A DNA stretch of 64,000 bases from positions 50,783,370 through 50,847,369 of the forward strand of contig CM049307.1 in NCBI GenBank assembly GCA_026874595.1, given 5' to 3'. The notes under the pieces were generated by a model that did no database searches, was not told where the DNA came from, and saw only the letters and a list, made by a program, of their open reading frames with translations. Source of the stretch: Sipunculus nudus. Lineage: Eukaryota > Annelida > Sipuncula > Golfingiida > Sipunculidae. Position numbers and translations under genes: made by a program. Positions 1 to 64,000 of the stretch are shown here, in pieces. How positions within the stretch are numbered: position 1 is the stretch's first letter; each line of letters opens with the position of its first letter.

Positions 1-603
1 TAATGCACCATCTGGGGGGGGGGGGGAGAAGGCAGGGCAGAGGGGAAGCCTGCTAGTAGTGGCCAAGCTGAGCCAAGGCAAGCTGCCCGGAGAGGGTTAC
101 ACAATGCAAGTGAAGGCTGTACTACTCGGTGGGCTAGATGTAAACAACCCTTGACATGGTGTATAAAAAGTTAAATAATAGCTACTCTTTTCAATCAATT
201 CCTTTGAAATTTTAGATTTTGAAAGATTAAATCCTTATGTATATATGCTGTGAAAATTGCATTATATTTGGGCCCATAACTTCAAAATAATACCCAATAC
301 TGACCTAATTTTTGGTATGATCATGGAAAATGTATGGAAGAATATGAATACTAAATATGATCAAAAACAGATCAGTGGTTTTGATATTAGGCAGCCTTGA
401 AGTGTAACAATGGCTTTTTTAGTCCTAATTACCCAATTTTCCGTATGGTAGGAGATTTTGGGGACATCTGATGGTATGCAAATTTTTGGATTTGTAGGTC
501 CAACGGTTTCAAAACGTGCCCTGTTAATGGACGGACAGCTGGACGGACGTACAAAGGACCACGACTATAGCTCAGATGACTTATAGTCAGCTGAGCTAAA
601 AAT
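1..603 (+). repeat. Element M, 3' part, cut by window edge
   Basis: This copy matches 56022-56909 base for base over long stretches, including the G-run near its left end, but lacks an internal stretch of about 230 bases. It ends with GGACGG-type repeats and the terminal hairpin (AGCTCAG ... CTGAGCT with TGACT/AGTCA inside) followed by AAAAAT. Its left end lies outside the window. Confidence 0.8.
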
Positions 604-1862
604 GTATTAAACATTTTTTTTAAAAGAAGTTTCATCCTATATTAAAGTGATAAATCAAGGGTCACCAGGCATAAGGCATAAATATCCAATGACCCAGCGA
701 CCTGAAACAATTAGTAATGGTACCAATACAAGTAATTGAACATTAATCAAGAATTTCAAACAAAAGTCAAATTATCATAGGAAAAAATGTAATTTTTGTG
801 GTAACAGAAATTTAAACCCCTACCACACAGCAAATACAAAACAGTCTGTAACTGTTTTAAAGCTGCATTCAATCTGCACTAAGCATTCACACGGCAGTTA
901 AATGTGTATTAAATCTGTTTTAACCAAACTGTTTTAAATGCATGATGACCTTTCACATTGCAATAACAAATTGTTTTGGCAAGATAGAGCTTAACACCTT
1001 CTTCCAAGTCACCTATAACTAAGTGACTAGTGCACTAGTGCACAGATTGCCAGATACATTGTGTTATAATGTCAGATATCATATTGGTATCTTCAGCTGA
1101 CCCTGAATTGATACATAGACAATATTTGATTACCTGATGTAATGTGACAGGGCTTCAACAGGAAGAAAATCTGCAGAGTCCGGAATGCTCGGGCAAATAC
1201 TTTGGGGAGTCCTATCTGAGTTTAGTGCGTCCAAAGGGGTGATGATATGTGTCCAATTTTGAAGGGTTGTGTAAATTGAATTTTTTTTTTATATTTCATG
1301 TAATTATCATATCACTTTATGATAAGAAATTGTGTAATTATCTGAATATTTGCTTAGAGCAAAATGTAAGCCTCAGTTGTCAGTGCAGTTTTTACACAGC
1401 TGACGGTTTGTTTGAGGCAGCTGGCAATGGTCATTGACTGATACAGGGTCCTAAAGCCAGAATTTCACGTGTCAAATTGGATACTTGGAACCTTCAGAAC
1501 CAAGCATCCATAGGAGAATTTATGCATCAGAGACACTTACCTACCTGAAATCCCTGAGTGATGTTTGATATTAAATAATTGTTTACAATACCATACAAGA
1601 CATATAAGCCATGCAAAACAAGAGGGGCCAGCATCTGACAGGCTGTTTGGAAATAATTTTATTTTACATTTTGGAAATAACTCAAAAGATACTGAACAGA
1701 AATAGTATCTTTCACAGAAGAAGGAAGAATACTGAAAGGAAGAATATCCCTTATGTATTGTATGGTGTATCCGGTTGTGTGGAAGGTATCACAATATGTA
1801 TTATATCATCAGATACTGAACATTTACTGTTGTAAATATTTAAACATATATCAGCCACATAC
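604..1862. other. Unassigned AT-rich stretch left of mannosidase exon 25
   Basis: No exon with mannosidase similarity was found here. The last coding exon of the minus-strand gene (about 30 residues around a PMEIRTF-like motif in the human protein) was searched for by eye and not seen, so it probably lies left of base 1. A few chance open frames only. Confidence 0.5.
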
Positions 1863-1983
1863 CATCTGGTGTAGTGATGCCATCTTGCGTCCTCCACTTG
1901 AGTCTCTTCACTTCAGACACTTTAGCATTCGCACCAAGGACAAGTTCTTCTACTGAGCTGATCTTGAAGGTATTAAACAAATT
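1863..1983 (-). CDS. MAN2B1: Mannosidase exon 25 (C-terminal domain)
   Basis: Encodes residues 953-992 ([14 protein letters not shown] ... [13 protein letters not shown]). It matches the human DLFSTFTITRLQET ... RLKW region near the C-terminus. Acceptor TTTTCAG at the high side, donor GTATGT at the low side; the exon ends in phase 1, so a further exon must follow to the left. Confidence 0.9.
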
Positions 1984-4900
1984 CTGAAAATAAATGTTAC
2001 ACAAATGATTAAAACAAGCTATTCCCCTTCTTTTTTTCTATAGAATGTATGTGATTTCTGGCTTACTCTGAGTATATATTAAGTCCTGTTTTGAAAAGTT
2101 CTCATGCCTCTGTGACAGATGTATGTGCTTGCTTTGTAACAAACTGTTAGTAAACATGAAACAGAAAAAAACATGAAACCTTAGATAGCTGGTTGCATAA
2201 ATGTTGAACTTGATTTCTGGTTTGTCTGACTTGCTGCAAGATGTTCTGTCCTGGTTGAATGTGTTTGAGATTCCTTTTTATTTTTATTATTTCATTATAA
2301 ACATGCGGATTGAAACATGTGGCATGGTCAGCACTTCTTGCTCTCTTTTTTCTCATAAAAGGTTAGGATATTATCTTTAGTTAATAGACATCAGATATAG
2401 GCCACCTTTTAATTCTGCTCAGTTTGTTCAGATGAAAAACTTTTCATGTGGTAACTCAACATTCCTCTGGTATCTTCAAATTTAGATTTTCATTTTGTAT
2501 CTTGCACACTGAAGGCCTGTGGGTGTATAACTTCAACCTTTCTCCTTGAAATTGTATCTAAGATTTCTGCTCCCTTCACTTTTATTTGAGGCCATTAACC
2601 TTCTCAATTGTTCTGCTGGTTATCTTCCACGCATTCTGTTGGTTGTCTATCATGTTTTCTGTTGGTATTTAAATTTTTTTTTCAGTGATTTGATTACAAT
2701 TCGTTACTCTGTGAGCTTCTATCTGCCATTCTCATCTGTCAGAAGTGTTTATTACTTCTTTATAGACTGGTATCTACTTCTCCACATTTCCCTACCTGTA
2801 GTGACACTTTAGCTGGCTGGGACATCTTGGGGTCCTCGCCTCTCTCATAGAAATGTTCCAGTCTCAGCAAGATGGAGTTATCCTCCCATTGCTCCAGGGT
2901 CAACAAGTGCACATTGTCTGGTAGACGCATGTTCATGCCACTCCACTGTTATAAAACATTACAAACAGATATATTAAGATTAAAGTACTTCTGAATACAC
3001 AAATGTTTGTGTTTCTCATCTTTTATACTTTTATTTTTGTTTTTAAATCATGTTTAACTAGATGTTTCGGTACGACACGAATGCCCCCGCCTGGGGCAAA
3101 TTAGAAACATTTGTTAAATTTTGTAAAATTTTTCTAAGTTAAGGAGGTGTTGTATGGTCAAAAGTAGGTCAAGAAGGGCAAAATGCAAACTCGATCTGTA
3201 ACGGGTCATTATCAAGGAACACACCAAAAATCAGGCCAGTATGCAGGCATTGTGAAAAAAGTCCATACATGTGCATTTTTCATAAAAATTTCTGTCTTTT
3301 ATGAAATTTCTATGTTCAGGATCTGTCATATGGTCAAAAATAGGTTAACTGGGACAAAACGCGAACTCGACCTGTAAGTGGTCATTATGCGCCCACAGAC
3401 CAAACAATGGGCCAGTATCTGTAAGCATTGCATTGCTAAACTAAAATATTAGCAAAAGCTGGTAATCAGTTATAAATTTAAATTGGAGAGGTATGTACCA
3501 TGTTTTATAACAATCCACCAAATGCTTCCTGAGAAATATCCCCCTAAGTTTTTTTTCTATACTAAGCTCTGTGACCTTGAAAAGTAGGTCAAGACCACCC
3601 ATCTTTGAACCTGACCAAGATTTTGTAAATATGATGCAAAAGCACTGAAATAATGAAGTTCCTTAGTTGAATACCTTTGGAGATATCCTGCACAAAGGCC
3701 AAAATTGAAAAATCCGATAAAATTTTATTAAAAAATCAGAAATTGCAGGTGACGCCACCGAAATTGTGCAGCACGTACAGACCATCAGTCCCAATGATCA
3801 TAGTAAGTTTTGTGAAAATCCACACAATGGTTCCTGAGATATAAGCTTCTGAGTGTTTTTCTATAATCAGCTCTAAAATGTAGAAAAATAGGTCAAGGTC
3901 ACCCATCTTCAAACTTGACCGAGATTTTATCAATATACATCTTCACTGATGAAATAAAATTCCAATGGTGAATCCTTTTAGAGATATCCAGCTCACAAGG
4001 TAAAAGTTAACAGACACGGAACGGACGGACGGACGGACACCCGACAGACAGATAGACGGATAGACGGACAGCTTGGGTGATGACAATAGCCCATCAGCCT
4101 ATGAGCTGAGGGCTAAAAACGGCTGTACATGTACATTTGTCATGAAAATTTATATTTTTCATGAAATTTTCTATGTTTAGGAGCCGTAAAACAATCAAAA
4201 GTAGGTCAACCGGGACGAAACGCGAACTCGATCTGTAACTGGTCAATATCTGCCCACACACTAAAAATCAGGCCAATATCTGCAGGCATTTTCGAAAAAA
4301 AGTCCGTACATGTGTATTTGTCATGAAAATTTCTATTTTTCATGAAATTTTCTAAGTTAAGGAGCCGTAAATGGTCAAAAGTAGGTCAACCGGGAGGAAA
4401 CGCGAACTCAATCTGTAACTGGTCAATATCTGCATACACACCAAAAATCAGACCAATATCTGCAGGCATTGCGAAAAAAAAGTCTGTACATGTGTATTTG
4501 TCATGAAAATTTCTATTTTTCATGAAATTTTCTAAGTTAAGGAGCCGTTAAAAGGTCGAAAGTAGGTCAACCGGGAGGAAACGTGAACTCAATCTGTAAC
4601 TGGTCAATATCTGCATACACACCAAAAATCAGGCCAATATCTGCAAGCATTGCGAAAAAAAGTCCGTACATGAGTACTTGTCATGAAAATTTCTATTTTT
4701 CATGAAATTTTCTAAGTTAAGGAGCCGTAAAATGGTCAAAAGTAGGTCAACCAGGACGAAACGTGAACTCGATCTGTAACTGGTCATTATCTGCCCACAC
4801 AACAAAAATCAGGCCAATATCTGCAGGCATTGCTAAAAAAAGTCCGTACATGAGTATTTGTCATGAAAATTTCTATTTTTCATGAAATTTTCTAAGTTAA

Positions 4901-7900
4901 GGAGCCGTAAAATGGTCAAAAGTAGGTCAACCAGGACGAAACGTAAACTCGATCTGTAACTGGTCATTATCTGCCCACACAACAAAAATCAGGCCAATAT
5001 CTGCAGGCATTGCGAAAAAAAGTCCGTACAACTGTTTGATTTCGGAAGGACGGAAGGACAGACATGGGTAACACTATATGCCCCGGCCACTTTGTGGTGG
5101 GGGCATAAAAATACATTTCCCGAGGCCAAAAAAAACTAATTTTGCAATATTATAGAGATAATATCTAATCACCAGCATACCAATATTTTTTACTTTTATT
5201 GTGCTGATGATATTTAAATTCCATGATAAAACTGGCTCTATTAATGATGTAAGCTTCATGGTTAGAAGAAAATCGAGATAAGACAGGAAATGAATTTATT
5301 TTACTCACAATGGCTTTGAAGTCCTTGGCATAATCCTGTGGGGACATTGTTAGTGGACTGTAGGAGACACTGGGAGACATGAAGAGTTTCTCTCCTAAAT
5401 CTCTATGGAGGGCACCAGAGGCCTCCACTGTGTCAAACAGCAGGTAATGCTTTCCTGCAAACACAAAGATTCACAATATTTTATAACTAACTGCAGCAAA
5501 CACATAAACAGTATTTGATGCAACAGCTCAATGTTTATATATGTTTATACATATAAATAAAATTCCATATTCAATTTTCAAACAAAATATAAGTTCAAAT
5601 GTGACCACTAGACTGCACTGGTCAACAATCGAGGTATAACTGGAAATAAAATTATTAGGATTCACCTAAAACAAGTGATTATAAGTAAGAACAATAAATT
5701 GTGCTGAGAGACAAAACAAGGTATAACTGAATATAATTACAGTGATTTAAAAGGACTCCACTGCTATTTTTGAAGGACTCACCTCTGACCACAAGTCCCT
5801 TTCCTGTAATACCTGTCTCATTAAGTGCCTCTGCAACACCGAATCTATCATCAACAAGTAGTCTGCGATGGACCTGGTATATGTGTCACACAAAGGGAAA
5901 TGTTATTTAACAAAATCAGTCTGACATTATAAATGTATGGATAAGTATTATTAAACAGTCATAATATTAATTCCATTTTCAGTAAAACCAAAAATTATCT
6001 TCACCTATAGTGAAATTAGGCATAAAATTACATGACATAAGAGTTCCAGTAATTCAAAATCAGGAAACAGATGCAATTTTAATTAATCATACCATATGCC
6101 CTTACTAAAAGCACTGCAAATACCCTACCCATAGGAAGAGGTTGAAATGAAAAGATGAGTCATGCCATGATCTGAAATAAATCCAAACTGTTGAACACTC
6201 ATGACATTATCACATGGAGAGTCTCTGTCACATGAAGAATCAGGACATGACCATCCACCTCTTTCACAAGAGGAGACTAGAATACGGGTAGTCGACAAGT
6301 GACTACGTGTATCCGCCTAAATCAGAGTGGAATGGGTGAAGTGAGGCATGGATTGAGTGGCAAGGGGAAATAGAATGATGTGTTGCATATTAGCATGGAT
6401 GTCTGCAGCCAAATTGTGTATGTAGGTTGCCCCCCCCCCCCCCCCCAACCACAAAATCCAGAAAGCCGTCCAAGTTATACATATGCAAAATTTAAGGCAG
6501 ATAAGTCAAACCACTACATGTACATGAGTGATTTTAGCCCGTGGCAGACAAACAGATGGACGCTGAGCAAAAATGATTGCAGGTGGCGCCACCAGTTTTG
6601 CGTATGATAAAGAGCTATGTGAGAACTATACACATGCAAAACTTTGGCCCAATCGGTCAAACGGTTCCAAAGATATGAGCTTGGATGTCTGCTGCATAAA
6701 CTAGAATGCAGGTGGCGCCACCTGTCATAAAATCAAGAGAGCTGTCAGGGATGTATAAACCTGCAAAATTTTAGGCAGATATGTCAAACCACTGCCGAGA
6801 TAGGAGTGATTTTATCCCATGGCAGACAAACAGACGGGAGCTGTGCAAAAATGGCTGCAGGTGGCGCCACCAGTTTTGTGTATGATAAAGAGCTATGTGG
6901 GATCTATACACATGCAAAATTTTGGCCCAATCGGTCAAACGGTTCCTGAGATATGAGCTTGGATGTCTGCAGCGTAAATGTGAATGTAGGTGGCGCCACC
7001 TGTCATAAAATCAGAAAAGCTATCAAGGATGTATATGCATGCCGAATTTCAGGTGAATTAGTCAAGTCACTGCAGAGATATGAGTGATTTTAACCCAATG
7101 CAGACGAACAGATGGACACTGTGCAAACATGGTTGCAGGTGGCGCCACCATTTTTTGTGTATGTTATAAAGCTCTCCAAGGGCTACATTTGAGCAAAAAA
7201 ATTTTCCTGATCAGTCAAACGGTTCCTGAGATATGTGGGTTTAAGTGGGGAAACAGACGCACAAACGGACAGAGCACAGAGGAAAGGTCAGAGGTCAAAA
7301 CAAAATCGGGGCGCAGCAGTTCACATGTGACCCGAACATAATCCCGGGTTTCCTAAAATTCAGCCCAGCAGTTACGGAGGAGTTCTCCGGACACCTACGC
7401 GGCGGCGGCGGCGGCGGTGGGCTGAAAACATAGTATCCGCAAAACTCTGTTTTGGCGGATACAATTATGACATGACATTATTATCCACCTCTGGTACAAG
7501 AAGGATTATGACATGACATTACACACAACCTCTGTAACAAGAATGATGCCATGACATGACAAATAGCCTCTGTCACAAGAGGAATTATGACATGACATTA
7601 CTATCCACCTCTTTCACAAGAAGGATTATGACATGACATTACAATGGACTTTTGTCAAAAGAAGAATTATGACATTTCCATCAAACTATGTCACACGTAA
7701 AATTGTTACATGACATAACAATAAACCTCTGTCACTAAAATCATCATGACAAGAAATTTCCATGTACCTCTGTCAAAAGAAGAATTATGACATGACATTA
7801 CCATCAACCTATGTCACAAGTAAAATTGTGATATAACATAACAATAAACCTCTGTCACTAAAAAATATAATGACAAGACATTTCAAAGGACCTCTGTCAC

Positions 7901-10900
7901 AAGAAGAATTATTACATAACATTACCATCCAACTCTGTCACAAGAAGAATTATGACATGACATTAATGTCAACCTGTGTAACAAGAAAATTCATTACATC
8001 ACATTACCATTAGCTCCACTGACCCGTCCTTGATACTGGAACCTCCCTGAGAGCGATCAGTCAGAATTGTCAGCTGTTTCTGCTGTTCACTGTCCTGTAG
8101 AATTAACATCAAATAGAATGGATAATACTTAAACATTATCAGCTTACATAAAAGGTGAGGTAATCTGAACAGGGATATGTTTTGAGGCACTGTATAAAGA
8201 GCCTTCAGCTGTGAAATGAGATCTCTACAACATAGTTTACTTTGTAAACCAACATATTTACATTTTAAATAAAGCTATTCACTGGTCTTATCTGTAGAAT
8301 TTATGAGGTTTCAACTGACTCTTTGCACATATCAATAAACTGTAGGTAACCCCTGACATGGAATGCTTCTGTAAAGGATGTATGAACAAGTTTATCAACA
8401 AGCAAAGCCTCGTGGATTTAATGAATGATACAGATGAAAATTATAATATACCATTTGACCTGTATTTAACTTGAGGTAGCAAGTCTCTCTTACCCTTATA
8501 TATATCCTACTGTTGACTGGGTAGTAGTTTCCGGCAACTTCCTCTGTCTGGTCCAATTTCCAGGTTGAGCGATAGTCCCGTCTGTAATAAAAAGAGTGCT
8601 TATACTTTATAGCCATTAAAGTCCTGTTAAAATGGAATCTTCTTTGCTTTATTAATTCAGTAAACAAGGCCTACAGGCCTAATGCAAACCTGTGCAAAGT
8701 TTAGGAGTATAGAGGTTTATTTTTAAAATTTAATATTGATCCTTTTAATTCCTGCATATCTATCTAAGTCATTATGATTTCAGCAAAAAGGACATTTCAG
8801 ACCTGCAAGTTTCAGACTAGGACATTTAAAAACTAGAATATGGGTAGTCGACAAGCAACTATGTGTATCCGCAGAAATCAATATGGGACGGGTGAAGTGA
8901 GGCATGGATTAAGTGGCAAGGGGAATAGAGTGAGGTGTGTTGTATATTAGAATGGATGTCTGCAGCTTAAACGTGAATGTAGGTGGTGCCACCTGTCATA
9001 AAAACAAGAAAGCTATCCAGAATGTATAAAAATGCAAAATATCAGGTGGATAAGTCAAACCACTGCTGAGGTATGAGTGATTTTATCCCAAGGCAGATGA
9101 ATAGATGGACGCTGTGCATAAGTGGTGGCAGGTGGCGCCACCAGTTTTGTTTATGATGAAGAGCTATTTGAGATCTATACACATGCAAAATTTTGGCCCA
9201 ATCGGTTAAATGGTTCCCCGAGATATGAGCGTGGATGTCTGCAGAGTAAATCTGAATGTAGGTGACGCCACCTGTCATAAATCAAGAGAGCCATCCAGGA
9301 TGTATAAACCTGCAAAATTTCAGGTGGATAAGTCAAACCACTGCTGAGTTATGAGTGATTTTATCTCAAGCTAGATGAACAGATGGACGCTGTGCAAAAA
9401 TGGTTGCAGGTGGCGCCACCAGTTTTGCCTATGATGAAGAGCTATGTGAGATCTTTACACATGCAAAATTTTGGCCCAATCGGTCAAACGGTTCCCAAGA
9501 TATGAGCTTGGATGTCTGCAGAGTAAACCTGAATGTAGGTGGTGCCATCTATCATAAAATCGAGAAAGCTTTCCAGGATGTATAAACCTGCAAAATTTCA
9601 GGTAGATATGTCAAACCACTGCTGAGATATGAGTGATTTCACACCAAGGCAGATGAACTGATGGATGCTGTGCATAAATGGTTGCAGGTGGCGCCTCCAG
9701 TTTTGCATATAATGAAGAGCTATGTGAGATCTATACACATGCAAAATTTTGGCCCAATCGGTCAAACAGTTCCTGAGATATGAGCTTGGATGTCTGCAGA
9801 GTAAACGTGAATGTAGGTGGCGCCACCTGTCATAAATCGAGAAAGCTATCCAGGATGTATAAACCTGCAAAATTTCAGGTGGAAAAGTCAAACCACTGCT
9901 GAGATATGAGTGATATTATCACAAGGCAGTGATCGGTCAAACGGTTCCCGAGATATGCGGGTTTATGTGTGGAAACAGACACACAAATGGACGCTGGGCA
10001 GCAAGGAAAGGTCAGAGGTCAACAAAAAATGAGGGTGCAGCAGTTCACATGTGACCTGATGATAAACCAGATTCGCTGAAAATGCAAACCAAATTTTTTC
10101 AAACAGTTGAAAGATATAGTTCCAATAATCTGGGAATTCTACATCTTACCATTGTGTCCAGACGTCTAGACGCTATGTCTCGACGTCTAGACACATTGTC
10201 TAGACACCCCCAAGAGCCAGGTCAGTTGCCATGGTGATGTCTGGACCCCCACCTGTTTGTACTGAGTGACCTCTTGACTTGGCTGCTGAAACTCATCTTA
10301 TTGTCAAATCTGTTTTCAAATACAAAAAGCCTTTTTCAATTGGCTACAATGCTTTTCTAAAACTGTTTTTACCCAATCTATTCTTATAAAACTGGCAGAA
10401 CCCTACTATAGAATACTGTGGTTGTCTTATTATTTGCAGTGGTTTCAAATTCGGGATATTCGCGGTCGATCTCTGACCACGAAATTGAAACCACGCAGTT
10501 TTGAATGCATATATACAAGACCATGATCAATAATTTCATAAGCTGCCGATAGTTTGCGACAGTTGAGATTTATCTTCAGCTACTTAGTGATGTTCATCGA
10601 GCCTGGTGCATATACGTTAAATGATTCAGGGAGAATGACAGGGCCCATTTAAAATAATATTGGTTGGGTTTGATGCAAAAACCGGGATCCTTTGCAGGTG
10701 TGTGCTAACGCTGGCGGATGTGCCCGGCAGTAATTCCTTTCCCCCAGCACATGACTGGAAAGTGTCAATGCCCGCTGGGCAGTAATATTGCCAAGTTAGA
10801 TGACATCCAGTGCCGCTAAAAAAAGAATATTGAGTAGAAGGTACTCGTTCACATTGTGCCGTATTTAGTCATGTTAATGAATAAAATTTGCCACTAAAGT

Positions 10901-13900
10901 AGTGAACATAGCCGCTAGGGTTGCGATCTTGTAACTGTATAAAAGACTTTCTGATTCTTTCTGAAAAGATTCTGTGAAATCATGACGTGCCAAACGATGT
11001 ATGATTTGCTAGTGATGACTTGAATTTTGAATATATTTGAAGGGTCACAGTTCATTTTGGGACCAAAGTGGCGTAAAACAGTAAAATATTATTTTTTTTC
11101 TTCAGATTTTAACTGTGAGAAACTGAATATGGTTCCTTCCTCCACCTATATGGAAGTAATTAGCAACATAAATGGCACTCAAATTATTCTGGGCATATAT
11201 CCCTGCCTTTGATACTGAAACAAGTTGGCACTCTACAAGCGTCTCTTGTAGGTTGAGAAAGTAATTATGACTCGACTTTTAATTAACAGGAGTAAGATAC
11301 CCTTATCAAGACAGTTTCCCTAAACAAAATTAATATATGGTTTTGTAGTAACAGGTTGGTTTCTCGACACACCTTAATAACATTTGAGTTGTTTTTAATG
11401 AGCCTCGGCCCTGAACTAATTACAGCCAGCGGGGTCAATGCTTCCCGCTGGCATCGGCTTAGCCGTCTGTGAATGTTCGAACATGCGATATCCGGCCAGA
11501 GAAATAGTAGACCTAGATAACAGTGAAATCACTGGTATATGAAATTATTTTTGATAATAAAATATACAGACCAATGATAGAGCGCGAAAAAGGAACCCCG
11601 TGAAACTTTTAAAAATAGAAAAACTGCAAAAATTCAGCCCTGCCGATATAAAGGCAACCACAGTAATTCTTGTAAAGTTAAACCAATCAGCTTAACAGTT
11701 TCATCATAAATCAGTGTATAAGCTAGAAGAGTTTAAAATTACATTTTCGCTTGTAAAAAACACATCAATGTAGGTGGCGCCACCAATACCTCAAAATCAG
11801 ATATGACATATGTGACAAACATTGGTATAAAATTTGGTGATTATAGCTCTAGCCATTTCTGAGATTTTAATTTTAGTGTGCTTTTTTGGACAGATGACTA
11901 AGTTCAACCTCCTGTAAATCGGCCAAAAATCTCCGAACTGGAACCATTCGAACAAACTTGAGAGAGATTGTTCCAGGGATCATTTCTGTGAAATATTGGA
12001 CAACTTGGCTGGACAGTTTCGGAGAAGAAGATTTTTAGAGCTTTTTTAGCTTTTTCCCTATGAAATCTAAGAAAATGCAGTAAGAAAAAAAACAAACAAA
12101 ATCCAATATAGTTTTTTGGATGACTGATTATTTTCAAAAAGTTTGGTGATGCTAGCTCCTGCCGTTTTAGAGATAGATATGGTTAACGTACAGATGACGC
12201 ACGATGCACGACACATGACCTACAGCGGACGACGACGCACCATCCCATAAGCTCACAGGTTCGCTAAAAAGGGACCGACACTTACACTCTCTCAAGAATC
12301 TGTCTGCCATTAGCATCTGTGTAGAACGTAGATTTGCTGTCCATGTCTGATGAGTAACGACTGATCACTTCCTTGCCGATGGATTCCCTGTAAATGAATA
12401 ATGTGCCAGTTAATTGATAATATTGATGAATGGTCCTTTTCTTTCATAATCAATTTAAACAATTGCATTTTTGCATAATCAATCAATTATGCAAATCAAA
12501 AGAAGCTGCATAAAACATTCTAATTTTGTCAGAGATATGAGAAAAATGGGGCACAAAACAGTAAACAACATAAAAACTTAACCTTATGCAACAAATAAGT
12601 GTCAACAAACAGCTATTTCCTTGACCTTTCAGCATGATATATAAATAAGACTGAATTTTACTCATTTAATATTTTCAGTATAATTCCTTACGGCAGATTT
12701 CATGATAATGTAGATTGTATATATAATAAATGGTCAATGATGGACTATTGGTCGTTTTTATCTTTCAATCATCAAACATGATTTTACAATCGATTCCTAC
12801 CACCAATAAATGACAAATCAATCTGTCATAATATGAACCTGAACACACTAGAGATTATTATACAAATTCATATCAATATCACAAAAAAAATGATATATTT
12901 AAATTAAAATAACACTGAAATATTTTCTTTGAAGATTACAATTCAATGCTTTGAATTTCAGCAAGATTTTTCACCAATTTTCAAAATGTTATTCCTGCAC
13001 AATTTTTACAGTAAAAGGTACCATGACTAACTATCAGTGCCAACAAGTGCTCATTTCTGAAATTATTATTCGAGTTAATTTTTTTTATTGACACAGAACC
13101 AATGCAAAGATGAAAATTATCATTTTTTTGGTCAATATAAATGTGTAAATTTTTTCATCTTTGTACAACGGTACACCGATGGATTTTTTTACTTTCAATT
13201 ATCAGTTGGGTATGTTTTACCAAAATCAGATTAAACCTTCAAGAGAAAGTAACAGGATCCATGAAAGGCAAATGATAAAATATTTGAAAAAGATTCCATG
13301 GCAAATAAATATGACATCAAAGATCAATCAAGATTTCTACACCTTTTGCCAGGGCTGGCCTGTATTCATAAATATATGACTTCACCCAATATGAAATTAA
13401 TAACCCTACTGAAACTAGTAGATATTCAATAAAACATAAAAGGTAAGTTTATTCCGAAATAATTTTATGATCTGGTGAGTAGATGATCATTTACCCAATA
13501 GGAATAGGTCCTACAGTCCATTCTACTTCAGCATACTGAGCGCTGTCATAGAGACGGAACACCTGGCTGGCCCAGCTGCTGTATACCTGTCTGACCTCCT
13601 GGACTTGAGATCCCTGAATATCAGGAGAACCATGTACAATCAGATAAAAATGTTTTATATATATCCAGGAAAATATATATGATATTATTAATGTAAAAGA
13701 AAGTTACCATTGTGCTGAACTGTTAGAAAGATAACTGCTTTATACTTGAGTCATTTTTAACAGGCCTATAAACCTACCACCAAGTTCTAACCCTTGAAGA
13801 GCTGGATTCAGTGTGCTCCAGCCATACATCGTGAAGTGTCAGTATATTTATATAAAGCTTATTGTACCCACTGAGACAAATCATTACAATAAAGCATACA

Positions 13901-16900
13901 ACCTGATATCCAAGGGGACAACTTACAATATGAAAAAGTTAAAGTATTCTCATGTATATTAAGTATCAGAACTTTTTACTACAAAAGAAACAGGTTAGTC
14001 ATTGATCACTATACAGCATGGAATGTTGAGAGATTTCATATGCACTGGCATGGTAAACATGCCTATTTTCCGTGTCGCTTGGGAAACCATACAGAACTGG
14101 CATAAATCACTAAATGAAGTTATTCATTTTGCTTGATACACATTCTGTTAAATCTGTGTAGATGGAATCTCACCTTACTAATCAGTCAATATTCAGCATT
14201 CTGCATGCCGGATCCCAATTCAGTGCATATGGAATCTTAGCTTAATTCTCTCATTTAGTTTTCATCATCTAGTTAAAGGACTATCCTGCTTACTCACCTT
14301 AACATATTTGAGAGTAGGTGTGATAGTTTTGTTTATGGGGAGCGGGTCTGAGCCGTTGGGTCTGAAAATGTACGCCCCTGATGACTGAGCCTTGTCATCA
14401 TGGTTGTCACCTTTAAATGCCTGGTAGTACAGCAGTGCCTGGCTCAGCTTCATACTCAGTTTCTTAGGAATATTCATGGCTGACTTGAGAAGACCGGTGG
14501 TGCCATCAAATGTCAGACTTAGGTACTATAAACACATAAATGTATGTGTATACAGTTTATTATGAAAATATGTAACAAGTTATATTAACAAATATGCATA
14601 TATTATTTACTGTACAAACCTGTTACACATTAAGAAATAAATAATTTTGATAAAACTATCAATAAATTGTATAAGGATGTAAAAATTGTTAAAATCTTGC
14701 TTGCAATGGTAAGCCATATTATATACACTGGTTATTTTAATGAAGAGTATTTGTTTTTTATTTCTTTAGGGGGTAAACTTTCAATAAAGTTGAGGACTGC
14801 TGGGAATTTATAGCAGTAAATCAGCACAGAGATGCTATTAGTAGCAATTATTGTAGATTATTGAAAAGCCTTTCATTTGACATTTTGGGTCAGGAAATTT
14901 CAATCTATGGCTAAGTCCTTAGATATAAGCCTGGATGTCTGCAGCTTTAATGTGAATGTAGGTAGCGCCATCTGTCAAAAATTATGAAAGTTATCCAGGA
15001 TGAAAATACATGCAAAATTTCAGGTGGATAAGTCAAACCACTGCAGAGATATGAGTGATTTTATCCCAAAGTAGATGAACAGATGGACGCTGTGCAGAAT
15101 GGTTGCATGTGGCACCACCATTTTTATGTATGTTATAAAGCTATCCAAGGGCTACATTTATGCAAAATTTTTAGCCTGATTGCTCAAACAAGTCCAAAGA
15201 TATGTGAGTTAATGTGTCAAAACAGACGCACAGATGGACACACTGGAGATAGAAAAGGTCATAGGTCAACACAAAATATTTTGGCACCAGTTCACATGTG
15301 ACCCAATAATCGTGTAAAGTTTCAGAAAAATCTGTCCAATGGATTTAGAGTTCTATTTGGGAAATGAACTTGACGGTGGCGGCCAAACCTGGTCAAAAAC
15401 ACAGTATCCACAAAATATTGTCGGATACAATTAAGTCACAAAGTTGTCTAATCAGGTCCCATACTTCAGCTTTATTATTCACATTAATCAGGAAATTTTA
15501 AAAGGATCGAAAATGTAGCCTCAAACAGAAAGTTTATCTTCTGTTTCCTGCAGAATCTTCCATTTAACTTGAGGTCTCAGGTCACTTTCAACCAGTGAGT
15601 ACAAAGACTGTGGCCGCATGACACTCAGTTCACACAGAATATAGTTTGTGCTAACATTTCTTCCTCCTGTATTAATCAGGTTCTTTTCTAAAATTATCTT
15701 AGAAATATGAACACTTCCTAAAAGATTCCTTCTGCATAGAAAAGGACATGTCATCAAGTATAAGGCCAAAAAAAAGATATGGTTCTCAGGCACAGCCTTC
15801 ATCAATTTTAACATCCCGCATCAAAAACTTTGATTTTGATTTTCATCTTTCAAGATGATAAAATAATACCATCTGATAAGAATTCCTTTGTTATGTAGTG
15901 CTTTTACCTGTTTAGCCAAAAAATTCTGTTATTATCATGATGATTTTCACTGATAATATGACATTTTTATCTAAACATACAAAAAAAAAGGTAAAAAAGA
16001 TTGCCCGCCCGCACTGATTTTTGAAAAAAAAAGAGTGCCTGTGAACCATACTTTTTTTTTGGGGGGGGGGGGGGGGCGCTTTAAGGCTTACTTTGTTTGC
16101 AGCATATTTTTATAAGATCATATCACAACAACTCATACAAGGGATAAAAGGGATATAGCAGGAACAGATACTAACCTGGTTTTCCAGGACCACATCACTA
16201 GTCTCTACATTCTCTTCTTTTGGAGGCATTGCTTCAGATTCTAAGAATATTAATACATTCTTTATATGCTTCATTTATAATTTAGTGACTTATTTATATG
16301 CTTAACGCTTCATTTAATGTCTAGACACAGGTTTTACTGTTAACTGTTTACTGGGTTAAGAAGAAGCAACCAGGTTCTATATCAACAAAGGCAAACTATG
16401 GCTAACAACCTTCTGTGGCAGGCAAGGTCTCTTTCTGTGACCTGCAAAGGGTTGTGTTACCAGAAATGAACTACAGCATTGAGCACGAGTATATTTCAGA
16501 TTTTACCTACATCTTTAAATTAACACCTGTTTCAAAAAAAGTTATCATAACAAAAAAGCAATGAAAAATAATTGTATCTTTTTAGTTTATTATTTGGTAA
16601 ATTTATTTTTTGTCAAATGCAGCCCACTAGAGAACTTAAGGATGTTCCATATGGCACATGGTGAGAAAAATTTGCCAATTTCTGTTCTAAATGTTAGACC
16701 GGAAGATGTTAATTTTTATGTGGTTTTAGTATCAATTTTTGAACAGAAGGCTATAGTCCATGCCAAAACCCTTGTTCACATGTTTATTTGCCATAACTGT
16801 TATACAAATATTCTTTACAAATGATTTTTGTCCTAACACATATTTGCAGATGTTCCATCAATTATGTGTAATGTTATCAGATATTTATTTAAAAGTATTT

Positions 16901-19900
16901 ACTTTGGAAACTCTATTACATTGTTTTTGTCGATGGATCAAGGATGGTGTCTTTCCGATTAAGCTGGACAGCAAGTTCCTCCATAAAAAATTTTTAAATG
17001 TCTATGCGTCCATGAGTCTTTTATAAGACAAAAGTGATATCTTATAAGACACATCATGGTCGGTCGTGCATGACGTTGCCTTGTCTGACATCACCAGCTG
17101 GAATGGCTTATTTATTTCTCAGTTCACCAGCATTGAACATGTTGCAAACATTGATGGCTGTCCTGTACATATTTTAGATTTTTTGTCTTATAAAAATTCA
17201 GTTCAATGTAACACTTTATTTTTCATTCAGATTGAAGGCTGAATCGCTCCTTCAACCACTGGGCCAGAAATGAACCTTTCAAAACACTACATAAAATAGC
17301 TTTCCAGTATAGCAAAAGGTATTCAGCAACTTAAGCCAAGGTAAGGGCACCCAGTGTTTACCTGCTTGCTGCTGAACAAAGAACGTTTTGTAGCCAAGTG
17401 GAGGCAGTGTAGCAGCAAACACCAGCTCTCCAGTAGCAATGCTGCCGTTATGAGCTGGAATGGCTTTGGTGGCTGCTGACAGTGGCACAATCTGTTAAAA
17501 AATAAAAATAAAACATCAAGGTCATGATCAGAGTGGATTTTAATATTAGCAGATAAATAAAGCTCTAGCAAAATGGACAACGTTTGTTATGAGGTAAAAC
17601 TGATTATACTGGATATCAAGGATGTCTATAATCAACAGGAATATTTATATTTGTAAGGTAATAAAAATAGCAAGTATTCAACTACAGTAAAAGTTAAAAC
17701 ATGTGTAATAAGATGACCTGAGGGACTTGTCAAAAGTGGTCTTAACTCCAAGGTAGTCCTATTATATAGTTATAACTTATGTGAATGCTTTAATTTGGTT
17801 AACTTAAGGTGGCCTTAAAAGTTAGATGGTCTTTTTAGATAGGTGGTCTTTCAGAAAGGCTCCACTAAAATATGAAATTAGACAAATAAAACAGCATCCT
17901 GATTAGTGTTTATGCAATGATAATTGAATATTTTCAGCAATAAAAACTAAATAATACTCAGACATGAATTTAATTTTCTTGTAATAACACCTGAAATAAA
18001 TAATGTTTGCATACTTAAGAAGTTGTAGTTCCTCTTATTTTTTACATAAACTTTACCTGAGATTTGACTGTGGTCATATCTGGTCCTGTCACCATGTAAT
18101 TAGATCCACTGACTGGCACCCTGACCCAGTTAGACACCATACGTCCGATGGGGTTGTACAAAGTCACTGTGAACTGTAACAAATTTCAAGCAAGACAATA
18201 ATAACGAGAATATCAGTATACAATAGAATATATCTAAACATTTCCACTTTAAAATAAATCTAATCTTACTGAAAATATAACAGAAGGAAACTAAATGTTG
18301 ACTGTATTCATGCTGTAGTCATCCAAGTTTTATAATGAATTAGCAATATTCAATGACAAATATTCACTAGGTCTCAAGGATCTGAAAGATCTTTATCAAA
18401 CATTTTGTGGGAAATTACAGCCTCCTTTATAAGTAAATTTAGCAGTCAATTGTAAAATAAGCTTCATGTTCAGTTAGCCATAAGCAAAATGACTATCTCC
18501 ATCTCTAACACATAACTTCATACTTACTGTCCAGATCAACTTATTTTTTACACAAATATAAGACGAAATTTCCCTCATATACTAAATCTAAGGTAATACT
18601 TATTTCAAATTAACAATTAATCACTTTTTTATTTAAAATACCTTAAAGTGAAGATTTAAAGAGTGCACAATCAGTTAAATGGTGAAAATATAGCCAAATA
18701 TACAATATATCTCATAAGAAATATGACAAGAGTATCCAAAGCTAATAATTTCTCGTTTATTTAAGCATATCTATGCAGTTACGTAATAAATGTTTAAAGC
18801 CATCTATGTGATTCTGGTAGTGGTTGACCTAAGAAATACTGACACATAATAATGATATAATCCTGTTTCAGAATGACACTTATCACTGACCATTATCAAC
18901 TTACCTGTTTATTTTGCTCAGACACAGGACAGTAGCTGACATTTGTCAACTGACAAAATCCCTGTTTTGGTGCTGGAGTGCTGGACTCCTGCATGACCTT
19001 ACCCATGGCTGAGTTCACCACATCCTTAAAAGGGATTACATCTCATTTGCATATTTAATAAACAGGTTTGATACTTACTGCCTGTTATGTATTATAATGA
19101 TAATAATAAAAGTGTTTTTTTTTTCTGAGGATAAACAGTTATACTCACAACTGCAACTTCTTTGGTAATCAGGTGTTTAATATTCAGAACCACAGTGATT
19201 TTACAATAAAAGATGCCCTGATTGTGATTTAGTACCATCTGGTGGGCATTGTGTTAACTAAAGTATCCTGGATGGCATAAATACTGACAATTTTACATGA
19301 TTATAGAGATTGTTCTAGACCTTTATAAAGGGTATTCTTTCTGCCCCTCCCTCTGAAAAGTTTGTGTTTTTCACATAAAATTCCATTACTTAAGATTCAT
19401 CCATCACCTATAAAAGAATACAAAAGTAATCTCTCAGTGTAAGGAAAACAGGCTCCATAACTTGAAAGACAGAATCATTTATGTGAAATACATTGCAACT
19501 GAGAAGATCTTCAAGTTAATTAAGGGTAGTATTCCTCAAATAATATATCCTAGGATTTCTCATAAACATCCAGTTAAGTTGGGTTTTTTACCTGACATTC
19601 TTGGATGCCAGCAGCTATTCTTTCAGCATAGTCATAAGCAACTGCCTGTTTCTCTGTTCCACTGTAAACAAAAAAAGGTATTGGTTTCAAGAGGCAACAC
19701 AAATGGAGGGTCATGGACACAAAAAATTACATATTTTTTTCATATTTTGGTTTTATATTTTATGATACAAATGAATTCACCAGGTCAGGTTGTATTAAAT
19801 TGGAAAATAACAGAAGAATAAAATATGGTTAGGGAAATGTAGTCAATAATATTTAATAATGTTGAGTTTATTTTTATCATTAGTTGTGTTGATTGGTAGA

Positions 19901-22900
19901 TCACATTGTTTATGTATCAAGTAATGGAACTTACTAGGCTAAAGTCTGTTATGATTGGCTCAGAGAAGATTCTAGAGAATCCAGGTGCTTCTATGAGGCT
20001 CTGTGGTAGTTTCCACCTGAACAGGTTCCACAACTCTTTGTTACTAGAACTTTGCGTATGACACATGTTTCGAGATGTACATCGGCACCAAGCGGGGTGT
20101 TGAGAGGACGATTATAGGTCCTGGAGTTTTATTTTTAGCCAAGCAGGGCATACAGGAATACTTTGTGTGTTGTATTTGGAGCCAGTTATGGCAGGCAAAA
20201 GCCAGAAAACTGTGTATTGTGAAAGAACTGTTTATAAGACAGAGACCTGTCAATGGTGAGGAAAACACAAACAAACTTGTTTTGTTGCATCACCTGGACT
20301 AGAAATTTCTGGACTATTGCGTGAAAGATCCCAAGAAATATATCTCCACAACATGTGTGGTGCAACATTTTACATTATATTGTGGTATATAATACACCAG
20401 TACATTTTTTAATGTCCATGAATTAGCACTGTGCTCCACATAGGGGTGTTTTATACAACATTTTTAAGTAATAACCTGTTCCTTAATTAAATCATTTTCA
20501 CAGATGCCTTTTTTTAATAAGGTAGTAAGCACTGGTCAGTGACTGAGACAAATTTGATCTTTTTAGGGACACACTGAAACCTGGGGCCTGTTGCAATAAT
20601 ATTTTACTGGACTTAAGCCCAGTTGGGGGCCTAAATACCATGATTACAATTGTGACATCATAATGGTTACCATGGTGACACACAGATGCCCCTGGGCTTA
20701 AGTCACCTACATGACTTAAGTCACCTTATTGCAACACACCCCAGGGCCCAAACTGAGAAACAAGGGCCCAATTACTGGTAAACACTTGAAGATAACATTT
20801 AGAAATAAAAGAAATGGTCATGAATCCTGTTTAATCATGATGACTGCATCTATCCATTCCCAATCAAATCAAAGTACAGGTGAAAAGATGTATTTTTAGT
20901 GTTAAACTCTTTTTAAGGGTCAATTTATCTAAATTTGGGATTGTCTAAACACCTGTTTCTGTAAACCACCTTGGGCCTGGCCATTTGTCAGACTATATAT
21001 TTTATAGTTAAAAATTCCCATATATTACTGAATTTTACAAATATTTCTGGTGTTGATGGTTAGAGTACTGTCCATTCCATTATAATCACTTGGAAAATGT
21101 GTAAAATTCGCAAATAAAACATGTTTGATAAGGCCGTTTTCATTGGGCCCAGGTTTATATGCCCTATACCTGCATATCCAAGGCATGGTCACAGAGAAGT
21201 TCTGTGACAAAATTCCAATCCGACCTTCATAAATTAATAAAATTAATTTAACTTACCTGACAGCATCATGATGCTGAGCCACACCCATAGCTCTCCCTGT
21301 AATAAGGCAATGTAAAAGGTGTTATTCTTCATATTTAATTTAACTTGCATCATCACAGTTATATGTTACTTAATAAAATTTTGGGATGGGAGTTTTACAT
21401 AGTTATTATAAGAGTTTATTAATTTGAAAAATAGGTTAAACTAAACTTATAATGTCTGAAATTGTAAAATATTAGTTGAATATACTATATTAATGTAACA
21501 TTATATTTAAAGGCACTCAATAATGCATATTACTGTTTATTGCACAAAATTCCTTGTTTGCTCTGAATAATAAATTTAAAGTAAATAATGAGAGGCATGC
21601 CATATACCTCTTGGAGGTTGACCTCCAACCCTTCTTCATCACTGGCACAAATTAAATATTTGTTTGTAAAGAATTGTACAGACATGTACCATATATTCTA
21701 TTACATACTTGTCAAAAAAGTTCAATTCAATTCAAACTTATTTAATGTCTCTCAAAATCAACTAATAACTGTTATACCAATTTAATTTGTTTTCCATATT
21801 AAGACTTTATTTATTGCATTTCATCCCTCTTATTTGAAAGATTCAAACCAGGTCCTTTTTTAAAGTTATCAAACTTAATCCAAACTCTGTTAGGCCACAC
21901 AATAAAATAGTTGTTCTATGCATTTGCTGTTCCTGTTTTTCATGGATCCATATGGTGCAAATAAGGACAATGTCGCTGGTTATGTTGCTAATTTGTCTTC
22001 TTGATTCAATTCCTGGAAGGAATTCTCAGAGGAATGGAAAATGGACTGGATTTTATGTTGAAATGATGTACCATTACAAGTATTGAATTACTTTATTTTT
22101 CCTGCAAAGCTTACAAAATTACACATACTGTATATCAAACAATAACTGAGTAATAAATTTGCTTGCTTGCAGCATATGTATTGTACTCAGAATCCAAAGA
22201 ACAACTAGAATACGGGTAGTCGACAAGCGACTACATGTATCCGCCTAAGTCAGAGTGGAACAGGTGAAGTGAGGCATGGATTGAGTGGCAATGGGAAAAG
22301 AGTGTTGCATATTAGCATGGATGTCTGCAGCCAAATTGTGTATGTAGGTTGCCCCCCCCCCCCCCCACCACAAAATCAAGAAAGCAGTCCAAGTTGTATA
22401 CATATGCAAAATTTAAGGCAGATAAGTCAAACCACTACATGTATATGAGTGATTTTAGCCCGTGGAAGACAAACAGATGAACGCTGAGCAAAAATGGTTG
22501 CAGTTGACGCCACCAGTTTTGCGAATGATAAAGAGCTATGTGAGAACTATACACATGCAAAACTTTGGTCCAATCGGTCAAAAGGTTCCCAAGAAATGAG
22601 CTTGGATGTCTGCTGCATAAACTAGGATGCAGGTGGCGCCACCTGTCATAAAAATCAAGAGAGCTGTCGAGGATGTATAAACCTGCAAAATTTTAGGCAG
22701 ATATGTCAAACCACTGCCGAGATATGAGTGATTTTATCCCATGGCAGACAAACAGACAGGAGCTGTGCAAAAATGGCTGCAGGTTGCGCCACCAGTTTTG
22801 CGTATGATGAAGAGCTATGTGAGATCTATACACATGCAAAATTTTGGCCCAATCGGTCAAACGGTTCCCGAGATATGAGCTTGGATGTCTGCAGCGTAAA

Positions 22901-24384
22901 CGTGAATGTAGGTGGTGCCACCTGTCATAAAATCAGAAAAGCTATCCAGGATGTTTACGCATGCCGAATTTCAGGTGAATTAGTCAAGTCACTGCACAGA
23001 TATGAGTGATTTTAACCCAAGACAGACGAACAGATGGACACTGTGCAAACATGGTTGCAGGTGGCGCCACCATTTTTTGTGTATGTTAAAAAGCTCTCCA
23101 AGGGCTACATTTGTGCAAAAAAATTTTCCTGATCGTTCAAATGGTTCCCGAGATATGAGCTTGGATGTCTGCAGCGTAAACATAAATGTAGGTGGCGCCA
23201 CCTGTCATAAAATCAGAAAAGCTATCCAGGATGTTTACACATGCCGAATTTCAGGTGAATTAGTCTAGTCACTGCAGAGATATGAGTGATTTTAACCCAA
23301 GACAGACCAACAGATGGACACTGTGCAAACATGGTTGCAGGTGGCGCCACCATTTTTTGTGTATGTTATAAAGCTCTCCAAGGGCTACATTTGTGCAAAA
23401 AAAATCCTGATCGGTCAAACGGTTCCCGAGATATGTGGGTTTATGTGTGGAAACAGACGCACAAACGGACGCAGAGCGCAGAGGAAAGGTCAGAGGTCAA
23501 AACAAAATCGGGGCGCAACAGTTCACATGTGACCCCAACATAATCCCGGGTTTCGTAAAATTCCGCCCAGCGGTTACGGAGGAGTTCTCCGGACACCTAC
23601 GCGGCGGCGGCAGCGGCGTGCAGCTGAAAATATAGTATCTGCAAAACTCTGTTTTGGCGGATACAATTAATTTTATGGTGGTTTGAGCAATATTTATCCA
23701 AATGCCAATGACATTCTCTTGTTGATCAAGTAGTTCCTGTATCCTGACAAATCTGTCTACTGGGACCAAGTTCTGTATACAGTAAATCCTCAAAATTATG
23801 ACCACCAACAGGACCTTGACATAGTGGTAACATTTTTGAGGTGGTCATCTAAGCAAGGTTTTGATATAAAGAGCAATAACCAATTGGAATCATTAAAACG
23901 TGGTTGTTATTTTGAGGTGGTCACTTAATTGAGGCAGTTGTTAAGCAAGGTTTTACTGTATAAACCAATATGATGATGAAAATAATAACATTTTATGCCC
24001 TTTTTGTTCAAATTTTATTTAACAACTGATCACTTACTGAGGACATCCATTTTGGCGACACTTCCGTCTGCAGGATCAAGTCTAGCAAGTACTCCAAGCT
24101 GCTTACACACCTATAAAATTAAATATTATAATTAAAGTACTAATAATGATTAACAGAATCTGAAGCAATAAAAAAATATAACCTGTAACCTGCTATCCAG
24201 CTGTTCAGGCATTATCACCACTTATAATTATAAAGCTATTTAATCAATATGTTATATCTTATTTTACAAATGAAATTTTTATTATTCCAGCCATAGCCAC
24301 AGAAGTGTGTTGTAAAGAAAAATTTAAGATCATAATAAAATCCACAAACTTAGAACCTCAAAAGTTTTAACAGCTGCTAAGTGG

Positions 24385-24435
<51 letters not shown>

Positions 24436-27400
24436 TATATTTATGCTGATATATATATATATATATTGTATAAAAATAGCTACCTGTAACAAAGATGATG
24501 GTGAATTATGCAGATAATTATTTGATCTGTAAGCTCATAGGAAAGAGTTAAAGAAACATCAATGCAATATGAATATTTTGTTTTATTTGGCTTTCTTGTA
24601 TTTTGCTCTAACATGCCATGTTAGTTTGCCAAATAGGCATGCAGTTTGCCATCAAATGCTTTTAAACATTTCTAATTAAAGAAAATGTAGGAATAGCAGA
24701 GAGAAGTACCACATATATAAAACTTGCATTTAAATAGCTAAAACGAAAACATTCTTTTCATATGTGAAGAGTTACCTGGAGAAAGTTGTTTGTTGATCTG
24801 ACGTAACCTTTGAGCGCTGGTCGGCTGGTGAAGTAACCGGTCCAGAAGGTATGACCACGTGAAGCGTAGGGGAAGAAATCATCACTCTTTGTGGTCAGAG
24901 TCAAGTTGGCCTTGTTTATAGCATAGGTGTAACAGGAAGGAGTAGAGTAGAAGATGTTCACCTTGCTACCCTTACTTTGCTATTTCAAAAAAAAAGAAAA
25001 AAGTTTTATATGAGTGCTCATGTTTTCTTTATACCTCTACCAGGTGGCAGCAGGTGTCATGTTTTACCTTCTTCCTTATTTGGTTGGTCTGTTAACAACT
25101 TTTTGAAAAATTTCTGATACAGATTCTGATAAAATTTGGTGGAAAGTTAGGCAAACATCCAAGGAACAACACTTCATTTTGGCTGACTGCATGTACAAAA
25201 TTGAAAGATCACTCATTGTTTGCACCAAATATCATGGAGAGACACACCTGGATTACAAGTGGGGTTATTTTAGTGGCCCCCTACATTATAATGACAAGTG
25301 AATATACAAAAGTTAGACTACGGTGCACCATGGAAACAAGGCATTTGGCTTATTTCTATAAAAGTTTAAAAAATTATCTTTATCCAATATGCATCTGCTT
25401 ATTGAATCGGTCCCTTTAAAACTGATGAAGGTTAGGAAGTTTCCACACAATGCTCCCATAACTCAAGGGCACTTTACTGGTTTTCAGACCCTTCCATCAT
25501 ACTCACCCTCTGGTTGACATACTTGATCAGCTTGTCAAGGTTGTTATAATTCTCGCGAGCATTTTCCCACTGGAAGTCTGATCCCATGGTCATCATGATA
25601 TGGCCTGATCTGTAGTGCTGGGCCTAAAATGAAAAGTCCATTAAACTTGAGCAGATAGACTTCAATCAGTTAGGGTATACCAAAGAGAGAAAATATTCTA
25701 TACTTGTTGCAAGTGTGCATTTTATGTTAAATTCATCAATTAAAAATTTGTAATATTTGGTCGCCTTAATTGGTTGAAACAAAAGTGTTCTTCTATTCTT
25801 GAAATGGTCTGTATATATAACACAAAGTTTTATTAATTTTTGGTGAAAGCTTTAACACATTTAATGGTTATTTTGAAGTAATCTAGAAGACTAAGGAAAG
25901 TCCATGTATGGATCCATCCATGTACATTTTATATTTTCAATTTTATCAATGCCCACCTGGTCTTGTGCGGCCTTGATGAAATCATCCACACGCTGGTCAA
26001 CATTGTAATCATGGAGACTGGGGTCATCCTATTGAAAAAGAGACTCAGGGGTCTTATAGCTCAACATGACCAAAGAATAAACAGAGATATATCTACACCA
26101 GAAAGAAATTAATCAATTACAGACCCTTATGTCAATCATTTAAGTTTATTAAAAGCTTTAACCACAAGAAATATGAGAAAAATGGTTGTTTATATATGTA
26201 AGAAAACTTATTTATAGCAATTTACTTAATATAACATGAAGGAGAAAATTAAACTTACATTGACCATATGATGCACTTTCAATGGATTTTTTTGCTAAAG
26301 AATTATTGAGTAAAACTGAGTTATTAAACCTAGCAAGTTTAACTAACTCATAACAAGAAGTGGATGCTAGTGTCATCCTGTAAAAATAAAAAAAAATTCT
26401 GCAAGGTTCATGAGAAGCTTCAAGCAGATAGTCACAGAAATAACAATATATATTTTACAATTACCAGTCAAAAGAATGACAAATCCCCAGGAAATAATTC
26501 TAAAATGTTACATATAATGTCCCAAATTAAAATTTTCAAATGAGCAAGTTTTAAGCAAAACCTAAATCTACATAAAGCAATCAATGTAAATGTTTATTGT
26601 CATATCTGTGTCTTGCTACTATTTGTAAAATGTGCATTTAGTCATATACACCAATACAGGTTGACTCTAGCATTCAATATAAATTGATACCAAAAATGCT
26701 GATGTAGCAATGATAATACCAGTTAGGTTTTTAAGCTTCAGTATTTTTTGACTGGGGCTTTGCACTGAATAAGCATAACAACTGGAAAGTTAGTTAATAT
26801 AGTTAATGTTAGCTCCAAGTTATGTCCCAGCTGTGAATGGAACACTGAATAATGCATGGTTGTTCTGTTTTTAGATCAAGCTTACCAACTCCATGTGAGA
26901 TATGTTAACATATAGTATTATTTGGTCATCTCCAGATTAATGTAACAGAACACATTGTATCATTATCATTTTTAAAAACTTCTTCTGATTTTAATGTGGT
27001 ATTCCAAATATTTATGTGGTATTTAGTGGTACCTCTTTCATTTTTGTTTAAGTTAAATCACCTGTTTTGTCAAAAATTTGATGCTTCTACACAACTGAAA
27101 TGTTCATTAACTGGCAATATGACTGTAACAACCAGACTGTAGATAAACTAACACCATAGTATTATGAACCACACTTGCAAATATTCTCTCTCTCTCCCTG
27201 TCTGTCTCTCCCTGTCTGTCTCTGTCTTTCTCTCTGTGTCTCTGCATCTTTCTCTGTCTCTCTATTCCTGTTTCTCTGTCTCTCTTTTTGTCTCTCTCTG
27301 TGTAACTTTAACTCATTCTCTAATCCTCTCCCTCACTCACTCCACAGTCTTTCTCTCTCCCATTTTCTCTCCTTATTTACTCTGTCATTTTTGTCATTCT

Positions 27401-30400
27401 GCCTTTCTAATACCCGCTTCTCCCTCTCTCTCTCTCACTCTCTCTATCTGCAACCCTCTTACTTGGTGTGTTCACTCGCTCACTGGAATTTACAGGTTTT
27501 AATATAGTCTGTGGTTTAGATGAGGTAAGTGCTTTAGGGTATACAGGTAGTGTACAGGTTTGGTGTTTGCAGGAGTTTACCATAATCGGAGGATCAGCAC
27601 ACAATATATCAAAGCAGAAAGAAGGAGGATTCTGGTACATATTGTAGTTGACACCGGTGAACAGGGATGCCTGCGGGCCTACAACAATAAACATGTCACA
27701 TTTGTTTTAGTTTAAATCTAATGAATAAAGGAGATGTGCTGGGTCTCAACCTACTGTGATGGAAAGCAAGAGTTGAACAACCGGAGAGAGCACTAAAATC
27801 AGTAATCATCCATGTCTTGTGAAAAATCTATATTGCATGAATTGAAACAGAATTACATTTCTATGATAGACTCATCTTTTCACCTCACTAAAACCAGAAA
27901 AAAAAGAACAAAAAATATGGAGCAAATCTATTGAGAGTCTGAATGTGTGATTTTTTAAATTTTTTCTTTCTTTAAATAAATTTTAAATTTGGCAAAGTTA
28001 ACTAGTTTAAAATCAGTCAATCAAACAAGCTCCTCATGTTGTGCAGTAAATAGAGATCAATGCAAACAGTGAACACATGAAGCAAAGTGTCAAAGCTGAT
28101 CTGTATTAGTGATTATCAAAAAGCATTAGATACTGTGGTCAGTTTAATCTTTCATGATTTACACTTTTTCAATGTTTAACAAGTATTTATTTTTTTTTGC
28201 CATTCCATGATAAAGTTATCAACACCTTATAGAATACTGTGTGATTCCTGTTGATGACTGATAAATTTTGCCTTCACCTCAGTGCAAATTTGAATATTCT
28301 AAAACACTGGGGTCGCTTCGGTATTCCTTGCTATAAGTGTCCTTAATGCCATATATAAAAATTTTGTGTTTTTTAACAAAAGAAGTATTTAATTTTGTAC
28401 TATGAACAGTAACTTTTATGAAACCTAAATTATATATTTGTCCTTGATATTTATGTCTGTAATGCCCTACAGATCCACAAACAATGTATAGTCAAGAAGA
28501 CTTAACATGGACTGTAATAACAGGGCATCCAGTCTTGCCATCCAATCCAAATTCATCAATTAGAATGTGTGCAAACAGCATAATACGTTCATCTTCAGCA
28601 GTGAAAACTATGGGATAGATCCAGTAGTGGAATACTATGGGATAGATCCAGCACTGAAAAACTATGTGATGTATCCAGCAGTGAAATATAATGGAACAGA
28701 TCCAAGCTAGAGACAGTTTTAAGAAAAAAGCAGGAAAGAAACAGGAGTGCTGGAATTTAATTACCACAACTGCATTGTCAAAGCAGTAGTAATGAGGGCA
28801 CCATTATGTATTGTAGTTCACACCAGAAAACATTAAATAGGAATTCCTTTGTGTCTGTTACAATAAACCAAGGTCTCAAAACTTATTTGAAAAGAATTTA
28901 ATGTGCAGTTTACTTATTATAAGTCACCAAGACCTAAATTTCTGACTTTTTTAAAAGAGGTACTGCATAAACCTTTTGGAAAACAAAACTGGAAGCATCT
29001 ACCTCTATCTACACTTATATCAGACTTATCACCATACATCATAATGGAAGGACAATGGATGGATATCATATCTTCTATAGCTGAGATAAAAACCTTCACT
29101 CCATTGTCTCATTACACTGAGAATGAGATACCAAATAACTACTAACAGAAATTGGTAAACCTGTTTCATAAGTGAGTGACCATACTCCAATAAAGAGAGT
29201 AAAATGTGACAAATTTGTTTATGTGGGAAAGGAAAATAAGAGGACTAGGAACTGAAGCAATAAGGTTCTGCTTAAGTGCTTTAAGACTGGTGTAGTCTGT
29301 ATGCTTTACTGCTGTTGTATGGCAAATACTATGGTTGGCTGCATATTAACGGGGATTTAATTTTCATGATTTTTACCTTTTAAGTATTTTGTGAGGATTC
29401 CATTTTCAAAATCTTACCAAAAAAATATATACATAAAGTATATCCATTATTATATTAATAATTAAACTAACTTGCAAAATCTTACCAATTTGACTAAAAA
29501 CTGTTAGAGAACATAGGGAATGGGAATACCTGTTCAATATTGGCAGATGATACAAAAGATCTGATTTTATTTATAATCTGAATATTTTTTTTGGCTACAT
29601 AAAATGTATTTCCTTTTTATAATATCATTCAGTTCGTTTAACTCTATGGATAAGGTACAAGTGATGCAAGCGAGGCTGTGGTATAAAGGACTGTTCACCT
29701 CTGAATGTGGGGCATATTATTCACAAAGTTTTTATTTTCTCAGTAATCTCCCTTTCACAAATTATGCAAATTTGAAACCCACATGCCAACCACAGTACCT
29801 CATGCCTTTGTTTGGCAGGTGCAGCCATCTGGTGGAAAATTATATGACTAAATTACTCTCATCATACAATCATGCCTAACTGATGAACTGAAATTCAGGT
29901 GGGTGAGTTGTTAATGTCAATTCTGTTTCATTCATGCATAACCTATAGCAGTAACAGATTTAAGCATGTTTTGCAAGTAAGAAAAATATTACCCATGCAA
30001 GTCAATCTTTTATTAACCATGCAAGATTCAGTGCTCCATGCATGCTGCCTGCGGTGAAAATGTTAAAGAATGGAAGCAAAATAGAGCTACATGTTCAAGC
30101 ACCCAATTATGAAAATGACTACATGAATTGTGCATTAAACATCTCAACATGTGATGTCACTTAATAATTTTCTGTAAATATAAAAATATCCATATTAGCT
30201 GCATTTGAATAATCAGATACTTGTATATTCTTTTGGGTATTTTGAGGCACTGTGGGACTCTTCCGAAAAGAAGATTTAATGTTCCATGGTTTTATATTTA
30301 ATGTTTCTAATATTTGAGGTTTCCTGTCTTCTGTGGGTACTCAAGTTTAGTTGTTATAAGTGTAGTCAGCACTCGAACTGGTCATGGTGATATCATGACT

Positions 30401-33400
30401 AGGTTGGATTTGCACCAGCTCCCTCAGCAACGCTCAAGAACTCTCCAGAGTACTTGAGTTGTTCTGTGAGATATAGACTTTAAATCTAATTATTACTAAT
30501 TGGTAGTGAGTCATTTATTTCTTCTGAAAGATTTACAAATATCAGGTCAAATTTTAAAAAGAACTATTTGTGAAAAGCTGTCTCTTTAAAGAATGAAGAT
30601 GCTTGTTTTTGTCTGAAGTTACTTAATTAATCCGTGTGTTAATAAACCTATATAACAATATCTCCAAATTTGATCCAGTTTATGTTCAATCAAACAGTTT
30701 AAGCCCCCATGACACAAAACTATCAGGCAACATTATTATTTGAATAAAGAGCTCGCATCATAAGCTGCAAAGGCTTTGCCGTATCTTTAAAGCTGTGTTT
30801 CCATGTGCATGTATATGGATATATGTGTTTAAAATCACTCCTTCAACTTTGTAACTGTGGTGTTTCCACATGTCCATCAGCATGTATATCTATGTTCATA
30901 TAAGTGTGAAAATAAACAAAGGATCAATGTTCATGCACAGGGCTGTGTGAACACCTGAGGATTCTTGGTAAAATGACATCTCTCCTGCATAATTCTTTTA
31001 AGACAGCAACATCCACATTACAACTGTATATTTCTGCAAGTGCATGCATATAAACACATACAAACACATGGAAACACAACTATTTTTTCATAAATGAACA
31101 AATATCTGCATATATATGTGCATATGGAAACACAGCTTAATATCACAAACATATTTTGTTGACAATCAAGAAATTAAAGAAGAATAATGAAGGAGACTGG
31201 TGGATCAAGTGACAGCTCATGCTGAAAACCATTAGGTTATCTTACACTACAGGAGAAATTTCGAAAATTTTTCAGAATCACTTTATGTACATTTATTTAG
31301 GATAAGTGTGGGTGAGTGATTAATAGACTATTTGGTAACGGGTTTGAGGAACATCATTATCATGTAATGAGGGTCACATATATTGAGGGCCTGGCATACC
31401 ATTATGGGAGGGTCAGAACAGCCTACATCAAAGCAAAACCCTCCAGGAGGGCCATATCCATTGTAGTTTACACCAGTGAACAGCGAGGCTTTCTCCCCTG
31501 TAATAGAAAAAGCAGCAGTGGGCATGCTGGATTTGGTACCCACTTGGAAAAGCAAGGATCTCATCAAATGTTACATATGTATATCAACATGCAGGTATGC
31601 AGGTACACTCTTCACACAGCAGTTATACACTGTACTCGTTCTAAATCTCCTTCGTTTAAACTGCTGCTTTATTAAGCAAGATTTTCCAGGTTTCACTACC
31701 AGGGCTTGCGTATAGAGCATAAAATATCTACAAGGGATATGTCAGTTTAGATGCACACAATCTGCAAAGCAAGGATTTCTCATCTGCAAGATAAAGTTGA
31801 ACATATAGGTATTCAATATCTGGAGAAAATGCTCCGGTAGAGATTTACTTGAAATATAAATGATTTACTGCAGATATACTGGTATTATCTGGAATATGGT
31901 TTGCAGGTATTTGAACACACTTCTGAAAAGCAAAGACAACTCATCTGTTATATAAATATGACTATCAGGGAATGCAGGTTTACGAGCATTATCTGGAGAA
32001 AACACAATAATGGAGATGTTTTTTCCAACAAAAGCAGAGTCTGGTTATAAATGCATAACAAGTGACCAAGGGGTCATGATACTCAGCTGACTAGGAAGAC
32101 ATACACAAAAGAAATTTTATCATCTGGAAGCCAAAGCTTGTTGGTTGTATTAAAATTCAGCTGAAGCATATAAGGTCAGAGGATATGGGTAACTGAGCTG
32201 TAATTTCAGGTTTCCAAGGAGATTTTTTATGGACCTCAAAGGATGTCAAGTTTGAGATTCTTGGTGCAATTGTAACAATATGTGCCCTGTTAACAGGCAC
32301 CCGCATCTTTCAAGGTCTCAAAAATAGAGAAAAATGCATAAACTTTTGAAAGGTGGTGCCACAAGTCTGCAGGAACTGATGAAAAACTCTATGATGAATA
32401 TGCATGCAAAGAATCATGGTGATCAATGCATTTGTTGTATTTGTATAAAATTTTCAATTATTCTGGGGGGGGGGGTACTTCTGAGCCCTATAGCTCAGAA
32501 GATATGGGTAACAGAGACCTAATTTTAGGTTTTAAAGGAGATTTTTCATAGACCTCCGTGGATATAAAGATAGGAGATTCTAGGTCCAATGGTTACAATT
32601 TGTGCCTTGTTAACGAACAGACAGACAGATGGACAAAGAGTGATTGCTATAGCTCAGATGACGTCCATTCAGGTGAGCTAAAAATTGATATGTTCAAGGC
32701 ATTGGAACATACTTCTTGAAAGCAAAGAATTCTCATCTGTAATAAAAAGATAAGCACACTGGAAAACTAGTCTGTTCCACCAGTAGGTGCCCATTGAATT
32801 TAGCTGGTTATTCTCTTATACTTAAATATTTTCACACAGTTTGAACCTGCATCTGATGTGGGACAAAAGGTTTAATATGAGATAAACCTTTCAGTATACA
32901 ATCAAACATTTATATTTTACAACCTTTTGGTTATTCAGATTGTTGGGGCCAAGTGACATGGTGTCTGACATGGGTTGCCAGCCTCACTTTGATGGTCATT
33001 TTTTTAGAATATTTATGGCACTAAACCACCAATCAGCAGCATTAAAATGTAGTTTTTGATCATGTGATCTGTGACCTTCACCTTCCTTCTATGGGGTTGA
33101 TACATAAAAAAGAAGACTGTTTTCTCATGTATTGACTTTCTCGCATTACTAATATATTTTGCAAGCAATTATAGTCTTTGCTTCATTCCAGTTAATTAGT
33201 CTTATGCCTCATTTCTTTACTGTAGCTTATTTTGTTTTAATTAATCTTTCAATATATGATAACACTGTCAATTTTGAATGGGCACTCCACTGTGGAATAG
33301 AGTATAGTTTCAGCACAAATTTCTTTGACCTGAAAAAGAACAACTATAGTCTTTCCATTAAAAATAATTTATTACTTCATACTTATTGCAAATTCATGAT

Positions 33401-36400
33401 TATGGTAGAAATTAAGATTTTTAATACATGAAATCATACACTAAAAAATAAGATATATGTACCAATAAAAGACAGTCATGACCATCACTTTACTGGTTCA
33501 AGATCTGATCTGGCTTGCAGAATTGATAAAAAAAAGACTTTATAGTTCATAAATAACATAAACATTTGATGCATACAGTTGCAAAGTGATCACTAGAAGC
33601 CTCCCCGCTGAGTGATAATGGGGAATCGGCCATGGAATGTACGACCTTGGGAACAAGGTCAAAAATAAATATCAGCTGCTATCTGTGACCTAGGATTAAA
33701 ATTGGGCCCAAATTTCAGCTTTTGAAAATCAGCCATATTGCAGAAAAAAACAGAAAATGGCAGAAGGAAAAAAAAAATTTGAAATTGTTTTGCAGTTTGA
33801 GGGGACCCAGGTAGGTCCACCCACAATAATTTTACTTTAACATAAATATTAATATAGACATAAAACTCCCCAACCCCTAATAAGCCTCCTCAACTGAAAG
33901 GGGGAGGCCTGAAAAGGATTTGGTAAAATATATAATTTCATAAAATAAAAACAATTTTTTTCTGGTATTAAACTGCCTAGGAAGGCTCCACTGCACATAA
34001 ATAATGAAAATACTGGATATGTAACACGAAAATATACAAAGGACAGGTAAAGCTGTCACTGGGTAGGCAACCCTAGGGTGTGTTTCATACCATATTAGGT
34101 TCATCAAAACAATGTAAATCAAAACAGAAGCCTGGAGGATGCTCATATCCATTATACAGAACTCCTGTTAACAAGTCCCCTTGGTCACCTGAAATCAGTG
34201 ATAGCTACTATCAGTGTGTACTTCATCTTATCTAAAATAAAATGTACTTGTCATATAGGAAATTGTCATATTTGACACTGGCAAGTGCAAAATTTATATG
34301 ACACCTCATGAAATACATCTCAGTTCATGAACCTAACTTTGTCTAACCCTGAGGTAGCTATGTTATTTGTGGACTTGCAAACAGTGTAGGACTCCAGTTG
34401 TGGACTTGTGTCCGGACTCCAGTCCACCTTTTTAATAACTCGGACTTGGACCTAGAAGTGAGGGTTCTGGACTTGGACTTGGTACTCGGACTCAGGGGCA
34501 AGGCCTGGAGATATCTGGTTGAGTCCACCTTAAGTCCAGTAGAAAAGAAACTCTGTCACACATTAAATAAAGTTTGTGCATACGGGTAAACTAATAATAG
34601 TATATTAGAAAAATAAGACTATAAATACCTAGTTTTAGCTCTGTTTTAGGGGCTAAATTGTAATTACACATTCAAGTGAAGGGGCTTGTAAACTAACATA
34701 TAATTTGCATGATTGTCTCAAATATCCTTTTTAAATTTATTTTAATAAGGAGATTTGTATAGGACTCAGACTCAGACATGGCCTAAAGTTCTAATTTACT
34801 CAGATTCTTAAAGGTGAATTCAGACTTGAAAAGCAAGGACTAGGACTTGGGACTCTAGTAGCCTGGACTCGGACTTGCACTCAGAGTCAGATGGTTGGAC
34901 TCGACTACATCACTGCTTGCAACTAACAGTTAAAAGGATGACCATGGCTCTTACTCACTGTTTTTTTTAAAGCAAGTTCAAATTGATAAATGATTCCCTA
35001 AGTTGTCTTCATTAAGCCAATATGAAGGGATATAAAGGCCCTGATGTTTTTTTCAATGGGCATAAAATGGCCAGTATCCTGAATCACTTAAAAATTAAAA
35101 CAATTTGCTGCTCTCCTAGCAGACAATCTGAAAACACAATCAGCTTAAGGATTCTGCATGTTACTTGATAATCCTTTACCAGTACTTTTTGAAGTATATA
35201 GCTATTTCTTACAGAATATATGAAGGAAGCTACTACTCTTAATATTAACCATAATGTTTTCATTACCATTAAACTTGTATATATAAAGATTGTCTTTAAA
35301 TCAGTCATTTTAATTAATTACATGTATTTGGTTGGTCATAAAGAATAAAAGATCAATTTACGAAGACCAACAGATGGAGCATGAATAAACAGTAAAAATG
35401 TTAAAGGGACCCTTTCAGTACTGACCATAATCATATTTTCATAAACATCATTTAAATCAACCTACATAATATCATCAGAACATTTTCACAGAATTTTACA
35501 TTCAATACTGGTATAACAGAAATACAAGAATGGTATACATACAAAAGAAATACCTGTATATGATTTCATAAATAACTCATATAAAAGTCATGCATATGTA
35601 AATAAATCTTACCCAGATTATCACTGCCCCTCCACATCATCTCCATGGTTTTATTATACAGTCTCCAGTCCTTGTCCTGATAGTCTAAACGACCAAAGAA
35701 CAGTCCATCAAATCCAAACTGGAAAAGAGAGAGGAATTTTTTATATTCTCTACACTTGAATTATTAATTGTACAATGTAATCACATAAAATAATATTTCA
35801 CACTTCCTTTAATCTGAAGCTTGGTCATAACACAAGAGAACGCCCCCCCCCCCCCCCCAAAAGGCACATTTGTTTGTGAGTGAAACATGACTGTTTGGCA
35901 CAGTCTTCCTATCAAGCCAGCAGAGCACTCACACTGGGTGGGGGCTGACTGTAAAAAATATCACTAGTTCAGCTGAGATTTGAACTCATGCTCTTCTGGC
36001 TTTGAGTCCTGTGCTCTACCATGGAAGCAAGTGTAATTATTCTGTGAACTGATACATTAATGAGTTTTCAAAAGGCAGTTTTACCTCCAGAAAAGGCCAT
36101 ATTTCAAGAAATAGTTGTGATTGTGTGGACAAACCTAAGATAATGATACAAAGATAAACAAGGGACCCATGGGTCACTGTGCTCAGCTGAATTTAACCTT
36201 GAAGGTAAAAATCTAAAATAATATCAAATGGAGATAAAGTGTAAGAGGAAGAGGTAATAAAGGCCATGGTTGGTTTATATAAATGTTTTGTATTGATGAG
36301 CAAGAAATTGTTGCAAATAATATTTTGTGACCTGACCATGTGTTTCCTAATGTTGAAACTGAAGCATGTGAGCAGTTTGAACAAATGATCTGTACTATTA

Positions 36401-39400
36401 CCATGATCATTAGTTGGCTTTTTGATTACCTGTTGACATTTCAGTAGTTTACACATTTGTTAAATTGAATCTATTTTTTTGTATAATATATACATATATA
36501 TGTATTTTTTTAATTTTATAAAATGTATACAGTTGAAATAAAACTAATTAACAACATACATACATGGCAAACAAAGCCTGATCTCCAATTCTGCAGAGGC
36601 AGGAAAATAATGAACAAATGTTTGTATTAGATCCTCGTTTTTTAATTACATCAATTTTTTTTATTATAAGTTTATATTTCTATACATTTCCAATATAACA
36701 TATATATCTGAATATAAAAGTTGATTCATACTTTTCAAATGTATCATCATAAATCTCAATCTTGTCAGATAACACCACATCATACATACAAATGTTTATT
36801 TATGTTTTACCACAAAAATATTTCTTTTAAATCTGTTAAACAATAAATATCTAAAAATAATACTTGATTTAGATGTCACAATTTTAAATTGTGTCTTTAT
36901 TTATCCATAATGTGCTTCATATTTATGAATTTAAGCATACTGTTTGGTTTAATTATATTTGTTAAAATCATTTAAAAAAAATTGATTTCTTTAAAAATGC
37001 TACATTAACACAACATGGCATCTTCTGGGTTACACCACTCTTCAAGGAAGGTTTTTGTATATTCGAGCGGAAACAGCATTACAATTAAGGAGATACAGTG
37101 AAAACAATAACAATTACTGCATAACACTTGGTGGGTTTTGGGGGGGATGGAGTGTGATATGAGAATAACTGTACACCTGTCACAGCAAGGGATCTCCCCC
37201 AGTGACTGTAACAAATCAGAAACCCTGGCATAGCTGACTTCCAGTGACCTGGAGTGGGACCCTGCATCTGTAATTTGTAATCAAAGCAAATGACTACAAT
37301 AGAGCCTCAAGAAAAAAATCAATAACTAGCCTAATTTTTAAGCTTTTATTTTCAAATTTCAGATTTAAACAGATTCAATACTTATGTTTACATGCTGTGA
37401 AAATTATTCATTGGTACTTACAGGAAAAAAAACGTGCCATTGTCAAAGCTGGGCAAAATTTAAGGTACTGATTTTATTTTTATGCTAATAACTTAAAAAA
37501 TTTACAAAATCTAGATCTAATTTTGGTTTAACAATTTAATCTTAATTTAACATAGTTATATACTTGGGAAAACAGACTCTAGTTTCAAAATTTTTCATGT
37601 TAAGTGAACAAATATTTTTCCTGATTTTTTACATAGTCCATTATGTTTTGGCCCACAACTTAAAGAAACTAGAACACAGGTAGTCAACAAGCCACAATGT
37701 GTATCCCCGCGCCAAAATCAGTGTGGAACGGGTGAAGTGAGACATGGATTGAGTGGCAAGGGGAAATAGAGTGAAGTGTGGCATATTAGCATGGATGTCT
37801 GCAGCCGAAATGTGTATGTAGGTTGTGCCACCTACCACAAAATCCAGAAAGCTGTCCAAGATGTATACATGTTCAAAACTTAAGGCAGATAAGTCAAACC
37901 ACTACATGTATATGAGTGCTTTTAGCCCTTGGCAGACAAACAGACAGAAGCTGTGCAAGCATGGTTGCAGGTGGTGCCACCATTCTTTGTGTATGTTATA
38001 AAGCCATCCACGGGCTACTTTGTACAAAATTTTTTTCCTGATCGGTGGAACCGTTCCCAAGATATGTGGGTTTATGTGTGGAAACAGACGCACATATGGA
38101 GGCTGGGCAGAGAGGAAAGGTCAGAGGTCAAAGCCAACAGGTTAGGCACCAGTTCACATGTGACCCGATAATTGGTGTAAGTTTCGGAAATATCCGTCCA
38201 GTAGTCTCAGAGGAGTTCTCCAGAAACGAACGCGGCGGCGGAACCCGGTCAAAAACATAGTATCCGCAAAACTTCGTTTTGGTGGATACAATTATACTTA
38301 ACAGACTTAATTTCTGGCATGTACATAGGAACTATATAGAAGAATATTTATGATACATATGAGGAAAAACAGATGAGTGGTTTTGATATTAGGCAGTTCT
38401 GAAGTGTGAAAATAGGTTTTTAATAAAAAATTGAGGTTTTTCCTTAATTTCTAGTAGGAAGGAAGTTGCAAAGACCCAGTTTTCGGCTTGGTAGGAGATC
38501 TTGGGAACATCTAACATTATGCCAAATTTTTTATTCCTAGGTCTTGCGGTTTCAAAACGTGCCACATCTACAGACGGATGGACGGACAGACGGACGATGG
38601 ACAATAGACCACGACTTTAGCTCAGATGACTTATAGTCAGCTGAGCTAAAAATACTAATATATGTGTCTAGAAAATGAGTTGTTTCCTTAATATTACTTG
38701 TTTAATATTATCATCAGAGGTTAGCCCAGATAGTACATGTTACACCAGGGTAGTCTGCTTACATAATGAAAACTATTGGGACACAAAGATTTCAGGTCAT
38801 TTATTCTTACACAGATCTGACATAATCTTTTAGGCATATATTTTCCAGCAAATTTCAAGATGCAATCATAAAGCCTGTTGAGATGTCAGATCTTAAATTT
38901 TATCTCTAACTCAACTAATATAAACTGCACAGACTCGATTTTGGGAGTAGGGAGTGTGAAAATGTTTTACAAAATCGAACAATTTTACACCTTTCAGTCA
39001 ACTTTGTCATATGTATAAAATTTTCATATCAACCTATGCATATCATTCATTAAGTGTAGCAAATTATGCATCAAATGAAAAATGTCTCTGACCTGTAAAA
39101 ATTGACTTGCAATTGGTAGGGCAGATATTGGCAGTATCATATCAGTCAATCAGAGTTCAAGGCACACTTGAGATTTTTATTGATTTCCATAGAGCTTTGA
39201 TTGTGCCAATCAGGTATTCATGCATAATGGCAAAACAATTAACCTTGACATATTTGTATTGATTATGCACAAATTAACTAACATTTACAACTAAAATAGA
39301 GAGCAAAGATAGAAATACAACTACTGTGTCATATGAAGTGATAACACTCTGCAAATTAACCAGCATCATCAATTAATTTTCTGTCTTATACAGGTCTATG

Positions 39401-42400
39401 AACAATGAATACTAGTTCAGGGGTATTAATTAACTGACACCAATATGGACACAACCATGAGCTTAACTGAATGTTATGTAAATTAACCCAGTCTCAAAGA
39501 GATACTTAACCAGATTTATGGTTAAGGTTTAATGATGTAAAGATGAAAGACCACATTTTCTGAGCAATCATTTCAGATCTGGGGAGATTAACTGGACCAC
39601 ACAGTATGCATCAAGTATCGAAGTGACAAACATCTTACAATAATTACTATGTGTAAAATTGAATTTTTTATGCTTAGATAAAACTAGGTACAGTGAAACC
39701 TAAACAATATGACCACCAATGGGAGCTTATTAAGTGGTCACATATCAGGTTGGTCTTCTAAGTGAAGTCCGATATAAAGAGCAAAAATAAATTGGGACTG
39801 TAAAATTGGTTGCTACCCCTAGGTGGGCTTTGGGGGAGACTTTACTGTATACACAATTTTGATCTTTTGATAAATATTCTGCCAATAATTCAGTTATATA
39901 TATATATATATATATAGTGGGTATTCTAATCAGAACCTCCGACGTATTATTTTCTTTTATTCAAACTTGACTTGAGACAGACTTGGCCTAATTTCGCAAG
40001 TCCTGACCTTTAAGTCCAAGTACAGGTCAAGTATAGGACCAGAGTCAATTTACGAGTCTGAGTCTAAAAAAAAAGGACTTGAGTCCTAGATTACTACATT
40101 AGAGTATGCTTACTTGTGCAAACAATGAAGCTTGCTCCCTTGAATGACCAAAAGGATCTATCTGCCAGCCAATCCTAGGCCTGCCGCATTCACCAAAGTT
40201 CTCTTTCAGAAACATGAATCCTCGAGTATGCTGGTCAATGATGGCATTATAATGAGTGGCCGCCTCGTCGTTCATACACCATCCTCCCAGGATGAACTCA
40301 AGTCGACCTGTATAATACAAGCCATTTATTTTATATACTTTTTCTTTTTTAAAACTAAATGTTATTTAGTTGTAGAGTATGAGCCAAAAGGGATCAACCC
40401 TATAGTCAAGAATCTATTAATCTTTACACATTATATTAGTAACCATAGGAAACATACAAAACAATACCCTATACTAGTTTATACATGTTACAACATCTGT
40501 TCATGATATTCCAAACTAAGGAACCATTCCAAACGTGTTCTATAACATTTGAGAGAGATATATTTTTGTATGTATAACTGTTTGATATAAATTGTGTAGA
40601 AATATAAATACTGGTATAATTTTCAGTCTCTTAAAGTGCTAATTAGAAATTTATCAATTATGATTGGTAATTTTCATGATAAAGATGTTATACTGGTAAT
40701 ACAGTGATAATTATGTCAGATAACCTTCTTTCACCAACTGCTTCACATCCTGACGAGTTTTCTCATCTTGCTGGTTCCACCAACGATAGAAAAATGCTAT
40801 TTCTACATAGATGAAGCGACGATTAGGATCCAGTAACAACTGCTGGATCACACTGTCAAGGATGTACTGGACAGCGGCATGCTGGATCTCATTGTGAGCT
40901 GGATTATATGTAGAAAGACTTGAATAAGACAACATAATAAAAAAATCTCAGGTCTAAGATTATGATCATATGCAAAACCCTTTTAATGTTTTTGTCTTTT
41001 TGCAGGCATTTACCGAACCCCACAGATCCTAACAACTGAACATTCATTGAAACAGCAACTGATAATTTTATTCTGAAGAGTCCAGTCAAAGAATACTGGG
41101 CTGCCCTTTTGTACGTGATGTTTCCAAATTTGCATTATTCACAAAAGTAAAATTATTGTGAAAATTAAAATTTTGTGTATAAGAAGCATCATCATTTAAT
41201 GCAAGATGAAAGGAAAAAGAATAAAGTTGTAAATAACAACAGATCTTGCATGTTACTTGTTACCAAAGATTGGTGTTATAAATTATCTGGTAAAACTGAA
41301 CAATACTTTCTACTTGTTCAACATTTAGTCAGGTCCCCTCCTACTGTCACAAAGTTATGCACACATTATCCAATGAAATTAAATTATAAAACAATGGAAA
41401 TACATAATGTATCTGTTACTGTATCATGCGACAGTGATATGGAACCCTAATGAAACAATGAAAAATTGAAATTTGTGACAAGATATTTTAACCTCCCAAA
41501 TATGAAGCTAACAACAGTATATATGGGAATAATTACTGTTTACACTGAAACATTGGGTGTTTATGAATATCTTTGTTCACTGCAGTAATAGCATTCACCT
41601 ATCATTGAACCCATCAAACCTTTAAAAGAAATAATCATTATAAGCTTCCTTGTACCCTTAATCGGTTTGGGATATTACTGTGAAGCAAAAGATGTACTTC
41701 TGTAGACAAATTTGAGACATGTTTTTACTTCTGCAGATAACTTTGAGACACATTTGTGCTTCTATAGATAACTTTGAGACATTTGAGGAAACTCACTCAC
41801 CTCCATAGTAATACTGATCCACAGTCTTCAACCAGCCAACATCATCGTGAGTGTGGGGAACAAGGTGGACATTCAGCATCCCCTCCTTACCCAAATTACA
41901 GCTCTGAAAATAATAAATTGAGATGGAAATAAAGTGAATTTTGCCCAGGGTTGTAGATGCTGAACGTGTGACTACAGGGGCGGATCCAGGAGTTAGGATA
42001 AAAATTATAATATTTTTCGACATTTGTGAAATTGATAAAGTATGCAGGATTTTTCATGAAGGATAATACAACAATCTTATAAGTAACCTCATTTTTATTT
42101 ACTTAAAGATGATAAACACTTGATATCATTAAGAATTTTCAGTATTATCAGTGTAATTAAGGATCTACATTACTGGCATTAGAAATTTTAGAACATTATC
42201 TATGTATCTATTAAACCATTTGTTTGGTACTTTAACAAGTGTACATATTAACTATCAGATCATTGAGAGCAAATCAATATCACATGATAAACAACAATGG
42301 TCAATGATCAATATTTTATATGGTTAGGTGTGTGTCCTTGAACCAAATTTGTGATACATTATCTGTGCACTAAAAGTGTGTTCATAGTAAAGAAGTCCTA

Positions 42401-43987
42401 ACGATGTCCTTGGAAGGTGAATTATGTTGATTTGTCCCATTTGAAATATTTACACTGAAAATTAATTACAAAAAAAATAACATTTTTATTATAGATTTTG
42501 GATTGACACTTACATCCTCATACAAAAGTAAAAAACAGAGGTCCTACACTGGCAAACAAATTGAACATTTATAAATATTTCTAAATATCAATCACTTTTT
42601 TTTCAGTGATAGTTTGACATTTAAACTGAAAAGGGCCTAATCACTTCTATAGCATGTTGATTTAACACAGAAAATAGCCTCTTCCTTTTAAAATAAATTT
42701 GTACCTACCAAAATATTGCCCAAGTGAAACTGTTTGCTTACTCCTGTACATGTATGAGTGTTAAAAACAGTGGACCGGGGCACAATCACAGGTGTCAATA
42801 TACACACAGCATGTGAATCACCTGGGCCAAACAGGAGATCCTATGACTGACTTTGCCCACAAATGTAAATGTAATACACTGGCTGAAACACTGCGTGTTG
42901 TGGCTCACAATCAGACCTTTAGTCACATGGCCTTGTTATGGTAAACAACAGACACATGTGGACTGTGTTTACCAACAAGAAGAACCATAAGGTGGTGTTA
43001 AACAGCCCTATGTGTGGTACTGAGACTTTGTGCCAGGATGGATTTGCTGGGAATCTTTTGTATAAAGCAACTAACTGATAGTGTATAAGAACTGGCATAA
43101 TATTGCTCCTGATTATGTCCCTTTCAAATAATTTAATACATTTCAATTCTGTATGAAAGTCAACATATTTGATTTCAGCATCATCTCGGGAGTACATTTT
43201 ATCAGGTATGGATAATTTAGTTACAGGGACCAGGTACTTCCTGCTCCATAATGACAGCCAGGTAAAGGTATGAGCACACGTCAAAGCCCCAACCCTGAAA
43301 ATAGCTAATCTTTAATGTTATGTGTATATGAAATGTTTGGCAAATATTTTGTCGTTTCAGTTAAATATAATGAAAGAAGATAAAGACCAGGCCTTGCTTA
43401 ATGTCATGCATTTTAAATAAAAACAAGTGAATGTAACAAAACATCCTGAGGAAATAATTATAATTCTAGTTCACTTGAGTAAAATAATATAATGAATTCA
43501 GCAATTACAATTTACATGAGAAAACCTCTTGGGGAAAATCAACTAAGAATTTCAACTTTCTACCACTAACATAAATGCAAAGTTTATTCTGTACTTTCTA
43601 ATACGGTTCGCAATTAAATCAAAATAACTTTTATTTTATTTATATGGGGGTTGAATATAACATTTAAAAAATAGAGTTATTATTATAATAAAACATCGTA
43701 ACAATAATATTGCGATTATTGCTTCAACGGGTCAACCATATATTATTACAACAATTACGGTCAGTACTGGCTGTTTATCTATATATAATTATTTGAAATC
43801 AAATATTAATTATTAATATTATTACCTGGTAGCCGCATTTGCTTTCTGATTCTTCCTTCAAATTGGGTTTGGCTTCTTTTTCTTGTTCCTGGTTCAAGAA
43901 ATCCTGGTTGAAAGTGAACACTTGTGGCCTTGCTGCAGAGAGCTGGACCAAAAGGAGGCCCAGAACTGACAGTTCCAAAGCCCTCAT
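1863..43987 (-). CDS. MAN2B1: Lysosomal alpha-mannosidase gene (GH38), all but last exon
   Basis: This gene encodes the acid hydrolase that removes alpha-linked mannose from N-glycan fragments in the lysosome. I assembled 25 exon positions on the minus strand; all borders are AG/GT and all phases join. The predicted chain reaches about 992 residues, against about 1011 in human, with only the terminal exon missing. Seen: an N-terminal signal peptide, PHTHDDVGW with zinc ligands H73 and D75, nucleophile D197 in QIDPFGHS, acid/base D319 in TMGSDF, zinc ligand H444 in AQHHDAVSG, and cysteines at 56/358, 268/273, 412/470 and 495/503 matching the four disulfides I recall for the bovine enzyme. N-glycosylation sequons occur in exons 5, 9, 13, 15, 17 and 22. 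Exon 6 is present in three intact alternative copies. MAN2B1 orthology rather than another GH38 class is inferred from the [22 protein letters not shown] and VAGNYYPVN stretches. Confidence 0.95.
1984..2795. other. Intron between exons 24 and 25
   Basis: AT-rich intron sequence with T-rich runs on the plus strand. I recognise no repeat family or coding sequence in it. Confidence 0.6.
2796..2945 (-). CDS. MAN2B1: Mannosidase exon 24
   Basis: Encodes 50 residues, 903-952 ([20 protein letters not shown] ... [13 protein letters not shown]), phase 0 at both ends. It corresponds to the human segment [20 protein letters not shown] ... LLRLEHQF in the C-terminal beta domain. Donor GTAGGG, acceptor ATAACAG. 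Confidence 0.93.
3059..5112 (+). mobile_element. Element T: 180-bp tandem-core element
   Basis: Inserted in the intron between exons 23 and 24. The left end carries ATGCCCCCGCC and a small hairpin (TGCCCC ... GGGGCA); the right end carries a hairpin TGCCCC-GGCCAC-TTT-GTGGTGGGGGCA followed by TAAAAA. The core has at least five units of about 180 bp from 4100 to 5030, each with AAGTAGGTCAA, a near-palindromic TCATGAAAATTTCTATTTTTCATGA block and ATCAGGCCAATATCTG. No coding capacity; non-autonomous. Confidence 0.75.
3990..4122 (+). repeat. Element-M-like 3' end inside element T
   Basis: GGACGGACGG repeats followed by an imperfect hairpin (TAGCCCATCAG ... CTGAGGGCTA) and AAAA. It resembles the 3' ends of element M, but with altered stem bases. 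Either a nested insertion or a shared end module. Confidence 0.45.
5309..5454 (-). CDS. MAN2B1: Mannosidase exon 23
   Basis: Encodes residues 854-902 ([20 protein letters not shown] ... DYAKDFKAI). It corresponds to the human [20 protein letters not shown] segment. Enters in phase 1 and leaves in phase 0; donor GTGAGT, acceptor GTTTGCAG. Confidence 0.93.
5783..5873 (-). CDS. MAN2B1: Mannosidase exon 22
   Basis: Encodes residues 824-853 ([20 protein letters not shown] ... KGLVVR), phase 0 in, phase 1 out. Carries an NET sequon. A diverged relative of this exon lies on the other strand at 51289-51348. Confidence 0.95.
6180..8000 (+). repeat. 41-bp minisatellite, split by element P copy A
   Basis: Imperfect tandem copies of a unit of about 41 bases containing GACATGACATTACCATC, ACCTCTGTCACAAG and AAGAATTAT. 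It fills the intron between exons 21 and 22 up to about 8 bases from the exon 21 donor, and is interrupted at 6277-7463 by element P. Confidence 0.85.
6277..7463 (+). mobile_element. Element P copy A
   Basis: Starts CTAGAATACGGGTAGTCGAC with the hairpin GTAGTCG-ACAAG-TGACTAC and ends in the hairpin GTATCCGC-AAAAC-TCT-GTTTT-GGCGGATAC. TGTATCCGCC near the left end and GGCGGATACA at the right form subterminal inverted repeats. The core is about 281-bp units with GGTGGCGCCACC palindromes. A 17-C run at 6430-6446 replaces the first palindrome. It sits inside the 41-bp minisatellite, where the empty site reads AAGAGGA/ATTATGACATG. Confidence 0.85.
8008..8094 (-). CDS. MAN2B1: Mannosidase exon 21
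   Basis: Encodes residues 795-823 ([20 protein letters not shown] ... VELM). [13 protein letters not shown] is a hallmark of lysosomal-type GH38 enzymes. Phase 0 at both ends; donor GTAATG, acceptor TTCTACAG. Confidence 0.96.
8494..8581 (-). CDS. MAN2B1: Mannosidase exon 20
   Basis: Encodes residues 765-794 ([20 protein letters not shown], then PVNSRIYIR), matching human [20 protein letters not shown]. Enters in phase 2; donor GTAAGA. Acceptor ATTACAG. Confidence 0.96.
8832..10060 (+). mobile_element. Element P copy B, 3' truncated
   Basis: Has the left end (ACTAGAATATGGGTAGTCGAC) and several core units with GGTGGCGCCACC, and reaches the TTCACATGTGACC block. The right-end hairpin is missing. 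Lies in the intron between exons 19 and 20. Confidence 0.8.
10416..11663. mobile_element. TA-flanked inverted-repeat element, about 1.25 kb
   Basis: Ends CTGTGGTTGTCTTAT and ATAAAGGCAACCACAG form imperfect terminal inverted repeats, with TA on both outer sides (10414-10415 and 11664-11665). No transposase reading frame is visible, so it is non-autonomous. The superfamily is not determined; a TA target fits Tc1/mariner-like or ISL2EU-like elements. Confidence 0.6.
11670..12272. repeat. Interspersed repeat R2, copy 1
   Basis: Shares long similar blocks with 52535-53342, e.g. TTAAACCA.TCAGCTTAA, GGTTTCATCATAAA, GACTAAGTTCAA and TTTGAGAGAG, and ends with a degenerate GGACGACG tract. Also contains one GGTGGCGCCACC palindrome. 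Non-coding. Confidence 0.65.
12286..12387 (-). CDS. MAN2B1: Mannosidase exon 19
   Basis: Encodes residues 731-764 ([20 protein letters not shown], then [13 protein letters not shown]), matching human [21 protein letters not shown]. The donor is taken as GTAAGT after an extra GT, because only that keeps ERVRDYRST in frame with exon 20. Confidence 0.93.
12388..13494. other. Intron between exons 18 and 19
   Basis: Strongly AT-rich intron with T and A runs. No repeat family or coding similarity recognised. Confidence 0.55.
13495..13613 (-). CDS. MAN2B1: Mannosidase exon 18
   Basis: Encodes residues 692-730 ([20 protein letters not shown] ... [11 protein letters not shown]), matching human VQEVHQNFSAWCSQVVRL ... 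LEWSVGPIPVG. Phase 0 in, phase 2 out; donor GTAAAT. Confidence 0.95.
13614..14297. other. Intron between exons 17 and 18
   Basis: AT-rich intron sequence with no recognised repeat, RNA gene or coding similarity. Confidence 0.5.
14298..14525 (-). CDS. MAN2B1: Mannosidase exon 17
   Basis: The largest exon: residues 616-691 ([20 protein letters not shown] ... [19 protein letters not shown] ... YVK), with NGS and NKT sequons. Matches human [18 protein letters not shown]. Phase 0 at both ends; donor GTGAGT. Confidence 0.96.
14910..15432 (+). mobile_element. Element P copy C, 5' truncated
   Basis: Begins inside a core unit (ATATAAGCCTGGATGTCTGC) and runs to the right end, AGTATCCACAAAATATTGTCGGATACAATTA-like. 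The hairpin has mutated stem bases. Lies in the intron between exons 16 and 17. Confidence 0.75.
16061..16076 (+). repeat. 16-G homopolymer
   Basis: A run of 16 G preceded by a run of T. Similar long G or C runs occur at 14-26, 6430, 22352, 35843, 45298, 47893 and 56036. Their exact length is likely uncertain in any assembly. Confidence 0.8.
16176..16240 (-). CDS. MAN2B1: Mannosidase exon 16 (linker)
   Basis: Encodes residues 594-615 ([20 protein letters not shown], then NQ). Its sequence is hydrophilic and poorly conserved, in the place of the proline- and arginine-rich linker of human MAN2B1. Assigned by phase (1 in, 0 out), AG/GT borders and position rather than similarity. Donor GTTAGT. 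Confidence 0.8.
16241..17361. other. Intron between exons 15 and 16
   Basis: No recognised repeat or gene; two chance open frames on the plus strand show no family similarity. Confidence 0.5.
17362..17491 (-). CDS. MAN2B1: Mannosidase exon 15
   Basis: Encodes residues 551-593 ([20 protein letters not shown] ... [15 protein letters not shown]), with an NGS sequon. [11 protein letters not shown] matches human LPALGFSTYSV. Phase 0 in, phase 1 out. Confidence 0.94.
17684..17868. repeat. Degenerate TACAGTRAA short inverted-repeat element
   Basis: Begins TACAGTAAAAGTT and contains GTGGTC-type blocks seen in the better copies at 23778, 39689 and 51034. The right end is eroded. Confidence 0.4.
18057..18173 (-). 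CDS. MAN2B1: Mannosidase exon 14
   Basis: Encodes residues 512-550 ([20 protein letters not shown] ... MTTVKSQ), matching human [20 protein letters not shown] at the start of the middle beta domain. Phase 0 at both ends. Confidence 0.95.
18174..18904. other. Intron between exons 13 and 14
   Basis: AT-rich intron sequence; nothing recognised. Confidence 0.5.
18905..19024 (-). CDS. MAN2B1: Mannosidase exon 13
   Basis: Encodes residues 472-511 ([20 protein letters not shown], then [20 protein letters not shown]). C495 and C503 have the same 8-residue spacing as the human pair 493/501, and NVS is a sequon aligned with human NIS. Phase 0 at both ends. Confidence 0.95.
19025..19591. other. Intron between exons 12 and 13
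   Basis: No recognised repeat or coding similarity. Confidence 0.5.
19592..19661 (-). CDS. MAN2B1: Mannosidase exon 12
   Basis: Encodes residues 448-471 ([20 protein letters not shown], then QECQ), matching human SGTSRQHVANDYARQLAAG. Includes C470, the likely partner of C412. Phase 2 in, phase 0 out. Confidence 0.95.
20581..20744. mobile_element. Short palindromic element (MITE), 164 bp
   Basis: Left end CTGGGGCCTGTTGCAATAA and right end TTATTGCAACACACCCCAG are inverted repeats; inside, GACTTAAGCCCAG faces CTGGGCTTAAGTC. Non-coding. The superfamily is not determined. Confidence 0.65.
21257..21296 (-). CDS. MAN2B1: Mannosidase exon 11 (40-nt microexon, zinc ligand)
   Basis: Only 40 nt. Encodes residues 435-447 ([12 protein letters not shown] plus border residues). 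H444 is the fourth zinc ligand (human H446 in LQHHDAVSG). Phase 1 in, phase 2 out; acceptor ATTACAG, donor GTAAGT. Confidence 0.96.
22205..23667 (+). mobile_element. Element P copy D, full length
   Basis: Complete copy with both terminal hairpins: left CTAGAATACGGGTAGTCGAC, right GTATCTGC ... GGCGGATAC. The core holds three higher-order units; the GAGATATGAGCTTGGATGTC block recurs at about 281-bp steps (22870, 23151). Like copy A, it has a C-run (22352-22366) where copies E and G have a normal GTGCCACC block, so A and D share an ancestor. Confidence 0.88.
23778..23960. mobile_element. TACAGTRAA short inverted-repeat element, copy
   Basis: Ends TACAGTAAATCCTC and AAGGTTTTACTGTA are inverted; the interior has GACCACC and GAGGTGGTCA blocks. 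183 bp. Same family as 39689-39849 and 51034-51199. Confidence 0.65.
24038..24110 (-). CDS. MAN2B1: Mannosidase exon 10
   Basis: Encodes residues 411-434 ([20 protein letters not shown], then MDVL). C412 matches human C412. Phase 0 in, phase 1 out; donor GTAAGT. Confidence 0.94.
24388..24466. repeat. (TA)n microsatellite, two blocks
   Basis: About 22 TA units, a short interruption with GATATATTTATGCTGA, then about 9 more units. Lies in the intron between exons 9 and 10. Confidence 0.95.
24776..24979 (-). CDS. MAN2B1: Mannosidase exon 9
   Basis: Encodes residues 343-410. Contains [17 protein letters not shown] (C358 and an NLT sequon, both as in human), [25 protein letters not shown] and NNFLQ, all diagnostic of GH38 lysosomal mannosidase. 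Phase 0 at both ends; donor GTAACT, acceptor GAAATAG. Confidence 0.97.
24980..25506. other. Intron between exons 8 and 9
   Basis: Nothing recognised; one chance open frame on the plus strand. Confidence 0.45.
25507..25623 (-). CDS. MAN2B1: Mannosidase exon 8 (acid/base residue)
   Basis: Encodes residues 304-342 ([20 protein letters not shown] ... [12 protein letters not shown]). D319 in TMGSDF is the general acid/base in this family. Phase 0 at both ends; donor GTGAGT. Confidence 0.97.
25957..26028 (-). CDS. MAN2B1: Mannosidase exon 7
   Basis: Encodes residues 280-303 ([20 protein letters not shown], then AQDQ), matching human [21 protein letters not shown]. Its phase-0 acceptor accepts each of the three exon 6 copies, all of which end after ATG. 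Confidence 0.94.
26029..27185. other. Intron between exons 6c and 7, left part
   Basis: AT-rich; no recognised repeat or coding similarity. Confidence 0.45.
27186..27480 (+). repeat. Pyrimidine-rich tract (purine-rich in the transcript)
   Basis: About 295 bases of CTCTCT, CTGTCT and TTTCTCT variants on the plus strand. In the minus-strand transcript this reads as a GA-rich tract starting about 100 nt downstream of the exon 6c donor. Any open frames across it are low-complexity artefacts. Confidence 0.9.
27581..27678 (-). CDS. MAN2B1: Mannosidase alternative exon 6c
   Basis: 98 nt. Encodes residues 247-279 of one isoform: [20 protein letters not shown], then [13 protein letters not shown]. 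Acceptor TTGTTGTAG, donor GTAAAC; phase 1 in and phase 0 out, the same as 6a and 6b. The cysteines of FCFDILC fall at 268 and 273, the human disulfide positions. No stop or frameshift. Confidence 0.92.
28597..28706. repeat. 27-bp tandem repeat, four imperfect copies
   Basis: Four successive units of the form CCAGCAGTGAAAACTATGGG followed by ATAGAT, diverging by a few bases each. Lies just 3' of the decayed exon 6 copy, in transcript order. Confidence 0.75.
28765..28854 (-). pseudogene. Decayed fourth copy of exon 6 (6d)
   Basis: Keeps the acceptor (ATTGTAACAG) and the core FSGVNYN ... YCFDN, matching FTGVNYN ... FCFD of 6b and 6c. It has an in-frame stop after VNYNT, about 10 extra bases near the 5' end, no second cysteine and only four codons after the FD pair. 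It could not join exons 5 and 7 productively. Confidence 0.75.
28903..29145 (+). other. Unassigned 80-codon open frame
   Basis: Open from ATG to stop ([20 protein letters not shown] ... ENEIPNNY), antisense to the mannosidase intron between 6b and 6d. No recognised family and no evident splice sites; probably chance. Confidence 0.15.
30790..31138. mobile_element. Short inverted-repeat element, 349 bp
   Basis: AAGCTGTGTTTCCATGTGCA at the left faces GCATATGGAAACACAGCTT at the right. The interior has several internal palindromic TGTTTCCA/TGGAAACA echoes. Non-coding. Confidence 0.65.
31400..31497 (-). CDS. MAN2B1: Mannosidase alternative exon 6b
   Basis: 98 nt. Encodes [20 protein letters not shown], then [13 protein letters not shown] (residues 247-279). 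Acceptor CTATTACAG, donor GTATGC. Same phases and length as 6a and 6c. Shares [10 protein letters not shown] and DPPIM with 6c, so these two look like the more recent pair. Confidence 0.92.
32058..32685 (+). mobile_element. Element M, short internally deleted copy
   Basis: Starts ACAAGTGACCAAGGGGTCAT ... CTCAGCTGA and ends with GATGGACAAAG, the AGCTCAGATGAC ... GTGAGCT stem and AAAAAT. Only about 630 bp, against about 2.5 kb for other copies. Confidence 0.7.
32700..34090. other. Intron between exons 6a and 6b, right part
   Basis: AT-rich with a degenerate repeat-like block near 33600-33900. No coding similarity seen. Confidence 0.4.
34091..34188 (-). CDS. MAN2B1: Mannosidase alternative exon 6a
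   Basis: 98 nt. Encodes [20 protein letters not shown], then [13 protein letters not shown] (residues 247-279). Acceptor CTGATTTCAG, donor GTATGA. Of the three, it is closest to the human segment (ADLFTGVLPNGYNPP ... CWDVLCVDQP), so it is likely the ancestral copy; it is also the first after exon 5. Confidence 0.93.
34380..34910. repeat. Degenerate GGACTTG/GGACTCG minisatellite
   Basis: Two clusters (about 34380-34530 and 34755-34910) of GGACTTGGACTCGGACTC-like words. An inverted relative sits at 39960-40090 (AAGTCC and GAGTCTGAGTC words). The open frame here is a repeat artefact. Confidence 0.6.
35613..35718 (-). CDS. MAN2B1: Mannosidase exon 5
   Basis: Encodes residues 212-246 ([20 protein letters not shown] ... 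MMWRGSDNL), with an NKT sequon. Matches human [16 protein letters not shown]. Ends in phase 1 (donor GTAAGA), matching all three exon 6 acceptors. Confidence 0.97.
36158..38653 (+). mobile_element. Element M with element P nested inside
   Basis: Left end ACAAGGGACCCATGGGTCAC ... CTCAGCTGA; right end GGACGGAC words, the hairpin at 38619-38647 (AGCTCAG-A-TGACT-TAT-AGTCA-G-CTGAGCT) and AAAAAT. The interior from 37380 on matches 56270-56640, which confirms one element split by element P copy E (37675-38288). No protein coding seen. Confidence 0.75.
37675..38288 (+). mobile_element. Element P copy E, one core unit
   Basis: Short copy with both ends: CTAGAACACAGGTAGTCAAC and GTATCCGCAAAACTTCGTTT ... 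GGTGGATAC. Comparison with the uninterrupted element M at 56540-56565 gives the empty site as about AAAGAA/ATTATAC. It keeps a normal GTGCCACC block where copies A and D have a C-run. Confidence 0.85.
39689..39849. mobile_element. TACAGTRAA short inverted-repeat element, copy
   Basis: TACAGTGAAACCTA at the left and GGAGACTTTACTGTA at the right are inverted repeats; the interior has GACCACCAATGGG and GTGGTCACAT. 161 bp, in the intron between exons 4 and 5. Confidence 0.65.
40114..40307 (-). CDS. MAN2B1: Mannosidase exon 4 (catalytic nucleophile)
   Basis: Encodes residues 148-211 ([20 protein letters not shown] ... [20 protein letters not shown]). D197 in QIDPFGHS is the catalytic nucleophile and a zinc ligand (human D196). 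Phase 2 remainder in, phase 0 out; donor GTAAGC, acceptor TTATACAG. Confidence 0.98.
40725..40898 (-). CDS. MAN2B1: Mannosidase exon 3, weak donor
   Basis: Encodes residues 89-146 ([20 protein letters not shown] ... [20 protein letters not shown] ... VKE), matching human [16 protein letters not shown]. The donor is GTTATC, poor after the GT, but it is the only choice that continues VKEG-RLEF into exon 4 in frame. Confidence 0.95.
41801..41903 (-). CDS. MAN2B1: Mannosidase exon 2 (zinc-binding HTHDD)
   Basis: Encodes residues 55-88 ([20 protein letters not shown], then [14 protein letters not shown]). H73 and D75 are zinc ligands and C56 pairs with C358 in the mammalian structure. Phase 0 in, phase 1 out; donor GTGAGT. 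Confidence 0.98.
41974..41996. repeat. Fragment of GCGGATCC-end element
   Basis: CAGGGGCGGATCCAGGAG matches the ends of the elements at 47880-48077 and 45283-45499. Only one end remains here. Confidence 0.5.
42919..43284 (-). other. Unassigned 121-codon open frame in intron 1
   Basis: Sense to the mannosidase transcript ([20 protein letters not shown] ... TITRPCD). No recognised domain, no convincing splice sites, and it lies between exons 1 and 2, which join in frame without it. Probably chance. Confidence 0.12.
43826..43987 (-). CDS. MAN2B1: Mannosidase exon 1 (start codon, signal peptide)
   Basis: Encodes residues 1-54, starting [20 protein letters not shown]. The first 19 or so residues form a typical signal peptide ending near SAA. 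The ATG has A at -3. A longer frame starting at 44006 is in another phase and lacks a signal peptide. Exon ends KCGYQ at donor GTAATA, phase 0. Confidence 0.9.
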
Positions 43988-44094
43988 GATTGCCTGACAA
44001 CCCCACAGGTACCTGCTACGCGGTAAATTGCTGGATACACTGTTTTTGTTTGCGTCGGACCCAGTGAAGCACGGGATAACTTGTTGATGACTGG

Positions 44095-44119
44095 GTCACA
44101 TGACTATCTCATCATGTGA
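44095..44119. promoter_or_regulatory. Two M-box/CLEAR-like E-boxes upstream of mannosidase
   Basis: GTCACATGAC (44095-44104) and TCATGTGA (44112-44119) lie 108-132 bp upstream of the start codon. MITF/TFE-family factors bind such E-boxes in lysosomal gene promoters; CLEAR is GTCACGTGAC, so the first site differs by one base. The transcription start is not known. Confidence 0.4.
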
Positions 44120-44274
44120 CAGTAAACGGAAAAAGAATCGATCAATGTACTTAAATCTTCACCAGTTTCCCACCCTGATGGAATCGGAACGTGAATGCGA
44201 TAGTCCACCATACAATCCTCATTGATTGTCAAACTTCTAACTTGATGTGTCACGCAGTGTGTATTTGTGTTTGT

Positions 44275-44315
44275 ATGTATGTATGTATGTATGTATATGT
44301 GTGTGTGTATGTATA
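44275..44315. repeat. (GTAT)n microsatellite
   Basis: GTATGTATGTATGTATGTAT followed by ATGTGTGTGTGTATGTAT. Upstream of the mannosidase start. Confidence 0.9.
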
Positions 44316-44388
44316 GCGAGAACATAATGTAAATAAAAACCTCAAATCAAAGCATGCAATCTTATATAGGCCTATAGACCTAGCTACA

Positions 44389-45008
44389 GGTGGCTTTCTA
44401 CAAGTGCGTATCCGTAGTCTGCATTCGTAGTTCGTATGCGTAATCCGTATCCGCAAAGTTTATCCACGTTGAAAGGTACTGAATAGCTGAAGATTTTCTT
44501 TCTTTGTAAGCCATTTCACCATATATTTATTGTACATTTCCACATATAATTATTAAGCGACAAAAGTTTGGTTGTTAAATTGCTTAAATATATAAATTAT
44601 ATTTATATTTTCAAAAAAATTATCTTAATATTATCATTTTACACGCGGTTCTGATGATTACTACTCAAACATTTGAAAAAAACACGTGTATGATAAGGAG
44701 AGGCCAACAAAATTTAACCAAATGCCAATATGTTTGGTTTATGAAAGACTGATTTATCAGAAAGGAAATTTATACCAGTGAAAATGTAAATTGTTCATAT
44801 ACAGCACGGCCTGAATGGGAAAACTCTATTTTAAACCTAACATTGACAAGGTGATTGGTATGCGTAGTGCGCAAAAATCGCTCCCAACAGCATGCGGATA
44901 CGGACTACGCAGCATGCGGATGAATGCATGGAAACTGCCCAGTTAGAAAGTCTACAAAGCGAATTTTGCTGACTACGCATAAGGACTACCCACTTATGGA
45001 AAAGCACC
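44389..45008. mobile_element. Inverted-repeat element, 620 bp
   Basis: GGTGGCTTTCTACAAGTGCG at the left faces CCCACTTATGGAAAAGCACC at the right (imperfect terminal inverted repeats). Subterminal GTATCCG/CGGATAC words (e.g. GCATGCGGATACGGACTACG) also face each other. Non-coding, about 400 bp upstream of the mannosidase start codon. Confidence 0.6.
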
Positions 45009-45017
45009 TATACTATT

Positions 45018-45130
45018 GTCATAGGACCTGACGTTGAATTGGCTAAATTATATGTATTATTAGCCTTGTCACTTCAGTCTTGATCAGTGTTCATCGAGAC
45101 TTATTGTCATGGGACCTGACGTTGAATTAT
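45018..45130 (+). repeat. Direct repeat of about 90-bp period
   Basis: GTCATAGGACCTGACGTTGA at 45018 recurs as GTCATGGGACCTGACGTTGA at 45107, with similar CTTCAGTC/TTGATC words between and after. Two copies only. Confidence 0.6.
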
Positions 45131-45282
45131 ATCAAGTAGCCTATAGTACTTCAGTCGAAGTAGTCTTGATCGAGACTAGAACGAGATTAGGCCTAACTCA
45201 TATGTACCATGAACCGGGGCTAATTTGAACGGCAGGGCTACATTGAACATTGAAAAACAATAATGTGAACATTAAAAAAAAT

Positions 45283-45499
45283 CAGTGGGGGATCTACGGG
45301 GGGGGGGGGGGGGGGTCAAGGGGGTCCTGACCCCCTCCTTTTGAGCTGCAACGAACCTTTTTCTAGGGTTTTAAACCATTTTCAGGCCTGAACCCCTCCA
45401 TTTGGGATCTGCATGGGAACCAATTATTAGGTTTTCTGATGAGACATCCTGGGTTGGACCCTCGATGCGTTTTCCAAAATGCTGGATCCGATTATAGGG
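45283..45499. mobile_element. GCGGATCC-end inverted-repeat element, diverged
   Basis: Starts CAGTGGGGGATCTACGGG with an 18-G run, ends GCTGGATCCGATTATAGGG. The interior (GGTTTT, TTTTCAGGCC, TCCTGGGTTGGACCC) matches the copy at 47880-48077. Confidence 0.55.
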
Positions 45500-45859
45500 C
45501 TATGTACAGAGATCGTACGCACAGATAAAACTGGTAAATCTATACAGACGAAGGTTTACTTGGACTGTGGAGTGTCCATCCAATCGTTTCACAACAAAGG
45601 CCAAGAACTCCGTAGTGTGTGAATATATCGGAAGTTACCCTGGTGCAAGTTGCCATGGAAATTGTATAAGTGCAGTTAAGAAATATGTAAGATGCTCTGC
45701 ACAAGTGATTGATTACATTGCTTATGTGAGCAAAGTTTAATGAAGCCAAAAAGTGTTTATAACACTATGATTTAAGAAAATGAAGAAGACTCAATGCCAA
45801 ATGACAAAAAAAAAAAAAAAAAAAAAAAAAACCCAAAAAAAAGCACTGGGGTGAGAGAA

Positions 45860-46990
45860 AAGAACTAAAAAGGAGCATGGTCTACTCGCATCCATTTCTA
45901 CAGGAGGTTATCCACTCTAAGGGTAAAAGCCTTATATAATATTTTATACAGAAGACCAAATATTAGATCTCAAGTGATCTTGCATTCAACGATCCAAGGT
46001 GCTGGGTGTGGATAAGACATTCAATTTGGGTGATATGTTTGCTACAGTAACATCATTAAAAAATGAAACAGTTGTATGAAGAGAAACCAAGGAGCATCCA
46101 ATTTTCTTTGGACCAGTTTTGTTACATGGTACTTCCACATCTTTTATTCATGTTAATTTATTCAATCACCTGGCCAATGTACTGAAAGTTGACGAGGGGT
46201 CCAGCATGACGTTTGGGTCAGATGATTAAAAGGCACTGCGCGAGGGTATAAATGCTGCTTTTCCAAATGCAACACAAGTACCGTGTACCAGGCATTTGAG
46301 AAAAATACCAACGAGTGTTTGCAAAACAAAATCGGTGCATCAAGGCGATGCCGTGTAGAGATACTCGATACTCGGATCATTGTTTGGCAGTGACGGGTTA
46401 GCTAGCTGTGTGAATGTTGTAATGTTTGAAGAAAAGGCAAGATTGGTAAAGAAAATTGTGAAGGAAAAGGCTCCTGAAATTCTTGCTTGTTTGAATAAGA
46501 GGCTTTTCCAGTTGATTAAAGATATGTTGCCGTGGTTATTCCACAAATGAAAGGCAATGTGCGCACAGAGTGGACTAATAAAAACAACGAGTCGTTAAAT
46601 CAAACAGGCCTTTGAATGGAAACCATAAAATACCAGGAATATCATTCTGAAATTGTCAGAAATGGAACAAGGCCAATACTCCGACTTGACTAGAGCCTTT
46701 GATAGGCAGGGACACGGATGTTGTCGGGTGGGTTTACACGATATCGTATTGACCCAAACATATGCCTGGCAATGGATAGTGCAGCAAGGAAGCGTGCATT
46801 TGTGAAATTTCAGAAGGACGGCAAAAAGTGCTAGTCAAGGAACTTTGTTAAGATCACGAATAGGGCCAGATATATGCCAGCGTCAACTAGTGGGAGTAAA
46901 ACAGGCCAACGATAAAGGAAAAGGTGTAACAGAACCTGAACCCAAACAAAAGTTAGGCGGCTCAGTTCGGGTTAGTCCCATCAGTAAAGT
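45860..46990 (+). pseudogene. Decayed MULE-like transposase-domain gene
   Basis: Broken reading frames on the plus strand give, in order, VLGVDKTFNLGDMFATVTSL, EHPIFFGPVLLHG, SMTFGSDD.KALREGINAA, FPNATQVPCTRHLRKI, SLFGSDGLASCVN, EWTNKNNESLN, DLTRAFDRQGHG and AARKRAFVKFQKD. This order resembles animal MULE-type transposase domains (DDE core with a CxxH-like CTRH). Many stops and frameshifts; no terminal repeats found. Function is lost. Confidence 0.6.
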
Positions 46991-47606
46991 CATGAGTGCG
47001 CACAAGGTCGGTGCTTGGTCTTTGCACCGCTGTCAGTAACATGTATTACGGCAATCTCATCTGAAAGGTTTTTTGGTCACTTGCATATATTGTCACATTC
47101 TTCATGGTGTATATAATCTGCTACTTGAATCAGTCAAGACCAGATGTGAAATATAAAATGTAGACACCGTCACGCGCCAGACCGTGGTCAACAGTGTCAC
47201 ATAATCAGTAAATGAAAAGGTGAGGAACGCCCCTGTATAATGTTGACCAAGTATTACGGTTCAATTCACACTATATGCGAAAAATTTACCCCTTTAATTC
47301 TCACTTAATCGGTTATATTCTTTACTGCAATTTGTGTGATGGAGTTTTAAACAAGGTTGCTATTTTTATATTAAAATATAATTTTCTGTATCTAAAATGT
47401 TTAAATTATGCTCGAGAGTAATTAATTTATAATGAGCACTCTTAACTCGTAATACCTTGTATCTGATATCTTCTGCCTTTGATGAAGGTTCCATGAAACG
47501 TATCAAATGCTTTCTAATCGCTATCTCTTATTAAGCTAAACCTTTTAAGTTTTGAGTGTACATGTCTGTCGGAAGTCCCAAGTAGACAGAAGTGGATCCT
47601 TCAGTA

Positions 47607-49321
47607 ATTGTATCTGCCAAAACAAAGTTTTGCGGATACTATGTTTTTGACCTGGTTCCACCGCCGCAGCCGAGTTCGTTTCCGGAAAGCTCATTGAGAC
47701 CGTTGGACCGATCTTTCCAAAACCCAGCATAGTTATTCGCTAAACTATGTAGTTGTGCCTAACAATGTCTGGTGGTGCCACCTGCAGTCCTTATTGTGCA
47801 GTATGAATCTGGTTGTCCTTTTGATAACAGCCCTTACCTCAGGAGTAATTCAATTTATTGAACTGTTTTTTTTCATGTTCAGAAGCGGATCCGGGGGGGG
47901 GGGGGGGTCCGGAACCCCCTTTTTCATCAGAAACAACGTTTTTTAAGGGCTTCAGACAAAATTTTGCGGCCTGGACCCCCCCCCCCCCCTTTTCCAGACC
48001 TGGTGACCTTTTTTTTAGGGTTTCATTAGTGTTCCTGGGTTGGACCCCCGTTTTCCTAAATCCTGGATCCGCCCCTGATGTTCATAGATCTTGGAACTCT
48101 ATCTCGTACTCGAGACTGGTGACGCCACCTACAATTATTTTTCCGTGGCGTCCATGCATGCGTTTGCTATCTGTTCGTCTTAGTGATTGGTTTAACGTAT
48201 TGGGCTGAACTTGTGCATGTTCGTAGGTCTTGGATCTCTCCATCTCGTACTCAAGACTGGTGGCGCCAACTACAAATGATTTTTGCTAGCCGTCCATGCA
48301 TGCGTTTGCCATCTATTCGTCTTTGTTATTGGTTAAACGTATTTGGCTGCCATTGTGCCAGTCCACAGACCTTGGATACCTCAATCTCACATTAAAAGCT
48401 GGTGGCGCCGTCTGCAATCGCTTTAGTGTGGCGTCCATCCGTACGTTGCTCATATTTAATGAGTGGATCAACGTATTGGTATGAAATTCGGCATGTACAT
48501 CCGTCTTGGAGAATTTTCACGTAAACTAGACAGGAGGCGCCACCTACCTTCCCGTTTCCATAGAATAAATTAATGCCCTTTTGTCAGGAGTGATTTGCCG
48601 TATTGGCCTGAAACTATGCTTGTCCATAGATTTTGCATACTTCCATCTCATGCAAACCATCTGCATCTGTGTGTTTGCTTTGGGTAAAAATTGCTCATAT
48701 ATCAGGAGTGGTTCAATGTATTAGTCTGAAATTTGGCATGTCCATCAATCTTGGAGAGTTGACTTATAGACCAGACTGGTGGCACCAACTACCTCTCCGT
48801 TTTCGTAGAATACATTGATGCCCTTTTCTCAGAGGCGATTTGCTCAATTGGCCTGAAATTCTGCATGTCAATAGATCTTGGATACCTCGGTCTTGTATTA
48901 AAGACTGGTGGCGCCATCTGCAATTGCTTTTGCGTGGTGTCTATCCGTCTGTTTGCTCTGGGAAAAAAATCGCTCATATCTTGGGAGTGGGTGGATGCAT
49001 CAGCCTTATATTTTGGCATGTGTCTTGGATAGCTTTGTTGTAGACCAGACAGGTAGCGCTACCTGCTGTTCTGTTTTATATAATACATAGATGCACTTTT
49101 TCGCAGCAGTGGATAGGTGTGTCGGCCTAAAATCTTGAATGGTGTATCTATCCGTAGATCTTTTGTGGATGAAAATTGCACATGTATGAGGAGTTAAATT
49201 GGCAACACTTATGCCCCAAGTTTGGAGTCATGTCATGTCAGGGAGATTCCATGCCTTACTTTACCCATGCCTCTGTGATATGGCAGATACACGTAGTCGC
49301 TTGTCGACTGCCCGTATTCTA
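47607..49321 (-). mobile_element. Element P copy F, inverted orientation
   Basis: Reverse-oriented copy: GTATCTGCCAAAACAAAGTT ... GCGGATAC at the low side, TAGTCGCTTGTCGACTGCCC ... GTATTCTAG at the high side. Diverged core units with GGTGGCGCCA palindromes. The GCGGATCC-end element is inserted at 47880-48077. Confidence 0.8.
47880..48077. mobile_element. GCGGATCC-end element inside element P copy F
   Basis: Ends CAGAAGCGGATCCGGG and CCTGGATCCGCCCCTG are inverted repeats. Direct repeats ATGTT (47875-47879 and 48078-48082) flank it. The interior has G- and C-runs and TTTCATCAGAAAC. Non-autonomous. Confidence 0.7.
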
Positions 49322-50137
49322 GTTATATATTAGTGCTATAGTTTGGTAATTACCTTGTTATAATTTTCAAAACTTGGTTAATTACAGGAAACATAACAAA
49401 TTTTTAACCTTTAATATAAGTTTTGATTTTTTGTTCAATTAAATCTGTACGTTTTCTTTAAAAAATGTGACTTTATTTCCAAATGTTATTTTTTTATTTT
49501 AACGAGCCCTGGTCCTGACTATGTTTTCATGCCTCGTTTTAAAAGTGTACATTTCTCTTTTGCATTGTCATTTAAATACATTACACGGATGATAGGTTAC
49601 TATAGCCAGGTATTGATTTTGTGGTCTCTGTAATGTTATGTGAAATAAAGGTTGAATGTTGCAACTACGTATTTTTTAAAATATTTTTATGGCTGAATGA
49701 GAGACATTCAGTATACATGTTTCTTCATGTTACGTTTGATTGGTTAATCTATGAAATAAGCAATCCTTATTGATTATGAAAGCCCTTTCCATTATACTTC
49801 TTAACCTTTATCTAATGAAGGAATGAATTATTGACTCAGCCTTTTAATTTTAAACCCTTTGCACATGACGTCACACAGCCTGCCCGTGCAGTAGTTACTG
49901 GAGGACAAGTTACACTGCCAAGCTGATATCTACATTTGTCCAGCTTTTTCATGCACTTAATTAATTGACAATGCTTGCTTTGTTCTCCGAGCTGTCACAT
50001 TTTACAAAATTACCTTGGTGTTGTAAATTTTGTACCTGACAGTACAGTTCCATGTGGTAGGGAAAAGAAATAATTTTCATGCAGGTTAATTATACAATGA
50101 TAAGTGTTACTGAACCTAAATTGTAGTGGAGTGGCTG
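49322..50137. other. AT-rich spacer
   Basis: No recognised gene or repeat family; short AT-rich words only. Confidence 0.4.
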
Positions 50138-50161
50138 GTCGATCGATCGATCGATTGATTG

Positions 50162-50198
<37 letters not shown>
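50138..50198. repeat. (GATC/GATT)n then (GA)n microsatellite
   Basis: GATCGATCGATCGATTGATT followed by about 17 GA units. Confidence 0.95.
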
Positions 50199-50199
<1 letters not shown>

Positions 50200-50609
50200 T
50201 GGAATACACCCAAAACCCTTTACGATCCCCCTTTTCTCTTCTTCATTGTGGTAAATGCATGCTTTAATATTAATATTTTCCGAAAGTTTACTGTATTATT
50301 TTTAATACATTATTCAGTTCAACTATTTATACTAGCGAGGCAAGGCTTATGACGGGTTGCCGTGACAACCCGACTCAGTAGGTAATGATAATTGGGCTAG
50401 TAAGCCTACCTGAGCCGTGATATTAGCAGTTGTATGTGATAAAAGCAACTATTACCAAAGGCAGTCCAGCATATTTGCAAGGCCTATATTTTTAAGGAAG
50501 ACATGGGGAGTGATTATTAAAAACTTTTTAATAATCATATATATATTCTGCCATTTTCAGTAGTTTATTATTGCAAATCTAGATGAATTTCTAAATAGTT
50601 CAAATGGCT

Positions 50610-50760
50610 TTGAAATGTACCTGTACCTGTATACTTAGGTACTTTCAAAAGTACCTGTACCTGTACCTAGGTATTCTACAAAAATGCTGCACCTGTACCT
50701 GGACCTGTACCTGACCATTTCCCTAAGTACCTGTACCTGTCACATGTTCCTGGCCGAAAC
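50610..50760 (+). repeat. ACCTGT hexamer-rich minisatellite
   Basis: Clustered GTACCTGTACCTG words with variants, about 150 bp. Confidence 0.8.
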
Positions 50761-51033
50761 CCTGGCGAGAGCACGTGAAACAAGGTCATAGTTTGTCATT
50801 TGGAAAGCTCATCTGATTTTCCACCAGATGTTCTTACCTGACATGTTTGAACCCAACATTTCAAACACGTGTATATGAACAACACAGACAGCCCATGCAC
50901 TGCGGGACCGGCACTTGATGGCTTATTTTTATAAAAGATTCAAGAGATTAACTTAAGTTCATGCATGTCCGATATCACAATAGGCCCTTTTAAATGAGGA
51001 CGGACATGTACTCCTTGTAGAGGTGCTCTGCAG

Positions 51034-51199
51034 TACAATAGAACCTCCAAATTACGGCACTTATGAGACCGGACATTTTGCCCGCAATAGTAGGGAGGTT
51101 ATAGATTTCGGAACCTATTTTCAAGGGACCGCCCGTTAGTGGCCGTAAATATTAGGTGCCCTTAGTACAGAGGTGCCCTTAAGAAGAGGTTCCACTGTA
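51034..51199. mobile_element. TACAGTRAA short inverted-repeat element, copy
   Basis: TACAATAGAACCTCC and AGAGGTTCCACTGTA are inverted; 166 bp. Lies about 90 bp before the mannosidase exon-22-like relic. Confidence 0.6.
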
Positions 51200-51288
51200 T
51201 AAACATCACACGTCTAATATTCTTGGTAAAAGAGTCCCGGTAGCAATAATAACAGTTCTTTAATTGAATTTAAATCTTTGTGTTCAAG

Positions 51289-51348
51289 GTTCACCGTCGA
51301 ATCCTCGTTGATGATGGATTCGCTCTTTATGAGTCCCGAATGAAAAAG
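51289..51348 (+). pseudogene. Mannosidase exon-22-like relic on the plus strand
   Basis: After an AAG acceptor it reads VHRRILVDDGFALYESRMKK, matching [17 protein letters not shown] of exon 22 (5783-5873), then meets GTATAT. Only 60 nt, against 91 nt in the intact gene, and it ends in a different phase, so it is truncated or decayed. No exon 20 or 21 relative was found before it. Confidence 0.7.
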
Positions 51349-51799
51349 GTATATCTGGCAAAGTATTAATTCTGAGAGGTAAGCTGTTGATCCCTGTAAC
51401 CTTAAAGACCTAATGTATGTCATATGTAAATATACATGTAATTCTCTGAAAAAAACTGCAAACCTGAAAGACCACTTCAGTTATCTTTTGTTATGATACA
51501 TGCAGTTTATACATGACCATTCTGATTTGAGCCAGATTCAATTGCAAAAATATACCATATGAATCAGTGCCCCTGGGTGACATGGCCGATGTACTTATTT
51601 AATACAGTGAGCTCATGTCAACATGCCCCAGAATAAAATTCCATAAAATTCATGTGACTTCATTGTTCACAAGGACAAAACCCCCGTTATGAAAGCAACA
51701 AGCATTACTTTTCAAGTACATGTGTGACATGAATATGAACAATGCAAGTTCTGTACATTATGAACCTGAGTATAAGCGCCAATTACACGAACGTCGCTC

Positions 51800-51960
51800 C
51801 TGAAATACTGGCATGGATGTGCACAACACCAAATGGTTGTAGGTGGCGCCACCAGTCTTGTGTACGAGTAAGCCGTCGAAGATGTATGGACATGTATAAT
51901 TTCAGGCTGATATATCAAATCACTCCTGAGAAATAAGCAGGAGTATACACTTTGCAAAAA
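51800..51960 (+). repeat. Element P core fragment
   Basis: Half a core unit: GATGTGCACAACACCAAATGG, GGTGGCGCCACCAGTCTTGT, TTTCAGGCTGATATATCAAA. No ends present. Confidence 0.6.
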
Positions 51961-52534
51961 TTATTGTACGTGGCTTGTTGCTAAATCTAAAAATGATGCC
52001 AGTCTGCCAAGCCATTTATAGATACAGACAAAATTTTGGCATGTAGCCAAACCGTTAATACATACTGAAAAACTGGCTACAATGCTTTTTTTCAAGCTGC
52101 ATATTCATAAGATTTTTAATCAAAATGTTAAGAAATATAACAGATATAAAAAGCAAAATCAAAATATAGATATAATTTATTCATCGATTTATCTTATAAA
52201 TTAGCTGAATATGGAACCAATTATTTATATTGTCTGTACAGCTCTGCTTATAATATCCGAAGAGCTCAGTTTGTTAATACAATTAATCTACTAGCTTTGT
52301 TTACCAAAGTATTTCACAGTCTTTCCATTGTTAAAGGTTCAATAATTATGCCAAAAATCATTTTAGTAAACTTGAACAAAGGCCGCCTAAGAATCAATTT
52401 TGTGCAGTGTTATAGAAGATGAAACAAGCTTTGCAGAAGAAAACTATTGCAGCCCTCAGTTTGAAATAGGCTTACTATTGGCCACCAGACCAACTTCGGT
52501 CTATTCTTATACAATTGAAAGAACTCTACCTTGC

Positions 52535-53342
52535 GATAATTCTTATGAATAATTAAACCACTCAGCTTAATGGTTTCATCATAAAACATTAAAAACATTT
52601 TTAAGCTGAATGAGGCTAAAATTACGAGTTTTTTAACCCGTAAAAAAAGGTCAAGATAGGTTGCCCCACAAAAACCTCAATTAAATATGAGTCATGTGAC
52701 CATCATTTGCACAAAACCTTGTGAAGCTAGCTCCTTACGTTTCTGAGATTGTTAGTATGCTTATTTGGCCAGATAACTAAGTTCAAATTCCAGTAACTTG
52801 GCCAAAATTCATTGAACTCAAACCATTTTAACAAATTTGAGAGAGCACACCTCTGTGAACATTTCTGTGAAATATTAAATAATTTTGCTGAATGAGTTTA
52901 GAGAAGAAGATTTTCAAAGGTTTTCAAGCTTTTCCCCCTGAAAATTAAAGTTGACGCAGGTAGAGTTATTTAAAGCTCAACCTCACAAAATTTGATATGT
53001 GACTGATTTTTGCATAAAATTTGGGGATGCTAGCTCCTGCTATTCCTGATAAATTATGGGATAATATACTAATGACCGATGATTTCCGTACAAAAAAGGT
53101 TAATGCAATTTGCATACCTCAATTTCAAATATGACTCATGTGACCAACATTTGCATAAAATTTGGTGATGATAGGTCCAGCATTTTCTGATATTGTAATT
53201 TAAGTAAGCTTTATTCGCTTTATTCGTTTCTTCAAAATCCATCAAAGCCCCTGTAAGTTATCATGGCTACATCAAAAGTTAATCGACGGACGGTTGAACG
53301 GACGGTGGGTATACCATAATACGTCCCGTCATTGACGAGCGT
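52535..53342. repeat. Interspersed repeat R2, copy 2
   Basis: Similar to 11670-12272 (TTAAACCACTCAGCTTAATG, GACTAAGTTCAA-like, TTTGAGAGAGCAC) and ends with CGGACGGTTGAACGGACGG. The TTTGCATAAAATTTGG-type sentence recurs twice more near 53010 and 53150. Confidence 0.65.
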
Positions 53343-53380
53343 ATAAAATTTAGATTTATTCCTTTTCCTATTCCTTTCTA

Positions 53381-53756
53381 CCGACTTTTTCTGTGTATTC
53401 TTGTTCTATATCTCCATGAGATGGACCAGCATGGCCAATCAACATCTTTCTTTATAATATTTGATGCACACCATAAAAGGCCATCAGTTTATCACTGCTG
53501 CATGCAAAGTCGCCGTGTCGACACATGTAGTATGTATAATACCAGTCACAGTAGTGAAGTCACTTCGCTGGTTCCTATGAAAGTGTGCTGATACACAGAG
53601 GAAGTTGGGGATCCCTGTTAGCTCAGTGGTAGAGCAGACGACCGGCAATCGGAGGGTCATGGGTTCGATTCCCATACGGGGTGATCCGACTTTTTCTGTG
53701 TATTCTTGTTCTATATCTCCATGAGATGGACCAGCATGGCCAATCAACATCTTTCT
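53381..53756 (+). mobile_element. tRNA-derived SINE between 71-bp direct repeats
   Basis: A tRNA-like head (53613-53681) has box A TTAGCTCAGTGG, box B GGTTCGATTCC and a perfect T-arm stem ATGGG/CCCAT. It is followed at once by a 71-bp block (53686-53756), also present without visible change at 53381-53451. Low-confidence reading: the 71 bp is the SINE tail, and the left copy belongs to an older truncated insert. The frame across it is a SINE artefact. Confidence 0.7.
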
Positions 53757-53779
53757 GCTGTTGGTACTTTTCTTTTAAT

Positions 53780-53880
53780 TTCCGGACTCTTTTCTACATC
53801 TTGCCCTTGGAACCAATGCAAAGGTGTCTGATATAAACAACTCCAGTGGAGGTCACAAGATGGCAGCACCTCACCTGCCG
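53780..53880 (+). pseudogene. Mannosidase exon-25-like relic on the plus strand
   Basis: CTTGCCCTTGGAACCAATGC ... GTGTCTGA matches exon 25 (1863-1983) in about 27 of 32 bases; it reads LGTNAKVSD, then after a one-base loss WRSQDGSTSPA, against LGANAKVSE ... [11 protein letters not shown]. The donor GTATGT is kept, in the exon 25 phase. The 5' part is unalignable and abuts the SINE. The frameshift breaks it. Confidence 0.75.
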
Positions 53881-54407
53881 GTATGTGCCGCTTGTCAATC
53901 CTTCTGGAACAAATTTTTTTCTACTTACAGGTTTTGCAAATGTACTGTTCAAGCAGTACCATGATTAAATGCTTTAAGGCCTGCAAAATTTTCTGTTTGT
54001 TAATTAATAATAATAAACGACACATTTATTAATATGCCTATCATAGCCCAATCATTATTCATCTATCTCCAATGCATATTTTGAGTTTTATTTGAGGTAC
54101 AACATATTGAGGTTTGATGTTATTATTTTTTAGAAAAGTAAATGATTTTAAAGGTAATGGCTCATAATGATATTTTCGGAAGTTGTGATAATTGTCTCCC
54201 GCTTCCTCGGAATGGGGGACTGATTTTGTTTTGTTAGTCTGTCTGTCGACGCTTTCGTTTACGTGCGATAACTTTCCTAAATATTATACGATTTCATTCA
54301 AATTTGGGTCACTGAATGCTCTCATGCATACCTAGGTTAGGAATGGTTTTTGAGTGTCTGTCTGAAAATTTATTCTCACCATTCTTTCTTCCAAAACCAA
54401 AAAAAAA

Positions 54408-56910
54408 ACAAGGGACCCATGGGTCACGGCACTCAGCTGTTATATATGATAAAAAATATGATTTGGGAAAGAGGCATACGCTGGTTTTGTGTGGTAATAA
54501 ATATAAGCTTTATTATGAGTTTTTGGTGTTTAGCTTATGTAAGATTTTGATAGTATTTTTGGAGACAGGGAAGAGGATTGATTTCATTTATTTTATTAAC
54601 AAATGGAGTGCTATTGTCACACAGATTTTGACCTGGCCATATAACTTATAAGCAGCACATAAAATAAAAGAGTTTAACTATTTATTAAAATTTAATAACA
54701 AATGTTGTGCCAATATAATATTTATTAAAAATAATAAGAGAATCATATGATTTTTTTAATTAAATATAACTGAACTAATTATTAAAATAATATTATAGAA
54801 TATATGCATTCATGAATACATTTTGAAAGTATTTGCACTGGTATTCAAATACTTTCATTTTTACCTGAATTCCCATTCTTATGCAAGAAATTTTATAATA
54901 GAGTACATATTCATATTCATATTCATATACATTTGCAAAGTATTTGCACCATGTCTGGTATTTATTCAGTTTTAGCCAAACAATGATGTTGAGAATCCAG
55001 AATATAAACAAAGGACCCATGGGTCATGACAAAAGTTTGAAATTTTTGCAAATGCAAAATATGAAAAATATTCTATTGTAATGTTTTATATTTATATAAG
55101 CATATGAGAAGCTAAGAGGAAAGGGCCCTCCTACTTGGTTATAGTAAAGTTTTCAATATATGATTGCAAACTAATACTCTGACAAGACTGTCATGAAGAA
55201 AAACAATAAAAGTTTTGAGATACTGTGATGCATATGAAAAATTTACAGATGGACAGGCAAGTGGACAGAATGGACTAATACCTTCATTTCACTTTCAAAG
55301 GAATAATGCATTTAAGTTTATAAAAAAGCCTATTTTTTTAGCATATCCACTTTTTTCATTAATAGTTTTTATCTGATTCATTTTTTTATTTACAAGTGTT
55401 ATAAATTTGTAATATAAAAGTGAAAATATAAGTTAAAATATTAGAATTCTAAGTTGCAATCATTATATATCCAGATTGTAGCTCACATTAGGTCATATTA
55501 TGCATACACATACATTTTATTATTTTTAAATCAAATGTTTTAACTGAATGTAAAAGAAAATAATGCCACAACATGGCATCTACAAAATTATTCTTGAATT
55601 CCTATTAAAAAGTTTTGCACATTGGAGTTTTCAGGACAAGCTTAATTTTATTCACCTAAATAAAATAAAAGATTCAGTAAATTTAATAAAATAAAAACAT
55701 ATTTTCAAATAAAGTATACACACTGTTGGTTGAATGAGGGACAAACAATATCATTATGCTATCTAATTCAATCTTATTCAATCTAAGCTATAATTAATAA
55801 CTGGAATTAATAGTCAATTTCACACCTGGTGAAGTTTTACTCTTCTGAAGTAAAGCATTACTTATCTGATGAACATCCATACTTTCATAGCAATACATCA
55901 CTTTGTGGACACAATTAAATGTGCACTTTAATCATTGTAACCCTGGTGGTACAATCCAAAATCTAAAATGTAGCATGTCCAAGAATAAAATAAAATACAG
56001 AAAATTATGACATTCATCTAGTTTATGCACCAGCTGGGGGGGGGGGGGGGGGTTGAGTGCAGGGCAGAGGAGAAGCCTGCTAGTAGTGGCCAAGCTGGGT
56101 CAAGGCAAGCTGCCTGGGGTGGGTTACATAATGCAAGTGAAGGCTGTACTACTAGGTGGGCCAGATATAAACAACACTTGACATGGTGTATGAAAACTTG
56201 AATAAAAGCTACTCTTTTAATACAATTTCTTTGAAATTTCAGATTTCAAAAGATTAAATCCTTATGTATATATGCTGTGAAAATTAAATCAACAGTGCTT
56301 ACAGGGAAAAAACATGCCACTGCCAAAGTTGGACAAAATTTAAGGTATTAATTTTTTATTTATGCTAATAACTTGAAAAATTTGCAAAATTCAGAGCTTA
56401 TTTTGGGCAAACAAATTGAATCTTGATTATATAAAGTCATATTCCTGAAAAAAAGTCTTCAGCTTCAGCAATTCTCATGTTAAGTGAGCAAAAATATTTC
56501 CTGATTTTTAAAAAATTGCATTATATTTGGGCCTATAACTTCAAAATAATACCCAATACTGACCTAATTTTTGGTATGTGCACAGAAAATGTATGGAAGA
56601 ATATGAATACTAAATATGATCAAAAACAGATCAGTGGTTTTGATATTAGGCAGACTTGAAGTGTAACAATTGCTTTTTTATGGAAAATGGAGGTTTTTCC
56701 TTAATATCTCGAAGGAACGAAGTTCTAATGACCCAATTTTCGGTATGGTTGGAGATTTTGGGGACATCTAATGGTATGAAGAATTTTGGATTCGTAGGTC
56801 CAACGGTTTTAAAACGTGCCCTGTTAACGGACGGACGGCCGGACGGACGGACGACGGACAAAGGGCCACGACTATAGCTCAGATGACTTACAGTCAGCTG
56901 AGCTAAAAAT
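54408..56910 (+). mobile_element. Element M, about 2.5 kb copy
   Basis: Left end ACAAGGGACCCATGGGTCAC ... CTCAGCTG, right end GGACGGACGG words, AGCTCAGATGACTTACAGTC stem-loop and AAAAAT. A second start motif (ACAAAGGACCCATGGGTCAT) at 55008 suggests a nested or tandem start. The right part matches 1-603 and 38300-38653. No coding seen. Confidence 0.75.
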
Positions 56911-57109
56911 GAAATTTTGTTCCTATTTTACAACCAAAAATAAGACACATGGAGACATCTTCAGGGGACCATGAAAACTAAAGAAAGCTACTATGACATG
57001 TGGAGATATCTTCAGACCAGAATAAAAAACTAAAACATTGATAAGGCAAGCTTGAATGACAATAAGAGGTGGAAGCGGAGGACATGAATTCCACATATTT
57101 GCTTGTTAT

Positions 57110-57343
57110 ATTTTCAGATATCCATATTATTTACAGATATGTCCATGATAATATTTACAGATATTTACAGATGTCCACCATGTAGATATTTACATTTGCA
57201 GATACATCCACAACGATATTACAGCTATGTCCACAATGATGTTTTTAGATATGCCCATAATGATATTTACAGCTATGTCCACAATGATATTTACAGGTAC
57301 AACCATACTGATAATTAAGATGTGTCCATAATGATATTTACAG
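57110..57343 (+). repeat. Minisatellite of acceptor-like units
   Basis: About ten imperfect units of ATATTTACAGATATGTCCAC plus AATG. Each contains TTTACAG, and the last one is the acceptor of the mannosidase terminal-exon relic. Confidence 0.8.
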
Positions 57344-57435
57344 ATCTGACCAGTGACTTCAGTCCTGTTGATGACTGGTTGACCATCACATTTGAGCCAA
57401 TGCAGATTCATACATTCCAAGTCATTGTGATGTAA
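57344..57435 (+). pseudogene. Mannosidase terminal-exon relic (open) on the plus strand
   Basis: After TTTACAG it enters in phase 1 and reads LTSDFSPVDDW, then LTITFEPMQIHTFQVIVM and a stop, matching the human end ANITLEPMEIRTFLASVQ. The phase fits the exon 25 donor exactly. It is open, but its partner exon 25 relic is frameshifted. It cannot serve the minus-strand gene unless the assembly is inverted here. Confidence 0.75.
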
Positions 57436-59597
57436 TATAATTAAAGTCTGTCAGTCAGGCCTTCACAAATTACAATCAAGTATACTCATCTCCCCCATTT
57501 TAATTGATTTTTTAACCTCTTCATGTGTACAGAAAGTGTATATTTTATCCACAGTTTTAAAATTCTGGACATTTTTTTAGTATAAATTAAGGGTCCAATA
57601 TATAATGGCCAGCTTTGGACTCCGTTTTTGACGATTATGCAGGAATGGCCATACGATCTAAAGACTGCTCGAAACCACTATGATATTGCTAGATATATAT
57701 CAGATTGCGCATATATGTACGTCAAAAATATACGATACTGGTTTAATGTCTTAATGTATAAAAGCATGTTTACCATAAATCAAAACAAATGTTTTAACTA
57801 TGGTCACAGTTGAATGATATTTCAGATATGAAAAGTTCAGATTGATTATTTGACGCTGTGTTATATTTTAGCAGCCATTATTGACTTCAGTACATCTTTG
57901 ATGGTGTGACATCTAGTGATGGGCTGATGGCCAGGTTAGTGTATACAATATGACAATTGATTTTGCAGTTCCATAATTGATTACTGCCAAAGTTTTGCAC
58001 ATAACTCAGGTTCTGTAATTAGGGAAAGGTGTGCTTAGATGAAAATGTAATAAGAAAAGTCTGTGTTAACAAATAAATTCATTCCTAGGGTTTCTATTCA
58101 CATATGTAGGCTATAGAATATGGATATATTTTAACAAACATGTAGGTGTATATATCAGTTGAGGCAATGTGTAGGTCTATAATGATCAGAAATTTCATAC
58201 ATCTAAACAACCCATTAATACTTATAACCAGTTGGCAGATGCAAACCAATTTTTATTGAGAATTTATCATGAAATTTCACTCTATTCCCTACACTAGCAG
58301 TGAGATCACTGATAAAGCAACACAAATAACATAGTATTGTGCTTGCCAGCTGACTGGTTTGATATTCAAGGAAACCACCCACATACAGGAGACACTAAAC
58401 AGAGTATATTCCATTGATGATGTAATACCCAAGACTTTTCCTGTTACTGACATGATGTTAACCTTATACCAATTGACAGTTTATTCAGGATATGACATCT
58501 GCAGATATGCAAGATATTGACATATCAGTCATCTTTTATTACTGTGCATTTATTTGATGACTAAGCTAATGGTTGGCCAATCGGAAACCTGTCCAATCAA
58601 CCCAAAATAAGGGTGTGGCCATATTACATAAGTTATACCTTGGTATGATATTGAGCCAAAGATTACTAAGTATATTTGAAGTCCTGACCTCAAAGCTGCA
58701 TGACTGTTATACAAGGTCTAATGCGTTACCTTTCTTTCAACGTTATTTGGAATGTAATTTCTTTTACCGAGTGAAACCATGGCCATTATGTTTACTTCAT
58801 GCTATGTAGGCTATAGGCTATTACATATATTCATCATGTACTTAACTGAATTTTATTAAATTGGAATGTCTCTTCAAAACGTCTCTTTCAGTGCCTCATT
58901 TATCAAATTCAAAGAGTTGTACCAGCAAGAATATTACAAAATCTTAGTATTTGTGTTGTGATGCAAAGGTAAAAAAATATATGCTAATAATCAGTCATGT
59001 GCAATAAAATATGCTGACAAAGGGATATTAGTCTGTGGTGCTGAACAGATATTTGCCTCACGCTGTGGCTGTCAGACAGCAAGATCTATTTTTGATAGTA
59101 AGCTCAGCCAGTAAGTTCTATTTTTAATAGTTCCTTGCTTATCATATCACATGTTGATTTCTAAAATAAGATAATTACAGGGAAGTATAAAACAATAGTT
59201 TACCTAATTGTACAGGTGAACATGCAAGTTACATATTGACAGAGCAAAGAAATTTGGTTTGTCGGTCCAAAAATATTTAGGGTAAAAATATCCAATTTCC
59301 TGTACTTTATTCCAGGTGTGTCACACATTCTAGTTTGGTGGCATTTTCCTTTACATTATTTATTTGATTTTCCTGTTACTTACCTCTACTTAATCAGTTA
59401 TTTTTGAGTGAAAATATTTGGTTGTATGTCTAATTCTTCTTGGCTGAAGCTGAAAGACTAAAGATTTGTCATACATTACAAAATGCAAATGATATTTATG
59501 TTCTTTTCAAAATATGGGGAATGTCAGGTTTGGAAGAAATTATTGTACTCCCATTAGTACCTGTACAAAACAGGTTTTTTATAATACCAAGAATAAA
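57436..59597. other. Spacer right of the mannosidase relic
   Basis: AT-rich. Short open frames have no recognised family. No RNA gene seen. Confidence 0.4.
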
Positions 59598-59640
59598 ACA
59601 AGTGACCCATGGGTCATGACGCTCAGCTGCCAAGCATGAC
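59598..59640 (+). repeat. Element M left end
   Basis: ACAAGTGACCCATGGGTCAT followed by GACGCTCAGCTGC, the start signature of element M. The matching right end is not certain; the nearest in the same orientation is 63196, with element P copy G and a candidate exon between. Confidence 0.6.
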
Positions 59641-59917
59641 CTGTGACATCATGGACTGAGATTCACAACTTCCAGTCAAATTTTGAAGAACCAATTTGCC
59701 AATTTGTTGAAAATTTTCTATGACAACAGAAATATATATCACCTATGTCTGGTTAAAACACAGTGAATTGATGGTCTGAGGAAAATGCATGATTGTTAAG
59801 CTATAAGGAACTTTTCCAACAGCTTGCTTGAAACCTGTCAGTCTCAAAAGGAACTCCACAAAGGGCAAATACAAGATCAAAATATATAGCAAAACTCAAG
59901 AAAATACATGCAAGAAC

Positions 59918-61095
59918 TAGAATACGGGTAGTCGACAAGCGACTACGTGTATCCCCCTAAATCAGAGTGGAACGGGTGAAGTGAGGCATGGATTGAGTGG
60001 CAAGGGGAAATAGTGTTGCATATTAGCATGGATGTCTGCAGCCCCATTGTGTATGTAGGTTGTGCCACCTACCACAAAATCCAGAAAGCTGTCCAAGTTG
60101 TATACATATGCAAATTTAAGGCAGATAAGTCAAACCACTACATGTATATGAGTGATTTTTGCCCTTGGCAGACAAACAGATGGAAGCTGTGCAAAAATGG
60201 CTGCAGGTGGCGCCACCAGTTTTGCGTATGATAAAGAGCTATGTGAGAACTATACACATGCAAAACTTTAGCCCTATCGGTCAAACAGTTCCCAAGATAT
60301 GAGCTTGAATATCTGCTGCATAAATGTAGAATGTAGGTGGCGCCACCTGTCATAAAATCAAGAGAGCTTTCGGGGATGTATAAACCTGCAAAATTTTAGG
60401 CAGATATGTCTGACTACTGCAGAGATATGAGTGATTTTATCCCATGGCAGACAAATAGACGGGAGCTGTGCAAAAATGGCTGCAGGTGGCGCCACCAGTT
60501 TTGCGTATGATACAGAGCTATGTGAGATCTATACACATGCAAAATTTTGGCTCAATCCGTCAAAAAGTTCCCGAGATATGAGCTTGGATGTCTGCAGCGT
60601 AAAGTTAATGTAGGTGGCGCCACCTGTCATAAAATCAGAAAAGCTGTCCAGGATGTATACGCATGCTGAATTTTAGATGAATTAGTCAAACCACTGCAGA
60701 GATATGAGTGATTTCAACCCAAGGCAGACGAACAGATGGACACTGTGCAAACATGGTTGCAGGTGGCGCCACCATTTTTTGTGTATGTTATAAAGCTCTC
60801 CAAGGGCTACATATTTGCAAAAATATTTTCCTGATCGGTCAAACGGTTCCCGAGATATGTGGGTTTATGTGTGGAAACAGACCCACAAACTTACGCAGAA
60901 CGCAGAGGAAAGGTCAGAGGTCAAAACAAAATCGGGGCGCATCAGTTCACATGTGACCAGAACGTAATCCCGGGTTTCGTAAAATTCCGCCCAGTGGTTA
61001 TGGAGGAGTTCTCCGGACACCTACGCGGCGGCGGGGGCGGCAGCGTGCAGCTGAAAACATAGTATCCGCAAAACTCTGTTTTGGCGGATACAATT
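59918..61095 (+). mobile_element. Element P copy G, full length
   Basis: Left CTAGAATACGGGTAGTCGAC with stem GTAGTCG/CGACTAC, right GTATCCGCAAAACTCTGTTT ... GGCGGATAC. Two higher-order core units with GGTGGCGCCACC. Highly similar to copies A and D but with an intact GTGCCACC block instead of the C-run. Confidence 0.88.
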
Positions 61096-61542
61096 ATTGA
61101 GAAACAGGTGCTTCTGTATGAATTTTTATTCAATACAAGCCAACTGTACTGCACTTTTATAAATGATGGTAATATTTATTCAGAAATATTTGACCCAATC
61201 CTTTACAAGATTACATAAATATACATCCAACTGCATTCACTTTGACTGTTTTTGAGATAATATGATCAAAAGGAATTAAAAGATGGTTGCCTGGTGGCTA
61301 TATTGGACTTCTGACAAGTCTGAAATCAGACAACAAACATTCTCTAAATCGGACCAAACATTAAAGAAAAATTACTGAAACTGCACTGAAGAAAGAATTG
61401 CTAAGGTGGCTAACTGGCAGACATAATGGATTTCTGACAAGTATGACATTTGATATCCCACATTCTCCAATAAGAGACCAAACTTGGGGCAAATTATCCA
61501 GCAATGAATGCCCAAAATAATTCAAAAGGCATGTTCAGGCGC

Positions 61543-61647
61543 TCATATCAGATTTATAGATATGCAATTGTAAAAAGTGTAAGTCCAGTATTTTTTATTA
61601 TCACTCTGCTTTTCAATGGGGTCAGCAGGGTAGGTAAACTGCCAAAC
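61543..61647 (-). CDS. Candidate terminal exon of an unidentified gene
   Basis: A strong acceptor (TTTATTTTCTTTCAG) is followed by 34 open codons and a stop: VWQFTYPADPIEKQSDNKKY, then WTYTFYNCISINLI. The frame is the longest of the three; no protein family recognised and no partner exon found in the window. May be chance. Confidence 0.25.
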   Translation of the reverse strand, partial: VWQFTYPADPIEKQSDNKKYWTYTFYNCISINLI

Positions 61648-62079
61648 CTGAAAGAAAATAAATGCAGAAAGAATGACTAAGAGTCTTGAAATAAAACAAA
61701 AAGCCATCCTAAATCAAGGTACACATCCACATATTATGAGAACAAACACTTGCTTTTATATGTGGTGATATTTATTAAAATATTCAGATCTCTAGGAAAC
61801 TAAGTTTATTGCTAGGATTCCATAAAATAAACTGCAAAATATTCCCATCATCTTATAAATCAGTAGCTAAACCTTAATACTATACTCTCATAGTCTTAAT
61901 GCCTGGCTGAAGCATTCAGACAACAGTGTTTTTGTTATGAAGTAACGAGGTACTTATCACTGAGCCTTATCACTTATTAGGCTGATACAAAAGGGAGTCA
62001 TATGTCACCATTGTCACTCACAATTACAGCCACACAGGGAGATGTACCAGCTGAAGTGGGATAGTTAAATATACAAGAA

Positions 62080-62990
62080 AAATAGAGATGGTCTATAAAA
62101 TAAGTAATTGTGAACATCCCTGACCTATGACCTTGGCCTTTTGCCCATATATCAACTGGATTTTTTCTAAATGATGGGTAACTACTAACCACTTAAATCT
62201 AGTGAATTACTTGGCAACCAATGGGTGAATAACTCTGACCTGCAACCTTTAACCTGCTGGCCAGTTGACCCCAAAATCAATAAGTTATTTATTCAAGCAA
62301 AAAGACCGATAAATATAAAGTTTGAGTCAAACTGAGTGATGCATAGATGTGGCATATGTGAAAGACTGAAGGTTTGGGTGAACAGTTACAATTGAAATAT
62401 GCTCACAAGCATTTAGAACAATTAAATATTGTGACCTTGACCTTTGACTTTTTGACCTCAACATCAACAGGCTTCTTCCCTTAATGGTAGTCAAGCCATA
62501 TATGACAGATGGAAGGTACAGATTGAAAAGTTTGCCTGAAAATGACTCCACGCAAGAAGTGGGTGCTGTGAACTTGACCTTTGACCTCAAAATCAACAGG
62601 TCTTTTCCCCTGTTGGCAGAGAAGCGATATCAGTGCTGAAAGGTTTGGAATGAAAAGTCTAGCTTGAAATGTGTCCACAAACTTTTCAAAGAAGTGGATC
62701 CTGTGACCCTGACCTTTGACCTTGTGACCTCAAAATCTATAGGATTCTTCTCCAACTTAGTAGGTGAACTATATGTGATAAATCAAAGAATTGGGATGAA
62801 AGGGTTGGCTTTTCAAAGAAGAGGCTCCTGTGACCTTGACCTTTGGACCTAAAAAAATTATGGTTCTTCCCCTGTTGGTAGGTGAGCTGTATGTGAAAGA
62901 TGGAAGGTTTGGGATGAAAATTTTGTCTCAAAGAGTTATTTCTGGGGGATGCAAACACACACCATAACTTTGAGAATATAGGACGCAGTG
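62080..62990. repeat. Tandem-like GTGACCTTGACCTTTGACC repeat
   Basis: Recurrent sentences with GTGACCTTGACCTTTGACCT, CAAAATCAACAGG, TTCTTCCCCTGTTGG and GATGGAAGGTTTGGGATGAA at steps of about 110-150 bp. All open frames across it are repeat artefacts. Confidence 0.75.
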
Positions 62991-63196
62991 GCCTAATTTC
63001 AGGTTTGCAAGGAGATCTTTTTATAACCTCTAAGACTGCATAGGGTTCATGGCCCTAGCCCCTACGGTTACGATTTGTGCCCTGCTAACGGACGGACGGC
63101 CGGCCGGACGGGCGGACGGACGGACAGACGTAAGGACGATGGACAAAGACCCATCGCTATAGCCCAGCATGACTGAAAGTCAGCTGAGCTAAAAAT
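62990..63196 (+). repeat. Element M right end
   Basis: TTTCAGGTTTGCAAGGAGAT, CTAACGGACGGACGGCCGG, then GCCCAGCATGACTGAAAGTC, AGCTGAGCT and AAAAAT. The stem-loop is slightly eroded. Confidence 0.7.
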
Positions 63197-64000
63197 GTGT
63201 ACCCTATGTGTCTGAATTTGCCACAGAGAAACAAACTGACAGATTTAGATCGTACAAGGGAAATTCCACGGCAATTGTAATATGAACTTTTTGCCCTTGC
63301 TAAAATGTATTAAAAAATTATGTGCATTGATAAACTAATTAAATAGTCCACATTATCTCCAATAGTTATTTCTTTTTAAAATTGTTTAAAGAGAATGGGA
63401 TCCTTTATGTGAAAGGGCAAGGCATTCACAGAAGTTGACATATTCTCTGATGCAACCTGATACAAATAAAACAGAAATGTATATAAATATACAAGTTTAT
63501 TTTTAATAGTTGACTTTACATATACATGTCTTGATATTCAAAGTTAACATGAAAGCAATTTCAGGTTGGCCTTTTCATGTTGCCAGCACACAGCTTTCCA
63601 TCAGACTCCAAATAGCACATAAGATATATATTTACAAAGAGATGTCACTTGTGAACATATATCACCAGCTTTTCATATTCAGGTAGCACCAATTAATTCT
63701 GTGTTGTTTTAATTCTGCTACATTTTCTGCTAAATTTATGTTTCTGTGTTTCCCTAGTACATAACCAAATTTTTTTTGAGCCTGCCTTTCATATTTATAA
63801 TACTGTAAACTTGAGCTTTGGGAAAGTAAAATAAAAGCGTTTCAACCTTACAGTCACTTTTCATCTTTATGGTGGGTTCCTGAAATAAATATTTCCAGCA
63901 TCAAATCTGATGCATTTGTTCATAGGTCTATTCTTCTTCACTGTATTATTAAAGCTGTCAGATATTTGAGCGAACAATGTCAGCTAAGAATAATACAGCT
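63197..64000. other. Right edge, unassigned
   Basis: AT-rich. On the minus strand an AATAAA lies at about 63497, so this could be the 3' UTR of a minus-strand gene beyond the window, but no coding sequence supports it. Confidence 0.25.

Follow-up and report, generated by a model that had tools for sequence, protein, structure and literature searches.

In helminths, annelids, and molluscs, COQ-2 exons 6a and 6e are interchangeable versions of one internal exon of an enzyme: one is canonical, the other alters strictly conserved residues beside the substrate, and the choice between them switches the product (PMC7434440). Among human mutually exclusive exons there are neighbours of similar length and the same frame that do not divide by three, so that their joint inclusion shifts the frame; lengths of this kind are found in 377 human clusters (60%) (PMC5740500). 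In Dscam-type selector/docking clusters, one member is chosen from a tandem exon array (PMC6071210).

The window analysed here, a 64-kb stretch of DNA taken as a whole, contains a lysosomal alpha-mannosidase gene with what we consider, with a probability of roughly 80%, to be a three-member cluster of tandemly duplicated, mutually exclusive exons, a reading supported by frame and selection. Its design is shared in part with all three systems: as in COQ-2, the versions of one internal enzyme exon are interchangeable; as in the human clusters, their common length does not divide by three; and as in Dscam, one member would be chosen from a tandem array. However, COQ-2 has two versions backed by RNA-seq and C. 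elegans genetics (PMC7434440), whereas the use of the three mannosidase versions and any switch of substrate are putative, and the human clusters rest on junction reads, in a survey whose main text contains no occurrence of MAN2B1 or mannosidase (PMC5740500). Compared with Dscam-type arrays (PMC6071210), the cluster has far fewer members, and a search for competing RNA pairing was negative: each of 12 flank pairings was matched or exceeded by the strongest of 25 random intron pieces for its docking region, which is a small control.

The gene lies on the minus strand (1863..43987) with 25 exon positions placed, from exon 1, which starts at 43987 with a signal-peptide-like beginning as judged by eye, through exon 10a (24110-24038) to exon 23 (1983-1863), the last one placed; its final C-terminal exon was not found in the 64-kb window. 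The predicted product is a MAN2B1-like lysosomal alpha-mannosidase of family GH38, as the sequence-only reading had proposed: PF01074 scores 291–292 bits with each isoform (first 410 residues searched), the zinc and nucleophile motifs and the disulfide loop (HTHDD, IDPFGHS, QHHDA, and C-x4-C) are all present, and named proteins among the best 120 of 4,636 matches are mostly lysosomal alpha-mannosidases. The assumption that the DNA came from a mollusc did not survive, as the protein groups with Platynereis and further sequences, apart from molluscs; the host animal is probably an annelid. A frameshifted mannosidase relic lies nearby on the opposite strand.

Three intact copies of exon 6, each 98 nt long, stop-free, with AG/GT borders, entered in phase 1 and left in phase 0, were found exactly where first noticed, on the minus strand between exon 5 (35613..35718, leaving in phase 1) and exon 7 (25957..26028, phase 0), which serve as common upstream and downstream partners. 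These are exon 6a (34091..34188), the most divergent and most acidic copy, whose segment includes six acidic residues as well as two His; exon 6b (31400..31497), the canonical copy; and exon 6c (27581..27678). Pairwise they are identical at 58–65 and different at 33–40 of 98 nt, and of the 33 encoded residues 14, 14, and 10 are not shared within the respective pairs (30–42%), somewhat less than the half originally estimated. For each of the three pairs, the alignment score was reached by none of 200 shuffles; nhmmer E values of 3e-31 to 8e-34 are circular, because the model was built from the copies themselves. The 150-nt flanks show no similarity beyond shuffles in 5 of 6 comparisons, the exception being the upstream flanks of 6a and 6c (reached by just 1 of 200 shuffles).

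Repetition was detected for exon 6 alone. A tblastn search with 121 queries (the gene's own protein and 120 homologs; 3,358 matches) revealed no second copy of any other exon, and duplication of neighbouring exons was accordingly rejected. Minus-strand matches outside placed exons numbered 95 of the 3,358; the two groups among them with E < 0.1 consist of fragments that had been chained to other matches, and the largest group is a decayed fourth exon-6 copy (28777-28866, minus strand; repeat family D3, nhmmer E=3.1e-6). A three-frame reading of this copy, which had escaped earlier notice, shows its parts in different frames and with stops.

The claim that the frame permits one copy at a time holds for every arrangement: all 5 other combinations (none, pairs, triple) lead to a premature stop. 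Joining exon 5 straight to exon 7 places a TGA immediately after exon 5, while in transcripts with two or three copies joined the reading frame ends early, either within the second copy or in exon 8. As only one exon-6 copy fits a working transcript, the gene's output is very probably three enzymes with different loops next to the substrate pocket. The exon-6 acceptors fall between the 91st and 99.8th percentile (top 9% of 2,254 AGs) and the donors between the 81st and 96th. Two of these donors are weak: 6a scores 2.4 and 6b 3.2, compared with a mean of 8.2 and with 3.19 for the lowest of the other donors; this may reflect regulation or poor use. Steric hindrance between copies can be rejected, with intervening introns of 2,593 and 3,721 nt, and splice-site incompatibility is not indicated, all borders being GT-AG. 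Exclusion would rest on decay of wrongly joined products or on regulators.

Nucleotide changes between the copies favour third codon positions in all three pairs (8, 10, and 19; 12, 10, and 18; 10, 7, and 16 changes at first, second, and third positions; Fisher p = 0.004, 0.040, and 0.024, respectively). NG86 dN/dS was 0.35/2.38 for 6a–6b and 0.29/1.54 for 6b–6c, giving ratios of 0.15–0.19; these values are based on just 98 nt, dS exceeds 1 in both pairs, and for the remaining pair it is saturated. On a family profile of 236 homolog segments, 6a, 6b, and 6c scored 62.9, 73.0, and 67.2 bits, while the homolog segments themselves score 67.6 bits on average (sd 9.4). Of 20,000 neutral simulations started from 6b for each target, none reached the score of 6a (best 31.4) or of 6c (best 44.3), and none did so under 12 further settings of 3,000 each; simulations run over half the divergence came near, with best scores of 58.0 against 62.9 for 6a and 64.1 against 67.2 for 6c. 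Neutrality over the whole divergence is therefore rejected by the simulations together with the codon-position bias. We conclude from these patterns of change that the three versions are preserved by purifying selection and are not neutral leftovers; the fourth copy, which is not under selection, has decayed.

Bovine and human MAN2B1 (1o7d) are the same enzyme and share the exon-6 loop, in which Tyr261, Pro-Pro, and the Cys268-Cys273 pair all lie. The Cys268/273 loop had been correctly placed in the exon-6 segment, as residue numbering worked out on 1o7d_A (bovine lysosomal alpha-mannosidase) confirms. The segment does not, as had been thought, directly follow the nucleophile exon: the Asp196 equivalent (IDPFGHS) is encoded by exon 4 (40114..40307, minus strand), two exons upstream, and exon 5 carries GRLDYQDK with the Arg220 equivalent. 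Mapping onto the bovine numbering, proposed as a check, put two of the variable residues at 262 and 263, next to Tyr261. The Tyr261 equivalent is kept in all three copies and present in 236 of 236 homologs; by profile alignment it corresponds to Tyr269 of Drosophila GMII, a residue that binds mannose, and the position after it corresponds to lysosomal Asn262 and GMII Asp270, described as a selectivity subsite and targeted to distinguish inhibitors of lysosomal from those of Golgi alpha-mannosidase (PMC13204073).

At this position, 6a, 6b, and 6c carry Glu, Gly, and Gln (3, 79, and 11 of 236 homologs), and at the next, the equivalent of human Pro263, His, Pro, and Asn (1, 192, and 2 of 235); 6b is canonical, and 6a and 6c carry rare residues. 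Exon 6a also has Asn32, seen in 0 of 236 homologs, its rare His being His17. The partner of position 262 is constant: the Ser318 equivalent in exon 8 (25507..25623, minus strand; MTMGSDFQ, which also holds the Asp319 equivalent). Human P263L is an alpha-mannosidosis allele with 9% activity, and in simulations P263 was coupled only weakly to the active site (PMC11931667). In a structure model of the closest listed homolog (P0001, mean pLDDT 76.2), the segment forms a strand that runs on into a long coil. Judging from the alignment to GMII and the published work, the exon-6 loop would lie near the substrate. Three functional alternatives differing at residues beside the substrate site, as originally proposed, are supported by purifying selection and residue alignment, but the segment is variable among orthologs too, so divergence of the copies alone is no proof of new function.

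We suggest that the spliceosome joins exon 5 to 6a, 6b, or 6c and then the chosen copy to exon 7, with other splice products falling out of frame and being removed by nonsense-mediated decay. Three proteins would result, with common catalytic machinery and a different single strand and disulfide-closed loop, the latter carrying invariant Tyr261, selectivity residue 262 (Glu/Gly/Gln), and position 263 (His/Pro/Asn). We infer that all three exons are used, that they exclude each other in vivo, and that specificity or pH behaviour is altered. Tentatively, exon choice might reset the rim of the pocket, making it acidic and Golgi-mannosidase-like with 6a, open with 6b, and neutral polar with 6c, with linkage preference or pH range differing across tissues or food states.

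The residue pattern also fits an unlikely reading in which 6b alone is used, while 6a and 6c are old duplicates that lost their function not long ago and now serve rarely or not at all. Apart from being canonical, 6b is strictly the closest copy for 153 of 239 homologs, the other two being closest for 26 and 15; 6a combines residues rare or unseen in the family with the weakest donor, and the fourth copy is already dead. Yet 6a and 6c keep an open frame, splice sites, and profile scores that neutral simulation failed to reproduce under any setting, though a recent loss of long-used copies may escape such a comparison. The early stops that follow zero, double, or triple inclusion could also mean that the copies act mainly as frame-breaking switches, setting enzyme level through decay while residue differences matter little; this is highly improbable, as an exon serving purely as poison would not have to encode a family-like sequence, and each copy retains one under purifying selection.

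Least credible of all is an assembly artefact misjoining copies from different loci or haplotypes. The mannosidase relic on the other strand speaks for it, implying that the family has duplicated locally, but copies from two haplotypes would be near-identical rather than different at a third or more of their positions, the flanks are mostly unrelated, and no other exon is repeated alongside. A haplotype artefact is rejected on divergence and flanks.

The putative mutually exclusive cluster of three exons is of a known design that appears new for this gene. No report of alternative exon copies in lysosomal alpha-mannosidase was found in the titles and abstract openings of the open-access literature, and we know of no alternative copy of the exon-6 segment in bovine or human MAN2B1. 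Neither a transcript of the host species nor a near-identical protein appeared among the best 120 of 4,636 matches (top identity 61%), and fragment matches reached at most 72% over 58% of the query (best 120 of 568). A 6a-centred database search gave one candidate and no match, and no 6a or 6c copy was found in relatives. A screen for pairs of database proteins that resemble each other outside exon 6 but diverge within it (28,369 pairs, 217 of them at least 80% identical outside) yielded no clear same-species isoform pair among the strongest contrasts, in a database clustered at 90%, which hides isoforms. The strongest contrast was between Mya (P0029) and Dreissena (P0035), 86% identical outside and 52% inside exon 6.

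If all three exons are used, the gene would be a natural loop-swap experiment at Asn262/Asp270 and at the disease-linked proline 263, its isoforms would reveal directly what residues 262 and 263 contribute to specificity, to pH range, and to tolerance of Pro263 changes, and the tuning of active sites by exon swapping, known from COQ-2, would reach a lysosomal glycosidase.

The intronic stretch upstream of 6b (31515..32760, minus strand) contains four copies of a ~70-nt element (repeat family D4; 32690-32760, 31898-31970, 31738-31810, and 31515-31590), likewise absent from the sequence-only reading and recovered by alignment and nhmmer. Some of these elements start with sequence like that at the 5′ end of exon 6b, the similarity of the four to 6b being reached by 0, 3, 0, and 11 of 200 shuffles, respectively, and they are possibly relics of older exons.

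The lysosomal alpha-mannosidase gene runs on the minus strand from exon 1 at 43987, where an ATG is followed by a stretch that by eye resembles a signal peptide, to exon 23 at 1863, with 25 exon positions placed on AG/GT borders. Exon 10a (24110-24038) rests on a tblastn match, its borders being read from the DNA. The last C-terminal exon was not found, and neither half of the reading frame (410 and 557 residues) contains a stop. Scored against the Pfam GH38 N-terminal domain, each isoform reaches 291-292 bits with its first 410 residues. Among the matches listed, the majority of named relatives are annotated as lysosomal alpha-mannosidase, and the closest full-length homolog is 61% identical, so no conspecific transcript is among them.

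Exon 6 is present in three alternative copies, 6a (34188-34091), 6b (31497-31400) and 6c (27678-27581), each of 98 nt on the minus strand, entered in phase 1, left in phase 0 and free of stops; in this, our reading of coordinates and frames agrees with the sequence-only reading. Its claim that only a single copy can be used also holds: skipping all copies gives ...GSDNLG and an immediate stop, the 6a-6b and 6a-6b-6c joins hit a stop inside the second copy, and the 6a-6c and 6b-6c joins stop in exon 8. The enzyme therefore needs exactly one copy. The count of three intact copies stands, while a fourth, decayed one had been overlooked (28866-28777, minus strand; nhmmer E=3.1e-6), a member of the direct-repeat family D3. 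GVNYN and CFD can be read there in one frame, but its remnants are spread over different frames and all frames hit stops; it shows, as a built-in control, what happens to an exon-6 copy without selection. A tblastn search for duplicate exons with 121 queries gave 3,358 matches in the window; among the 95 on the minus strand outside placed exons, no exon other than exon 6 turned up a second time, and the biggest group (11) was the decayed exon-6 copy.

The intact copies differ from one another at 37 (6a-6b), 40 (6a-6c) and 33 (6b-6c) of 98 nucleotides, of which 19, 18 and 16, respectively, fall on third codon positions (Fisher p 0.004, 0.040 and 0.024). By NG86, dN and dS are 0.35 and 2.38 for 6a-6b and 0.29 and 1.54 for 6b-6c, dS being saturated for 6a-6c. 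Against a profile of the exon-6 segment built from 236 of 240 fetched homologs (4 left out for length), 6a, 6b and 6c score 62.9, 73.0 and 67.2 bits, within the homolog range (mean 67.6, sd 9.4). When the observed number of substitutions was applied to 6b without selection, the 20,000 simulations for 6a peaked at 31.4 and the 20,000 for 6c at 44.3, none attaining the observed score of the copy in question. Twelve further settings, with other starting copies or half the divergence (3,000 runs each), again gave none; the closest approaches came at half divergence from 6b, where 58.0 was reached for a target of 62.9 and 64.1 for one of 67.2. The 150-nt flanks show no likeness beyond shuffles in five of six comparisons, the sixth (6a-6c, upstream) being matched by 1 of 200 shuffles; the exons, alike amid mostly unrelated flanks, have therefore been kept where the introns have not. 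It is still conceivable that a copy was long used and lost its use recently.

Among 2,254 AGs in the gene, the acceptors of 6a, 6b and 6c are good, lying at percentiles 98.5, 99.8 and 91.4; their donors score 2.4, 3.2 and 6.1, and the gene's other placed donors average 8.2 (sd 2.6, lowest 3.19). The weak donors of 6a and 6b could fit regulated exons or mean poor use. Introns of 2.6 and 3.7 kb separate the copies, so steric exclusion is not expected, and of 12 pairings between exon flanks and either end of the region, none exceeded in strength the best obtained with 25 random intron pieces. Most likely, splicing factors would choose one copy in a regulated manner, and frame-shifted mistakes would be cleared by nonsense-mediated decay. 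The three copies show the sequence-testable features of mutually exclusive clusters given in an excerpt of PMC5740500, and lack the steric or splice-site incompatibility that is optional in such clusters. We conclude that the observation is real and, with a probability of roughly 80%, that exon 6 forms a three-member mutually exclusive exon cluster, a reading that is well supported. A literature search for mannosidases whose exons are duplicated or mutually exclusive, judged on titles and abstract openings, returned nothing relevant; the cluster is a new case of an already known design. The nearest functional precedent is COQ-2, where, according to the excerpted text of PMC7434440, the choice of exon changes two residues, strictly conserved and close to the substrate, in animals that make rhodoquinone, annelids and molluscs among them.

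Divergence must be read against the family, across which the 33-residue exon-6 segment is variable: homolog pairs 55-65% identical in neighbouring exons average 56% within it (11,158 pairs). Identity is 58% (19/33) for 6a with either 6b or 6c, and 23/33 between 6b and 6c, so the divergence of 6a is of family order and not by itself proof of new function. Of 239 homologs (1 of 240 was skipped), 153 are strictly nearest to 6b, 26 to 6a and 15 to 6c, with 45 ties, and 6b matches the tree neighbours P0001 and P0031 at 26/33 and 27/33 residues; 6b is the conserved copy. In a tree of the protein without exon 6 and 68 of 120 homologs, the window's mannosidase groups with Platynereis and further transcripts or contigs, apart from molluscs (supports 0.944 and 0.915), with its closest pairing supported at only 0.448. 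As Owenia, another annelid, falls outside the Platynereis group, an annelid source is probable and not certain.

Segment position 15 is Tyr in all 236 homologs and all three copies, and the second Pro (235/236) and the Cys pair (pattern in 217/236 segments) are kept. Directly after this Tyr, 6a has Glu-His, 6b Gly-Pro and 6c Gln-Asn; among homologs, the first of these residues occurs in 3, 79 and 11 of 236, respectively, and the second in 1, 192 and 2 of 235. Copy 6a also has an Asn where 0/236 homologs do, and is the most acidic, with 6 acidic residues, no Lys or Arg and 2 His; a net 6 or more acidic residues occurs in 23/236 segments. Aligning a profile of 18 homologs to solved structures places the Tyr at position 239 of Drosophila Golgi alpha-mannosidase II (GMII) chain 1hty_A, which becomes 269 when counted in longer GMII chains, where the match begins 30 residues further on. 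In the bovine lysosomal enzyme it falls on Tyr261, followed by Asn262 and Pro263, with Cys268 and Cys273 also fitting; the numbering offset of 49 was fixed by the active-site residues His72, Asp74, Asp196 and Arg220, named as such in PMC11931667. In the passages available from PMC13204073, GMII Tyr269 hydrogen-bonds mannose in the catalytic site, and the GMII Asp270-Asp340 dyad corresponds to lysosomal Asn262-Ser318, a non-conserved subsite targeted for selective inhibitors. The Ser318 equivalent sits in shared exon 8 (MTMGSDFQ). Extracts of PMC11931667 describe human P263L as activity-defective (9% activity), the residue lying 15.4 A away from the active site, while S318L retains 32%; in simulations, P263 is mobile and very weakly coupled to the active site. 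That exon choice resets a substrate subsite is plausible, though we hold it only tentatively, and this meaning of exon 6 is open to direct testing.

Among homologs, the 268/273 loop cysteines seem mostly to be lost together: 14/236 segments are cysteine-free (P0029, P0036, P0049, P0053, P0083 and 9 others, including proteins named from Mya (two), Mytilus trossulus, Lineus and Branchiostoma) and 5/236 have another cysteine pattern. The tree neighbours P0003, P0005, P0011 and P0012 have a loop shorter by two residues, in which the second cysteine sits nearer (FCFxC). Between P0029 from Mya arenaria (isoform X1) and P0035 from Dreissena polymorpha (isoform X2), identity is 86% outside the segment but 52% inside; across the 78 pairs that share 85-95% outside it, the segment averages 85% identity (sd 9%). 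Either the segment evolved fast once Mya had lost the cysteine pair, or the contrast hints that bivalves have alternative types of exon 6.

The intron upstream of 6b carries four copies of a ~70-nt element (31515-32760, minus strand), with no further occurrence in the window at E <0.05. Its start resembles the 5' end of 6b, equalled or bettered by 0, 3, 0 and 11 of 200 shuffles. The copies score 100, 76, 102 and 65 (the fourth not notable), against 95th and 99th percentiles of 70 and 129 for 400 random intron pieces, a control that itself contains the elements and exons; a window-wide scan with the element model reaches the 6b start at just E=0.078. Three of the four hold an acceptor-like CAG; as a suggestion and no more, the elements could be remnants of older exons or an array that regulates splicing.

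Upstream of the main gene, in opposite orientation, lie fragments from the 3' half of another alpha-mannosidase gene (plus strand; 51289-51392, 53800-53876 and 57268-57429; best E 0.005, 0.032 and 1.2e-4). The first two are frameshifted and the C-terminal piece is still open; together they look like a pseudogene relic. A weak match to the exon-18 segment at 3350-3412 (plus strand; E 0.074), found by 47 homolog queries, is either chance or another relic. Recurrent translated motifs, one of 18 residues among them, at 7070-7210, 22992-23496, 37905-38120 and 60685-60864 (minus strand) point to a family of interspersed repeats within introns and flanks.
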